This document shows, piece after piece, positions 1 through 52,014 of a DNA stretch of 52,014 bases. This DNA is from Paludibacter sp. (GTDB lineage Bacteria > Bacteroidota > Bacteroidia > Bacteroidales > Paludibacteraceae): the NCBI GenBank assembly GCA_020049515.1, contig JAIFKQ010000011.1, positions 1 through 52,014 on the forward strand, given 5' to 3'. Below the pieces are notes generated by a model, which worked only from the letters and a program-made list of their open reading frames with translations, was not told the DNA's origin and did no database searches. The position numbers were made by a program, and so were the translations under genes. Position 1 is the first letter of the stretch; every line of letters starts with the position of its first letter.

Positions 1-202
1 TCTGTCTGTTTTCACATGTTTGTTTTACGATTGTCCAGTTGCTGAATTGTTCTTTTCGCATCTGAAAGAGAGTCGTTTCATCATAATCAAATTCTGGAAC
101 CAAATACTGAATGTCGCTTTTGGAAATATTTAATTTCCCTTTCAAAATGTTTGTTATTACTGCTGCATCCGAACGGCCTTCAACAATTACTCCTACTCTC
201 AT
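1..202 (-). CDS. TOPRIM/DUF4276-like small protein, truncated by window edge
   Basis: Reverse-strand translation from ATG at 202: MRVGVIVEGRSDAAVITNILKGKLNISKSDIQYLVPEFDYDETTLFQMRKEQFSNW... open to base 1; 'VEGxSD' resembles the TOPRIM N-terminal motif; start is 2 nt after the stop of the upstream ATPase. Confidence 0.6.
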   Translation of the reverse strand, partial: MRVGVIVEGRSDAAVITNILKGKLNISKSDIQYLVPEFDYDETTLFQMRKEQFSNWTIVKQTCENRQ

Positions 203-204
203 AC

Positions 205-1380
205 TCAAAAATTGTTTGGTAAACCACCTAAAATTCCCCGCATCCACATTTCAGAAAGCTTTAAATCTTTATCTTTAACTTCTGGTTTTAGTTTTATTTG
301 TTCAACTTTTGTATCTCCTTGGTCTTCTCGTTTTACAACAAAAAGTTTTTGTTTTTCATCGAAGAGATTTATACCATCCAGAATAGCTGGGTTATGGGTA
401 GTAATCAATACTTGTTTGTTATGTTCAACAGCAAGATTTGAAATGATTTTCATTAATGTTCTACACAATTTTGGATTCAATGAGGATTCAATATTGTCTA
501 TTGCAAAAAAATCAGGTGTCTTTTTGCTTATAAATAGTGCTAAATAAAATAAGATATTTAGAACTCCCTCGTTTGAATTTTCAGCAGCAAAAACATTGTT
601 ATTCACACGCATATATTTATCCTTAAAGAACAGAAAAGAGTTACTCCGCCCTAATTTATGCCCTTTGTATTTTAAACTGTCAGTTTCGTCGATTAATATC
701 TCATCAAGCCACGAAATCAAATAACTATAGCGTTTTAATTCTGCCCATTCATCTTTCGAAAAATCGTGTAAAAGTACATCCAATCCTTCACCATTTATTC
801 CTAAAGGCATTTCTTTGCTACTATTTGAAATCCCTCTTAACGATTGAGTGTTGAGGTTATAAATCAAATAGCGAGATAAATAAGTATTTTTTACTTCAAT
901 ATCTTCAACAACACTTTTTTTTATTTTTACTTTTAGTTCGTCCAGCTTAATTTTACCTATCAAATTTTCATTGTGTAGCTTATTTAACTGTTCTTCGATT
1001 ATAATCTCAATGTTTTTATCTAAAATACTGTCCTCTTTATCTTTCCATTCCGAATAAATATCGTCTTTATCGACGGGGTAGATTTTGCATTTCGCCATTT
1101 CATTTGAAACTGCAAACTTCACCATAAGTTCAATCTGACTCTTTTGTTTTTCTCCAAAAAACGAACTCATTGTCAATGTTGGCTTTGTAACTCTCACACC
1201 TTTGTTAGACAATCCATTAATATTCAAATTGTGGTCTTTTGCCGCACTTAACATGGCAACAGATTCAAGGATATTCGTTTTTCCGCATCCATTTTCACCT
1301 ATAAATACATTTATATTAGATAGTTTGATGCTCTCGTTGATTATCGATTTAAAGTTTGATATATTTAACTCGTTTATCAT
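205..1380 (-). CDS. AAA family ATPase (AAA_15/AAA_21, OLD/RecF-like)
   Basis: ORF with 'NFKSIINESIKLSNINVFIGENGCGKTNILESV' (Walker A GENGCGKT) and C-terminal 'DFFAIDNIESSLNPKL' / 'QVLITTHNPAIL'. Confidence 0.9.
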   Translation of the reverse strand: MINELNISNFKSIINESIKLSNINVFIGENGCGKTNILESVAMLSAAKDHNLNINGLSNKGVRVTKPTLTMSSFFGEKQKSQIELMVKFAVSNEMAKCKIYPVDKDDIYSEWKDKEDSILDKNIEIIIEEQLNKLHNENLIGKIKLDELKVKIKKSVVEDIEVKNTYLSRYLIYNLNTQSLRGISNSSKEMPLGINGEGLDVLLHDFSKDEWAELKRYSYLISWLDEILIDETDSLKYKGHKLGRSNSFLFFKDKYMRVNNNVFAAENSNEGVLNILFYLALFISKKTPDFFAIDNIESSLNPKLCRTLMKIISNLAVEHNKQVLITTHNPAILDGINLFDEKQKLFVVKREDQGDTKVEQIKLKPEVKDKDLKLSEMWMRGILGGLPNNF

Positions 1381-1490
1381 TCTGGTGTTTTTTTATTAAT
1401 TGTCATTTTAAACTGTCAATTGATACGACAAAATTGTAATTTATTTTATTCAGATTATTTTAAATACAATTGAATTGCAAAGATAACTAT

Positions 1491-1634
1491 TTATTTTTCA
1501 ATAATTAGCACAATGTTTAAATTTTGATTGTTGTAGTTTTTGATAACAAAATAGGGTTCCAACACAATGTCCTTGCTGCCCTTTTCCAATGCCTGTTTCA
1601 TCGTAAATATCTCCCGAACATTGCTACCACTCAT
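1491..1634 (-). CDS. Small orphan ORF or gene fragment (47 aa)
   Basis: Reverse-strand translation MSGSNVREIFTMKQALEKGSKDIVLEPYFVIKNYNNQNLNIVLIIEK*; composition looks coding but no family recognised. Confidence 0.3.
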   Translation of the reverse strand: MSGSNVREIFTMKQALEKGSKDIVLEPYFVIKNYNNQNLNIVLIIEK

Positions 1635-1690
1635 ATTGCTGCTACTTTTCCAGGGTGTCCTGAAATTGTTACGAAGTTATCAGTTACCAA

Positions 1691-1727
1691 AACAGCCCAA
1701 CCGAATTTTCATTCAGTTGGGCTGTTT
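1691..1727 (-). terminator. Hairpin terminator downstream of dnaK
   Basis: Inverted repeat aacagcccaac / gttgggctgtt with T-rich tract. Confidence 0.6.
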
Positions 1728-1762
1728 CTCTTTCTTATACCCCTCTAGGGGCTAGGGGTCTT

Positions 1763-3714
<1,952 letters not shown>

Positions 3715-3942
3715 CTATTTGTACGTTTGCCTTTTTACAAATGATGTGCCACGGCCAAAATAAGCTATATATTCTATTATTTGACAAAAAAAGGCAGAAA
3801 GAAACCGACAAATCGGAAAAAATGGCTGACAAAAGGTCAGAAAACCTGTCAGATTTTGAATACTCATAAAAAATAGACGGTATTTAAAACTTGATTTTGT
3901 AACAATAATGTTGAATCTATCTCCTTTTTTACCAAAAAAGGC

Positions 3943-3951
3943 TACCTTTGC
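3943..3951 (+). promoter_or_regulatory. Bacteroidota -7 promoter element (TAnnTTTG) for folK
   Basis: 'tacctttg' about 20 bp before the folK ATG at 3968. Confidence 0.5.
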
Positions 3952-3967
3952 AACAAAAAAAAATGAA

Positions 3968-4435
3968 ATGGCATTGGTATATTTAGGACTTGGAACAAAT
4001 ATGGGGAATAAAGTAGCAAATATGGAAAGTGCAATCCAAGCTATTTCGTTGGAAGTGGGGGTTGTAATGGAGCAATCGGCACTTTATGATTCTAAACCGT
4101 GGGGATTTAAATCGGAAAATAATTTTCTGAATGCGGCAGTATTGGTCGAAACCAGCCTCACTCCTACCCAATTATTGATTAAAACACAAGCATTGGAAAT
4201 TAAAATTGGGCGTAGTGCAAAAACGAAAACTGGCTATGCCGACCGCTTGATTGATATTGATATTTTACTGTACGACAACATAATACTAAACGAACCAGCA
4301 CTAAAAATCCCGCATCTGCTGTTGCATAAGCGGGACTTCGTTTTAATTCCATTGGCTGAAATTGCTCCAGACTTTGTTCATCCAATCTTGCAAAAAACGA
4401 TTAAAGAACTATGCACTTCTTCTTTAACAAATTAA
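3968..4435 (+). CDS. folK: 2-amino-4-hydroxy-6-hydroxymethyldihydropteridine diphosphokinase
   Basis: MALVYLGLGTNMGNK...KTGYADRLIDIDILLYDNIILNEPALKIPHLLLHKRDFVLIPLAEIAPDFVHP; start placed downstream of a TACCTTTG promoter-like motif rather than at ORF start 3908. Confidence 0.92.
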   Translation: MALVYLGLGTNMGNKVANMESAIQAISLEVGVVMEQSALYDSKPWGFKSENNFLNAAVLVETSLTPTQLLIKTQALEIKIGRSAKTKTGYADRLIDIDILLYDNIILNEPALKIPHLLLHKRDFVLIPLAEIAPDFVHPILQKTIKELCTSSLTN

Positions 4436-4577
4436 GGGGCTAACCACAATTGACACAATAGAAAACGCTCTTTTTATTTTCCTGTTGTTTAAACACTTAC
4501 ATGTGGTAATTCAAGTAAAGTGGAAGTACCAACATTGCTAAAACATAAAAAAACGAATGATTTATTGAACTAAAAAA

Positions 4578-4916
4578 TTAGGAATTTACCTCAGTATGGT
4601 ATTCTTCCAAAAGCCGCAAAGCATTTTCAAAATCTTTTTCGAAAACTACAATTTTTAATCCTTCATTGATATCACTAAACATTGGATAAAGCTCTACAAG
4701 TTGCTCATTGCCAATAAAACATTCAATTTCGTTCACTTTCAATACATCTTGATCAATCATGGCATCTACCATTGTATCATAATTTTTTAGCGTGATAATC
4801 TTGTCTTCCATTTGGTCTAATTTATAAATGTTTCTAGCCTGATTGTTAATCGTTTTGTTCATTAAAACTTTCATAATTAAAACATTATGTATATCAGAAT
4901 TGTTCGCCAGATACAA
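4578..4916 (-). CDS. DUF2007 domain (putative signal-transducing) protein; true start probably at an internal Met
   Basis: 'MEDKIITLKNYDTMVDAMIDQDVLKVNEIECFIGNEQLVELYPMFSDINEGLKIVVFEKDFENALRLLEEY'. Confidence 0.6.
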   Translation of the reverse strand: MYLANNSDIHNVLIMKVLMNKTINNQARNIYKLDQMEDKIITLKNYDTMVDAMIDQDVLKVNEIECFIGNEQLVELYPMFSDINEGLKIVVFEKDFENALRLLEEYHTEVNS

Positions 4917-5018
4917 AGTAATAAACTATAATAATAATTGCAATTTAAAATCATTAAAATGAAACATGATTTTTTGGCTATTGTCAAAAGTACGTTCAAT
5001 TAATTGCAGTCATTGTAA

Positions 5019-5355
5019 TTTAGAATACCGTTATTGATAATTGGTGGAGAAATAAAATCGGCACAAAAAATAGATACCTACGCTTCTCTAATTGACATTG
5101 CAGCTACTTTATTGTCACAATTAAAATTACCCCACGCAGATTTTCAATTCAGCAAAAATATTCTCAATCTAGTATCGCCTCATTTTGCATACATTAGTTT
5201 TATAAATGGAATTAGGGATGGTAACGCTTGATAATCAGCACATTTTTGACTGCGAATCTAATTCTATTTCCACTGACAGGGGTATAAAAGGCAAAAATAA
5301 GCCTAAAGCAGAAGCATTTTTTCAAACACTATATGATGATTTGGAAAGAAGATAG
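5019..5355 (+). pseudogene. Degraded C-terminus of an LTA-synthase/sulfatase-family protein
   Basis: Frame 1: FRIPLLIIGGEIKSAQKIDTYASLIDIAATLLSQLKLPHADFQFSKNILNLVSPHFAYISFINGI; frameshift, then MVTLDNQHIFDCESNSISTDRGIKGKNKPKAEAFFQTLYDDLERR* (5218-5355). Confidence 0.7.
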
Positions 5356-5419
5356 CCATAATAAAATAAGATAGTGAAGTGAAATTCGTTTACCAAGTGG
5401 ATTTCTAAATTGATAAATT

Positions 5420-5446
5420 AACTCGAGTCATCTCGAGTTTTTTTGT
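5420..5446 (+). terminator. Rho-independent terminator
   Basis: aactcgag-tcat-ctcgagtt followed by ttttt. Confidence 0.8.
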
Positions 5447-6134
5447 GCTATAATCTGTTATACCTAGCTATTAGCAAAACTTCTCCCTGCTAAAACTGAA
5501 GCTTCAGAACATTCTTTAGGATTTAAAAACAAGTTGCAAATGCTAGAGTAATGCCATGATTGTTATATAACCATAAATTAAGTATCTTTTTATTTGTGTT
5601 TGTCGGAAATTTAACTCAAGAGAATTGAAATACTCAAAAACGTATTAAAATAAAAAATCCAAGTCCACAATATATTACTACACAATGTAGATTTCAGGTT
5701 CAATATATATTCTCAACATTCAACAATACAAGTTCATTATCTGATTGATAGAATAAAATGGAACAAACAAAAATCTATTGAAAATATAAATGGAGGTTCA
5801 CATTAAAAATAAACTTTAAGTCTTGTAGCGTATATTTTTTACAAAGTTGAAATTTATACTACAAATAACAATTATTCAAGAGTTTAAAAAGAATTATTAT
5901 ATTTGTATTATCATATTACGGCATAAAATCTATTTCAAAAGACATAAATTTCGATTTGAATATGAGTTAAAAATAGAATAAAACAGAACGAATATTCTGC
6001 AAAAAACGCAAACACAGAAACACAAAGCAACCAGGTATATCTTTTACATTCAACTCATAAACAAATTCTTATTCGTATATAGACCCTATTTTTAATCTAA
6101 TTTAATTGTTTTAAAAACTTAACAATACACATTT

Positions 6135-7259
6135 ATGAGACCTACTTATTTAAATTCGGAAAAGGAGTTTGAAGAACAAATAAGTTCTTTAGAGAGTAAC
6201 ACAGAAGTGCAATCCATACTAATTCTGATGGCAGAGAATAACAATTGTAGGTCTGAAATGATTGAGCCTATAATAAAACGTTGCTCAAAAACAATAATAG
6301 GTGGTGTTTTTCCTCAAATAATATTTGAAACTGTACTTTTTCATACTGGTATAGTGCTTATTCCATTGTCATTCAAACTTGAATCGTTGGTTTTCGACTT
6401 TAACAAATCAATGGATGTATGCATTGCCGAAATCACTGATTTTGTAAGAAATATATCCACTGAGGAACAAACCTTATATTTGTTTGTAGATGCAGTTGGA
6501 CTTAAAAAGGATGTTTATATCGACTGTATATTTAACTTTTTTGGCACTAGTGTTAAATATATTGGCTGTGGTTGTGGCTCAATAACATTTGAGCCTTGCC
6601 CTTGCGTTATTACAAACGATGGAATAATAGAAAATGCTGGAGTTTTTGCACTAAGCCGTGAGCCAATAACCCTAGGAGTGGCGCATGGTTGGAAAGCAAT
6701 TTCAGAACCCATGAAAATAACATCTGTAGAAAACAATAGAAGAATTTCTAGCTTAAATTGGGAGTCGGCCTACGACACTTACAAGGCTATTGTAGAAAAA
6801 CATGCTGGAAAGAAATTGGAAGATTTCCCGTTTTTTGAAATTGCCAAATCTTATCCATTGGGGATTGTAAAAATTGATGGTGAATATTCTGTAAGGCAAG
6901 TAGTGAGTGTCAATGAAAACGAGCTAATATGCTTAGATAGAGTAGAATTACTGGAATATGTATCAGTAATGTATGGCAACAAAGACGACCTACTCTTTGC
7001 GGCCGAAGATGCTATGAAAATGATTACGGACAATAAAAATAATATAAATAGCGAGGTAGATATAATTTTTTGTGTAGATTGCATCGCTCGTAAATTATTC
7101 TTAGACAATGAGTTTAGCAATGAGCTAGCTATTTTTGGCAAATATGCGCCAGTATATGGGGTTACATCGTTGGGCGAAATAGCCAATCAGGGCAATGAAA
7201 TTTTAGAAATTTACAATACTACCATTGCGCTAGCTACCTGGAAAAGGAAGGAAAAGTAA
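6135..7259 (+). CDS. FIST N/C domain sensor protein
   Basis: 374 aa; pattern of FIST proteins (IIGGVFPQIIFE, GCGCGSITFEPCPCVITNDGII, GVAHGWKAISEPMKITSVENNRRISSLN, FCVDCIARKLFL...GVTSLGEIANQGNEILEIYNTTIALATWK). Confidence 0.85.
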   Translation: MRPTYLNSEKEFEEQISSLESNTEVQSILILMAENNNCRSEMIEPIIKRCSKTIIGGVFPQIIFETVLFHTGIVLIPLSFKLESLVFDFNKSMDVCIAEITDFVRNISTEEQTLYLFVDAVGLKKDVYIDCIFNFFGTSVKYIGCGCGSITFEPCPCVITNDGIIENAGVFALSREPITLGVAHGWKAISEPMKITSVENNRRISSLNWESAYDTYKAIVEKHAGKKLEDFPFFEIAKSYPLGIVKIDGEYSVRQVVSVNENELICLDRVELLEYVSVMYGNKDDLLFAAEDAMKMITDNKNNINSEVDIIFCVDCIARKLFLDNEFSNELAIFGKYAPVYGVTSLGEIANQGNEILEIYNTTIALATWKRKEK

Positions 7260-7316
7260 TGCATTTATATTTGGAATTTAGTATTATCAAATCACACATT
7301 TGTTTTTAATTTATTT

Positions 7317-10300
7317 ATGGAAAAAGAAATCATAAAAAACGAGATACTGCTGGCACTTATCTACGTAGCCGATATAAAAGCAGGCGAAGATGAAATACTG
7401 AAAAGTATTTTGCCTACCTATTTGCGAAAACTAAATTGTTTTTTGGCGGGTATTATCAAATCAAATAATGGTTTACTTACCGAAAAACTTGTTTTGCCAT
7501 TAATGTACTCCAAAAATCCTATGTGGCTAAAAATCAAAGATTACATTGCCAATAACAAAGCAATGATAGCCAAGGAGAATTACGCCGCATTGGTTTTCGA
7601 AAGTGAGATATTTTATATTTTCAGACTTTCGAAATATGGTTATTTTGTGTTGGGACGAAAGAAAATCTTCGACATCGTATTTGTAAATGATTTGAAACAC
7701 GTAATTAGCTTTACTGGAAAGGCATTGATGCAGTCTATTGAAGAAGAAATTAGAAAAGAATATGAACTTAAAATTGCTAATGAGCGAAAACTTTTAAGAA
7801 CAATAATAGATAATGTGCCCATCAGCATATATGCAAAAGATGCTGATTACCGAAAAACGATAGCCAATGCCACCGAGCTGCGCCAGTTTGGTTGTAAAAA
7901 TGAAAATGAAGTGCTGGGAAAAACTGATTTTGATCTTTTTGGACTAAGCATTGGTACTAATACACTTGTTGAAGACCAAAAGGTGATGCTGGAGGGAATA
8001 CCTATTTTGGACGAAGAAAAACACATCGGAAATGGCGAATGGGCATTGATTTCTAAACTACCACTAAGGGACGAAAAAAACAATATAATTGGTATTGTAG
8101 GTACTAGTTTTAATTTTACTGAAAGAAAAAAAACAACTGAACAGCTTGAGATTTTCAATAAATTATTTGATAATTTGTCGGATGCAGTTCAAATTTCATT
8201 GGAAAACGGGCAGCTATTTTACATCAATAAAATAGCGAGTGAAAGACTAGGTATTTTGCAGGAAAAGGTATCAGATTACTATATATTTGATATTGAGACT
8301 ATTTTCGAAAACGAAGAAGATTGGGTGAAGCATGTTGAGCATATTAAGAAAGTAAAATCGTTGACTATTGAAGGAGTTAATAAAAACCAAAAAACGGGTA
8401 AAAGTTTCCCTGTAGAGGTTTCGGTTAACTACATTGTGGTAAAAGAAAATGGCTATATTGTAGCTAATTCAAGAGACATTACAGAGCGAAAGAAAGCGGA
8501 CGAAGCACTTAAACATAGTAATGAGCGGCTAGAACAATTGGCATTACAATCTAAAACATTTGCTTGGGAAATAAATTCAGATGGATTATATACCTACATA
8601 AGCCCAATTATCGAATCTGTACTTGGCTACAAACCAGTCGATTTGATAAACAAAAAATATTTTTACGACATTTTTGCTCCCGAAAGCAAAGAAATTACAA
8701 CCAAAGAGGCTTTTCAAATTATTGAAAATAGAGTTTATTTTAACAATATTGAAAACAAAGTATTGGCCGCCGATGGCACAGAAGTGTGGTTGGCAAGCTA
8801 CGGATCGCCAATGTACGACAGTGTAGGCAATTACATTGGATTACGAGGTAGTGATAGGGATATTTCGGAACGAAAAAGGAACGAAGCACGCATTAAAGAA
8901 AACGAAGAATACCAACGTTTGCTTTTGGATAATTTATCGGTGGGTATTTTTATTATTGACCCTATTACCCGTATTATTGAAACTGTAAACACCTTTGCTA
9001 GTAATATTATTGGTGCACCTGCAGAAAGTATTGTTGGCCGCAGATGTCATTCTTTTGTGTGTAAAGCCATGGAAGACTGCTGCCCTATTTGCAATAGAAA
9101 TGAGATAGCTGACAACTCGGATAAAATTTTGTTAAATGCAAAAGGCGAAGAAATACCAGTACTAAAAACAGTAAAACAGATTACTATTGGTGGAAAAGTA
9201 AAACTGCTTGAAAGTTTTATAGAAATTACCGAAAGAAAACAAATAGAAGCCAAACTGCGCGAAAGTGATGAGCGAAAATCATCGCTAATAGCTAGTATGA
9301 ACGATATTGTGTTTGTTTTGGACAACGAATTTAGATTTGTAGAATACCACAATCCACTAAACACCGAATTATATGTTGACCCACAAACTGTAATTGGCCT
9401 CATATACAATGAAATAGGAATGCCCGAAGCGGTTTCCAACAAAATAGGAATTGCATTAAAAGAGTGCTCCGAAACTGGCAAAATGACCAAGGTAGAGTAT
9501 TACTTAGAGTTAAATGCCGAAATAAAATGGTACGAAATAAATGTGACTCTGCTCAATTTAGATACTAAAAACGGATTAACTTGCGTAGTACGTGACATAT
9601 CAGAAAGCAAAGCCCATCAAGAGTTTATTTATCAGCAAATAAGGCTGCAGGAATTGTTGATAAAAATTTCAACGACCTATATTAATATCGATTTAGAGAA
9701 TATAAGTTCAGTAATCCATCTATCTCTCAAAGAATTGGGCGAATTTGTGGGTGCCGACAGAACATACATTTTTGAATATGATTTTGGAAAAAATGTATGT
9801 AATAATACCTATGAATGGTGTGGAATAGATATCAACCCAGAAATTGACAATCTGCAAAATGTACCTTTAGAATATATCTCTTATTGGGTAGATGAACACA
9901 AAAAAGGAAATGCGTTTTATGTAAAAAACACAAACGAATTGCCAAACGATGGGCCAGATTCTCTTCGTGGAATAATAGAACCACAGGGCATTAAAAGCCT
10001 CATTACTATCCCTATGGTACACAATGAAGAACTGATGGGATTTGTTGGTTTCGACTCCGTGAAAACACATCATTTTTATACTACCAAAGAAAAACAACTG
10101 CTTGAAATTTATGCACAAATGCTTGTAAATGCTGAAATTAGAAAACGCGGACAGGCTATGCTCATAACACAGGAAGAGAAATACAGAAACATTATTTCTA
10201 ATATGCATCTTGGTTTTGTGGAAATGGATAACAACAATTGTATAACCTACATCAACAAACAATTCTGTGCAATGTCTGGTTATTCGGAGGATGAAATGAT

Positions 10301-12134
10301 AGGCAACAAAGCTTCAAAATTTCTACTTCCAGTAGATAGGGAAACGCTTTTAGACTACAAAAAAAATTTTGTAAACAAAAAACTAGCCCCTTCATTGGAA
10401 CTAAAACTCAACATAAAAAATGGCGAGGAGGTTTGGTGGCTTTTAAATGGTGCACCACAATACAATGATAAAAAAGAACTGATAGGTACTATAAGCGTAT
10501 TTTTTGACATTACACCGCAAAAGAAACTGCAAAGTGAATTGGAAGCCTCAAAGATGATAGCCGAAAGTGCTGCAAAAGCCAAAGAGCTGTTTTTGACCAA
10601 CATGAGCCACGAAATACGCACTCCGCTCAACGTAATTATAGGGATGATACGTGAATTGGGTAAGGAAAGTTTAACATCATCGCAGCAAACGTATGTGGCA
10701 CACTCGGAAGCATCGGCTTATCATTTATTGTCGATAATTAACAACGTGTTGGATATGTCCAAAATTGAAGCCGGCGAGTTTTCGTTAGACATCAATGATT
10801 TTAGCCTATCCACTACTTTGTGCAATTTGGAAAGTATCCTTTCGTCGCGCACTAAAAGTAAGAAAATTGACTTTCAAATTAATTTCTCCAAAAACATTGA
10901 ACGCGCCTTGGTAGGAGATGCGGTGAGACTGAGCCAGGTATTAATTAACTTATTGGGTAATTCAATAAAATTCACCAACGAAGGTCACGTTCATTTAAAC
11001 GTTGAACTTATTGATAGTAATAAATACTTTCAGAAATTGAAATTCGAAATTTCGGACTCAGGCATTGGGATGAGTGATGAATTTCAGAAAAATATTTTCA
11101 GCAAGTTCACTCAAGAATACAGTCTATCCAATCGTAACTACGAAGGTACTGGACTTGGGATGACCATTTCTAAGGAACTGATTGAACTAATGGGCGGTTT
11201 GATAAACCTGAAAAGCAAAAAAGGAGTGGGTACAAAAATCACTTTTGAACTTAATTTGCCTATTGGCGATGAAAATAAACTTATCAATTTAGACAAAAAA
11301 ACGCAAAACATTGATATTTCGGGTGTTACCATTCTACTGGTTGAAGACAATGAAATGAATCGTTTTATTGCGCGTCAAAGCTTAACGCAAGCACATTGCA
11401 TTGTTTCTGAGGCTGAAAACGGACTGGAAGCGTTGGAAAAACTGAAAACAAACAACTACGATATAATACTGATGGATATTCAAATGCCAAAAATGGACGG
11501 AGTAGAGGCCACCAAGATTATAAGAAACCAATTGGGGCTGAAAACTCCAATTATTGCGCTCACTGCCAATGCTTTTAAACACGACATAGATGTTTATCTA
11601 TCGATAGGAATGAACGATTTTTTGATAAAACCATACAAAGAAGAAGCGTTATATTCTAAAATAGATATTAGTTTGAGAGCGGGAAAAAATAAAAACAAGG
11701 AAGAAAACACTTCTATCACAAGCAAACAAACAACTCCTTCATTAACAATAAGTAATACAACCATGAAGAACGATATAATTGAACAACCAATGGTATCAGA
11801 AACAAAAGAAAAACTCTACAATTTGGACCAATTGAACGAAATAGGACGAGGCGATGAGCAGTTTTTGAAAATGATGTTGGAAATGTTTTGTAAATTGGCT
11901 AACCAAACCATAGAACAAATGCAAAGTGCATATCAAATAAAAGATGTGGCGGCTATACGGAAACTAGCACACAAAATAAAACCCAGTATAGACAGCTTAG
12001 GAATAACTTCGCTATTTGACACCATAAGAAAAATAGAATTGTACGACATTGAAATTAACAGCTTTGAAGATTTGAAACAGTTGATAAACGAAACCCGTGA
12101 AGTATTAACTGTTGTCCTTGATGATATTAAGTAA
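7317..12134 (+). CDS. Hybrid histidine kinase: multiple PAS, GAF, HisKA, HATPase_c, receiver, HPt
   Basis: 1605 aa; repeated PAS/PAC signatures ('ITERKKADEAL', 'DISERKRNEA'), H-box 'FLTNMSHEIRTPLNVIIGMI', 'GTGLGMTISKELIELMGG', receiver 'ILLVEDNEMNRFIA...IILMDIQMPKMDGVEATK', C-terminal HPt 'IRKLAHKIKPSIDSLG'. Confidence 0.97.
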   Translation: MEKEIIKNEILLALIYVADIKAGEDEILKSILPTYLRKLNCFLAGIIKSNNGLLTEKLVLPLMYSKNPMWLKIKDYIANNKAMIAKENYAALVFESEIFYIFRLSKYGYFVLGRKKIFDIVFVNDLKHVISFTGKALMQSIEEEIRKEYELKIANERKLLRTIIDNVPISIYAKDADYRKTIANATELRQFGCKNENEVLGKTDFDLFGLSIGTNTLVEDQKVMLEGIPILDEEKHIGNGEWALISKLPLRDEKNNIIGIVGTSFNFTERKKTTEQLEIFNKLFDNLSDAVQISLENGQLFYINKIASERLGILQEKVSDYYIFDIETIFENEEDWVKHVEHIKKVKSLTIEGVNKNQKTGKSFPVEVSVNYIVVKENGYIVANSRDITERKKADEALKHSNERLEQLALQSKTFAWEINSDGLYTYISPIIESVLGYKPVDLINKKYFYDIFAPESKEITTKEAFQIIENRVYFNNIENKVLAADGTEVWLASYGSPMYDSVGNYIGLRGSDRDISERKRNEARIKENEEYQRLLLDNLSVGIFIIDPITRIIETVNTFASNIIGAPAESIVGRRCHSFVCKAMEDCCPICNRNEIADNSDKILLNAKGEEIPVLKTVKQITIGGKVKLLESFIEITERKQIEAKLRESDERKSSLIASMNDIVFVLDNEFRFVEYHNPLNTELYVDPQTVIGLIYNEIGMPEAVSNKIGIALKECSETGKMTKVEYYLELNAEIKWYEINVTLLNLDTKNGLTCVVRDISESKAHQEFIYQQIRLQELLIKISTTYINIDLENISSVIHLSLKELGEFVGADRTYIFEYDFGKNVCNNTYEWCGIDINPEIDNLQNVPLEYISYWVDEHKKGNAFYVKNTNELPNDGPDSLRGIIEPQGIKSLITIPMVHNEELMGFVGFDSVKTHHFYTTKEKQLLEIYAQMLVNAEIRKRGQAMLITQEEKYRNIISNMHLGFVEMDNNNCITYINKQFCAMSGYSEDEMIGNKASKFLLPVDRETLLDYKKNFVNKKLAPSLELKLNIKNGEEVWWLLNGAPQYNDKKELIGTISVFFDITPQKKLQSELEASKMIAESAAKAKELFLTNMSHEIRTPLNVIIGMIRELGKESLTSSQQTYVAHSEASAYHLLSIINNVLDMSKIEAGEFSLDINDFSLSTTLCNLESILSSRTKSKKIDFQINFSKNIERALVGDAVRLSQVLINLLGNSIKFTNEGHVHLNVELIDSNKYFQKLKFEISDSGIGMSDEFQKNIFSKFTQEYSLSNRNYEGTGLGMTISKELIELMGGLINLKSKKGVGTKITFELNLPIGDENKLINLDKKTQNIDISGVTILLVEDNEMNRFIARQSLTQAHCIVSEAENGLEALEKLKTNNYDIILMDIQMPKMDGVEATKIIRNQLGLKTPIIALTANAFKHDIDVYLSIGMNDFLIKPYKEEALYSKIDISLRAGKNKNKEENTSITSKQTTPSLTISNTTMKNDIIEQPMVSETKEKLYNLDQLNEIGRGDEQFLKMMLEMFCKLANQTIEQMQSAYQIKDVAAIRKLAHKIKPSIDSLGITSLFDTIRKIELYDIEINSFEDLKQLINETREVLTVVLDDIK

Positions 12135-12182
12135 ATATTTAAAATAAATAAATAAACTGCTTGAATTGAAAAACGAAACTCG

Positions 12183-13841
12183 ATGCACAAAAGCCAGAAT
12201 TATATTTTAGTACTTATTTTGTTAGTAATCAATTACAATGGTTGGTCTGTCAATAACATGACTAATGACAACTGTAAGTATGAAATTACAAACAGTATGC
12301 GCTACGTTGATGCAAATAATTTATCAATTAAACCTGGTGACACGATTTGTATTTTGGCCGGACCTCGCAGAGTGCTTCAATTAAAGAATTTTCATGGTGA
12401 CTCGCTAAATTATATAGTAATTAAAAACAGCGGTGGCAGCGTAGTGGTTGAAAACAAAGATGACACAGTGAGTTATAATTTTGGTATTTCTATTCAAAGC
12501 TGTTCTTACTTTAGATTTACAGGTACAGGTGCGCATGACTTGCAATATGGAATAAAAATACTTAAAACATGTCCAAAAGCTAGTGGATTAAGTATCGATT
12601 TATTAAGTACAAACTTTGAGATTGACCATATTGAAATTGCAAATACAGGGTTTGCAGGTATCTTTTCTATTTCGCAACCCACCTGCGATGAAATTGGAAA
12701 CAGGGGTAATTTTGTACAACGAAATGTAAGTTTTCACGACAATTACATTCATAATACCGGAGGCGAGGGAATGTATATTGGCCATTCGTTTTATACTGGA
12801 TATACTTCGGAAAAATGTCGCGAAAAAATTTTATACCCACATGAAATACATGGCATTAGAGTATTTAATAACAAATTGGATAGCTGTGGTTGGGATGGAA
12901 TACAGGTAAGTTGTGCTACATTGGACTGTGAGATTTACAACAATTCTGTAACCAACTACGGCACAAAAAACGAAGAAGCCCAAAAAGCGGGCATTCAATT
13001 AGGCGCAGGCACCACTGGAAAGTGTTACAGCAACGCTATTTTTAATGGCAGTGGGTCAGGTATAAATATTTTTGGATTAGGTGATAATCTAATATACAAC
13101 AATGTAATTATAAACCCGGGTTACTTAATTGACTCAATAAAAACGGCTTATGGAATTTTTTGCGATGATAGAGCTACAATTCCTGGGCGTTCGTTCAATT
13201 TTATAAACAATACAATTATTGCACCTCGAACGGATGGAATAAGAATATACAGTAATATTAGTGCGAATAATAAAATTTACAACAACTTGATTTTAAGACC
13301 TGGTTCGGCTAACAATTATAAAGATTATGCACAAAGCTATATTTACTCCAATCAAGATGTCAAAGTCGATATTTCTCATAATTATTTTTCACAAAATGCA
13401 CCATCAAAAACACAATTGGACAGCATAGAGAGTATTTTTAAATTCTCTTCTTTATTGCCAATATTTAGTAAGGGCTTAAATGTTTCTGAATTAGGTATTT
13501 TAACTGACTTTAATAAAAGCCTGCGACCCAAATACGGTAATTTTGATATTGGTGCATTCCAATATAGTACAGACGATAGCATTACTCAGAATAGCCCTTT
13601 GCAAAATATTTACATTTATCCCAATCCCAATGAGGGCGTATTTACAATTGCAAATAGCGAGTTGGGTCCAGTAAAAAAGGTTGTGGTGTATAATTCAGCT
13701 GGCACAAAAGTATTTGAAGATAGTCCATCAAACCACGAAGCATTAACATTTGACTTGAAAAGCATGATAGGAAAAGGATTCTATTATATAAACATTGATA
13801 CAGGTAAGAGTAAAAATACAAGTTTATTAATTGTAAAATAA
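12183..13841 (+). CDS. Secreted right-handed parallel beta-helix protein with T9SS C-terminal sorting domain
   Basis: Signal-like N-terminus, many 'YNN' beta-helix turns, C-terminal 'IYPNPNEGVFTIANSE...ISLLIVK'-type Por secretion domain. Confidence 0.85.
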   Translation: MHKSQNYILVLILLVINYNGWSVNNMTNDNCKYEITNSMRYVDANNLSIKPGDTICILAGPRRVLQLKNFHGDSLNYIVIKNSGGSVVVENKDDTVSYNFGISIQSCSYFRFTGTGAHDLQYGIKILKTCPKASGLSIDLLSTNFEIDHIEIANTGFAGIFSISQPTCDEIGNRGNFVQRNVSFHDNYIHNTGGEGMYIGHSFYTGYTSEKCREKILYPHEIHGIRVFNNKLDSCGWDGIQVSCATLDCEIYNNSVTNYGTKNEEAQKAGIQLGAGTTGKCYSNAIFNGSGSGINIFGLGDNLIYNNVIINPGYLIDSIKTAYGIFCDDRATIPGRSFNFINNTIIAPRTDGIRIYSNISANNKIYNNLILRPGSANNYKDYAQSYIYSNQDVKVDISHNYFSQNAPSKTQLDSIESIFKFSSLLPIFSKGLNVSELGILTDFNKSLRPKYGNFDIGAFQYSTDDSITQNSPLQNIYIYPNPNEGVFTIANSELGPVKKVVVYNSAGTKVFEDSPSNHEALTFDLKSMIGKGFYYINIDTGKSKNTSLLIVK

Positions 13842-14087
13842 TTGCATTTAGACTTAAATACTTTTTGTCTATTTGCTCACAATTTGAGAACAGACTGAGA
13901 AACTAAAAAATTATTGAATCAACTCATTTACATTTTTGCTCGTAATCAACACTATAGAACCTAAAGTGCCTTTTTTTTTGTATAATGAGGTTAATTAACG
14001 GCGAATAAGCAGGGCATAAAACAACTATGAAAGGCGAATTAATCAAGTTTGAAAAGATAACTTTAACAATCAACAAACAAATATATT

Positions 14088-15197
14088 ATGACAAGTAATA
14101 ACACACCAACAATTTTAATTATTGATGACAATCCAATGAATTTACTGTTAGCTTCAAAAATACTTGAGAATAACAATTATAATTTTGCTACAGCCGAAAG
14201 CGGACTGGAAGGTATTGCACTAATAAAAGAGGAGATTCCATCCTTAATTCTTTTGGACATAAATATGCCCGATATGGATGGCTATGAGGTGTGTAGGAAA
14301 ATAAAGGAAATAGAGAAATGGAAAGAAATTCCAATTATATTTCTTACAGCTCAAATTCATACCGAAAATTTAGTAGAGGGATTTGAAGCAGGAGGCGTTG
14401 ATTATATAACAAAACCCTATAAAAGCGAGGAGCTATTGGTGAGAGTAAAAAATCATCTTGAACTTGCTGCATCTCGCCGAACAATTTTGGAAATGAACCG
14501 CTCCAGAGATAAGGTTTATTCTATTATTGCACACGATATTAGGTCGCCACTATCTGGTATTTTAATGACTTTGGATACCATCGACCAAGGATACTTAAAT
14601 CCTAGCAGTGAAGATTTTAAGGAAATTATCCATCAGCTAAAAATTAGAACTCAAGATACTAGCACCTTGCTGACTAGCTTATTAAACTGGACTCGTACAC
14701 AAGATGAAACCATAGTACTTCACCCCAAAGAAACAAACATTAATCAATTGATTAATAGCTGTATATTACTATTAGAGGCCATGGCAATGAGTAAAAATGT
14801 GGTACTATTGATGGAAATAACAGATAATATTGATAGCTGGTGCGACGAGGTTTCAATCAATACAGTTTTTAGAAACATTATTTCTAATGCTATAAAGTTT
14901 ACGCCAAGCAATGGAAGCATAAGCATCAAAGCTAAAGCATTGGAATCGAGCATAGAAGTAACAATTGCTGATACTGGAGTAGGAATGCCTGAAGATGCTA
15001 TTCGAAAGATATTTGAAGAAAATCAGCATTATACAAGCTCTGGCACCAACAACGAACAAGGTACAGGCCTGGGCTTAATGCTAGTGAAAGATTTTGTGAA
15101 AAAGAATAATGGAAGTTTGCAAGTTAGCAGCATACTAAATGAAGGTACCACATTTAAAGTAACCTTGCCAAAAACACAAAGTGTAAATGGAAACTGA
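14088..15197 (+). CDS. Response regulator-histidine kinase hybrid (REC-HisKA-HATPase)
   Basis: 'ILIIDDNPMNLLLASKIL...LILLDINMPDMDGYEVCRKIK', 'YSIIAHDIRSPLSGILMTL', 'GTGLGLMLVKDFVKKNNG'. Confidence 0.95.
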   Translation: MTSNNTPTILIIDDNPMNLLLASKILENNNYNFATAESGLEGIALIKEEIPSLILLDINMPDMDGYEVCRKIKEIEKWKEIPIIFLTAQIHTENLVEGFEAGGVDYITKPYKSEELLVRVKNHLELAASRRTILEMNRSRDKVYSIIAHDIRSPLSGILMTLDTIDQGYLNPSSEDFKEIIHQLKIRTQDTSTLLTSLLNWTRTQDETIVLHPKETNINQLINSCILLLEAMAMSKNVVLLMEITDNIDSWCDEVSINTVFRNIISNAIKFTPSNGSISIKAKALESSIEVTIADTGVGMPEDAIRKIFEENQHYTSSGTNNEQGTGLGLMLVKDFVKKNNGSLQVSSILNEGTTFKVTLPKTQSVNGN

Positions 15198-16560
15198 ACT
15201 TTTAAACATACTAATTATTGATGATGATATAGTTTATCGAAGATTATCATCTTCAATTTTGCAAGAACGATTCAACGTTTTTACGGCCGAAGCACCTTCA
15301 GTAGGGTTTAACATACTGAAAACAAAAAAAATTGATTATGTCATTTGTGATTACAGATTGCCAGAAATGGATGGATTGGAAGTATTGGAAAGAATAAAAA
15401 CAGACTATCCTCATATTGAGATGATTATGATTAGTGATTCGGGCGACATGAATACAGTAATTGAAGCATTGCGCCGAGGAGCAGTGGATTATTTCAAAAA
15501 ACCATTTACGCCTGCCGATGTATGGATGTCGATAGAAAGAACGCAAAAATATGCTCAATTAAACAAGAAATATAAAGTTGAAAAAAACAAGAATACAATT
15601 TTAAAAGATGCAGTAGATAAAGAGTTTGGAGTAGAAATAATAGGAAACTCGCCCGAAATATATGAAGTACTTACCCAAATGCGAATGGTGGCTCAAACTC
15701 CAGATACGTCTGTACTTATACTTGGCGAAAGTGGAACTGGTAAAGAGCTGGTAGCAAGAGGAATACACAACTTAAGTAATAGAAGCAATGAAATTTTTGG
15801 AGCCGTAAATATGTCGGCTATACCAGAAAACTTATTTGAGAGCGAATTTTTTGGGCATAAAAAAGGAAGTTTTACGGGTGCCATTGCCGATAAAGCTGGC
15901 TGGTTTGAAAACACAAACAAAGGCACTTTGTTTTTGGACGAAATTGGAGAAATGACACCCGCCATGCAAGTTAAATTATTGCGGGTTTTGGAAGACAGAA
16001 CTTTTACAAAAATTGGAACTCAAAGCCAACAAAAGTTTGATACCAGAATAGTGGCTGCAACCAATAAACCGATAGAAGATATATCCAATGGCATCAATTT
16101 TCGGGTAGATCTTTTCCATCGGGTAGGCACTTTTATTATTTATTTGCCACCATTGCGCGAACGGAAAAGTGATATTGTGCTGTTGGCAAATCATTTTTTA
16201 AAACAATTTGCTCACAAAATGAAAAAAAACATTGATGATATTCAAAAAAACTCCATGCAATTACTTAGTGACTATAACTTTCCGGGAAATATACGCGAGC
16301 TGAGAAACATAATGGAAAGAGCTGTAATACTTTGTAATGGAAATGAGCTATTACCATCACATTTTTTAATGATAAACAATAAAATTAATTCCAATAAACA
16401 AAATGATTTGAACAACTTCGATTTAGAAGAAATAGAGAAAAATACAATCATTAAGGCGTTGATTAAAACAAACAACAACAAAACGGAGGCTGCAAAATTG
16501 CTGAATATTGAATGGAATTCATTACACAGAAGAATTCAAAAATATGGAATAGAATTATAA
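15187..16560 (+). CDS. NtrC-family sigma54-dependent response regulator (REC-AAA+-Fis HTH)
   Basis: 'NILIIDDDIVYRRL', 'GESGTGKELVARGIH', 'FFGHKKGSFTGAIADKAGWFE', 'GTLFLDEIGEM', C-terminal 'NNNKTEAAKLLNIEWNSLHRRIQKYGI'. Confidence 0.97.
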   Translation: METELLNILIIDDDIVYRRLSSSILQERFNVFTAEAPSVGFNILKTKKIDYVICDYRLPEMDGLEVLERIKTDYPHIEMIMISDSGDMNTVIEALRRGAVDYFKKPFTPADVWMSIERTQKYAQLNKKYKVEKNKNTILKDAVDKEFGVEIIGNSPEIYEVLTQMRMVAQTPDTSVLILGESGTGKELVARGIHNLSNRSNEIFGAVNMSAIPENLFESEFFGHKKGSFTGAIADKAGWFENTNKGTLFLDEIGEMTPAMQVKLLRVLEDRTFTKIGTQSQQKFDTRIVAATNKPIEDISNGINFRVDLFHRVGTFIIYLPPLRERKSDIVLLANHFLKQFAHKMKKNIDDIQKNSMQLLSDYNFPGNIRELRNIMERAVILCNGNELLPSHFLMINNKINSNKQNDLNNFDLEEIEKNTIIKALIKTNNNKTEAAKLLNIEWNSLHRRIQKYGIEL

Positions 16561-16602
16561 GATGTTTTTTTAGTTTTATACCCAAATAGGCGCATTATTA
16601 CT

Positions 16603-16616
16603 ATTCGTTTTCGAAT
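16603..16616 (+). promoter_or_regulatory. Putative activator site (UAS copy 1), attcg-tttt-cgaat
   Basis: Perfect inverted repeat, 89 bp before a -24/-12-like motif; same TTCGTTTTCGAA core as the copy at 17243. Confidence 0.4.
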
Positions 16617-16691
16617 ATAACAATGAAAAAACGAAGAGAAAATGAAAAGCAAATTACAGGTATAGTTCAATATATCAAATTGATACATAAT

Positions 16692-16707
16692 TGGCATTCA
16701 AATTGAT
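16692..16707 (+). promoter_or_regulatory. Putative sigma54-like -24/-12 promoter copy 1 (TGGCAT-N5-TTGAT)
   Basis: TGGCATTCAAATTGAT, 38 bp before the ATG at 16745; shared with copy 2. Confidence 0.4.
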
Positions 16708-16744
16708 TAATGGTAATTATCCAAATCAATAAAAAATTACCATT

Positions 16745-17176
16745 ATGAAAACTAATTATATAAACTCCGCCATTGCTTTTGTATTTATCATTACATTAAC
16801 TTCTTGTTATAATGATAACAACGTAATAAGTGAACCATATACTTTTACATCAACTGTTGACAAAACTACAAAAGAGTATCAAGTATCAATTATGGCTTTA
16901 AATAACGAAAATCTGCCAATTAGTGGTGTTGAAGTAAAACTTTATACTCAAAACCCACTGAATGCGAATGGGACTTTAAAGGCTGACAATGAAAATTATT
17001 TGATTCATAAAGGAATAACTAATGAGGGTGGCGTTTTCAATTGCTCAATAGCCCCTCAAACCAATGTGGATAGTTTAACTATTTATGCTACTCAAACTGG
17101 TGTTTCATCTTTACTTACAGTACAACTAAAAGATACTGAAATTAACGTACAAATTTGCTGTTGTACGTCTAAATAA
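16745..17176 (+). CDS. Small lipoprotein, paralog of the N-terminal domain of the downstream LruC protein
   Basis: Lipobox 'FIITLTSC'; 'GVEVKLYTQNPLNANGTLKADNENYLIHKGITNEGGVFNCSIAPQTNVDSLTIYA' parallels 'GVLISIYTQNPLDETGTLKPNSANYLMFKGITDASGLLESKLAPATTVDSLMILI'. Confidence 0.75.
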   Translation: MKTNYINSAIAFVFIITLTSCYNDNNVISEPYTFTSTVDKTTKEYQVSIMALNNENLPISGVEVKLYTQNPLNANGTLKADNENYLIHKGITNEGGVFNCSIAPQTNVDSLTIYATQTGVSSLLTVQLKDTEINVQICCCTSK

Positions 17177-17242
17177 TTTAGAATTTCTCAGTAGATATAA
17201 CAATGATGAATGTACTATATTGATGATTGCATATTTAAAAAA

Positions 17243-17256
17243 CTTCGTTTTCGAAG
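17243..17256 (+). promoter_or_regulatory. Putative activator site (UAS copy 2), cttcg-tttt-cgaag
   Basis: Perfect inverted repeat, 91 bp before TGGCAC at 17334. Confidence 0.4.
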
Positions 17257-17333
17257 AGTAACCCTCAAAAGTGAGACATTGAAAGCATGAAAATATACAA
17301 TTATATACCTGTATATCAAATAATTAAACAAAG

Positions 17334-17349
17334 TGGCACACAAATTGAT
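17334..17349 (+). promoter_or_regulatory. Putative sigma54-like -24/-12 promoter copy 2 (TGGCAC-N5-TTGAT)
   Basis: TGGCACACAAATTGAT upstream of ATG at 17398. Confidence 0.4.
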
Positions 17350-17397
17350 TATCCATTGAAAATAAACTTCTGAAAAAACATTCAAAAATTAAATATT

Positions 17398-19444
17398 ATG
17401 AAAACATTCAAAATTAAATTGCTAGTTATCACTGCTACTTTAGCATTTATTTTTACTTCTTGTTTAAATGAAAAAATAAATGAATTAAACATTTCAAATA
17501 CAGCTGCATTTGAGTTTAAAACCATCAAAGATGTAAATGTATCCATTACCACTTTGACAAATGATGACAAACCATTAGGTGGTGTTTTAATTTCAATTTA
17601 CACACAAAATCCATTAGACGAAACTGGCACCTTGAAACCAAACAGTGCTAACTACTTAATGTTTAAAGGAATTACAGATGCATCAGGCTTACTCGAAAGC
17701 AAATTGGCTCCTGCAACCACGGTTGATAGCTTAATGATTTTGATAAATCAGATAGGACTACCTAACTACCATGCTATTAAGCTCGAAAGCAACAATGTAC
17801 AACTAGTTGTAGGCGGAAAAGGTGCAAGCAATGTAAGAAGCAAGGTATCGGCAAGCACGTATGTAACAATTCCACCCACTGCATGGACTACAAACAATGA
17901 TTTTTTGGTACTTGGAACATGGACGGGAGCTGGAGTACCAAACTACTTAACAACAAAAGACATCATTGCAAGTGATTTCTTATCAGATGTAAATGCTTCT
18001 CTTCCAGAGCGTATTGGATTACCTGCTTCACACCCCGAATACTTTGACACACAAGATGATGGCAGCTTAGTACTGGAAAAAGATGCCGAAGTATGGGTAA
18101 CATTTGTTCATGAAGGAGCTGGGTATAAAAACTCGCTAGCATATTATACACACCCTAATGGTACTGCTCCAGCTTCAAAATCAGATATTAAAGATCAAAC
18201 AATTATCTTTCCAAACGTTTCATTTTTAAACTCGGGAGGTGGTTTAAGCACAGGTAATAAGGTTCAATTATTCTACTACAACCAAAACACCAAATTATAC
18301 ACCGACATTTTTCCTGCAGGTACAACCGTTTGTTGGATAATTAGATCAAATGCCTGGACTGGAACTACAGTGGGGGCAGGCTTCAATTCATTCTACTCTG
18401 ATGCCAGATTTAATCCAGAAAGTACAGAAGCAGCAAGAAAACACAACGTAGTATTGAAAGATGTAGGTCGCCAATTGTTCTTATTGGGTTTTGAGGATTT
18501 ACATAGAGATAATGGATCTGACAATGACTTTAACGATGCCGTATTTTATGCCACAGTATCGCCCTACACAGCAGTAAAAAGCATAATATACAAATCAATT
18601 GACTCGGTAAAAGATAGAGATAATGATGGAGTGCCCGATGCAGGAGATGATTATCCTGACGATGCAGCTAAAGCATTTAACAACTATTATCCTGCAATAA
18701 ATCAAAATGGTACGCTTGCTTTTGAAGACTTATGGCCAGGAAAAGGTGATTATGATTTTAATGATGTGGTGGTAGATTATAATTTCAATCAGATTACAAA
18801 TGCTCAAAATAAAACGACTGCAATTGATGCCAAATTAACACTAAGAGCTAGTGGAGCAAATAACAGCAATGGTTTTGCAATAGAGTTTAACACAAATCCA
18901 GACAATGTACTGTCTGCTACTGGTCAGAACCTTACTGAAAATATTATTAATCAGAACACCAATGGAACAGAAAAAGGGCAAGCCAATGCAGTTATATTTG
19001 CTTTCGACAACGCATTTAGTTTACTTAAACGGAACCAAGGATCTGGAAGTGTTAACACCGTTGCAGCCGAAAATTATGTTAACCCAGCAGTATTAAATTT
19101 AAAAATCACTTGCTCCATTTAATCCATTCATAATTATTAATACCGATAGAGGCCGTGAAGTTCATTTACCTGGAAGTGCTCCTACTACATTGGCCAACGT
19201 AAATTTATTTGGCACAGCAAATGATGATTCGAATCTTAACACAGGTAAGTATTATATGTCAGACAAATACCTGCCTTGGGCAATCAATATTCCTATTCAA
19301 TTTGATTATCCAGCCGAAAAACAAGACATCACTCAGGCATATTTAAATTTCAACAAATGGGTAGCCAGCAGAGGTTTCAATAATATGGATTGGTACAAAT
19401 CGAATAATGGATACAGAGATAATGACAAAATATATAGTAAATAA
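17398..19444 (+). pseudogene. LruC-domain surface lipoprotein, frameshifted near 19108-19114
   Basis: ORF 17398-19122 with lipobox 'LAFIFTSC', 'DLHRDNGSDNDFNDAVFYA', 'DNDGVPDAGDDYPDDAAKAFNNYYP...GTLAFEDLWPGKGDYDFNDVVVDY'; continuation in another frame APFNPFIIINTDRGREVHLPGSAPTTLANVNLFGTANDDSNLNTGKYYMSDKYLPWAINIP... Confidence 0.85.
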
Positions 19445-19482
19445 AAGGTTGGTATAAAAAAGGGTAATTAGATTAACAAGTG

Positions 19483-19524
19483 ATAATGTCAGATGTGCAA
19501 ATAAAACCGCATGTCTGACATTAT
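19483..19524 (+). terminator. Large hairpin downstream of the LruC gene
   Basis: ataatgtcaga / tctgacattat inverted repeat, extended by partially wobble-paired bases. Confidence 0.5.
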
Positions 19525-20020
19525 TCGTATTTAAACTAAAATGTAGTGAGCTGTCAGACATAAAAAATTTCAAAATTAGATAATAATCAACAGAATACTA
19601 ACACGTCAAAAGTAAAAGCGCTTTATTACAACGGATTACGCCTAAAGATGATGTTGTTAATTGTTATCTCAACCGTTTTTACACTCAAATTACATTATTA
19701 TATATCAACTAGATAACTTAAATAATAGCCTTCAAAACTTGACAAAAACGCCCCCCAATGTACAAACAAAACACGGAAAAGAATAGGGATAATATCAACA
19801 AGTATAACACAACAATATTGGTAAAAAGGAAGAGCATGGGAGCTATATTAACAGTAAAAATATTGAGTCAAAAAAAAAATATAAAAAAATATAGCAATTG
19901 ATAGTAGTAACATCAAAAATAATAACTATTTTTGATGATTAATACAATTATTACTTGAACGGAAAATGATTAAACCAATCAAGTTCTTCATTAAATCACA
20001 AATGTAAAACATAAAAGAAA

Positions 20021-20392
20021 ATGAAAAAGAAAATTTTAATTCTCGATGACAAAAGCGAGTTTCGCAGATTGACTAAATCTATTTTATCAAGTAAATACGA
20101 TGTAGAAAGTGCGGAAAATGGAATTGAAGGGCTTTCTATACTTCAAAATGGATATATGCCCGATTTAATTGTTACTGACTTAATGATGCCTGAACTAGGC
20201 GGAAAAGGTTTTGTAGAGCAAATAAAAAGTAGTGGAGCATTTAAAGATATTCCTGTAATTATTTTGTCGAGCATTGATAAAAGCGACGAAAAAATACAAT
20301 TAATTAATCTTGGTGCAAGTGACTACCTAGAAAAACCATACAATCCTGCCGAATTATTGGCTAGAATTGAAAACTTGCTCAAAAATAGATAG
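20021..20392 (+). CDS. Single-domain response regulator
   Basis: 'KILILDDKSEFRRL...PDLIVTDLMMPELGGKGFVEQIK...ILSSIDKSD...EKPYNPAELLARIENLL'. Confidence 0.93.
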   Translation: MKKKILILDDKSEFRRLTKSILSSKYDVESAENGIEGLSILQNGYMPDLIVTDLMMPELGGKGFVEQIKSSGAFKDIPVIILSSIDKSDEKIQLINLGASDYLEKPYNPAELLARIENLLKNR

Positions 20393-20481
20393 TATAAGTA
20401 ATATCATTTTTTGCTGTACATATTCTCTCACAAAGCAAATTGGCGTATTAACAAACAAGACTATCACAGAAATCTAACATT

Positions 20482-21594
20482 ATGAATTACAAAGGAATAT
20501 ATATTGGGAGCAATAAGTCTTTGGTTGACAAATTGACTAAAGAAAGTGATTTGATTAGTTTTTCTATGAGCAATCATTTAATGGATGCTGTAAAATCAAT
20601 GGACTCTATTGATTTGATTATTTACGAAGAAACTGAAATAACGAATGATTTGATTTTGATAAAAAATCTCAAGGAAAATCTTTCTAATAATAAGGTTGTA
20701 TTATTCGTAATAAATGAGAACTCGTATTCACCCGATTACATCAAAATTGGGGCACATGATGTTTTTCATTTTGATTCACACCCCAATGACATTGTAAAGC
20801 GATTCGAATTTATTTTTAAAAACTACGAAACTTTAAGTGGAAGAAAAACTGAAGTTCTTCAAACGTTTAAACTTCCAGTTTGGAAACGTACATTCGACAT
20901 CTTATTCTCTGGTGGATTACTTTTATTTTTGTTACCAATTTTCATAGTCATTGCTATACTAATACGATTAGAATCTAAAGGGAAAGTTTACTATGCTTCG
21001 CCTCGGGTTGGAACTGGATACAATGTATTTGGGTTTCTCAAATTCCGCAGCATGTACACCGATGCAGATAAAAAAGTGGACAGTATGATGAAAAATAATC
21101 AATACGCCAACGATGATTCTCATAGAGAGTTTGATGATTTGCATGAGAGTGGTCCGGTATTGATTGACGACGAAGGTTTTGTAAGGGAAGGTAAAATTAA
21201 AAAACAAAAAGCTATCAAAAGAGAAAATGCATTCTTTAAAATGGCCAATGATCCACGTATCACCAAAGTGGGCAGATTGTTAAGAAACACCAGTATTGAT
21301 GAATTGCCTCAACTTATAAATGTACTGAAGGGCGATATGTCGATAGTGGGCAACAGGCCTTTACCACTTTACGAAGCAGAATTAATTACTACCGATCAAT
21401 GGGCGAAACGATTTTTGGCACCCGCCGGAATGACTGGGCTTTGGCAAGTTACCAAACGTGGGGGTTCAAACGTTATGTCGGCCGACGACAGAAAACAGCT
21501 TGATATTGAATACGCTGAAAATTTCTCATTCTGGTACGACATGAAAATTCTGCTTAAAACAATTCCTGCCATGCTTCAACATGAAAATGTGTAA
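20482..21594 (+). CDS. Exopolysaccharide initiating sugar transferase with degenerate receiver-like N-terminus
   Basis: 'WKRTFDILFSGGLLLFLLPIFIVIAILIRLESKGKVYYASPRVGTGYNVFGFLKFRSMYTDAD', 'LRNTSIDELPQLINVLKGDMSIVGNRPLP', 'PAGMTGLWQV'. Confidence 0.95.
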   Translation: MNYKGIYIGSNKSLVDKLTKESDLISFSMSNHLMDAVKSMDSIDLIIYEETEITNDLILIKNLKENLSNNKVVLFVINENSYSPDYIKIGAHDVFHFDSHPNDIVKRFEFIFKNYETLSGRKTEVLQTFKLPVWKRTFDILFSGGLLLFLLPIFIVIAILIRLESKGKVYYASPRVGTGYNVFGFLKFRSMYTDADKKVDSMMKNNQYANDDSHREFDDLHESGPVLIDDEGFVREGKIKKQKAIKRENAFFKMANDPRITKVGRLLRNTSIDELPQLINVLKGDMSIVGNRPLPLYEAELITTDQWAKRFLAPAGMTGLWQVTKRGGSNVMSADDRKQLDIEYAENFSFWYDMKILLKTIPAMLQHENV

Positions 21595-21597
21595 TCG

Positions 21598-22353
21598 ATG
21601 AACCGCATCCTTTTTTTTATTATTCTTGGTTATTTTTACCCGTTAGGTCTTTTTGCTCAAAATGAGGTAAATAGTGATTCTACTACTAATCTGATGGCTT
21701 ACAATAAGTTTGTGATTCCAGTACTAGAGGACTGTATACAATTTGCTATGAATAATTCTCCACTACTTAAAGCCAACGATCAGCAAATTGAGGTATTGCT
21801 TGAAGAGATAAAAATAAAGAAAAAAGCATGGTTAGATTTTATACAGATTGAAGCAAATACCCGCTACGGTTTATTCAATCAGGTTTCTTTGACCCAATCA
21901 AGTGAAGTTTCAGCATCCGAAGTAGCATTACAATCAGCAAAAGAACAGTTTAATTATTTTGCAGGCTTAACGGTTAAGTTACCTTTGTCATATTTTGTTG
22001 CGAATAAAAGCGAACAAAAAATTATTAAGCTCAACATTCGTGAAATGGAGCTAAAAAAAGAAGATCTGAAAAAAGAAATTACCAGATTGGTTATTATTGA
22101 GTACTTTAAATTGAAAAACTTCAGTGAAATGCTAGAAGCCCAACAAAACAATTTACAAACTGCTCAAATCGATTATCTTAAAGGACGAAATGATGTAAAA
22201 TCTGGAATGATAGGAATGACTGAATATGCTGCCATTTCCAACGCTTATACTAAATCAATGGATGCATATATTTCAACAAAAAACAGTTATTATACTGAGT
22301 ATTATTTACTTAAAATGCTTACTGGGACAAATCTTCAAAAAGATAAAAAATGA
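21598..22353 (+). CDS. TolC/outer membrane efflux-like protein (short)
   Basis: Signal peptide; coiled-coil pattern 'LEDCIQFAMNNSPLLKANDQQIEVLLEEIKIKKKAWLDFIQIEANTRYGLF'. Confidence 0.7.
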   Translation: MNRILFFIILGYFYPLGLFAQNEVNSDSTTNLMAYNKFVIPVLEDCIQFAMNNSPLLKANDQQIEVLLEEIKIKKKAWLDFIQIEANTRYGLFNQVSLTQSSEVSASEVALQSAKEQFNYFAGLTVKLPLSYFVANKSEQKIIKLNIREMELKKEDLKKEITRLVIIEYFKLKNFSEMLEAQQNNLQTAQIDYLKGRNDVKSGMIGMTEYAAISNAYTKSMDAYISTKNSYYTEYYLLKMLTGTNLQKDKK

Positions 22354-24533
22354 ATATCATTAAGTTTTTAAAAATCATATCTAATAAACTCTTGTATGTT
22401 TTATTAATTCCAACTGTGGCATCAACTATAGTGTTTTTTTTAACCAAGGATTTGCCCGTTAAATATACTACATTTTCTACTATTTACTCTGGAGTAACAT
22501 CAAATAGTGGTTTGGCTGTAGAAGCTTTGAGGGTTGACAATGTTGCAACTCAAAATGAGTATAACAACTTGATGACAATTCTCAAATCGAATTCATTGTT
22601 TGAAGATGTTTCACTTCATTTACTTACTCAGCACCTTTTACTTACAAAACCCGAAAAAGAAATTATTTCAATAAAAGCATACAATGAGTTTATAAATTCT
22701 GTACCTGATGAAGTAAAAAAACTTGTTGTAAAAGGCAATTTTGAGAAAACCTACAGCAATTTAAAAAAGTACATTAAAGAGGATGAAAATAATTACATTT
22801 ATCGGTTGATGAATTTTGGAAACAAGTATTATAGTAAGCAGGCAATTTCAAATGTAAAGGGAGAGAGATTAACAAATAGCGACTTGATAAAAATTAGCTA
22901 TGAGTCGGAAGATGCGGGTATCTGTTATAATACAGTAAAATTTACAACGGAACTTTTTGTAAAGCGATACAGCACATTAAAAGTTAGTCAGTCAAATTCT
23001 ACGGTGGCTTATTTTGAAAATCAATTAAAAGAAGCAGCTTTAAAATTAAATGGAGCGGAACAAAAATTACTTGATTTCAACATTGACAACGATATAATAA
23101 ACTACTACGAACAAACAGAGCAAGTTACCACACAACAAGAAAAAATTGAGGTTAAACTGCAAGAAGTCAAAATGGAGTACGAAGCCGCTCAAGCTGTACT
23201 CATTAAATTGGAGCGTGAAATAGAAACTCGCTATAAAATTAACATTAGAAACACAGAAGTATTACGAATCCGAGAAAAGTTAGTAGATTACAACAATGCC
23301 ATTACAGCAATTGAAATTGATGAAAATTCGACAAATGCAAAACAGTTATTGGACTTAAAGAGCAAACGTAATGAGGTATTAGAGAAATTAGAGAACAAGG
23401 TAGATTCAATTTACATTTACGAAAACAAGAGTCAAGGCATTGAATCTCAGAGGTTATTATCAGAATGGCTGGATGCCGTAAAAACGCAAGAGAATTACAA
23501 TGCGCTTTTTAAATCAATGAAGGATAGGCAGATTGAATTCATGAAGCAATTTAAACGCTATGCCCCATTAGGTGCTACCATAAAACGCATTGAGCGAGAA
23601 ATTCACGTTTTTGAAAGGGAGTATTTAAGCATTTTGCAAGATTTGGGTATGGCGCGTCAGAATCAACAAAACATGGATATGCGTTCTGACATGAAAGTAT
23701 TTGATGACACCCAATTTCCAATAAATGCCATAGCCTCAAAAAAGAATTTGTATGTGACAGTAGCAGCCATGTTTTCTTTGATTTTTTTCCTTCTAGCAGT
23801 ATTTATTATTGAATTGATGGATAAAAGAATTAAAACACCGTCGTTATTGCATCAACTTACTGGGCTGAATGTGGTAGGTGCATTTTGCAAAGAGAACAAA
23901 AAGAAGTTCATAAACACAGAGATGATTGAGCAGCGAGCTGCATTAATGATTTTTGAAAAAATGCGCCAACTTGGTTCGGAGTCACCCCGCCCTTTTGTAG
24001 TACAAATTTTCAGCAGTTGGGACAATGCTGGTAAGTTATTTATTGCCAAATATTTAAGTGCCGAAATTGAACGTCATAATTTTACAGTTAAGGTGCTAAA
24101 TTTTGAACCTGAAATTAGTATCGATGGAGTAATAGCAAAATCGTTGGACAATGAAGGTGTTACCGACTTAGAAGCAATGAATTTACAAGATAAAATCAAT
24201 CAATTTGATACTTATATCGAATTATTTAATGCCGAAAATATAGTTTCTGATTTTGTAATTAGTGTGCTATCACCAGTAAGTAATGGCATAGACAACCCAG
24301 TACTTATTGCCAATGTAAAAGCAAATTTTATAGTGTATGATGCCAGTGCATTGTGGTCAGAGGCTGATAATTTTATATTGGATAAACTTAAAAATGCCGT
24401 GCCAAATGGATTGTTTGCTATTCTAACGAAAGCTGAACCTGATAATTTGGAGGAAATTTACGGCGAAATTCCGAAAAAAAGGTCATTTATCAGAAAACTG
24501 TTAAAAAAACTATTGAAACGAGTGATTAAATAG
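22350..24533 (+). CDS. Polysaccharide co-polymerase (Wzz/GumC-like) with degenerate BY-kinase domain
   Basis: N- and C-proximal TM segments around a long coiled coil; C-terminal 'VQIFSSWDNAGKLFIAKYLSAEIERHNFTVKVLNFE' at the Walker A position; overlaps the upstream gene by 4 nt. Confidence 0.85.
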   Translation: MNIIKFLKIISNKLLYVLLIPTVASTIVFFLTKDLPVKYTTFSTIYSGVTSNSGLAVEALRVDNVATQNEYNNLMTILKSNSLFEDVSLHLLTQHLLLTKPEKEIISIKAYNEFINSVPDEVKKLVVKGNFEKTYSNLKKYIKEDENNYIYRLMNFGNKYYSKQAISNVKGERLTNSDLIKISYESEDAGICYNTVKFTTELFVKRYSTLKVSQSNSTVAYFENQLKEAALKLNGAEQKLLDFNIDNDIINYYEQTEQVTTQQEKIEVKLQEVKMEYEAAQAVLIKLEREIETRYKINIRNTEVLRIREKLVDYNNAITAIEIDENSTNAKQLLDLKSKRNEVLEKLENKVDSIYIYENKSQGIESQRLLSEWLDAVKTQENYNALFKSMKDRQIEFMKQFKRYAPLGATIKRIEREIHVFEREYLSILQDLGMARQNQQNMDMRSDMKVFDDTQFPINAIASKKNLYVTVAAMFSLIFFLLAVFIIELMDKRIKTPSLLHQLTGLNVVGAFCKENKKKFINTEMIEQRAALMIFEKMRQLGSESPRPFVVQIFSSWDNAGKLFIAKYLSAEIERHNFTVKVLNFEPEISIDGVIAKSLDNEGVTDLEAMNLQDKINQFDTYIELFNAENIVSDFVISVLSPVSNGIDNPVLIANVKANFIVYDASALWSEADNFILDKLKNAVPNGLFAILTKAEPDNLEEIYGEIPKKRSFIRKLLKKLLKRVIK

Positions 24534-24560
24534 CTAAAAAAATCATACACATTTTTTAAA

Positions 24561-26066
24561 ATGAGCACAAATCCTTCGTACGATAATCATAGAATAAAAC
24601 ATGCCGTAATGGTGATTACTGTAAGTTCATTCTTTATTTTACTGTTACTAGGGACGATGTATTTTTTTTCAAAAGACAATTTGATTTTCGGCATCGTTTT
24701 ATTAGTACTACCTATTCCAATTCTATATTTATATGTTTTTTTTGCCAATCCACGAATCGGGTTTTATTCGGTTTTAGTGGCTAATTATTTTGCTATTGGT
24801 TTGTCAAGATATATTCCTGCACCACTTGGCTTATCACTCGATGGGCTTTTGGTACTAACTTGGTTAGCAGTTATTTTTAGCCAGTTTAACAAAAAAATTA
24901 TTTGGAAAAATGCTGGAAGAGACTTTACTTACTTTGTTATCGTATGGTATGCAATGACATTTTTGCAACTGTTTAATCCTGAGGCAGTAAGTAGAGAGGC
25001 TTGGTTTTATGTTATGAGAGGTCAAGGTTTGTATGTTTTTCTGACAGTGCCCTTGGTTTACTTGATATTTAACAAGCCAAAAGATTTAGATATTTTAATA
25101 CAAACATGTGCTTGGTTTACGCTTATTGCAGTAGCCAAAGGCATTGGACAAAAGTACATGGGGGTTGACAAATGGGAACAAACTTGGCTCAACGTACCGG
25201 GCAACAGAAGTACTCATATTTTATTTGGTCAATTAAGGGTTTTTTCAATTTTTTCCGATGCAGGAACTTTTGGTAGTTCAATGGGATATTTTGGTGTAAT
25301 GTTCATTGTTTTAGGTATTCACGAAATAAAAAGTTTTTTTTATAAGTATTTCTATTTCTTCATTGGATTTGGGTCAATATTTGCCATGTTAATTTCCGGC
25401 ACTAGAAGTGCAATTGCTGTGCCATTGGTCGGTTTTGTAGTATATACAATTTTAACAAAAAAGATTAAAATCATAATTACTGTTGGAAGTATCATTTTTT
25501 TAGTGTTTTTCATTCTAAAATACACTAATATAGGACAAGGGAACTATGATATAAGGCGCATGAGAAGTGCTTTTGGGGAGGAAAACGCATCCCTAGATGT
25601 GCGCACGCAGAACAGAAAGATATTTGCAGATTATCTAAAAAACCGTCCATTTGGCGGAGGCGTAGGCTCATCGGGAAACTGGGGTTTGCGTTTTAGCCCT
25701 GGCACTGTTCTAGCTGAGACAGCCACTGATGGATTTTATATACAGATATGGGCCGAGCAAGGTATTGTTGGTTTGACATTTTACTTGATAATGATTTTTT
25801 ACTTTGCGCTGAAATCTACGTTTTTAATTTTTTTTAGACTAAAAAAACCAGAATATATTTACAAAGCAATACCGTTTACTTGCGGCATGTATGGCCTTAT
25901 GGTTTCATCATATAGTGCATCTAGTCTAGGACAATTGCCCAACATTATTATTGTATTTACAAGTATGGCATTAATATCACTTATGCCAGAATGGGAAAAA
26001 GAAGAAGAGGAAAAAGAGAAATTATTGAAAGAAAATGAACAAATATCCATAGAAAAACAAAACTAA
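24561..26066 (+). CDS. O-antigen ligase/polymerase (Wzy-like) membrane protein
   Basis: Multiple TM segments, 'FAMLISGTRSAIAVPLVGFVVY', 'FADYLKNRPFGGGVGSSGNW'. Confidence 0.85.
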   Translation: MSTNPSYDNHRIKHAVMVITVSSFFILLLLGTMYFFSKDNLIFGIVLLVLPIPILYLYVFFANPRIGFYSVLVANYFAIGLSRYIPAPLGLSLDGLLVLTWLAVIFSQFNKKIIWKNAGRDFTYFVIVWYAMTFLQLFNPEAVSREAWFYVMRGQGLYVFLTVPLVYLIFNKPKDLDILIQTCAWFTLIAVAKGIGQKYMGVDKWEQTWLNVPGNRSTHILFGQLRVFSIFSDAGTFGSSMGYFGVMFIVLGIHEIKSFFYKYFYFFIGFGSIFAMLISGTRSAIAVPLVGFVVYTILTKKIKIIITVGSIIFLVFFILKYTNIGQGNYDIRRMRSAFGEENASLDVRTQNRKIFADYLKNRPFGGGVGSSGNWGLRFSPGTVLAETATDGFYIQIWAEQGIVGLTFYLIMIFYFALKSTFLIFFRLKKPEYIYKAIPFTCGMYGLMVSSYSASSLGQLPNIIIVFTSMALISLMPEWEKEEEEKEKLLKENEQISIEKQN

Positions 26067-26079
26067 AAATCTAAAAAGT

Positions 26080-27132
26080 ATGAACAATCGGCTCGAAAAA
26101 CTAGAAGCACTACGTGGATTTGCAGCACTTTATGTTGTTTTTTTTCATGTTCTACCCCAAAAATTTTATTTATTTGGTATCAATCTTGGATTCTTTTTTC
26201 GTTTTGGTCCCGAAGCAGTGATTGTATTTTTTGTACTATCAGGTTTTGTAATCAAATTTACCTACGAAAAGTCTAAAAACAAAACCTTCAATTATTATTT
26301 CATCCGACGGTTTATACGACTTTATGTGCCCTTGATTTTTATTTTTATTTTAGGGTATGTAATAAAAAGTTATTCGGAGGGTGGGTTTGCTAATCCTGAG
26401 TGGAAAAGCTTGTTTGGCAACTTACTTATGCTTCAGGATGTAATTTCGCAAAAACCTAACGTATTGGTTCCTGCTTATTTAGGTAATGGAGTATTATGGT
26501 CATTATCTTACGAATGGTGGTTTTACATGTTGTTCTTTTTCCTTATTACCAAAATTAAAAGCGATAAGCTTAACATGTATGTCAATATTCTTGTTATTGT
26601 AGCCGCCATTAGTTATGTGTTTTATCCATTCATTGTCAACAGATTAGCCATGTATTTTGCAATATGGTGGATTGGAGTAATATTTGCAGACACTTATTTG
26701 AAAAAAGAGAAATTTGATTTTTCGTTAATCATGCCCTACGCTTATGTTCTATTGACCATTACAATAATTCTGGCCATTAATTTGTATATTAATTTCAAGT
26801 TTACAAAAATCTATACCTATCCGCTTGTAGCCTATCCGTTTATCGAACTTCGTCATTTTGTTTTTGCACTGATGGTAATGTTTGGGTCTATTATTTGGAA
26901 AAAACTTAATTGGTTTGGGTTCAATTTCTTCTTCGATAAATTCAAATACATCGCTTCATTTTCTTATGTGATATACATTTCGCATCATTATTTAGTTATT
27001 GAAGCTACCTACCTGAAATTTTTGAATAATAAAGTATTGGAATATGGACTTTATATTGTTGTTATGCTTCTGTTTTCATATCTTTTGGAAGTAGTTGTTT
27101 ACAATAAAATCAAAAAACTAATTCTAGCCTAG
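26080..27132 (+). CDS. Acyltransferase family 3 (OafA/YrhL-like)
   Basis: 'RLEKLEALRGFAALYVVFFHV', 'PEAVIVFFVLSGFVI', 'YFIRRFIRLYVPL', 'NGVLWSLSYEWWFYMLFF'. Confidence 0.93.
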   Translation: MNNRLEKLEALRGFAALYVVFFHVLPQKFYLFGINLGFFFRFGPEAVIVFFVLSGFVIKFTYEKSKNKTFNYYFIRRFIRLYVPLIFIFILGYVIKSYSEGGFANPEWKSLFGNLLMLQDVISQKPNVLVPAYLGNGVLWSLSYEWWFYMLFFFLITKIKSDKLNMYVNILVIVAAISYVFYPFIVNRLAMYFAIWWIGVIFADTYLKKEKFDFSLIMPYAYVLLTITIILAINLYINFKFTKIYTYPLVAYPFIELRHFVFALMVMFGSIIWKKLNWFGFNFFFDKFKYIASFSYVIYISHHYLVIEATYLKFLNNKVLEYGLYIVVMLLFSYLLEVVVYNKIKKLILA

Positions 27133-27396
27133 CAACCCATGTGTCATCTTATTGCAGAACGATTTAAATAACTCTCAAAAACAGAGTCTTTGTCTCATAG
27201 TATAACATAGTTAATATCAAGTCTTTAATGTACATATTTCGAATACTTTTTAGGCGGCTATTTCTTTATTGTATATGGTTTCACACAAAAACTATTCAAG
27301 TTTATAATACGCATCCAAGTCCATTGTAATAAAAAAAAATAAAAAATTGACATAAAAAACTTTTTTTTACTACATGTGGATAAATATAAAATCAAT

Positions 27397-27404
27397 ATAT
27401 TTGC
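27397..27404 (+). promoter_or_regulatory. Bacteroidota -7 promoter element upstream of the UDP-glucose dehydrogenase gene
   Basis: 'tatatttg' (TAnnTTTG), with ttgaca upstream at about 27346. Confidence 0.4.
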
Positions 27405-27519
27405 CACCGTATTCAAGAGATAATGAAATTACAATGAATAACAATATAAAGTTTCAACTACAATCAACAAAGAAATTCAATATTCAATATAACATACAAC
27501 CATTTAAAATTTAATCATT

Positions 27520-28848
27520 ATGAACATTTCAATTGTTGGCACCGGATATGTAGGACTCGTTTCTGGCGCTTGTTTAGCAGAAACTGGAGCAGTAGTTAAC
27601 TGTATCGACACCAATCAAAGTAAAATAGACAGTCTTAACAATGGTGTAATGCCAATTTATGAACCAGGACTTGAAGACCTTGTAAAGAGAAACGTACAAA
27701 AAGAAAGACTTTTCTTCAAAACAAAACTTGCGGAAGTTGTAAACGAAAGTGACGCAATTTTTATAGCAGTAGGTACACCGCCAGATGAAGATGGAAGTGC
27801 CGACCTTAAATATGTGTTGGCTGTAGCCCGCGAAATTGGTTCTAATCTTGACAATTATACAGTAGTTGTAACTAAAAGTACGGTGCCAGTAGGAACAGCA
27901 GTAAAAGTTAAAGCTGCTATACAGGGTGAGCTTGACAAAAGAGGCGTGAAGGTTGAATTTGATGTGGCTTCAAATCCAGAGTTTTTGAAAGAAGGAAATG
28001 CTGTGGACGATTTCTTGAAACCAGATCGTATTGTGATTGGAGTAGAATCGGAAACAGCTGAAAAAGTGCTTAAAAGGCTTTATAAACCTTTTGTTTTGAA
28101 TAACCACCCTATTATTGTAATGGATATTACGTCATCCGAAATGACTAAATATGTTGCAAATGCAATGCTTGCTACTAAAATTAGTTTTATCAACGAAGTT
28201 GCAAATCTGTGCGAAATTGTTGGTGCAGACATTAATTTGGTGCGCAAAGGAATTGGTTCAGACACCCGTATTGGCTACAAATTTCTTTACCCTGGAGTTG
28301 GTTATGGTGGTTCTTGTTTTCCAAAAGATGTGCAAGCATTGATTAAAACTGCAAAAAACTACAACTATTCTTTGAATATTTTACAAGCTGTAGAAGATGC
28401 AAATGATTTCCAAAAAACAGTTTTATTTAACAAAATATACACCCATTTTGAAGGAAATTTGAAAGGAAAAACCATAGCTATTTGGGGTCTTTCATTCAAA
28501 CCTGAAACGGATGATATGCGCGAAGCTCCATCTTTGGTGTTAATAAATAGCTTGTTGGAAAATGGCGTAACAGTTAATGCTTACGACCCGATTGCTATGC
28601 ATGAAACAAAAAGAATTTTGGGCGACAAAATTAAGTATTGTAAGGATATGTATGAAACGTTAATAGGGGCAGATGCTTTGGCCGTAGTTACCGAATGGAG
28701 TGAGTTCAGACTTCCAAACTTTAAAGTGATGGATAAACTGATGAACGACAAGGTGATATTTGATGGTCGTAACATTTTTGATATGGACCAATTGGAAGAT
28801 TTCAATTTCCATTATTATAGTATTGGTAAAAAACCGATTAATTTCTAA
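27520..28848 (+). CDS. ugd: UDP-glucose 6-dehydrogenase
   Basis: 'MNISIVGTGYVGLVSGACLAETGAVVNCIDTNQSKI', 'SNPEFLKEGNAVDDFLKPDRIVIG', 'YPGVGYGGSCFPKDVQAL', 'WGLSFKPETDDMREAPS'. Confidence 0.97.
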   Translation: MNISIVGTGYVGLVSGACLAETGAVVNCIDTNQSKIDSLNNGVMPIYEPGLEDLVKRNVQKERLFFKTKLAEVVNESDAIFIAVGTPPDEDGSADLKYVLAVAREIGSNLDNYTVVVTKSTVPVGTAVKVKAAIQGELDKRGVKVEFDVASNPEFLKEGNAVDDFLKPDRIVIGVESETAEKVLKRLYKPFVLNNHPIIVMDITSSEMTKYVANAMLATKISFINEVANLCEIVGADINLVRKGIGSDTRIGYKFLYPGVGYGGSCFPKDVQALIKTAKNYNYSLNILQAVEDANDFQKTVLFNKIYTHFEGNLKGKTIAIWGLSFKPETDDMREAPSLVLINSLLENGVTVNAYDPIAMHETKRILGDKIKYCKDMYETLIGADALAVVTEWSEFRLPNFKVMDKLMNDKVIFDGRNIFDMDQLEDFNFHYYSIGKKPINF

Positions 28849-28865
28849 TTGAAATAAAGATTACA

Positions 28866-28899
28866 GGAACAAAAGACTGAAAATTCAGTTTTTTGTTCC
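28866..28899 (+). terminator. Rho-independent terminator after ugd
   Basis: ggaacaaaagactga-aaat-tcagttttttgttcc. Confidence 0.75.
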
Positions 28900-29006
28900 A
28901 TAATTTTCACATATCAAATAGTATATTTAGAACATAAACTCATTTTGACCCTACCGTCTAAGTAATTCATTTTCTGCCGTTTCAACAAATTACAAATATC
29001 GTAATC

Positions 29007-30236
29007 ATGGAAATACTACATATTCTAGTTCTTATAATTGAAACAATCCTGCTTGTATATCTTGGTTTTTCATCTATTTACATTCTAATTTTTGCATTGG
29101 CCGGAAGATTAAATCCTAGAAAAAACACGGCACAAGCAACGCCGAAAAAGTTGCGGAAATTTGCAGTGCTAATTCCTGGTTATAAAGAAGATAGCGTAAT
29201 TATAGAAGTGGCACAAGAGGCATTAAAACAAGATTATCCCAAAGGAAGTTTTGATATAGTTATTATAGCCGATTCATTTCAACCAGAAACTATACAAAAA
29301 CTGAAGTTGTTGCCAATAATTTTGGTAGAAGTTTCGTTCGAAATTAGCACTAAATCGAAGGCTTTAAATAACGCCATGGAAATATTAGGTGATGACTATG
29401 ACGTGGCATTGGTGTTGGATGCCGACAATATTATGGCACCTGACTTTATCACTAAAATGAACGCTGCTTTCGACAACGGATTTGAAGTAGTTCAGGGTCA
29501 TAGAATTGCAAAAAATACGAATACGGCACTTGCCATACTTGATGCAATTAGTGAGGAATTAAATAATCATATTTTCCGCAAAGGTCATCGGTCATTGGGC
29601 TTTTCGTCGGCTCTAATAGGCTCTGGAATGGCTTTCAACTATAGGATGTTCAAAAAACGGATGTTAGAAATTAAAGCCGTTGGTGGTTTTGACAAAGAAT
29701 TGGAATTGACGCTATTACGTGATGGTAAGAAAATTGAGTTTCTGGAAGATGCGTTGGTATATGATGAAAAAGTACAAAAAGTAGAAGTGTTTGAAAATCA
29801 ACGTAAACGCTGGTTATCAGCTCAATTTGTATATTTTGGTCGTTTTTTCTTTTTAGGACTTCAACATTTAATTTTTAAAGGAAATGTTGACTTCTTCGAT
29901 AAAGTGTCTCAAATGATTTCGCCACCACGGGTTTTATTGATAGGATTTACGGGGATAATTGCAGCTTTATCACTGATCATCAGTATTTTATTCCCCGAAA
30001 ATACAATCTTGTATTACCCATTTTTTTATTGGTTAATTGTATTCATTATTGTAGTTTTGGCATTTATTCTGAGCATTCCTGCCCAATTTTATAATAAACA
30101 AACATTGGCTGCTTTGCTAACTTTGCCAAAAGCATTTTGGTCGATGTTTGCATCACTTTTTAAACTGAAAGGAGCTAACAAGAAATTCATCCACACGCAA
30201 CATGGTACAATTGAAAAGGAAAATTCCCAAATATAA
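29007..30236 (+). CDS. Glycosyltransferase family 2, membrane-associated
   Basis: 'FAVLIPGYKEDSVIIEVAQEALKQDYPKGSFDIVIIADSF', 'VALVLDADNIMAPDFI', 'QRKRWLSAQF', C-terminal TM segments. Confidence 0.92.
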   Translation: MEILHILVLIIETILLVYLGFSSIYILIFALAGRLNPRKNTAQATPKKLRKFAVLIPGYKEDSVIIEVAQEALKQDYPKGSFDIVIIADSFQPETIQKLKLLPIILVEVSFEISTKSKALNNAMEILGDDYDVALVLDADNIMAPDFITKMNAAFDNGFEVVQGHRIAKNTNTALAILDAISEELNNHIFRKGHRSLGFSSALIGSGMAFNYRMFKKRMLEIKAVGGFDKELELTLLRDGKKIEFLEDALVYDEKVQKVEVFENQRKRWLSAQFVYFGRFFFLGLQHLIFKGNVDFFDKVSQMISPPRVLLIGFTGIIAALSLIISILFPENTILYYPFFYWLIVFIIVVLAFILSIPAQFYNKQTLAALLTLPKAFWSMFASLFKLKGANKKFIHTQHGTIEKENSQI

Positions 30237-30377
30237 CAATCGAATAAAGAAATAAGTCACAGATTAATTCCAGAAAATCCAACAATCATATTTTAATTGA
30301 TTGATGAAGAAATAAATTCAAATTCAAAAAATGACATACAATTTATAGCTCAACTTACTTTTAATCTGTAGAATATC

Positions 30378-32162
30378 ATGAAAAACACAACACCAATTAA
30401 ATCGACATTTTCCTCTTTGATGTCAGGTGATTTTAGCGCATTGTCAACAATTAGTTGTTATGAATCAGGCGATATAAAGCTTTTTTTAAACGGCAGGTTT
30501 TACAATAAAACTCCTGAAAGTTTTCTGGAAAAATATATTAAGAAAGGAAAAGGAGCATTTACTGATATTGATGGTGATTTTACATTGATAATAGTTAATT
30601 CTGAAACAATAAATATTTTTAGAGATCGCCACGGTGTGGGTAGTCAAGTATTTTACACTTCAGATTATTTTACTTCTAACCTGCTCGATTTTACATCATT
30701 GAATGGATTTGATTGCAAACCAAATTACGAAGCTTTATTCACATTTTTAAGTATCGGTTATGTACCTTCACCACTTTGCTCGCTTGAAGGTGTAACCAAA
30801 CTAGCTCCAGGGCATTTACTTACAATAAATAAAACAGCACTAACGGATTCGGATATTTTCCCACCAAAAGACTATCTAAATAATGTAGCTACCAGCAAGT
30901 TGACTATCGATGAGGCAACAACTGAATATGAACGATTGCACAAAAAGGCTATCAAAGAACGAATAGGAGATGATAGCAAAATTGGACTTTTATTGAGTGG
31001 TGGTTATGATTCGGGTGGAAATATTTCAGCTTTGCGGGATGTGTATGACGGTGAAATATCGACATTTTCTATTGGTTTTAAAAATAATCAATGGACTGAA
31101 TTACCTTTGGCTAAAATACTTTCGGAAACATATAATAGTAAGCATCACGATTACGAAATTGACGGATCGGAAATTCTTAACCTCCCCAAAATAATTTCAG
31201 TAACGGGCGATCCGTTTCAAGAAGGCGGTTTGATGGTGAATTATACTGCCATGGAACTTGTGAAAAAGAGTGGCGAGAAACCTGATTTAATTCTTGGCGG
31301 AGATGGTAACGACCAACATTTTGGAACATCGGGCAAAGAGCTTGCGCTGCATTGGAAAATGAAACAAAACGGTGGCCAAGTATTACAAAAATTGTTTGAT
31401 TTTGCCGGCAACTCCTCCATGTTTGAAAATGACAATATTCTGTTTCGTTCGGAATTTCACAATAGGAAAATACTTCATATTCAAGAATCTGATGTTTTTG
31501 GCTTTACGCAACATCAGGTTAATAATATCAACGCTGTAGGATATAAAAGTCGGGAGTTTAATTACTTAAAAGATCATCCAAAAAAGTACAAAAACTTTGA
31601 TGATTTCTTTTTCAACAGAAATATAAACATTGATATAAAACAAGTTATCAACGAAGTTATTTTGTTTAAATCCTCGCGTATGTCCGAGTTGTTTAGTACC
31701 AACATTTCGTTTCCGTACATGAGCACAGAACTCAATGTTTTTTTGAATTCACTTCCAGTCGATTACAAGTTTCATGGCACTTTGGACGAATTGAGCAAAG
31801 GTAAAGGACAATCGAAATACCTACATAAAAAATACTTGAAACCAAAATTACCGACAGAAATTACCGACAGAAAAAAACAAGGTGGATTTGCTCCTCTTCC
31901 TATTTTTTTAAAGGATGATAAACAGCGAAAAATGTTATTTTCGTTTATCAGAAATTCAGATGCTGTTAAGCACTTATTTAAATTCCAAGCCATTGACAAT
32001 TTGCTAAAGCAATATGACGAAACAACTAATTCAAAATCATATTGGTTTTGGTATCAACAGGTTAAGTCAAATCAAATTGTAAATTTATTGACTTTGACTG
32101 TATGGTGGGAAATGTTTATCAACAAAAAGTCGAATATTCAATCAATAACAGATCTGTTATAA
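30378..32162 (+). CDS. Asparagine synthetase B-like amidotransferase lacking the N-terminal catalytic Cys
   Basis: PP-loop 'IGLLLSGGYDSGGNISALRDVYDGEISTFSIGF'; N-terminal Ntn-like domain 'GDFTLIIVNSETINIFRDRHGVGSQVFYT' without MCG start. Confidence 0.88.
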   Translation: MKNTTPIKSTFSSLMSGDFSALSTISCYESGDIKLFLNGRFYNKTPESFLEKYIKKGKGAFTDIDGDFTLIIVNSETINIFRDRHGVGSQVFYTSDYFTSNLLDFTSLNGFDCKPNYEALFTFLSIGYVPSPLCSLEGVTKLAPGHLLTINKTALTDSDIFPPKDYLNNVATSKLTIDEATTEYERLHKKAIKERIGDDSKIGLLLSGGYDSGGNISALRDVYDGEISTFSIGFKNNQWTELPLAKILSETYNSKHHDYEIDGSEILNLPKIISVTGDPFQEGGLMVNYTAMELVKKSGEKPDLILGGDGNDQHFGTSGKELALHWKMKQNGGQVLQKLFDFAGNSSMFENDNILFRSEFHNRKILHIQESDVFGFTQHQVNNINAVGYKSREFNYLKDHPKKYKNFDDFFFNRNINIDIKQVINEVILFKSSRMSELFSTNISFPYMSTELNVFLNSLPVDYKFHGTLDELSKGKGQSKYLHKKYLKPKLPTEITDRKKQGGFAPLPIFLKDDKQRKMLFSFIRNSDAVKHLFKFQAIDNLLKQYDETTNSKSYWFWYQQVKSNQIVNLLTLTVWWEMFINKKSNIQSITDLL

Positions 32163-32210
32163 TATATTCGTTTCAGCTAGTCCAAATTTAAACATTAAAT
32201 CATCAACAAC

Positions 32211-33356
32211 ATGAAAATTGGCATCGAAGGACAAAGATTATACCGCCCAAAAAAACACGGTATGGACATGGTGGCGCTGGAATTGATAAAAAATCTGCAG
32301 CTCATTGATAAGGTGAACGAATATGTGATTTTTGTGAAACCCGATGCTGACAATACTTGCATTCCAGCGGCTCCAAATTTTAAAATTGTAGAACTTGGCG
32401 GCGGTCCATACCCCACTTGGGAACAAATAGCCTTACCAAAAGCGGCTTTAAATGAAGGTTGCGATATTTTGCATTGTACCAGTAATACTGGTCCTATTAT
32501 TTGCAAAGTGCCATTGGTTACCATTTTGCACGATATTATATATCTCGAAAGTGTAAGCATTCTGAAAAAAGGTGGCACTTGGTACCAAAAGTTTGGAAAT
32601 ATGTATCGCCGGTGGGTGGTGCCAACTATTGCTCGAAAATCGGTGCGTGTGGTTACTGTTTCTAATTTTGAAAAAGAACGTATAAAAAACTTTATGGGAT
32701 TGGGATCCAACCTGGTAGCTATTTATAATGGTGTGGGCGAGCATTTTAAAAAGATAGAAGATGCTAAAATTCTTTCCGAAGCTAAATTGAAATACAAACT
32801 ACCAGACAATTTTATGTTCTTTTTGGGAAATACCGACCCCAAAAAAAACACACCAAATGTACTGAAAGCTTTTTCGGATTTCAATGCAAAATCCGCAACA
32901 AAATATAAATTGGTAATGTTGGATTTTGAAGAAAATGCATTATTACAAATACTTAAAGATATAGATTGCAGTGATTTAAGAAAAGACATTGTAATGACAG
33001 GATATGTGCCCAATGCAGAAATGCCCGCAATTATTAACCAATGTAAAGTGTTTCTATATCCTTCTTTGCGCGAAAGCTTTGGAATTCCGATACTTGAAGG
33101 AATGGCTTGCGGTGTGCCGGTAATTACATCCAATACATCGTCGATGCCCGAAATTGCAGGTGATGCCGCTGCTATAGTTGACCCGCTGAAGCCAGAGCAA
33201 ATTGTGGATGCTATTAGCAAAATTATAAGCGACAAAACTTATTGTGATATGCTGTGCGACAAAGGCATTGCACGCGCTAAAGATTTTTCGTGGAAACGCA
33301 TGGCCGAAAAATACCTGGAGTTGTACAAAGAAGTTTATATTCAAACAAAAAAGTAG
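32211..33356 (+). CDS. Glycosyltransferase family 4
   Basis: 'MKIGIEGQRLYRPKKHGMDMVALEL', 'FLYPSLRESFGIPILEGMACGVPVITSNTSSMPEIAGDAAAIVDP'. Confidence 0.95.
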   Translation: MKIGIEGQRLYRPKKHGMDMVALELIKNLQLIDKVNEYVIFVKPDADNTCIPAAPNFKIVELGGGPYPTWEQIALPKAALNEGCDILHCTSNTGPIICKVPLVTILHDIIYLESVSILKKGGTWYQKFGNMYRRWVVPTIARKSVRVVTVSNFEKERIKNFMGLGSNLVAIYNGVGEHFKKIEDAKILSEAKLKYKLPDNFMFFLGNTDPKKNTPNVLKAFSDFNAKSATKYKLVMLDFEENALLQILKDIDCSDLRKDIVMTGYVPNAEMPAIINQCKVFLYPSLRESFGIPILEGMACGVPVITSNTSSMPEIAGDAAAIVDPLKPEQIVDAISKIISDKTYCDMLCDKGIARAKDFSWKRMAEKYLELYKEVYIQTKK

Positions 33357-33359
33357 GCT

Positions 33360-34538
33360 ATGATAAAAGGTGAAAATATTATCTGTATTTCTAATACTAG
33401 CTGGTTTGGAAATTATGCCAAATCCACGGTGCAAATACTTGAGCGATTGGCTGTAAACAATAATGTACTGTTTGTAGAATATCCTTTTAGCATCAAAGAT
33501 GTAATTTCTACTTTGCGAGGCAAACAAAATGCACCCGTGAAGCGAATGTTGGGGTTGGAGAAAAGCTTGCAAATAATTGATACTAATGTAGGTAGCAAAG
33601 TGTATGATTTGGTTATGCCGCCTGTGCTGCCGTTGTATTTTTTGAAAAACGAAAAAATATTCAACCTGTTATTTTCAATCAACACCTTCATTTACAAACA
33701 GAAAGTTAAGAAAACAATCAAAAAATTGGGATTTGAAAATCCAATTGTGATTACTGCATACAATCCATTTTATGGACTAACCACATTAAAAAAACTGGGC
33801 GAAAAGGCCAGTATTTATTATTGTTACGATGGCGTAGAATCTGGTTTTTTTGGTAAAAGGATTTTTGATTTTGAGAATAAATTCTCGACAAAAGTAGATG
33901 GCATTATTACCTCATCAGAATATTTAAATGCTGAGAAAAAGAAATTGAATGCCAACAGTTTTGTGGTTAAAAACGGTGTTGACTTTCCTGTTTTCCTGCC
34001 TTTTGCAAAAAAAAAGGTATTTACAAATAGTAGAAAAAAAGTTGGTTATATTGGCAGTTTGGATGGTAGGTTTGATATTGAAACAGTGGAAAATGCGATT
34101 GCCAAGCTCGGCAATTTTGACTTTGAATTTACTGGCGATTTGATGAATGTAAAGGTGAGAAAGCGATTGGAAAAATATGAAAACGTGAAATTTTTTCCGC
34201 CAATAAAGCAAAATAATGTACCTAAACTATTGGCGACTTATGATGTGGGCATTATACCATACCTTGTGAATGAGGTAAATAAGAATATTTACCCACTAAA
34301 AATCAATGAGTATTTAGCAGTTGGGGTTCCGCTGGTGATGAATGCTTTTGCCGTTTTACCTGAGTTTGAAGGAATAGTGAGCATAGCAAAAAACAAAGAA
34401 GATTTTATTGCAAAATTACTGGAAGAAACGCAAACAGACACAGCTGAGAAAATAATGGACAGGATAAATTTTGCTAAATCAAATTCGTGGGATGCAAGAA
34501 CTGAGAGCTTTAGTGATATATTAGCGAAATTTATTTAA
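33360..34538 (+). CDS. Glycosyltransferase (TuaH/GT1-GT4-like)
   Basis: 'IICISNTSWFGNYAKSTVQILERLA', 'SIYYCYDGVE', 'KVGYIGSLDGRFDIE', 'VGIIPYLVNEVNKNIYPLKINEYLAVGVPLV'. Confidence 0.88.
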   Translation: MIKGENIICISNTSWFGNYAKSTVQILERLAVNNNVLFVEYPFSIKDVISTLRGKQNAPVKRMLGLEKSLQIIDTNVGSKVYDLVMPPVLPLYFLKNEKIFNLLFSINTFIYKQKVKKTIKKLGFENPIVITAYNPFYGLTTLKKLGEKASIYYCYDGVESGFFGKRIFDFENKFSTKVDGIITSSEYLNAEKKKLNANSFVVKNGVDFPVFLPFAKKKVFTNSRKKVGYIGSLDGRFDIETVENAIAKLGNFDFEFTGDLMNVKVRKRLEKYENVKFFPPIKQNNVPKLLATYDVGIIPYLVNEVNKNIYPLKINEYLAVGVPLVMNAFAVLPEFEGIVSIAKNKEDFIAKLLEETQTDTAEKIMDRINFAKSNSWDARTESFSDILAKFI

Positions 34539-34554
34539 GACACGCAAACACCAA

Positions 34555-36084
34555 ATGAAAGTAAATCAATTGAAAGCAGGAGCTATCATGTCCTATTTGT
34601 TAATAGGACTTGGCAGTCTTATTTCTATCATTTACACGCCCATAATGCTACGCCTTTTGGGGCAAAGTGAATATGGACTTTACAATTTGGTGTCGTCTGT
34701 GGTCAGTTATTTAGGACTATTTAGTTTCGGATTTGGTAGTGCTTATATAAAGTATTTCTCTGGTTATAAAGCAAATAACGAAAATGATAACATTGCCAAA
34801 CTGAATGGAATGTTTCTCTCGATATTTTCAGTTATGGGAATTGTTTCAATCATTGCGGGAATCATATTAGTTTTGAATACCGAAAACATTTTTGGTTCTC
34901 AACTTACTGTTCTTGAACTCTCAAAAGCAAAAATACTTATGGTGGTAATGGTGGTGAATATTGCCATTTCATTTCCGGCCATAGTTTTCAACTCGTATGT
35001 AACTGCCAATGAGAAATTTATATTTCAGCGCTCCTTGCAAATTGCTAAAATCATAACCAGTCCATTTTTGATTCTTCCAGTTTTAATAATGGGCTATGCC
35101 TCTGTGGGAATGGCAATTGTAACAACGATTCTTAACTTTCTGATAGAATTCATTAATGCCTATTATTGTTACAAAAAAATAAATATCAATTTTGATTTTA
35201 AAAAATTTGATTCCGGACTGATGAGGGAATTATTTATTTTCTCCTCGTTTATTTTCATGAATTTAGTTGTAAATCAGATAAATTGGAATGTAGATAGGTT
35301 TATTGTAGGGCGGTTTAAAGGCACAATTGCCGTGGCAACTTATAGTTTGGCGGCTCAGCTAAACACCTATTATCTAGCTTTTTCCACCGCTTTATCGGGG
35401 GTTTTTATTCCAAGGGTAAACGCCATGGTATCGGGGGCAAATGACAATAAAGAATTAAGCTTATTATTTGCAAAATTAGGCCGTTTGCAATTTATACTTT
35501 TGTCGTTGATAATCAATGGATTGATTTTTTTCGGTATGGGTTTTATAAAGCTTTGGGCTGGAGACGATTATCATGAGTCGTACGGCATTGCCTTAATGCT
35601 AATAGTTCCTGTTACACTTCCACTTTTGCAAAATTTAGGAATAGAAATACAACGAGCCAAAAACATGCACAAATTTAGGTCGTGGGTATATTTGTTTATT
35701 GCCATAGCCAATGTTTTGATTTCTATTCCATTAGTAAAATTATATGGCGGTATTGGTGCAGCTGCCGGCACAGCCATAGCATTGGTAATAGGGAACGTTT
35801 TTATTATGAATTGGTATTATCACAAAAAAGTGGGATTGGACATTAAACTATTTGTAAATGAATTAGTTAAAATAACTCCGGCGTTAATTATTCCTTCAAT
35901 TGTAGGAGTTTTGATGTTTATATACTTTGATTTAAACAATGCTATACTATTGATTGTAGGCATTTTCATTTACACAGTTATTTATGCAATATCGATGTGG
36001 TATTTTGGAATAAATAAATATGAAAAAGAATTGGTAACAGTACCATACAATAAAATAATGCTCAAATTCAAGAAATCCAACTAA
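34555..36084 (+). CDS. Polysaccharide flippase (Wzx/MATE-like)
   Basis: 'KAGAIMSYLLIGLGSLISIIYTPIMLRLLGQSEYGLYNLVSSVVSYLGLFSFGFGSAYIKYF', about 12-14 TM segments. Confidence 0.93.
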   Translation: MKVNQLKAGAIMSYLLIGLGSLISIIYTPIMLRLLGQSEYGLYNLVSSVVSYLGLFSFGFGSAYIKYFSGYKANNENDNIAKLNGMFLSIFSVMGIVSIIAGIILVLNTENIFGSQLTVLELSKAKILMVVMVVNIAISFPAIVFNSYVTANEKFIFQRSLQIAKIITSPFLILPVLIMGYASVGMAIVTTILNFLIEFINAYYCYKKININFDFKKFDSGLMRELFIFSSFIFMNLVVNQINWNVDRFIVGRFKGTIAVATYSLAAQLNTYYLAFSTALSGVFIPRVNAMVSGANDNKELSLLFAKLGRLQFILLSLIINGLIFFGMGFIKLWAGDDYHESYGIALMLIVPVTLPLLQNLGIEIQRAKNMHKFRSWVYLFIAIANVLISIPLVKLYGGIGAAAGTAIALVIGNVFIMNWYYHKKVGLDIKLFVNELVKITPALIIPSIVGVLMFIYFDLNNAILLIVGIFIYTVIYAISMWYFGINKYEKELVTVPYNKIMLKFKKSN

Positions 36085-36127
36085 TTAGATAAAAACGCAT
36101 CATTATTTTCATTAACTATCACACAAA

Positions 36128-37129
36128 ATGGAAGCACTTAAAAAGAAGTTGAAAGGATTATTCCCCAAAAAGCTCATGTATTTATATTATTTGCAAACAG
36201 CCAAAAAAGCGGTTATGTTTGATATAAAAAGGCGTGTGTATGATAAAGTGTATAACAACTCCGATGACGAAAAAGTGAAGCGTGATTTAACGCTTGCGTA
36301 CCACATTGTAGAAAAAGGATTAACAATGCCTACTCCTCGCCCTGGTTTTGGGAAGCCGGTAGTAATTAGCCTATGCAATACGGTACTGAAATACGATACT
36401 ATGAATTTACCAAAAACTGAATTAGAATTTAAACAATCTGTTTCAGTATTGAGAGAATATTATGAATATCATATAGAAATTGGGTTTAAATTAGATGCCG
36501 ATGTACTGGAGAAATTGGAGGTTATTGTAAACAATTTCAAGGGTATAGAAGGTTTGAAGCAATGCCATATTAGCAAAGAGGATTATTTTAAGGATGTGAA
36601 TAGCCCGTTTGATTTATTTTGCAAATCGAGGTATTCTGTTCGTAATTATACCACAGAAGTAATTCCGGTAAAGGTGCTGCATGATTGTATTGACTTGGCT
36701 CAGAAATCGCCTTCGTTTTGCAATAGACAGCCTACACGGGTGTATATTGTGAAATCGGCTGAGAAGAAAACTGGAATTCTGGATCTTCAGAATGGAAACC
36801 GGGGATTTGGCCATTTAGCTGAAACACTACTGGTTATAAGCTCTGTAATATCTACCACAAAAGATATTCACGAACGAAACGAAAATCATTTGAATGGTGG
36901 AATGTTCAGCATGACATTGTTGAATGCATTACATTTCTACAAAATAGCTGCTTGCTCGCTCAACTGGAGTGTATCCAACGATAAAGATGAGAAGCTCAGA
37001 AAATTGCTGAAAATTCCGGAAAATGAAGTTCCATTATTGGTAATTTCATGTGGTTATGTGCCCGATAAGTTTGCAATTGCATCCTCGCCACGGAAAACAT
37101 CAAAGGAAATTACAGTTGAACATTTATAG
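36128..37129 (+). CDS. Nitroreductase family protein with N-terminal extension
   Basis: 'SRYSVRNYTTEVIPVKVLHDCIDLAQKSPSFCNRQPTRVYIV' ... 'LLNALHFYKIAACSLNWSVSND'. Confidence 0.88.
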   Translation: MEALKKKLKGLFPKKLMYLYYLQTAKKAVMFDIKRRVYDKVYNNSDDEKVKRDLTLAYHIVEKGLTMPTPRPGFGKPVVISLCNTVLKYDTMNLPKTELEFKQSVSVLREYYEYHIEIGFKLDADVLEKLEVIVNNFKGIEGLKQCHISKEDYFKDVNSPFDLFCKSRYSVRNYTTEVIPVKVLHDCIDLAQKSPSFCNRQPTRVYIVKSAEKKTGILDLQNGNRGFGHLAETLLVISSVISTTKDIHERNENHLNGGMFSMTLLNALHFYKIAACSLNWSVSNDKDEKLRKLLKIPENEVPLLVISCGYVPDKFAIASSPRKTSKEITVEHL

Positions 37130-37183
37130 CCTTCATACCTTTTTTATTAATCAAAAAGAGTCACAAACTAAAAATCTAAAATT

Positions 37184-38122
37184 ATGTATTACAGAAACAT
37201 ATCAAATTTGAATCAAATTATTCTGAAACGTTTAAGCATTATTCCTCGCGATTTCGATCTCATCGTTGGCATTCCTCGAAGTGGTATGTTGCCAGCCAAT
37301 TTGCTGGCACTTTACTTAAATAAACCTTACACTGATTTGAACTCATTCCTAAACGGACACATTTACAAAGCTGGTGCACGTGGTCAATTCTTTGATATAA
37401 AGGAATTTAAAAAGATATTGGTTGTTGATGACAGTATTGCTTCGGGTTCTGCCATTTTAAAATGTAAAGAGAGCTTGAAAGACTATGGGGAAGAATTTTC
37501 TATTAGTTATTGTGCCATTTATGTGATTCCTGGCAAAGAAAAAATGGTAGATTATTATTTTGAGACTGTACCATTACCACGTTATTTTCAGTGGAACATA
37601 TTCAATCACACCACTTTGGAGAAAATATGTTTTGATATTGACGGTGTATTGTGCATTGACCCATCGGAAGATCAAAATGATGATGGTCCAAAATACATCG
37701 ATTTTATTCTCAATGCGCCGCCATTGTATATTCCTGGAAGTAAAATTGGGACTATAGTAACATCGCGATTGGAAAAATACCGTCCTCAAACCGAAACTTG
37801 GCTCAAAAACAACAACGTAAAGTACAACAAGCTGGTAATGTTGGACTTACCTAACAAAGAAGCCCGACAAAAAGCCAATAGTCATGGAGATCATAAAGCA
37901 AAAACTTATAAGGAAAATGGCTATATATTATTTATAGAAAGCTCACTAAGTCAAGCGGTTGAAATAAATAAAATAACTAAAAAACCAGTATTATGCACTG
38001 AGAACTTTGAAATGATATTTGATTCAGAATCGATATTTTACAATATGAAAAGTGGAAAATACTTTCCAGGACTAAGAAATTTTGCCATCAAAATAAGAAA
38101 CAAGATTCGGAATAGAAAATAA
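37184..38122 (+). CDS. Phosphoribosyltransferase-HAD-like fusion protein
   Basis: PRTase 'DFDLIVGIPRSGMLPANLLALYLNKP' and 'KKILVVDDSIASGSAIL'; HAD-like 'KICFDIDGVLC'. Confidence 0.85.
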   Translation: MYYRNISNLNQIILKRLSIIPRDFDLIVGIPRSGMLPANLLALYLNKPYTDLNSFLNGHIYKAGARGQFFDIKEFKKILVVDDSIASGSAILKCKESLKDYGEEFSISYCAIYVIPGKEKMVDYYFETVPLPRYFQWNIFNHTTLEKICFDIDGVLCIDPSEDQNDDGPKYIDFILNAPPLYIPGSKIGTIVTSRLEKYRPQTETWLKNNNVKYNKLVMLDLPNKEARQKANSHGDHKAKTYKENGYILFIESSLSQAVEINKITKKPVLCTENFEMIFDSESIFYNMKSGKYFPGLRNFAIKIRNKIRNRK

Positions 38123-38243
38123 ACTAGGGCTATGTTAATTTTAAATTTCTGCGCTGCAACAACTTATCAATTATCAACACTTCATAAATTGCCGAACATT
38201 AAACTTACAATATTCTATTCAGTTTTACACTAAATTCAAAAAA

Positions 38244-39377
38244 ATGAAAAAGATAGGCATTATAACCATTACCGATTATGTAAACTATGGAAATAGGTTG
38301 CAAAATTACGCATCGCAGGAGGTTCTGAAATCGATGGGTTTAGATGTGGAAACAATTGTAAATGTTCCAAAAATTGAAATTGAAGGAGGATTAGAATTTA
38401 CGATTACCCGAATCAAAAACGCACTCAAACAATCGCCTATCGTGCTTATCGACAAGGCTATAATGAAAGTGAAAGACAAAATGAGTCATGGGAAATATAC
38501 AGCCTGCCAAAAAGCCAAAGATAAGTCTTTTCGAGTTTTCACAAAACAGTACATCAAAGAAACCGATTTTGTAGTTTCGGAACACAATACGCCAGCAGAT
38601 TTGGGCGAACGATATGATTTTTTTTCGGTAGGTAGTGACCAAATTTGGAATCCGACGCTCAGAAAAGGTTCAGCTTTTGATTTTATTCAATTTGCACCCC
38701 AAAGTAAACGAATTGCTTTGTCGCCAAGCTTTGGAGTTTCAACCATTCCTGAAAAGTATATTGACATTTACACAAAATGGATTTCAGAAATGGCGTTTTT
38801 GTCGGTTCGGGAGCAAGCGGGAGCTGATATTATCAAAAAACTAAGCGGACGAGAGGCAGTAGTACTTGTGGACCCAACGTTAATGCTCACCAAAGAGCAG
38901 TGGTTGCAGATAGCACATCCAGCGGAAAAGAAACCAAAGGGAAAATACTTGCTCACTTATTTTATTGGTGTAGTTTCGGCAAAAAGAAAAAAATGGTTGA
39001 AAAGTTTAGCAGCTAAACACCAACTTGAAATAGTACAAATGGCTAGTTTGGAAGATGTTGAACGATATGATGCCAATCCTGGGGAGTTTATTGACTACAT
39101 AAGCTCGGCAGAAATTGTTTGCACAGATTCTTTTCATGCGGTCATTTTTTCTACTTTGATGCAATCGCCATTTGTGGTTTTCGACCGCGAAGGACGCAGC
39201 GCACCCATGTCATCGCGCTTAGATACATTATTGTCAAAATTGAGATTTGAAGACAGAAAATTTTCCAGTATTTCTACTTCCGAAAGCATCTTCAAGATTG
39301 ACTTTTCACATATTCCTGATATTGTAGATGTGGAACAGCAAAAAGTAAGGAACTACTTAAAAGCAGCTCTAACGTAG
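38244..39377 (+). CDS. Polysaccharide pyruvyl transferase family protein
   Basis: 'MKKIGIITITDYVNYGNRLQNYASQEVLKSMG', 'DFFSVGSDQIWNPTL', 'SVREQAGADIIKKLSGREAVVLVDPTLML', 'SAEIVCTDSFHAVIFSTLMQSPFVVFDR'. Confidence 0.94.
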   Translation: MKKIGIITITDYVNYGNRLQNYASQEVLKSMGLDVETIVNVPKIEIEGGLEFTITRIKNALKQSPIVLIDKAIMKVKDKMSHGKYTACQKAKDKSFRVFTKQYIKETDFVVSEHNTPADLGERYDFFSVGSDQIWNPTLRKGSAFDFIQFAPQSKRIALSPSFGVSTIPEKYIDIYTKWISEMAFLSVREQAGADIIKKLSGREAVVLVDPTLMLTKEQWLQIAHPAEKKPKGKYLLTYFIGVVSAKRKKWLKSLAAKHQLEIVQMASLEDVERYDANPGEFIDYISSAEIVCTDSFHAVIFSTLMQSPFVVFDREGRSAPMSSRLDTLLSKLRFEDRKFSSISTSESIFKIDFSHIPDIVDVEQQKVRNYLKAALT

Positions 39378-39466
39378 CACCTCTTGACAGTGAAAATATA
39401 GAATTTCACAACATAATACTTTGATATTTAGAAATCACAAACAAAACTTTTATTACTTTAAATTGA

Positions 39467-40645
39467 ATGCTTATGGAATGGTTGGAAATTATTTTTTGGA
39501 TTTTACTAGGTATAGTGTTTTACACTTACCTCGGTTACGGAATTGTTTTGTTTTTGATGATACGTATTAAACGAATATTTAAGAAACAAAAAACGGTAGT
39601 ACTTACTGATGAGCAACTTCCGGAAGTTACTTTGCTAATAGCTGCTTACAACGAACAGGATTTTGTGGCTACAAAAGTAGAAAACACACTTCAACTGAAT
39701 TACCCAAAGTCGAAACTACATCAAATGTGGGTAACCGATGGTTCGGACGATAACACTCCTACCCTATTGAAAAGTTTTTCTGACATTGAAGTTATGCACA
39801 AGCCAGAACGAAACGGTAAAATTGCCGCCATGAATCGTGCTATGAAATTTGTGAAAACACCGATTGTGATTTTCTCGGATGCTAATACTTTGTTGGGCAA
39901 AAATTCAATTATGAAAATTGCGCAAATGTTTAACAACCCTAAAACAGGCTGTGTATCGGGCGAAAAGCGAATTTTCAACGCCGACAAAGAAACAGCCGCT
40001 GGTGCTGGCGAGGGAATTTACTGGAAATATGAATCGGCTTTAAAACGCTGGGATGCAGAATTAAATACGGCGGTAGGTGCTGCTGGTGAGTTGTTTGCCA
40101 TACGCACAGAGCTTTTCAACGAAGTGGAAGCTGACACATTATTGGACGATTTTATAATTTCCTTACGTGTGGCCATGCAAGGCTATAAGATTGATTATGA
40201 CCCCGAAGCTTATGCCCAAGAAACTGCATCGGCCAATGTAAAAGAAGAATTGAAGCGCAAAATTAGAATTGCGGCTGGTGGAATTCAGTCGGTGGTTCGG
40301 CTTTACCCATTGCTCAACATATTCAAATACGGTTTACTTTCCTTTCAATACATTTCTCACCGCGTGTTACGCTGGACAATTACGCCTATTGCATTGCTTT
40401 TATTGCTGATTGTCAACATAATACTAGCACCTACATCAAATTTATTTTTGATTATTTTGGGTTTACAGGCATTGTTCTATATTTCGGCTTTTATTGGATG
40501 GCAATTGGAGAATAAGGCATTGAAAGTGAAAATATTTTTTATCCCTTACTATTTTTACATTATGAATTATGCTGTGTATATGGGCTTTATGAGATATATC
40601 CGCAACAAACAAAGCGTAAACTGGGAAAGAGCGAAACGAGGTTAA
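39467..40645 (+). CDS. Glycosyltransferase family 2 (membrane, processive-like)
   Basis: 'PEVTLLIAAYNEQDFVATKVENTLQLNYPKSKLHQMWVTDGSDDNTP', 'VIFSDANTLLGKNSI', C-terminal TM segments. Confidence 0.95.
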   Translation: MLMEWLEIIFWILLGIVFYTYLGYGIVLFLMIRIKRIFKKQKTVVLTDEQLPEVTLLIAAYNEQDFVATKVENTLQLNYPKSKLHQMWVTDGSDDNTPTLLKSFSDIEVMHKPERNGKIAAMNRAMKFVKTPIVIFSDANTLLGKNSIMKIAQMFNNPKTGCVSGEKRIFNADKETAAGAGEGIYWKYESALKRWDAELNTAVGAAGELFAIRTELFNEVEADTLLDDFIISLRVAMQGYKIDYDPEAYAQETASANVKEELKRKIRIAAGGIQSVVRLYPLLNIFKYGLLSFQYISHRVLRWTITPIALLLLLIVNIILAPTSNLFLIILGLQALFYISAFIGWQLENKALKVKIFFIPYYFYIMNYAVYMGFMRYIRNKQSVNWERAKRG

Positions 40646-40728
40646 GGTAGTATATATTTAGTATAATCAGCTATTAATCAGTATCATTATATTTTTTCAG
40701 CAGACCCTACCTATTGAAGTCTGAAAAA

Positions 40729-40770
40729 GAAACGCTACACCTTAAAAAGATAGGTGTAGCGTTTCTGTTA
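40729..40770 (+). terminator. Strong hairpin at end of the exopolysaccharide locus
   Basis: agaaacgctacacct ... aggtgtagcgtttct perfect 15-bp inverted repeat. Confidence 0.85.
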
Positions 40771-40991
40771 TAATAGATTTTATATAAGTTAGATTATTGA
40801 AAATGATAATACGCAGAAGGAGTATTTCTTAGTTTTAAAATATAAAGTTTATTATATCATACAGATACAATTTGTATAATGCCTAATATAATCTGATTCT
40901 GATTACATTATAATTTGCTAAACGGAAAAATTATTTAATAGGAATTGAAAATTGAAAAATATCTATTTTTCAAACAATCTATTTCAAAAGC

Positions 40992-42716
40992 CTACAATAC
41001 TACAATTGTTATAGTACTTGAGCCATTTTCATCACTAAGTGTTACAAAGTACTTTCCTTTTGAAGCTAAATCAGAAATGTCGAATTGAAGATTTTTATCT
41101 GAATTATTCTTACTCGTTTTTACAATTTTCCCTGAGATATTATAAATTGTAACGTTCACATTGGAAGTTTCGTCCCTTGAAATTTGAAATTTGCCGTTGC
41201 ATGGATTTGGATAAACTGCATAATTGGCCGTTGATATTGATTTCAGTTTAGTTTCAGTATTGGCGATACGTTGATAAGCTCCTAAATCATAGCTTCTTCC
41301 TAAAGGCCGAGCATTGTTTTCAAAATCGAAATTTATGCCATAATTTGATAAATCTAAACCCGCTTCAATTGCTGGAGATGTTTCTGATAATTTGAAGTTA
41401 TTATTATAATCATCTTCAAATTGAATCTTCTCGGTATTTAAATCAAAGAAATTGTTCGAGATTACAGCATCAACTCCAGTTTTCCCACCTGTATTTATGT
41501 AAGGCGTTTCTTTGGAATACTTAGAATAAAACATCAATGAACCTGGATTGATAATAATATTATTAATAAATCTATTGTTCCTGCTCAATACGCTTGAAAA
41601 CCTAATTCCATCTGTTTTTGGACTTACAATAGTGTTATTATAAAAATTGAACGAACTACCTGAAATAGTAGCCCTATCATCTACAAATATTCCATGAATT
41701 CTTTTTGCTGGGTCGTTAGGAAAATAAGTACGGCCTGCATTAATTATTATATTGTTGTAAATATCATTATTTCCAAGCCCAAAAATGGACATACCGTTAC
41801 CAGTACCGTTAGCAACATAATTATTATAACATTTACCAGTTGTACCACCACCAATTTGTATTCCACTTTGCTGACTTGAGATAGCAGACAAACCATAATT
41901 AGTAACTGTATTTCCATAAATTTCGCAATCTTGGGTTGCACTACCCACTTGTAATCCATCCCATCCAGTACTATCAACTCTATTATTATAAATACGCACT
42001 CCTTTTAGCACACTTGGAAATAAAAGTACTTCATTATCATCGGATTTGGTAAGGATACCATTATAATATGAATGCCCAATATACATGCCTACTCCACCAG
42101 TATTATGAAAATAATTATCATGAATAATTGTTTGGTATTGTGTAAAGTTATTGCGGTTGGTAGTTAAATCAATTTTAGGATCCGTTTTTGCCATGATTCC
42201 AGCAAAGCCTGATTTTGAAACTTCTATATGATCAATTTCATAATTTGTACTCCCATTACTAATTTTAAAACCAATAGAGCTACCTACCATAGTTTCCATT
42301 ATACGTACTCCATAATCAACGCCTTTTGTACCAGTTCCTGTGAAACGGAAATAGCTTGAATTATAAATACATACGCCATAAGACACATCGTTATTTTGTA
42401 TTAACACTTCACCGCCACAATTTGTAAATACAATATATTCATCAGCTGTTCCATGGAAGTTTGAAATCATCAACGATTTTTTAATACCTGCTTCAATACA
42501 CACTGTATCACCTGGTTGAACATCCATTTTAGTTGCATCAACATACAATTGATCTGCCGTAATAACGTGTTTACAATTACATTTTTGGGCACTTACAAAA
42601 CATGATAATGACGTAAACAAGATGAAAAACAATGATAATTTACTAATAACAGTAAAATTAAATGTTGTATATACTTTACACAGCACATTGTGAATAATAA
42701 GAGCTGAAGTTGTCAT
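40992..42716 (-). CDS. Secreted right-handed parallel beta-helix protein with T9SS C-terminal domain; paralog of 12183-13841
   Basis: 'VDATKMDVQPGDTVCIEAGIKKSLMISNFHGTADEYIVFTNCGGEVLIQN', 'YNNYVANGTGNGMSIFGLGNNDIYNNIIINAG', C-terminal 'YAVYPNPCNGKFQISRDE'. Confidence 0.87.
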   Translation of the reverse strand: MTTSALIIHNVLCKVYTTFNFTVISKLSLFFILFTSLSCFVSAQKCNCKHVITADQLYVDATKMDVQPGDTVCIEAGIKKSLMISNFHGTADEYIVFTNCGGEVLIQNNDVSYGVCIYNSSYFRFTGTGTKGVDYGVRIMETMVGSSIGFKISNGSTNYEIDHIEVSKSGFAGIMAKTDPKIDLTTNRNNFTQYQTIIHDNYFHNTGGVGMYIGHSYYNGILTKSDDNEVLLFPSVLKGVRIYNNRVDSTGWDGLQVGSATQDCEIYGNTVTNYGLSAISSQQSGIQIGGGTTGKCYNNYVANGTGNGMSIFGLGNNDIYNNIIINAGRTYFPNDPAKRIHGIFVDDRATISGSSFNFYNNTIVSPKTDGIRFSSVLSRNNRFINNIIINPGSLMFYSKYSKETPYINTGGKTGVDAVISNNFFDLNTEKIQFEDDYNNNFKLSETSPAIEAGLDLSNYGINFDFENNARPLGRSYDLGAYQRIANTETKLKSISTANYAVYPNPCNGKFQISRDETSNVNVTIYNISGKIVKTSKNNSDKNLQFDISDLASKGKYFVTLSDENGSSTITIVVL

Positions 42717-42764
42717 AACATTAGGAATTTAAGAGGTAAATAAACGTCTTCAAATATGGTATTG

Positions 42765-42772
42765 CAAATATA
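42765..42772 (-). promoter_or_regulatory. Bacteroidota -7 element for the beta-helix gene
   Basis: Reverse strand TATATTTG about 50 bp before the ATG at 42716. Confidence 0.45.
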
Positions 42773-42804
42773 GTGATTATTTCTATTTAATTGATATTCA
42801 GTAA

Positions 42805-42995
42805 CTTGTAGTAATTAATAGAGACTCGTAGTAATAAGTACTATTAAAAAAAAACGCTCAAATAACCATTAAAATTATTCTTTAAAAAAGTGAAGAATAA
42901 TTTATTCACTTTTTATGCTAAATCACTGATTACGTGCAAATAAAATTAATCAGACAGTCTTAAAAAAAACAGTATTCGTAGGGTTTTGTAGTAAT
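42805..42995. repeat. Repeated motif ctYgtagtaat (three copies: 42805, 42825, 42985)
   Basis: cttgtagtaat / ctcgtagtaat spaced exactly 20 bp, third copy tttgtagtaat. Confidence 0.5.
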
Positions 42996-43216
42996 AAATT
43001 TAGCCATTACATAATTTATTATTACAGCATTTCGTTATTTATTTAGATTGCATTTCTGTTTTGAGAATTAACTGTATGGTTCAAGCTAAAATAATAAGTA
43101 TAATTTCATATTATTTAACTTTCAGCGCAGAAGAATACATACACTTTAACTTGCTTGCTTTTAGATTTAACAACTATATTTTTTAAGTGGAATCTTATTT
43201 ACATATTTCTTACATT

Positions 43217-43405
43217 GATTCCACTTCGATAAGTTTTTTTTTTACGCAAATGGGACATCTCGAGAAGCGGGAGGTGCAATCCCGATGGCTATCGCGGTCG
43301 CTAAGACGAAAAGAAATAAATATATTGAAGATCGACACTTTGCGTTTTTGTGTCTTAGTGTTTTAAGCGTTCAAAAAATCAAAATCGATTTATCGGAGCA
43401 GACTC
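43217..43405. mobile_element. Degenerate MITE-like element (element A)
   Basis: Left end gattccacttcgataa, right end ttatcggagcagactc; each end differs from element B's TIR by 2 of 16 positions. Confidence 0.5.
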
Positions 43406-43540
43406 TTTCATTACGTAATTCAATAGCTACATGCCAAAAAGTGAATTTCCATTTCCAACAAATAAAAAAAGCTCCTAAGATTTAAAAAATCGTCTTTGCT
43501 AAAATAAAATTGAAAAGTATAAATAAAAACATCTACACTT

Positions 43541-43746
43541 GAGTCCACTCCGATAAGTCCATTTTTTTGTATCGACCCGTTTTTTGACCACAAAACCACA
43601 TAATTGAGATGAAATCAAGAAGTTTTTAGAAATTACTAAATTTCACATACTGCATATTTTCAGATTTTTTTATGCCTTTCCAGAAACTGCGTCTTAGAAC
43701 CCCCTTTTGGGGGCAGGGGGTCGAAGATAGTTATCGGAGTGGACTC
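43541..43746. mobile_element. MITE-like element (element B), 206 bp, non-coding
   Basis: Perfect 16-bp TIRs gagtccactccgataa ... ttatcggagtggactc, flanked on both sides by direct repeat acactt (43535-43540 and 43747-43752). Confidence 0.75.
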
Positions 43747-44496
43747 ACACTTAATGTGTTTATTTGAATCTCATTTTATACAAAAAGATAACAGCTATGT
43801 CAAAAAATTACCATTTTTTTTAAAAAGTTCAAAATTGATTATTAGAATAGAACTATTTTTTTATTGATTTATGCAAAAAAAACGATATATTATTCAATAT
43901 CAAACACTTATATCTACAATGTTTAAAAAGAAATAAATAGCAAATTCAAATTGAATGATGTTGATTAGATCTCAGTTTAATAGTGATAAAATTTGTTTGC
44001 ATATTTAAGTTTAATTATTGCAATGTATTATTTCATATAAAATATATTCTCTATTTTTGCAAATATAAAAATCCAAAAACATCGTTTGTATTTCTAAATT
44101 TAAATTCAATCATTCTTTTCTATTTTATCAAATACAATTAAATAGTAGTTAATAATGATAATGGTTTAAAGTTCATCTTTTTTTTATTGCACTATCATCA
44201 AATATAATGTCATTGTTGTAAATCATACGTTGAAAGATATTTAATTGGCTGACTACACTGAAAGCAATTGAATTGAAGTGAATTAAAGTGCAACAAATTA
44301 ACTCGTATTTTTTTTTTATTTGAGCGTTATGATTTTTTATTTTAACAATAAACAAATTACAATATGATTTGTAGTTTTGCTCAATACTTCTAAAAAAATT
44401 GTCAGTATAAAAAAATCATCTTCTTGAAACAAAAATATCATTAATACCAAAATGTAACCAATCAAATCTCTTATTGGGGTAAAAATTATAAATATT

Positions 44497-45441
44497 ATGA
44501 GCAGAATATTAATTACAGGTGGTGCTGGATTTATTGGATCACACCTGGGCGACAGATTATTATCAGAAGGAAATGAAGTGATTTGCCTTGATAATTTTTT
44601 TACTGGACGTAGAAAAAACATAGAACACAACTTGGCAAATCCTTATTTTGAATTTGTAAGACATGACGTAACGGCTCCATACATGGCTGAAGTGGATGAA
44701 ATATACAACTTGGCTTGTCCCGCCTCGCCAGTTCATTATCAATACAATCCAATTAAAACTGTGAAAACATCTGTGATGGGAGCTATCAACATGCTTGGTT
44801 TGGCTAAACGTGTGAGAGCAAAAATTTTACAAGCATCTACTAGTGAGGTATATGGCGACCCAAGCATACATCCACAACCTGAAGAATACTGGGGAAATGT
44901 GAATACTATTGGCATTCGCTCGTGCTACGATGAGGGAAAGAGATGTGCCGAGACCTTATTTATGGATTACCACCGTCAAAATAATGTTAGAATTAAAATC
45001 ATTCGTATTTTTAATACCTATGGACCACGCATGGACCCTTTTGATGGTCGTGTGGTTTCTAACTTTATTGTGCAAGCTTTACAAGGTAAGGACATTACAA
45101 TATTTGGCAGTGGACTTCAAACCCGTAGCTTTCAGTATGTTGACGATTTAGTGGAAGGAATGACACGGATGATGAAAACAGATGACTCAGTCATTGGGCC
45201 AGTAAATATTGGTAATCCAAATGAATTTACAATGTTAGAATTGGCTACAAAAGTTATTGATTTGACAGGTTCTAAATCAAAATTGATATTTCAAGATTTG
45301 CCTTCTGATGACCCAAAACAAAGACAACCAAATATCAACAGAGCTTATGACATACTTGACAAATGGACTCCAAAAATTCAACTAAACGAAGGATTGATAA
45401 AAACCATTGAGTATTTTGACAAGGAAATAAGTAAGAAATAG
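44497..45441 (+). CDS. uxs: UDP-glucuronate decarboxylase (UDP-xylose synthase)
   Basis: '[102 protein letters not shown]'. Confidence 0.96.
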
Positions 45442-45508
45442 GATAGGATACAAAACAGGATTGAACGCTTTTGATGAGAAAACATCTAGTGTTCATAAAT
45501 GCTGAATT

Positions 45509-45546
45509 AACGCAGGTTGGAGATTTTTCTCTTACTTGCGTTTTTG
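45509..45546 (+). terminator. Hairpin terminator after uxs
   Basis: aacgcagg ... cttgcgttttt. Confidence 0.55.
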
Positions 45547-45784
45547 TAAATAAAACTTCAAGTCCGTTTTGTCTAATCTGAAAATAACAATTATACATCC
45601 TATAATATGGCATTAATGCTATTGATAATGGCCTAAACGCGGTCTTTCTTTAACCAAAAACAATAAAAAACAAAAATAATGTGCTGAAAATTTGGCTCGT
45701 ACCTACTTGTTTTTGTTATTTTGCACCCGATTTGAAAGTTGAAATTCGTTAATTCCAAATTGTATCTAATTTAATCAAAACCGT

Positions 45785-48214
45785 ATGCCCAAAAATCTTG
45801 TAATAGTTGAGTCCCCCGCCAAAGCCAAAACGATAGAGAAATTTCTAGGAAATGACTATCAAGTAATGTCCAGTTTTGGGCACATTCGCGATTTGGCTGA
45901 AAAGGGCATTGGAATAGATTTTGAAAATAATTACGAACCTCAATACGTTGTATCAACTGATAAGAAAAAAACAGTTGCAGATTTACGAAAAGCAAGTAAA
46001 GAAGCCGAAATTGTATGGCTCGCTTCCGATGAGGACCGTGAAGGGGAAGCCATTGCTTGGCATTTATATGAAGAACTAAAACTTAAAAAAGAAAATACTC
46101 GCCGCATCGTTTTTCACGAAATTACCAAAGATGCTATTCTTCATGCTATTAAAACTCCACGCGATATTGATATTAACTTAGTGGATGCGCAGCAAGCGCG
46201 TCGCGTGCTTGACAGAATTGTAGGATTTGAGCTTTCACCAGTTTTGTGGCGCAAAATTCGCCCATCCCTTTCGGCTGGACGTGTGCAATCGGTTGCTGTA
46301 AGGCTAATTGTAGAGCGCGAGCGTGAAATAAACCAATTTAGTGCAGAGGCAAATTATAGAGTAAATGCTTTTTTTATATCAAAAGATATTAATGGCAAAC
46401 AGATTGATTTAAAAGCCGAATTACAGCAACGTTTTGCAACCAAAGCTGAGGCACAAGCATTTTTGGAAAAATGTAAGGAGGCGCAATTTAGCGTTGACAG
46501 TATCGTTACCAAACCGGCAAAAAAATCTCCCGCTCCACCTTTTACAACTTCTACTTTGCAACAAGAAGCCGCTAGAAAACTAGGCTTTTCGGTTTCACAA
46601 ACCATGCAAGTAGCTCAACGACTGTATGAAGCCGGAAAAATAACCTACATGCGTACCGACTCGGTAAATCTATCCGATTTAGCTTTGGGAACTTCAAAAG
46701 CGGAAATTATTAGTATGGCGGGTGAAAGATACGTTCAGATTCGTAAGTTTACTACCAAAAGCAAAGGCGCACAGGAAGCCCACGAGGCCATCCGCCCAAC
46801 TTACATGAATACGCATAAAACAGATGGAACCTCGCAAGAAAAACGGTTGTATGAACTGATTTGGAAACGGACTATTGCTTCGCAAATGGCTGATGCCGAA
46901 TTAGAAAAGACATCTATTTACATAAGCGTTTCGGGTGTGAAGAATCAATTTGTAGCTTCGGGAGAAGTGATTGTATTTGATGGATTTTTAAAAGTATATC
47001 TTGAATCGACTGATGATGAGACCGATGCAGAAAACGATTCGTTATTGCCAGCAATGAAAAATGGAGAACTTCTTTTGGCAAATGAAATTGTGGCACAAGA
47101 ACGTTTTAGTCAAAAACCACCGCGCTATGCCGAAGCAAGTTTGGTAAGAAAATTAGAAGAGCTCGGCATTGGTCGCCCGTCCACTTATGCGCCAACCATT
47201 TCTACCATTCAAAATAGATTGTATGTAGAGAAAGGGGATCGCGAACCCGAAAAACGCAATTTCAACGTGCTAACATTAAAAGCAGGTAAAATAGCTGATG
47301 AAATTAAAACCGAAAATACGGGAGCTGAGAAATCAAAACTATTTCCGACAGATATTGGTTTGGTTGTTACCGATTTCTTAACTGAGTATTTTCCCGATGT
47401 GTTGAACTATAATTTTACTGCCGATGTAGAAAAAGAATTTGACAACATTGCGGATGGTGAAATAAAATGGACTGAATCAATTGATAAATTTTACAAGAAG
47501 TTTCATCCGATTGTAGAGGATACGCTCAAAAATTCTGAACGCCAAGTGGGTGAGCGAATTCTGGGTGTTGACCCCAAAAGTGGTCGTCAGCTTTCGGTAA
47601 AAATTGGAAAATACGGTCCTCTGGCACAGATTGGAACTGTAGAAGAAGAAGAAAAACCATCGTTTGCCTCTTTACGTCGCGACCAGTCCATCGAAAGTAT
47701 CAGTTTTGAAGAAGCTTTGGAGTTGTTCAAATTACCACGTGAGGCTGGCGAGTTTGAAGGAAAAGTAATGACAGTAGCCATTGGGCGTTTTGGACCATAC
47801 ATTCGCCACGATGGTGCTTTCTATTCACTTCCAAAAACGGATGATCCGATGGATGTAAGCACAGAGCGCGCCATAGAAATTATAGAAGAAAAACGTGAGG
47901 TTGAAAAAAACAGGGTCATTCAAATTTTGGGTAACGACGGAGAAATTCAAGTTCTCAACGGACGCTTTGGACCTTATTTTACGCGTGATAAAGTGAATTA
48001 CAAGATTCCAAAAACAACAGACCCAACTACACTTACACTCGAAAACTGCTTGGAACTTATTGCTGCACAGCCCGATGCCGCCACAAAAAAGAAACCTTTT
48101 GGAAAGAAATCGGCAGCTACAACCAAAGTTGCAGCTACTAAAACATCTGCTACAAAAACAGCTGCGAAACCAAAAGCAAAGGCAAAACCGAAAGTAACTG
48201 CAAAGAAAAAATAA
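45785..48214 (+). CDS. topA: DNA topoisomerase I
   Basis: 'MPKNLVIVESPAKAKTIEKFLGNDYQVMSSFGHIRDLAEKGIGID', 'WLASDEDREGEAIAWHLYEEL', 'YMRTDSVNLSD', lysine-rich C-terminal tail. Confidence 0.98.
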   Translation: MPKNLVIVESPAKAKTIEKFLGNDYQVMSSFGHIRDLAEKGIGIDFENNYEPQYVVSTDKKKTVADLRKASKEAEIVWLASDEDREGEAIAWHLYEELKLKKENTRRIVFHEITKDAILHAIKTPRDIDINLVDAQQARRVLDRIVGFELSPVLWRKIRPSLSAGRVQSVAVRLIVEREREINQFSAEANYRVNAFFISKDINGKQIDLKAELQQRFATKAEAQAFLEKCKEAQFSVDSIVTKPAKKSPAPPFTTSTLQQEAARKLGFSVSQTMQVAQRLYEAGKITYMRTDSVNLSDLALGTSKAEIISMAGERYVQIRKFTTKSKGAQEAHEAIRPTYMNTHKTDGTSQEKRLYELIWKRTIASQMADAELEKTSIYISVSGVKNQFVASGEVIVFDGFLKVYLESTDDETDAENDSLLPAMKNGELLLANEIVAQERFSQKPPRYAEASLVRKLEELGIGRPSTYAPTISTIQNRLYVEKGDREPEKRNFNVLTLKAGKIADEIKTENTGAEKSKLFPTDIGLVVTDFLTEYFPDVLNYNFTADVEKEFDNIADGEIKWTESIDKFYKKFHPIVEDTLKNSERQVGERILGVDPKSGRQLSVKIGKYGPLAQIGTVEEEEKPSFASLRRDQSIESISFEEALELFKLPREAGEFEGKVMTVAIGRFGPYIRHDGAFYSLPKTDDPMDVSTERAIEIIEEKREVEKNRVIQILGNDGEIQVLNGRFGPYFTRDKVNYKIPKTTDPTTLTLENCLELIAAQPDAATKKKPFGKKSAATTKVAATKTSATKTAAKPKAKAKPKVTAKKK

Positions 48215-48287
48215 TGATATAATTTTGAACCTCAATTGAAATTTAATAGCAATTCTTTAGTTACTAACTAATCATTAACTACTTAAA

Positions 48288-49328
48288 ATGAAAAAGCTAC
48301 TTGTTATTTACATCTTGATTCAATCAACCTTTTGTGTTTTTTCACAAAATCTATTCACGTTAAAACAAGGTGAGTCATCGCTTATTTATTCATTGCCAAA
48401 AACAAAATTTTGCATTGAAGTACAAACAGAAAAAGTAACACAAAAGCCGGGTGTATTTTTCAAGTACTCTGAACGTTATCTGGCTACTAACAAGATAATT
48501 ACCGAAAGAAAGACAACTTATAGACTAAAAAATATTCAAGTAAAAACAGAAGCTATCCCAGATTTAAAACGGACTTACAGCTTTATTCCAACAAAGAAAT
48601 CGGAAGCGAATCACATTTCAGTTAATTCAAAAGGAATTCTTTGTGGCGTGAATATGACAACGCAACCAGAGGCTAAATTGATTAATGAAATTTCAGTGGG
48701 TTATACTGAAGATTCAGACCCTTCTACCATACTCCCGTTAGGCGAAGAATTTATGATGGCAGGCTCAGAAGCCAAATTGGCCGAAGGAGCCGCAAAACAA
48801 ATATATCGAATTCGTGAAAGCAGATTGGGATTACTTACCGCAGATGTAGAAAAACTACCAGCAGATGGTGCTTCATTTAAATCGATGTTAGATGGATTGA
48901 ATAATATGGAAAAACAATTAACTGAACTTTTTATTGGTACAACAATCACAGAAACCCAAACCCAACTAGTACATTTAACTCCTGATGCTCCAATAGAAAA
49001 AGAAGTATTGTTCAGATTATCGGCATTATTAGGTATTGTATCTACCGATGATTTAAGTGGTAAACCTTTTTACATAACTATTAAACCAGCAACAGTCAAT
49101 TATGTAGCAGCTAGTCCAAAAGCAAAGCATGAACCAGTTGAAATTTATACAATTTTACCCTCTGCCACTCAAGTAAGCATTGGCGATGGCGTAAATACCT
49201 TTTATAATAACCAATTTTATGTTCCTCAGTTTGGCGAAATAATTCCTCTTTCGCAAAACTTATTGACAAAAACCAAGGTCATTATTCGAGTGGACCAAGA
49301 AACAGGTAGATTGTTGGGGGTGGAATAA
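48288..49328 (+). CDS. DUF4831 family protein
   Basis: Signal peptide plus 'GEEFMMAGSEAKLAEGAAKQIYRIRESRLGLLTADVEKLPADGASFKSMLDGLNNMEKQLTELFIGTT'. Confidence 0.75.
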   Translation: MKKLLVIYILIQSTFCVFSQNLFTLKQGESSLIYSLPKTKFCIEVQTEKVTQKPGVFFKYSERYLATNKIITERKTTYRLKNIQVKTEAIPDLKRTYSFIPTKKSEANHISVNSKGILCGVNMTTQPEAKLINEISVGYTEDSDPSTILPLGEEFMMAGSEAKLAEGAAKQIYRIRESRLGLLTADVEKLPADGASFKSMLDGLNNMEKQLTELFIGTTITETQTQLVHLTPDAPIEKEVLFRLSALLGIVSTDDLSGKPFYITIKPATVNYVAASPKAKHEPVEIYTILPSATQVSIGDGVNTFYNNQFYVPQFGEIIPLSQNLLTKTKVIIRVDQETGRLLGVE

Positions 49329-49348
49329 TTAAGACTTTCAAAGTAAAC

Positions 49349-49385
49349 AAAAAACACTGAATGATTGATACATTCAGTGTTTTTT
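49349..49385. terminator. Bidirectional terminator between convergent DUF4831 and mscL genes
   Basis: aaaaaacactgaatg-attgata-(g)cattcagtgttttttg inverted repeat (right arm cattcagtgtttttt). Confidence 0.85.
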
Positions 49386-49425
49386 GTGTCCAAAAGAATG
49401 TAAGTTCAACCCTAATGATTGTCGA

Positions 49426-49839
49426 TTATTTTTTTTTCAACAAATCACGAATCTCAGTCAATAATAATTCTTCATTACTAGGATTTGCTTCAGCAACTGG
49501 AATTTCTTGTTTTTTCGACCCAAATTTATTAATCGATTTTATGACCATAAAAATAACAAATGCTACAATAATAAAATCGAAAGTAACTTGCAAAAAGCTA
49601 CCATAATTTAGGGTTACTGCCGCTATGCTACCTCCATCAATCACTTCGGCAGCCTTCATTTCCCATTTCAAATCGGTAAAATTTACGCCTCCTAGCAACA
49701 ATCCAATTGGAGGCATAATAACATCTGCTACTAGTGAAGAAATTATTTTTCCAAAAGCTCCACCAATGATTACGGCAACTGCTAAATCAATTACATTGCC
49801 ACGCACTGCAAAATCTCTAAACTCTTTTAGTAAGCTCAT
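49426..49839 (-). CDS. mscL: Large-conductance mechanosensitive channel
   Basis: '[57 protein letters not shown]'. Confidence 0.98.
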
Positions 49840-49967
49840 AATGTATTTATTTATAGTTTAAATTTCGAAAATAAAAAAAGATTTGAAACACTACTAATCA
49901 AACGCTTATAGTTTCGTATTGTTTTTTTTTCAAGCAGTTTATTAGCACTAAATAAACATTAAAAAAA

Positions 49968-49991
49968 CCGCTTCGAAAACAATCGAAGCGG
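49968..49991 (-). terminator. Terminator after fba
   Basis: ccgcttcg-aaaacaat-cgaagcgg, T-tract on minus strand. Confidence 0.8.
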
Positions 49992-50018
49992 CATTAAATA
50001 TTATCTATTTATTAGATT

Positions 50019-51098
50019 TTAGATACTATCGATAGCATTCAAATCCTCAAAAGCAATTTTCAAACGAGCGATAAGTGATTCTTCCCCTTTACGTAACCAA
50101 ACGCGTGGGTCATAGAATTTCTTGTTAGGTTTTTCGGCACCATCTGGGTTACCAATTTGACCTTGAAGATAAGGACGATTTGCAGCTTCGAACGAACGAA
50201 TACCATCCCAATATGCCCATTGTGTATCAGTATCAATGTTCATTTTGATAACACCGTAGCTGATAGCTTCACGAATTTCTTCGTGTGATGAACCTGAACC
50301 ACCGTGGAAAACAAAATTTACAGGATGAGCATCTGTTGAACCAATTTTTGCTTTGATAAATTCTTGAGAATTTTTCAAGATTTTTGGAGTCAATTTCACA
50401 TTTCCTGGTTTGTAAACACCGTGTACATTACCAAAAGAAGCAGCAACTGTAAAGTTAGGAGAAATTTTGCTCAAAGCAGCATATACTTTGTAAACATCTT
50501 CTGGTTGAGTATAAAGCAAGCTATTGTCAACATCGCTGTTGTCAACACCATCTTCTTCACCACCAGTAATTCCCAATTCCATTTCCAAGGTCATACCCAT
50601 TTTGCTCATACGAGTTAGGTATTTTTCGCAAATTTCGATATTTTCATCCAATGGTTCTTCAGAAAGATCCAACATGTGTGAACTGAAAAGTGGTTTTCCT
50701 GTTTCAGCAAAATTCTTTTCGCTTGCATCTAACAAACCGTCAATCCAAGGAAGTAATTTTTTTGCAGCGTGATCGGTATGAAGTATCACACGTACACCAT
50801 AAGCTTCAGCCAAAGTATGAATGTGCTTTGCACCAGCTACAGCGCCAAGAATAGCAGCTTGTTGTCCGTCTAATTTTAAACCCTTACCAGCATTAAAAGC
50901 TGCTCCACCGTTAGAAAACTGAATCATTACTGGTGAGTTAGCATTTTTTGCGGCCTCTAATACTGCATTAACAGTAGAAGACCCAACTACGTTTACAGCC
51001 GGAATAGCAAAAGCATTCTCTTTAGCTACTTTAAAGATGAATTGTAAGTCTTCGCCAGTTACAACACCTGGTTTTACTACATCTGAAATTTTACCCAT
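50019..51098 (-). CDS. fbaA: Class II fructose-bisphosphate aldolase
   Basis: 'FAIPAVNVVGSSTVNAVLEAAKNANSPVMIQFSNGGAAF', 'VRVILHTDHAAKKLLPWIDGLLDA', 'FVFHGGSGSSHEEIREAISYGVIKMNIDTDTQWAYWDG'. Confidence 0.97.
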   Translation of the reverse strand: MGKISDVVKPGVVTGEDLQFIFKVAKENAFAIPAVNVVGSSTVNAVLEAAKNANSPVMIQFSNGGAAFNAGKGLKLDGQQAAILGAVAGAKHIHTLAEAYGVRVILHTDHAAKKLLPWIDGLLDASEKNFAETGKPLFSSHMLDLSEEPLDENIEICEKYLTRMSKMGMTLEMELGITGGEEDGVDNSDVDNSLLYTQPEDVYKVYAALSKISPNFTVAASFGNVHGVYKPGNVKLTPKILKNSQEFIKAKIGSTDAHPVNFVFHGGSGSSHEEIREAISYGVIKMNIDTDTQWAYWDGIRSFEAANRPYLQGQIGNPDGAEKPNKKFYDPRVWLRKGEESLIARLKIAFEDLNAIDSI

Positions 51099-51244
51099 AA
51101 TTCAATGATTAAATTGTTTATTATAATTTGAAAATTTATTTTTTTGTACAGCCTGTTTATAACAAATTAGCCTTTAAAAAGTTATGTAAGAGTAACTATA
51201 ATGTTTAGAAAAACTAGTTAATTCAAAAAGGTTGTAAGTAAATT

Positions 51245-51280
51245 AAAAAGGTCGAACATCTACATGTACGACCTTTTTTT
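51245..51280. terminator. Bidirectional hairpin with T tract
   Basis: aaaaaggtcg ... cgaccttttttt. Confidence 0.7.
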
Positions 51281-51756
51281 GTTGGCGTTGAGGCAAAACA
51301 ACCTAACTCCATATCCTATTAACAGTCAATAGCATGAAATTTTTCGCAATCTTAATTTTTTGCAAATTAATTCCATTTTATTTCAGTCTTTTTGACTACC
51401 TTTGGTTCGCTTTGTCATACAATTATTCTGAGCACAAAAGTAGGTCTTATTTTTGAGATTACCAAATTAAAAATTCGCTTTTTAAAATTAAAGATGCATC
51501 TATGCTTTATCCTATTAAGCACTAAATATCAATATATTATGTTTGATTAAGAACTGCTTATTATCAATTTATCTGTAATTTTTCTCTTTAGCAGCAAAAG
51601 TAAATGGTTAAGTCGATGGTATTATCTTATACTCTAAAATAGTCTGAGTTTTTTACACTGCCAATTTTATTTTGTACTAACGTTTGGAAGGAGCTTTATT
51701 CCTTGCATTTTTCGGTGGGCGTTGAGGGGATGGAAGTATGACATTCCGATATATCG

Positions 51757-51823
51757 GAATTCGAACCCCCGACCCTTCCGATAAAATCGGAATGCTCTGA
51801 ACCAGCTGAGCTAAACTTTCCGG
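51757..51823 (-). other. Degenerate tRNA-like sequence (tRNA-Lys-UUU-like core)
   Basis: Minus strand ggaaagtttagctcagctggttcagagcattccgattttatcggaagggtcgggggttcgaat: D-arm, 5-bp anticodon stem around ATTTTAT, T-loop TTCGAAT; but no complementary 3' acceptor or proper T-stem. Confidence 0.65.
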
Positions 51824-52014
51824 CTTTTTTGCGATTTAATATATAGTTCTGCTTGGTAAGCATCTGATTTTGATAGGTATTCTTTCTCATAGACTAAAAC
51901 CCAAGGGATACCTCTTTTGGTAAAAGTACTCCGCCCTGTATTATGTCTTTTTATCCTATCGGCAAGATTTTGCGTAGAACCCACATAATACTGATTGCAT
52001 TTTTCGGAAAATAA
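51811..52014 (-). CDS. GIY-YIG endonuclease family protein (UPF0213/YhbQ-like), 5' end outside window
   Basis: Reverse-strand translation LFSEKCNQYYVGSTQNLADRIKRHNTGRSTFTKRGIPWVLVYEKEYLSKSDAYQAELYIKSQKSRKV*. Confidence 0.88.
   Translation of the reverse strand, partial: LFSEKCNQYYVGSTQNLADRIKRHNTGRSTFTKRGIPWVLVYEKEYLSKSDAYQAELYIKSQKSRKV

Follow-up and report, generated by a model that had tools for sequence, protein, structure and literature searches.

A predicted sigma-54 control unit upstream of exopolysaccharide-linked surface lipoprotein genes in Paludibacter sp. and other Bacteroidales

The analysed stretch of DNA (hereafter the window) corresponds to 52,014 nucleotides of contig JAIFKQ010000011.1 from Paludibacter sp. 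(assembly GCA_020049515.1), and its relevant features are listed in Table 1. At the centre of the locus, a receiver-histidine kinase gene lies 5' of, and overlaps, the gene of an NtrC-type response regulator, which is followed by two lipoprotein genes (genes 1 and 2). This regulator-lipoprotein locus heads an exopolysaccharide cluster coding for a sugar transferase, an outer-membrane channel, a protein of the O-antigen-ligase/Wzy type, an acyltransferase, a UDP-sugar dehydrogenase and a large membrane protein, the latter without a Pfam match and called Wzc-like only from its position. Two proteins of the right-handed beta-helix type, each with a C-terminal T9SS sorting domain, are encoded at 12183-13841 and 40992-42716, beside or inside the exopolysaccharide region.

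Table 1. Features of the window, with their position, strand and the basis of each assignment.
Feature	Position	Strand	Basis or remark
Sigma-54-like site upstream of dnaK: TGGCACATCATTTGTA	3736..3751	-	Comparison promoter
Multi-PAS/GAF hybrid histidine kinase with receiver and Hpt, proposed sensor	7317..12134	+	Pfam
Receiver-histidine kinase, proposed phosphorelay partner	14088..15197	+	Pfam Response_reg, HisKA, HATPase_c
NtrC-type response regulator, proposed activator	15187..16560	+	Pfam PF00072, PF00158, PF25601, PF02954
UAS copy 1, gene 1: TTCGTTTTCGAA	16604..16615	+	Conserved in 24 promoters
UAS copy 2 (weaker), gene 1: TGAAAAAACGAA	16624..16635	+	5/8 positions; offset-20 signal
Predicted -24/-12 promoter, gene 1: TGGCATTCAAATTGAT	16692..16707	+	Sequence match
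Gene 1, short lipoprotein, 143 aa, lipobox LTSC	16745..17176	+	Paralog of the LruC protein's N-terminal domain
UAS copy 1, gene 2: TTCGTTTTCGAA	17244..17255	+	Sequence match
UAS copy 2 (weaker), gene 2: CTCAAAAGTGAG	17264..17275	+	4/8 positions
Predicted -24/-12 promoter, gene 2: TGGCACACAAATTGAT	17334..17349	+	Sequence match
Gene 2, LruC-domain lipoprotein (DUF4114 + DUF4842 / TIGR04456), lipobox FTSC	17398..19122	+	Frame ends early
Out-of-frame remainder of the LruC protein	19190..19444	+	Comparison with relatives
Stand-alone receiver-domain protein	20021..20392	+	Pfam; conserved in the locus
Exopolysaccharide genes	20482..28848	+	Pfam; gene order conserved

The presence of an NtrC-type regulator with GESGTGKE and GSFTGA motifs immediately upstream of the lipoprotein genes, as proposed in the initial annotation, was borne out by its Pfam domains. 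The protein consists, in this order, of a receiver, an AAA+ (Sigma54_activat) and a Fis-type HTH domain, and thus has the composition that defines the NtrC family (receiver, AAA+ with a GAFTGA-type loop, Fis-type HTH), while scoring below the NCBIfam equivalog cut-offs for NtrC, AtoC, ZraR and others. Orthologs with at least 70% identity were found in 10 other same-genus genomes, and the recognition-helix region (WN-L-RR) is invariant across the alignment.

As for the lipoproteins, the short one aligns with the N-terminal domain of the LruC protein at 39% over 129 aa. At least two stand-alone short copies of this LruC-type domain occur under the element described below (window 16745-17176; L197 8175-8576). 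The LruC frame reaches 116.8 bits on TIGR04456, for a cut-off of 36, despite being truncated, apparently by a frameshift near 19115; the gene is intact, at ca. 690-700 aa, in nearly all of the relatives compared, and the frameshift is apparently either an assembly error in the MAG or the mark of a recent pseudogene.

In the same-genus relatives, those with a name being Bacteroidales MAGs, the 5' part of the locus holds one or more hybrid kinases, placed as in the window, a T9SS-type beta-helix protein (in some), the receiver-kinase and the regulator, in the same order as here, and one to three LruC genes; the stand-alone receiver, the sugar transferase, the outer-membrane channel, the large membrane protein and the Wzy-type protein then follow. 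The same locus was found in a Marinilabiliaceae MAG (L205), with a regulator of 60% identity.

Both lipoprotein genes of the window are preceded by TTCGTTTTCGAA and then by TGGCAY-N5-TTGAT, the gap from the end of this 12-bp core to TGG being 76 bp for gene 1 and 78 bp for gene 2. The core belongs to 14-bp inverted repeats, attcgttttcgaat at 16603-16616 and cttcgttttcgaag at 17243-17256. The repeats and promoter motifs reported in the initial annotation are all where it had placed them, and its distances of 89 bp (gene 1) and 91 bp (gene 2) are correct when counted from the 14-mers. A weaker further copy of the site starts 20 bp after each first copy. The pattern TTCGN4CGAA-N60-100-TGGN8TTG, observed twice in the window, was absent from all 150 of its shuffled versions (dinucleotide composition preserved, both strands searched). 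At the level of the whole genome (2.8 Mb, 83% complete), these two site-promoter pairs are the only ones, and at this completeness the regulon may exceed two genes. From the usual sigma-54 geometry, transcription is predicted to start near 16718 for gene 1 and 17360 for gene 2.

The search was extended to 48 same-genus genomes and to other Bacteroidales, where the arrangement recurs. Far from being random or absent at orthologous loci, it keeps its gap of 76-78 bp before orthologs as well as before non-homologous lipoprotein genes, and it precedes LruC-type lipoprotein genes and unrelated lipoprotein or secreted-protein genes. In one locus (L191), three tandem genes each carry an element of their own and code for lipoproteins of 259-300 aa, an unrelated family that matches nothing in Pfam or NCBIfam. 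Elsewhere, the element stands before a 774-aa LruC-domain lipoprotein gene (L194), before the gene of a 133-aa lipoprotein that is a distant relative of the N-terminal domain found in larger LruC-type proteins (L196 and L197), and before a solo LruC gene away from any regulator (L035). Two further cases come from other families: in G080 (L296), which has a 65%-identical regulator, the element lies at 78 bp before a DUF4402-type secreted-protein gene, and in G190 (L297), it precedes the gene of a 165-aa secreted protein. In L296, at 3291-9395, the regulator has as neighbours DUF4402 proteins and a secreted protein of 855 aa, and the contig ends within the DUF4402-type gene that carries the element. 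The centre of the core reads AAAA instead of TTTT in three promoters, with the site position kept; the occurrence of both orientations fits a symmetric dimer site. The first LruC gene of G028:C55, 13 bp 3' of the regulator, has no element of its own.

A looser pattern applied to the genus gave many chance matches, in which the gap differed or the core was not TTTT/AAAA-like; matches were retained when they combined a gap of 76-78 bp with a core rich in T/A. Four order-wide matches were dropped, two (G276 and G200) having other spacings and lying in or beside coding DNA, and two (G173 and G280) on spacing alone. As a negative control, a pattern with one extra base between TGG and TTG matched neither window promoter; its most repeated match is, from our reading of the letters, the rpsI coding start on the other strand. 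Other Bacteroidota LruC genes (L211, L216, L217, L222 and L233) have TGGCAY/TGGTAT-N5-TTGA/TTGT near their start and lack TTCGN4CGAA; other sigma-54 activators may control these genes.

Concerning the spacing, the 18 same-genus promoters found with the strict pattern have gaps of 76 bp (nine promoters), 77 bp (seven) and 78 bp (two), and the promoters found otherwise (G024_b, G028_lipC, G011_lipD, G080 and G190) also fall within 76-78 bp. Since any gap of 70-84 bp in one search, and of 62-84 bp in another, would have been accepted, this narrow range was not imposed by the pattern, although matches with other gaps were set aside as chance. The divergent LruC gene of L205 has a 67-bp gap, i.e. 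ten bases or one helical turn shorter. Over 24 promoters, a further TTCGN4CGAA is best found at an offset of +20 (z 4.7), with a shoulder at +21 (z 2.1), and G024_b and G190 carry two near-perfect copies of the site. Two putative dimer sites two helical turns apart would suit an activator of the NtrC type.

The genome encodes RpoN (PF04552, 176 bits; RpoN box ARRTIAKYRE). The 18 aligned promoters read TGG-N8-TTG, with CA and Y after GG in most of them and the C at -12 not kept; GG and TTG are invariant, both being required by the search pattern, which did not require the pair position, the extra CA or the following T. Of 92 TGGCAYN5TTG sites examined in the genome, 72 fall within genes, and none of the 20 sites outside genes, including those before lon and dnaK, has a C after TTG. 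The dnaK gene provided a comparison at the order level: across 295 Bacteroidales genomes, 44 sites were found upstream of it, the base after TTG being A in 22, T in 16, C in four and G in two. It seems reasonable to consider the dnaK site as a putative sigma-54 promoter; GroES and GrpE have been reported to be sigma-54-dependent in Bacteroidota (PMC12316311). Because A or T mostly follows TTG in these dnaK promoters, TTGAT is ordinary in Bacteroidales: the caveat of the initial annotation on this element is thereby resolved, and TTGAT was rejected as an argument against sigma-54. Sigma-54 scans demanding TTGC at -12 would miss most Bacteroidales sites. In the window, the dnaK-like region (1763-3714, minus strand) is split into two overlapping frames, 3112-3714 and 1763-3136, which suggests a further frameshift.

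The repeat is palindromic, tandem and co-occurring with the regulator. An ortholog of the latter is present in 11 of the 48 same-genus genomes, and the element, defined by the 76-78 bp gap and the T/A core, in nine of these 11 vs. at most one of the 37 others (Fisher p 3e-7), genome counts being related by descent and not phylogenetically independent, and much of the signal being linkage, as targets linked to the regulator co-occur with it trivially. When only targets away from the regulator are counted, the figures are 5/11 vs. 0-1/37 (p 0.0003-0.001). LruC-type orthologs in the regulator-less G033 and G030 have neither element, whereas that of G028 has both. Two exceptions were found: G001 carries the regulator together with a TGGCATGGGAATTGAT promoter but lacks a recognisable site where one would be expected, and in G190, where the element is present, the best regulator match is only 41% identical. 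In G190, either another activator binds or the site is due to chance.

Could the similarity upstream of the two genes be a relic of their tandem duplication, devoid of regulatory meaning? Genes 1 and 2 are indeed paralogs, and their spacers resemble each other slightly more than shuffled sequences do (0.68 vs. 0.61). However, the core is reversed in some promoters with its position kept, and the same elements and spacing stand before orthologs and non-homologous genes with spacers no more alike than random, the identity being 0.60 vs. 0.58 for shuffled sequences in the same family and 0.58 vs. 0.57 in different ones. As the spacers are as unlike as shuffled DNA and yet fixed in length, this length does not reflect inherited similarity, and the simple inheritance raised as a caveat in the initial annotation appears very improbable. 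We give just as little credence to the repeat being the site of a regulator foreign to sigma-54, or a structural signal, next to an incidental TGGCAY-N5-TTG. The -12 element without its textbook C would agree with such a coincidence, but the two elements stay 76-78 bp apart across unconserved DNA, GG and TTG never vary among the 18 promoters (albeit prescribed by the pattern), and TTGA/TTGT is the usual -12 form of the dnaK promoters of the order. Nor would the repeat be an RNA hairpin, since its position is 5' of the predicted transcription start.

A genuine sigma-54 unit whose repeat is bound by an NtrC-type protein other than the adjacent one is somewhat less far-fetched, though still unlikely. 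G190 carries the element without a close ortholog of the regulator, several such regulators exist per Bacteroidales genome, and the binding of the repeat by the adjacent regulator is something that we infer; on the other side, element and ortholog co-occur across the 48 genomes, the adjacency of the regulator is conserved, and its recognition region is near-invariant in repeat-bearing genomes, those of other families included.

The reading that we favour, and hold to be highly probable on these comparative grounds, is that the tandem sites are bound by the adjacent NtrC-type regulator, which thereby activates sigma-54-dependent transcription of genes for surface proteins that go with an exopolysaccharide locus. 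The enhancer and sigma-54 promoter first proposed for these surface lipoproteins are well supported by the comparative evidence. In the proposed circuit, the multi-sensor hybrid kinase and the neighbouring receiver-kinase would phosphorylate the regulator, which would then bind two sites separated by two helical turns (20-21 bp), the 14-bp inverted repeats being the presumed stronger halves of these tandem sites, and oligomerise. The bound regulator would loop over the fixed-length spacer, and its AAA+ ATPase, through the GSFTGA loop, would open the sigma-54 polymerase at TGGCAY-N5-TTGW. With its own copy of the control unit, each lipoprotein gene could be switched on jointly with the other, probably while the adjacent exopolysaccharide locus is in use, joint expression with its genes being predicted. 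The lipoproteins may then supply proteins of the outer surface or matrix, a putative matrix or adhesion role being suggested by lipoboxes or signal peptides together with the exopolysaccharide linkage.

A broader interpretation is that of an undescribed sigma-54 regulon extending over the Bacteroidales. A single NtrC-type regulator family, moving together with exopolysaccharide loci, would have recruited unrelated surface-protein families through a movable cassette of rigid geometry (tandem TTCGN4CGAA, 76-78 bp, TGGCAY-N5-TTGW) set before each gene, with helical-phase-locked activation and loss of the -12 C; the case for and against it seems to us evenly balanced. The open-access papers searched yielded no prior account of this regulon. 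To our knowledge, few sigma-54 activators of Bacteroidales have assigned sites, and a set of predictions is gained here, i.e. the activator, site, promoter and targets, for exopolysaccharide-tied surface lipoproteins in this order.

Among known systems, the putative circuit shares with NtrC/AtoC-type enhancer-binding proteins the domain order, the tandem dimer sites upstream and the action at a distance on sigma-54 polymerase, whereas the distance between site and promoter is unusually constant here. Within the same phylum, a report on the Flavobacterium psychrophilum sigma-54 regulon (motif SM4) describes -24/-12 promoters, defined by TSS mapping, before exported and gliding-motility proteins; the passages considered neither assign activators and their sites nor present an LruC/exopolysaccharide circuit (PMC9723704). 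The closest known parallel is the PrsK/PrsR PEP-CTERM system of Proteobacteria, which involves sigma-54 (Haft et al. 2006, PMC1569441) and in which pepA is RpoN-dependent (PMC9850573). In both cases, an NtrC-type response regulator and a histidine kinase are found beside exopolysaccharide genes, and several single genes coding for exported proteins have a sigma-54 promoter preceded, at a defined distance, by an upstream motif that is sometimes repeated. The differences concern the site (ending in TTTACA vs. TTCGN4CGAA here), the spacer (62.8 +/- 10.6 vs. 76-78 bp), the cargo (PEP-CTERM proteins vs. mostly lipoproteins, LruC and others), the kinases, which are here of the hybrid or receiver-kinase types, and the host group (Proteobacteria vs. 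Bacteroidales). Assignment to the PEP-CTERM system itself was rejected, the regulator scoring 334.8 bits on TIGR02915 for a cut-off of 502.6, and the targets, mostly lipoproteins, gave no PEP-CTERM match. Small exosortase-family matches occur elsewhere in the genomes, e.g. a small protein at G000:C25:9861-10229 (PF09721, 36 bits), with no link found to the target genes. As a whole, these results suggest that the proteobacterial PrsK/PrsR/PEP-CTERM circuit, a sigma-54 co-regulation of exopolysaccharide-associated surface proteins, has a separate counterpart in Bacteroidota, here in Bacteroidales, in which the site, the regulator and the cargo are different.

Follow-up and report, generated by a model that had tools for sequence, protein, structure and literature searches.

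Small GIY-YIG nuclease genes with a functional tRNA gene on one side and a scrambled version of that tRNA on the other are most likely selfish elements that invade tRNA genes, as judged from their sequence anatomy. The stretch of DNA analyzed here (the window) is the complete 52,014-nt contig C177 of the Paludibacter-group MAG G000, an assembly of 202 contigs that is 82.75% complete. The end of this contig probably carries the 3' end of one such small mobile unit, whose tRNA-like segment is a displaced copy of tRNA-Val. The family to which the gene belongs is a widespread group of tiny nucleases tied to tRNA genes and is apparently undescribed. Searches of an open-access library turned up no account of GIY-YIG genes flanked by tRNA in the chromosomes of bacteria; one may exist in subscription journals or preprints.

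A GIY-YIG reading frame that runs into a tRNA-Val copy

The contig stops at position 52014, within the nuclease ORF, and the 3' part of the gene is therefore what the window holds (Table 1). The catalytic-type YYVG, R, and E are present, and the N-terminal GIY strand lies beyond the contig end. Y16-x-G18, R26, and E62 are invariant in the family alignment, the window ORF included, and a GIY-YIG fold is predicted for the relative L061 with a pLDDT of 95.5. The nearest solved structures found by Foldseek are UPF0213 and SLX1, followed by UvrC and I-TevI, with E-values of only about 1e-3 for this small domain. The domain match together with the catalytic residues assigns the window ORF to the GIY-YIG nuclease superfamily. 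Its amino acid identity to ORFs of the same genus is 80, 73, and 68% (G032, G028, and G022, respectively). For the ORF body, up to the tRNA-like part, pN/pS is 0.15 to 0.32, and on this estimate the ORF body is under purifying selection.

The preliminary description of this DNA had noticed that a minus-strand GIY-YIG frame ends in ...KSRKV* as it enters a tRNA-like sequence, and this is confirmed. The protein ends SRKV*, with the stop TAG taken from GTTTAGCTCAG, where the tRNA-like sequence begins. The TAG is U8-A9-G10 of the tRNA itself, and the tRNA-Val remnant with the D arm overlaps the last codon of the ORF and the stop. The first 24 nt of the tRNA-like segment, GTTTAGCTCAGCTGGTTCAGAGCA, are identical to the tRNA-Val(UAC) of the genus through the D-arm, and positions 51756-51816 of the contig align with tRNA-Val positions 5-65. 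Against the genus tRNA-Val the segment has an alignment score of 66, and the next best place in 51.6 kb, on both strands, scores 22; this difference and the recurrence of the arrangement in relatives rule out a chance tRNA-like match. The segment had been likened to a tRNA-Lys with a UUU anticodon. That identity was wrong: the 24-nt identity and the alignment give tRNA-Val(UAC), and what looked like a UUU anticodon is the loop of the hairpin (TTCCGATTTTATCGGAA) that stands in place of the arm.

The acceptor and T-stem complements had also been thought missing. They are present (CCCTCAACGCCCACC; 15 of 15 positions match), and the alignment places them behind a 30-nt insert, so that the 3' strands of the window tRNA-Val are displaced and not absent. 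Part of the insert together with the preceding T makes up the palindrome TTCCGATATATCGGAA (51744-51759), and a similar insert is found in L003. The copy is nevertheless no functional tRNA gene, as had been recognized from the start: ARAGORN finds no tRNA gene, the Rfam tRNA model gives the tRNA-like stretch 28.9 bits (E 8e-4) against a gathering cut-off of 29 bits, and the T-arm is split. Because the contig stops short within the nuclease ORF, the tRNA upstream of it is out of view: the intact tRNA-Val lies past the contig end, and the window covers half of the unit. The assembly G000 likewise contains no intact tRNA-Val that could supply the missing side.

About 420 nt beyond the first copy there is a second remnant of tRNA-Val, followed by a terminator-like hairpin and T-run of the type found after tRNA-Val in the genus. 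A further insertion into tRNA-Val seems to have taken place here (51244-51293, minus strand). The approximately 200 bp before the second remnant (window 51274-51483) are 74% identical to the stretch directly upstream of the tRNA-Val of G024 (L048).

Table 1. Features at the end of the window, all on the minus strand, with the basis of each assignment
Feature	Position	Strand	Basis
GIY-YIG ORF, 3' part, 67 codons and stop	51811..52014	(-)	Pfam PF01541, E 3e-13
tRNA-Val remnant, end of acceptor 5' strand and D arm, GTTTAGCTCAGCTGGTTCAGAGCA	51793..51816	(-)	identity to genus tRNA-Val
Hairpin TTCCGATTTTATCGGAA in place of the anticodon arm	51776..51792	(-)	pattern match; L002-L004 and phylum-wide replacement
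Variable loop, T-stem 5' strand, and T-loop, GGGTCGGGGGTTCGAAT	51759..51775	(-)	alignment to tRNA-Val
30-nt insert splitting the T-arm	51729..51758	(-)	alignment; pattern search
T-stem 3' and acceptor 3' strands of tRNA-Val, CCCTCAACGCCCACC	51714..51728	(-)	15/15 match; alignment
Second, shorter tRNA-Val 3'-end remnant, CCTCAACGCCAAC	51281..51293	(-)	alignment
Terminator-like hairpin and T-run, GGTCGTACATGTAGATGTTCGACCTTTTT	51244..51280	(-)	aligns with tRNA-Val terminators of L002 and L048

A nuclease family adjoining many tRNA genes

The full unit is visible in relatives, where it consists of an intact tRNA, its terminator, a GIY-YIG ORF of about 80 aa, a degenerate copy of the same tRNA, and a duplicated terminator. 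In the same genus (L002-L004) the unit is found at tRNA-Val, and other loci involve Pro, Asn, Asp, Met, Arg, Lys, Leu, Ala, Gly, and Ser tRNAs; the family adjoins at least ten tRNA isotypes. Profile A1, built from 19 members, has matches at E <= 1e-8 in 241 of the 393 Bacteroidota genomes, frequently with several matches in one genome. MAGs labeled Cloacimonadota (L069) and Elusimicrobia (L081) also carry the family, and for these a binning error is possible. The sample taken for comparison comprised 184 ORFs in 142 loci, 168 of them with at least 300 bp of upstream sequence. A same-strand tRNA lies no more than 600 bp upstream in 128 of these 168 ORFs and an opposite-strand tRNA in one, a frequency that describes loci chosen by similarity to the window subfamily and is not a figure for all GIY-YIG genes. 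When the sequence after the ORF is compared with the upstream isotype and with 12 others, the upstream isotype is the best match in 99 of 129 cases.

Presence of the ORF is patchy (23 of 60 relatives), and tRNA-Val loci without the ORF, which may be unoccupied targets, exist in the same genus. Degenerate copies with no ORF behind them occur at L041 and L048, and arrays of tRNA copies are known both with and without ORFs (L005 in G037; L114). The ORF, degenerate copy, and terminator of G354 are tandemly repeated with a period of 315 bp, and five of the ORF copies score identically. A long tRNA-Val array in G037 (contig C3, L005/L024) contains intact and hairpin-bearing copies with two GIY-YIG ORFs interspersed.

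The isotypes are clustered on the ORF tree, as the lineage-specific targets of a homing endonuclease would be. For 95 ORFs, the isotype label needs 30 changes on the tree, compared with 68 when shuffled, on a tree that has few columns and many unresolved forks. When the closest ORF is sought outside the host family, it has the same isotype in 37% of cases, compared with 10% after shuffling, and the window ORF clusters with Val-type ORFs, starred at 97. The ORF lineages thus stay mostly with one tRNA gene and switch to another only occasionally.

A vehicle for movement between species was sought among phages, viral contigs, and plasmids. No family match was obtained by tblastn against 50,697 phage records, no family member was confirmed on viral contigs, and the plasmids gave only a remote match, 37% to Bacillus yazA; we rejected all three as vehicles.

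Decay of the copy and extent of the direct repeats

In type A loci (n = 89), where the intact tRNA precedes the ORF, the identity of the degenerate copy to the intact tRNA is 0.37 in the acceptor 5' strand, 0.71 in the D-arm, and 0.59/0.72 in the anticodon stem. At the 3' side it is 0.90 in the T-arm and 0.93 in the acceptor 3' strand. Other classes of RNA were considered for the loci that lack an upstream tRNA; Rfam and a reading of the loci revealed instead a mirror type B (n = 11), in which the degenerate copy is upstream and the intact tRNA follows the ORF. The type B copy keeps its 5' part (0.99) and has lost its 3' part (0.41). A few type A and type B pairings consist of two degenerate copies with odd ARAGORN isotypes (Cys aca, Phe aaa), and these were excluded from later counts. 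The displaced copy is without its original anticodon stem sequence and an intact tRNA remains at occupied loci, and from these sequences the host keeps one working tRNA.

The duplication is not confined to the tRNA. It extends at least 15 nt beyond the tRNA 3' end, through the terminator, in 58 of the 68 type A loci in which this could be measured, and in 45 of those 58 it ends no more than 12 nt from the ORF start codon, the search for repeats being bounded at the start codon with a smallest possible gap of 0. In most loci, direct repeats of about 100 bp enclose the ORF and reach its start codon, which leaves essentially the ORF as the unique sequence of the unit. The terminators are mostly the same in both copies, and tRNA sequences are highly conserved, so an imported 3' end would be hard to tell from a local one.

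A replacement hairpin and dispersed palindromes

A T(C/T)CCG..CGG(G/A)A hairpin is present in 68 of 98 degenerate copies, compared with 3% of control windows from the same loci. Its 3' end stands at the exact anticodon-stem distance from the T-loop in 27 of the 36 copies in which this is measurable; in some copies the hairpin is elsewhere, in the T-arm (L114) or inside the anticodon loop (L075). The letters of the loop are often those of the original anticodon loop, for example Arg CTTCTAA, which becomes ATTTCTAAT, and it looks as if the stem has been swapped around a retained loop.

The palindrome of this hairpin is also scattered through many of these genomes. TCCCGAT..ATCGGGA occurs 49 times in G000 and 138 times in G034, and the reversed control pattern 0-1 times (0 in G000). 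The 18-bp perfect palindromes TCCCGATAGCTATCGGGA lie at many unrelated sites with no shared flanks, sometimes nested, in G000 (e.g., L098-L112), G034, and many other genomes. The median count of TCCCGA..TCGGGA per genome is 10 with the ORF and 2 without it, a correlation that holds in families f31, f42, f43, and f49 and not in all, by a statistic that ignores phylogeny. G020 has 42 palindromes and no detected ORF, and converse genomes also exist. The dispersed variant of G000, TCCCGAT, differs from the variant in its own tRNA copy, TTCCGAT.

It is conceivable, if doubtful, that the GIY-YIG family is the engine of these dispersed Bacteroidota palindromes, acting as a structure-guided nuclease that would overwrite hairpins with a TCCCG..CGGGA stem while the loop is kept. 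The anticodon and T arms would then be hit first and tRNA genes would be the home base of a hairpin-to-hairpin system unlike REP/RAYT, a picture that we hold just as doubtful.

An ORF-less degenerate tRNA-Val downstream of tRNA-Val in G020 (contig C248, L041) carries TCCCGATAGCTATCGGGA in its D-arm and TTCCGATTCAATCGGAA as its anticodon arm, that is, two palindromes within one tRNA copy. A separate dispersed repeat of about 120 bp or more, centered on TTCCGATAAATCGGAA, is present at 12 or more near-identical places in G028 (L085-L096) and also in a second species (L097 in G004). The G028 repeats had matched query positions 83-109 and were considered as solo copies of the element; they were rejected as such, since they are a separate repeat that merely contains TTCCGAT..ATCGGAA.

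Origin of the units

The explanation that we favor, and consider probable, is that of a chromosomal, free-standing, homing-type GIY-YIG element that targets tRNA genes. It draws on the anatomy of the unit, the direct repeats, the isotype fidelity, the patchy presence, the arrays, and the selection on the ORF, all of them read from sequence. Mobility or homing into tRNA genes was among the possibilities raised in the preliminary description, and the anatomy supports it strongly through the tRNA adjacency (128/168), the isotype match (99/129), and lineages that track isotype. What that description had set against itself, homologs without a tRNA-like 3' segment and an isolated chance match, turned out the opposite way.

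The nuclease would cut tRNA-gene DNA at loci without the insert, and the break would be repaired either from an occupied locus or by local segmental duplication, with the tRNA sequence serving as homology. Repair would copy the ORF in, and the locus would then hold an intact tRNA and a partial one, which would be free to decay and whose anticodon arm would be overwritten by the TCCCG..CGGGA-type hairpin; repeated cutting and unequal recombination would give rise to the tandem arrays. In classical homing, insertion destroys the target site. The persistence of an intact tRNA does not fit with this, and either the recognized site would be elsewhere or cutting would be tolerated and would produce the arrays. 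The homing explanation is also weakened by the repeats, which are mostly locally identical (tRNA and terminator) and also fit local tandem duplication without transfer, and by phages, viral contigs, and plasmids, which gave no vehicle between species.

Local duplication could by itself have formed the units if a structure-specific nuclease gene of housekeeping type, similar to UPF0213 or SLX1, became trapped in tandem duplications at tRNA loci that tolerate or generate arrays. The nearest solved structures are those of these two proteins, the repeats are derived locally with the local terminator included, and tRNA-copy arrays exist with and without ORFs. We judge it unlikely, given that one ORF family is found at many isotypes in most of the phylum, that its lineages track isotype across host families with patchy presence within a genus, and that the repeat boundary is at the start codon in most cases. 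The frequency of the hairpin in degenerate copies and its exact anticodon-stem position, the greater number of palindromes in genomes with the ORF, their abundance in G000 where the control pattern is absent, and the TCCCGATAGCTATCGGGA in the D-arm of the G020 degenerate tRNA-Val would all be expected if a GIY-YIG-driven counterpart of REP/RAYT mobilized the dispersed TCCCGA..TCGGGA palindromes and tRNA copies were their nursery. This is rather improbable as the origin of the units: there are palindrome-rich genomes without a detected ORF and the converse, the correlation of counts is confounded by phylogeny and clear only within some families, and the dispersed TCCCGAT of G000 is not its tRNA-copy variant.

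The usual footprint of an integrase-type island is an intact tRNA, cargo, and a displaced tRNA 3' fragment, which the units resemble. A remnant of such an island, formed by insertion at the tRNA 3' end with duplication of the att site, is very improbable here: the insert consists of one ORF of about 240 bp and includes no integrase, the duplication begins near the tRNA 5' end, passes the 3' end, and reaches the ORF start codon, and there is a mirror type in which it is the 5' part that is duplicated. It is equally hard to credit that the tRNA-like copy is a functional RNA, a decoy or antidote paired with a GIY-YIG protein that cuts tRNA or other RNA. Its hairpin shape is retained though the stem is swapped, the loop letters are often kept, and the hairpin position is constant; against this, type A copies have lost the acceptor 5' strand and type B copies the T-arm and acceptor 3' strand, ARAGORN and Rfam reject the window copy, and the related folds act on DNA.

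Relationship to known systems

The closest demonstrated process is that of SegB of phage T6. SegB is a free-standing GIY-YIG homing endonuclease of phages T4 and T6 that cuts within tRNA genes and in T6 drives recombination-dependent tandem amplification of segB with tRNA-Tyr (PMC13096335). It is similar to this family in having a GIY-YIG gene among tRNA genes, tandem repeats of tRNA and nuclease, and no group-level isotype preference. SegB is a phage gene there, in contrast to this family, which is chromosomal and absent from the phage records and viral contigs searched. The displaced tRNA copy, the hairpin replacement, and the mirror type belong to this family and are not described in the SegB sections of that paper (PMC13096335). 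Close phage relatives, which would speak for orthology with SegB, were not found by tblastn among the 50,697 phage records. The SegB motif given there, RAWTSGAAC, corresponds, as we read it, to the complementary strand of the tRNA T-loop. Among the degenerate type A copies paired with an intact tRNA that carries this motif, 23 of 34 retain it, and as a general target it is an unlikely site here.

In anatomy, the closest systems are the mORFs of fungal mitochondria with duplicated gene 3' ends, found in atp6 of Allomyces and in atp6, atp9, cox2, and nad3 of Glomus (PMC3630166). In these, an endonuclease ORF lies in a conserved gene, the duplicated 3' end keeps the gene functional, and the native end comes to lie, displaced, after the ORF; the Glomus examples include one GIY-YIG enzyme (PMC3630166). 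Type A loci are similar in having an endonuclease ORF followed by the displaced 3' end of the host gene and in their direct repeats. The mORF targets are mitochondrial protein genes, whereas those of this family are bacterial tRNA genes, and an mORF insert brings a foreign 3' end, whereas the duplicates here are mostly locally identical, through the terminator. Hairpin replacement occurs in this family and none is reported for mORFs (PMC3630166).

UPF0213 and SLX1, the closest solved structures, share the same single-domain fold. No link to tRNA genes and no flanking duplications of a target are known for them, and SLX1 has an extra domain and a partner protein. The likeness to REP/RAYT lies in dispersed short palindromes and the gene of a small single-domain DNA enzyme with an adjacent palindrome. 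RAYTs are Y1 transposases and are not linked to tRNA, whereas the protein of this family is GIY-YIG, and mobilization of palindromes by the latter is so far only a correlation.

If the homing explanation is correct, selfish DNA of a very small kind, no more than one ORF of about 80 codons, is carried on chromosomes throughout a bacterial phylum and would use the most conserved genes of the cell as landing sites at the price of leaving an intact tRNA behind. Homing into tRNA genes would be extended from phages, and the strategy of the duplicated gene end from fungal mitochondria, to bacterial chromosomes. The units would provide a route for the expansion and decay of tRNA arrays, and could account for some contig breaks and for mis-annotated small "GIY-YIG nuclease family proteins" beside tRNAs. 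They would also suggest a connection, open to testing, with the palindromes of Bacteroidota that still lack an explanation, with the swapped anticodon stem of the tRNA copy as an odd and precise mark.

tRNA-encoded tails

The preliminary description had proposed that a tRNA fragment was captured as a coding C-terminal extension, and that removal of one base would join the two reading frames. The tail SSAGSEHSDFIGRVGGSN is the tRNA-Val sequence spelt in the +1 frame (compare SSAGSGHSDTIGRVGGSNPSTPT in L002), and capture is unsupported for the window gene: the ORF body is under purifying selection, and the three nearest relatives stop ahead of the tRNA-like part, with C-termini ...IEELIAK* (L002), ...IEELISENKS* (L003), and ...IEILIQQQTH* (L004); on this ground a coding tail is rejected here. 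A one-base frameshift is not the natural explanation, because these relatives stop earlier and the window is approximately 27 nt shorter than L002 where the ORF meets the tRNA-like part. In other branches of the family the stop codon lies within the tRNA-derived hairpin in 16 of 65 cases and past the hairpin in 3 of 65. tRNA-encoded tails therefore exist in the family; they vary, and they look incidental. In L154 (G313, contig C10) the reading frame spans the entire tRNA-Val copy (...NWFRASRPTVGRVGGSNPSTPTNKKRFTHQ), an actual tRNA-encoded C-terminal tail.
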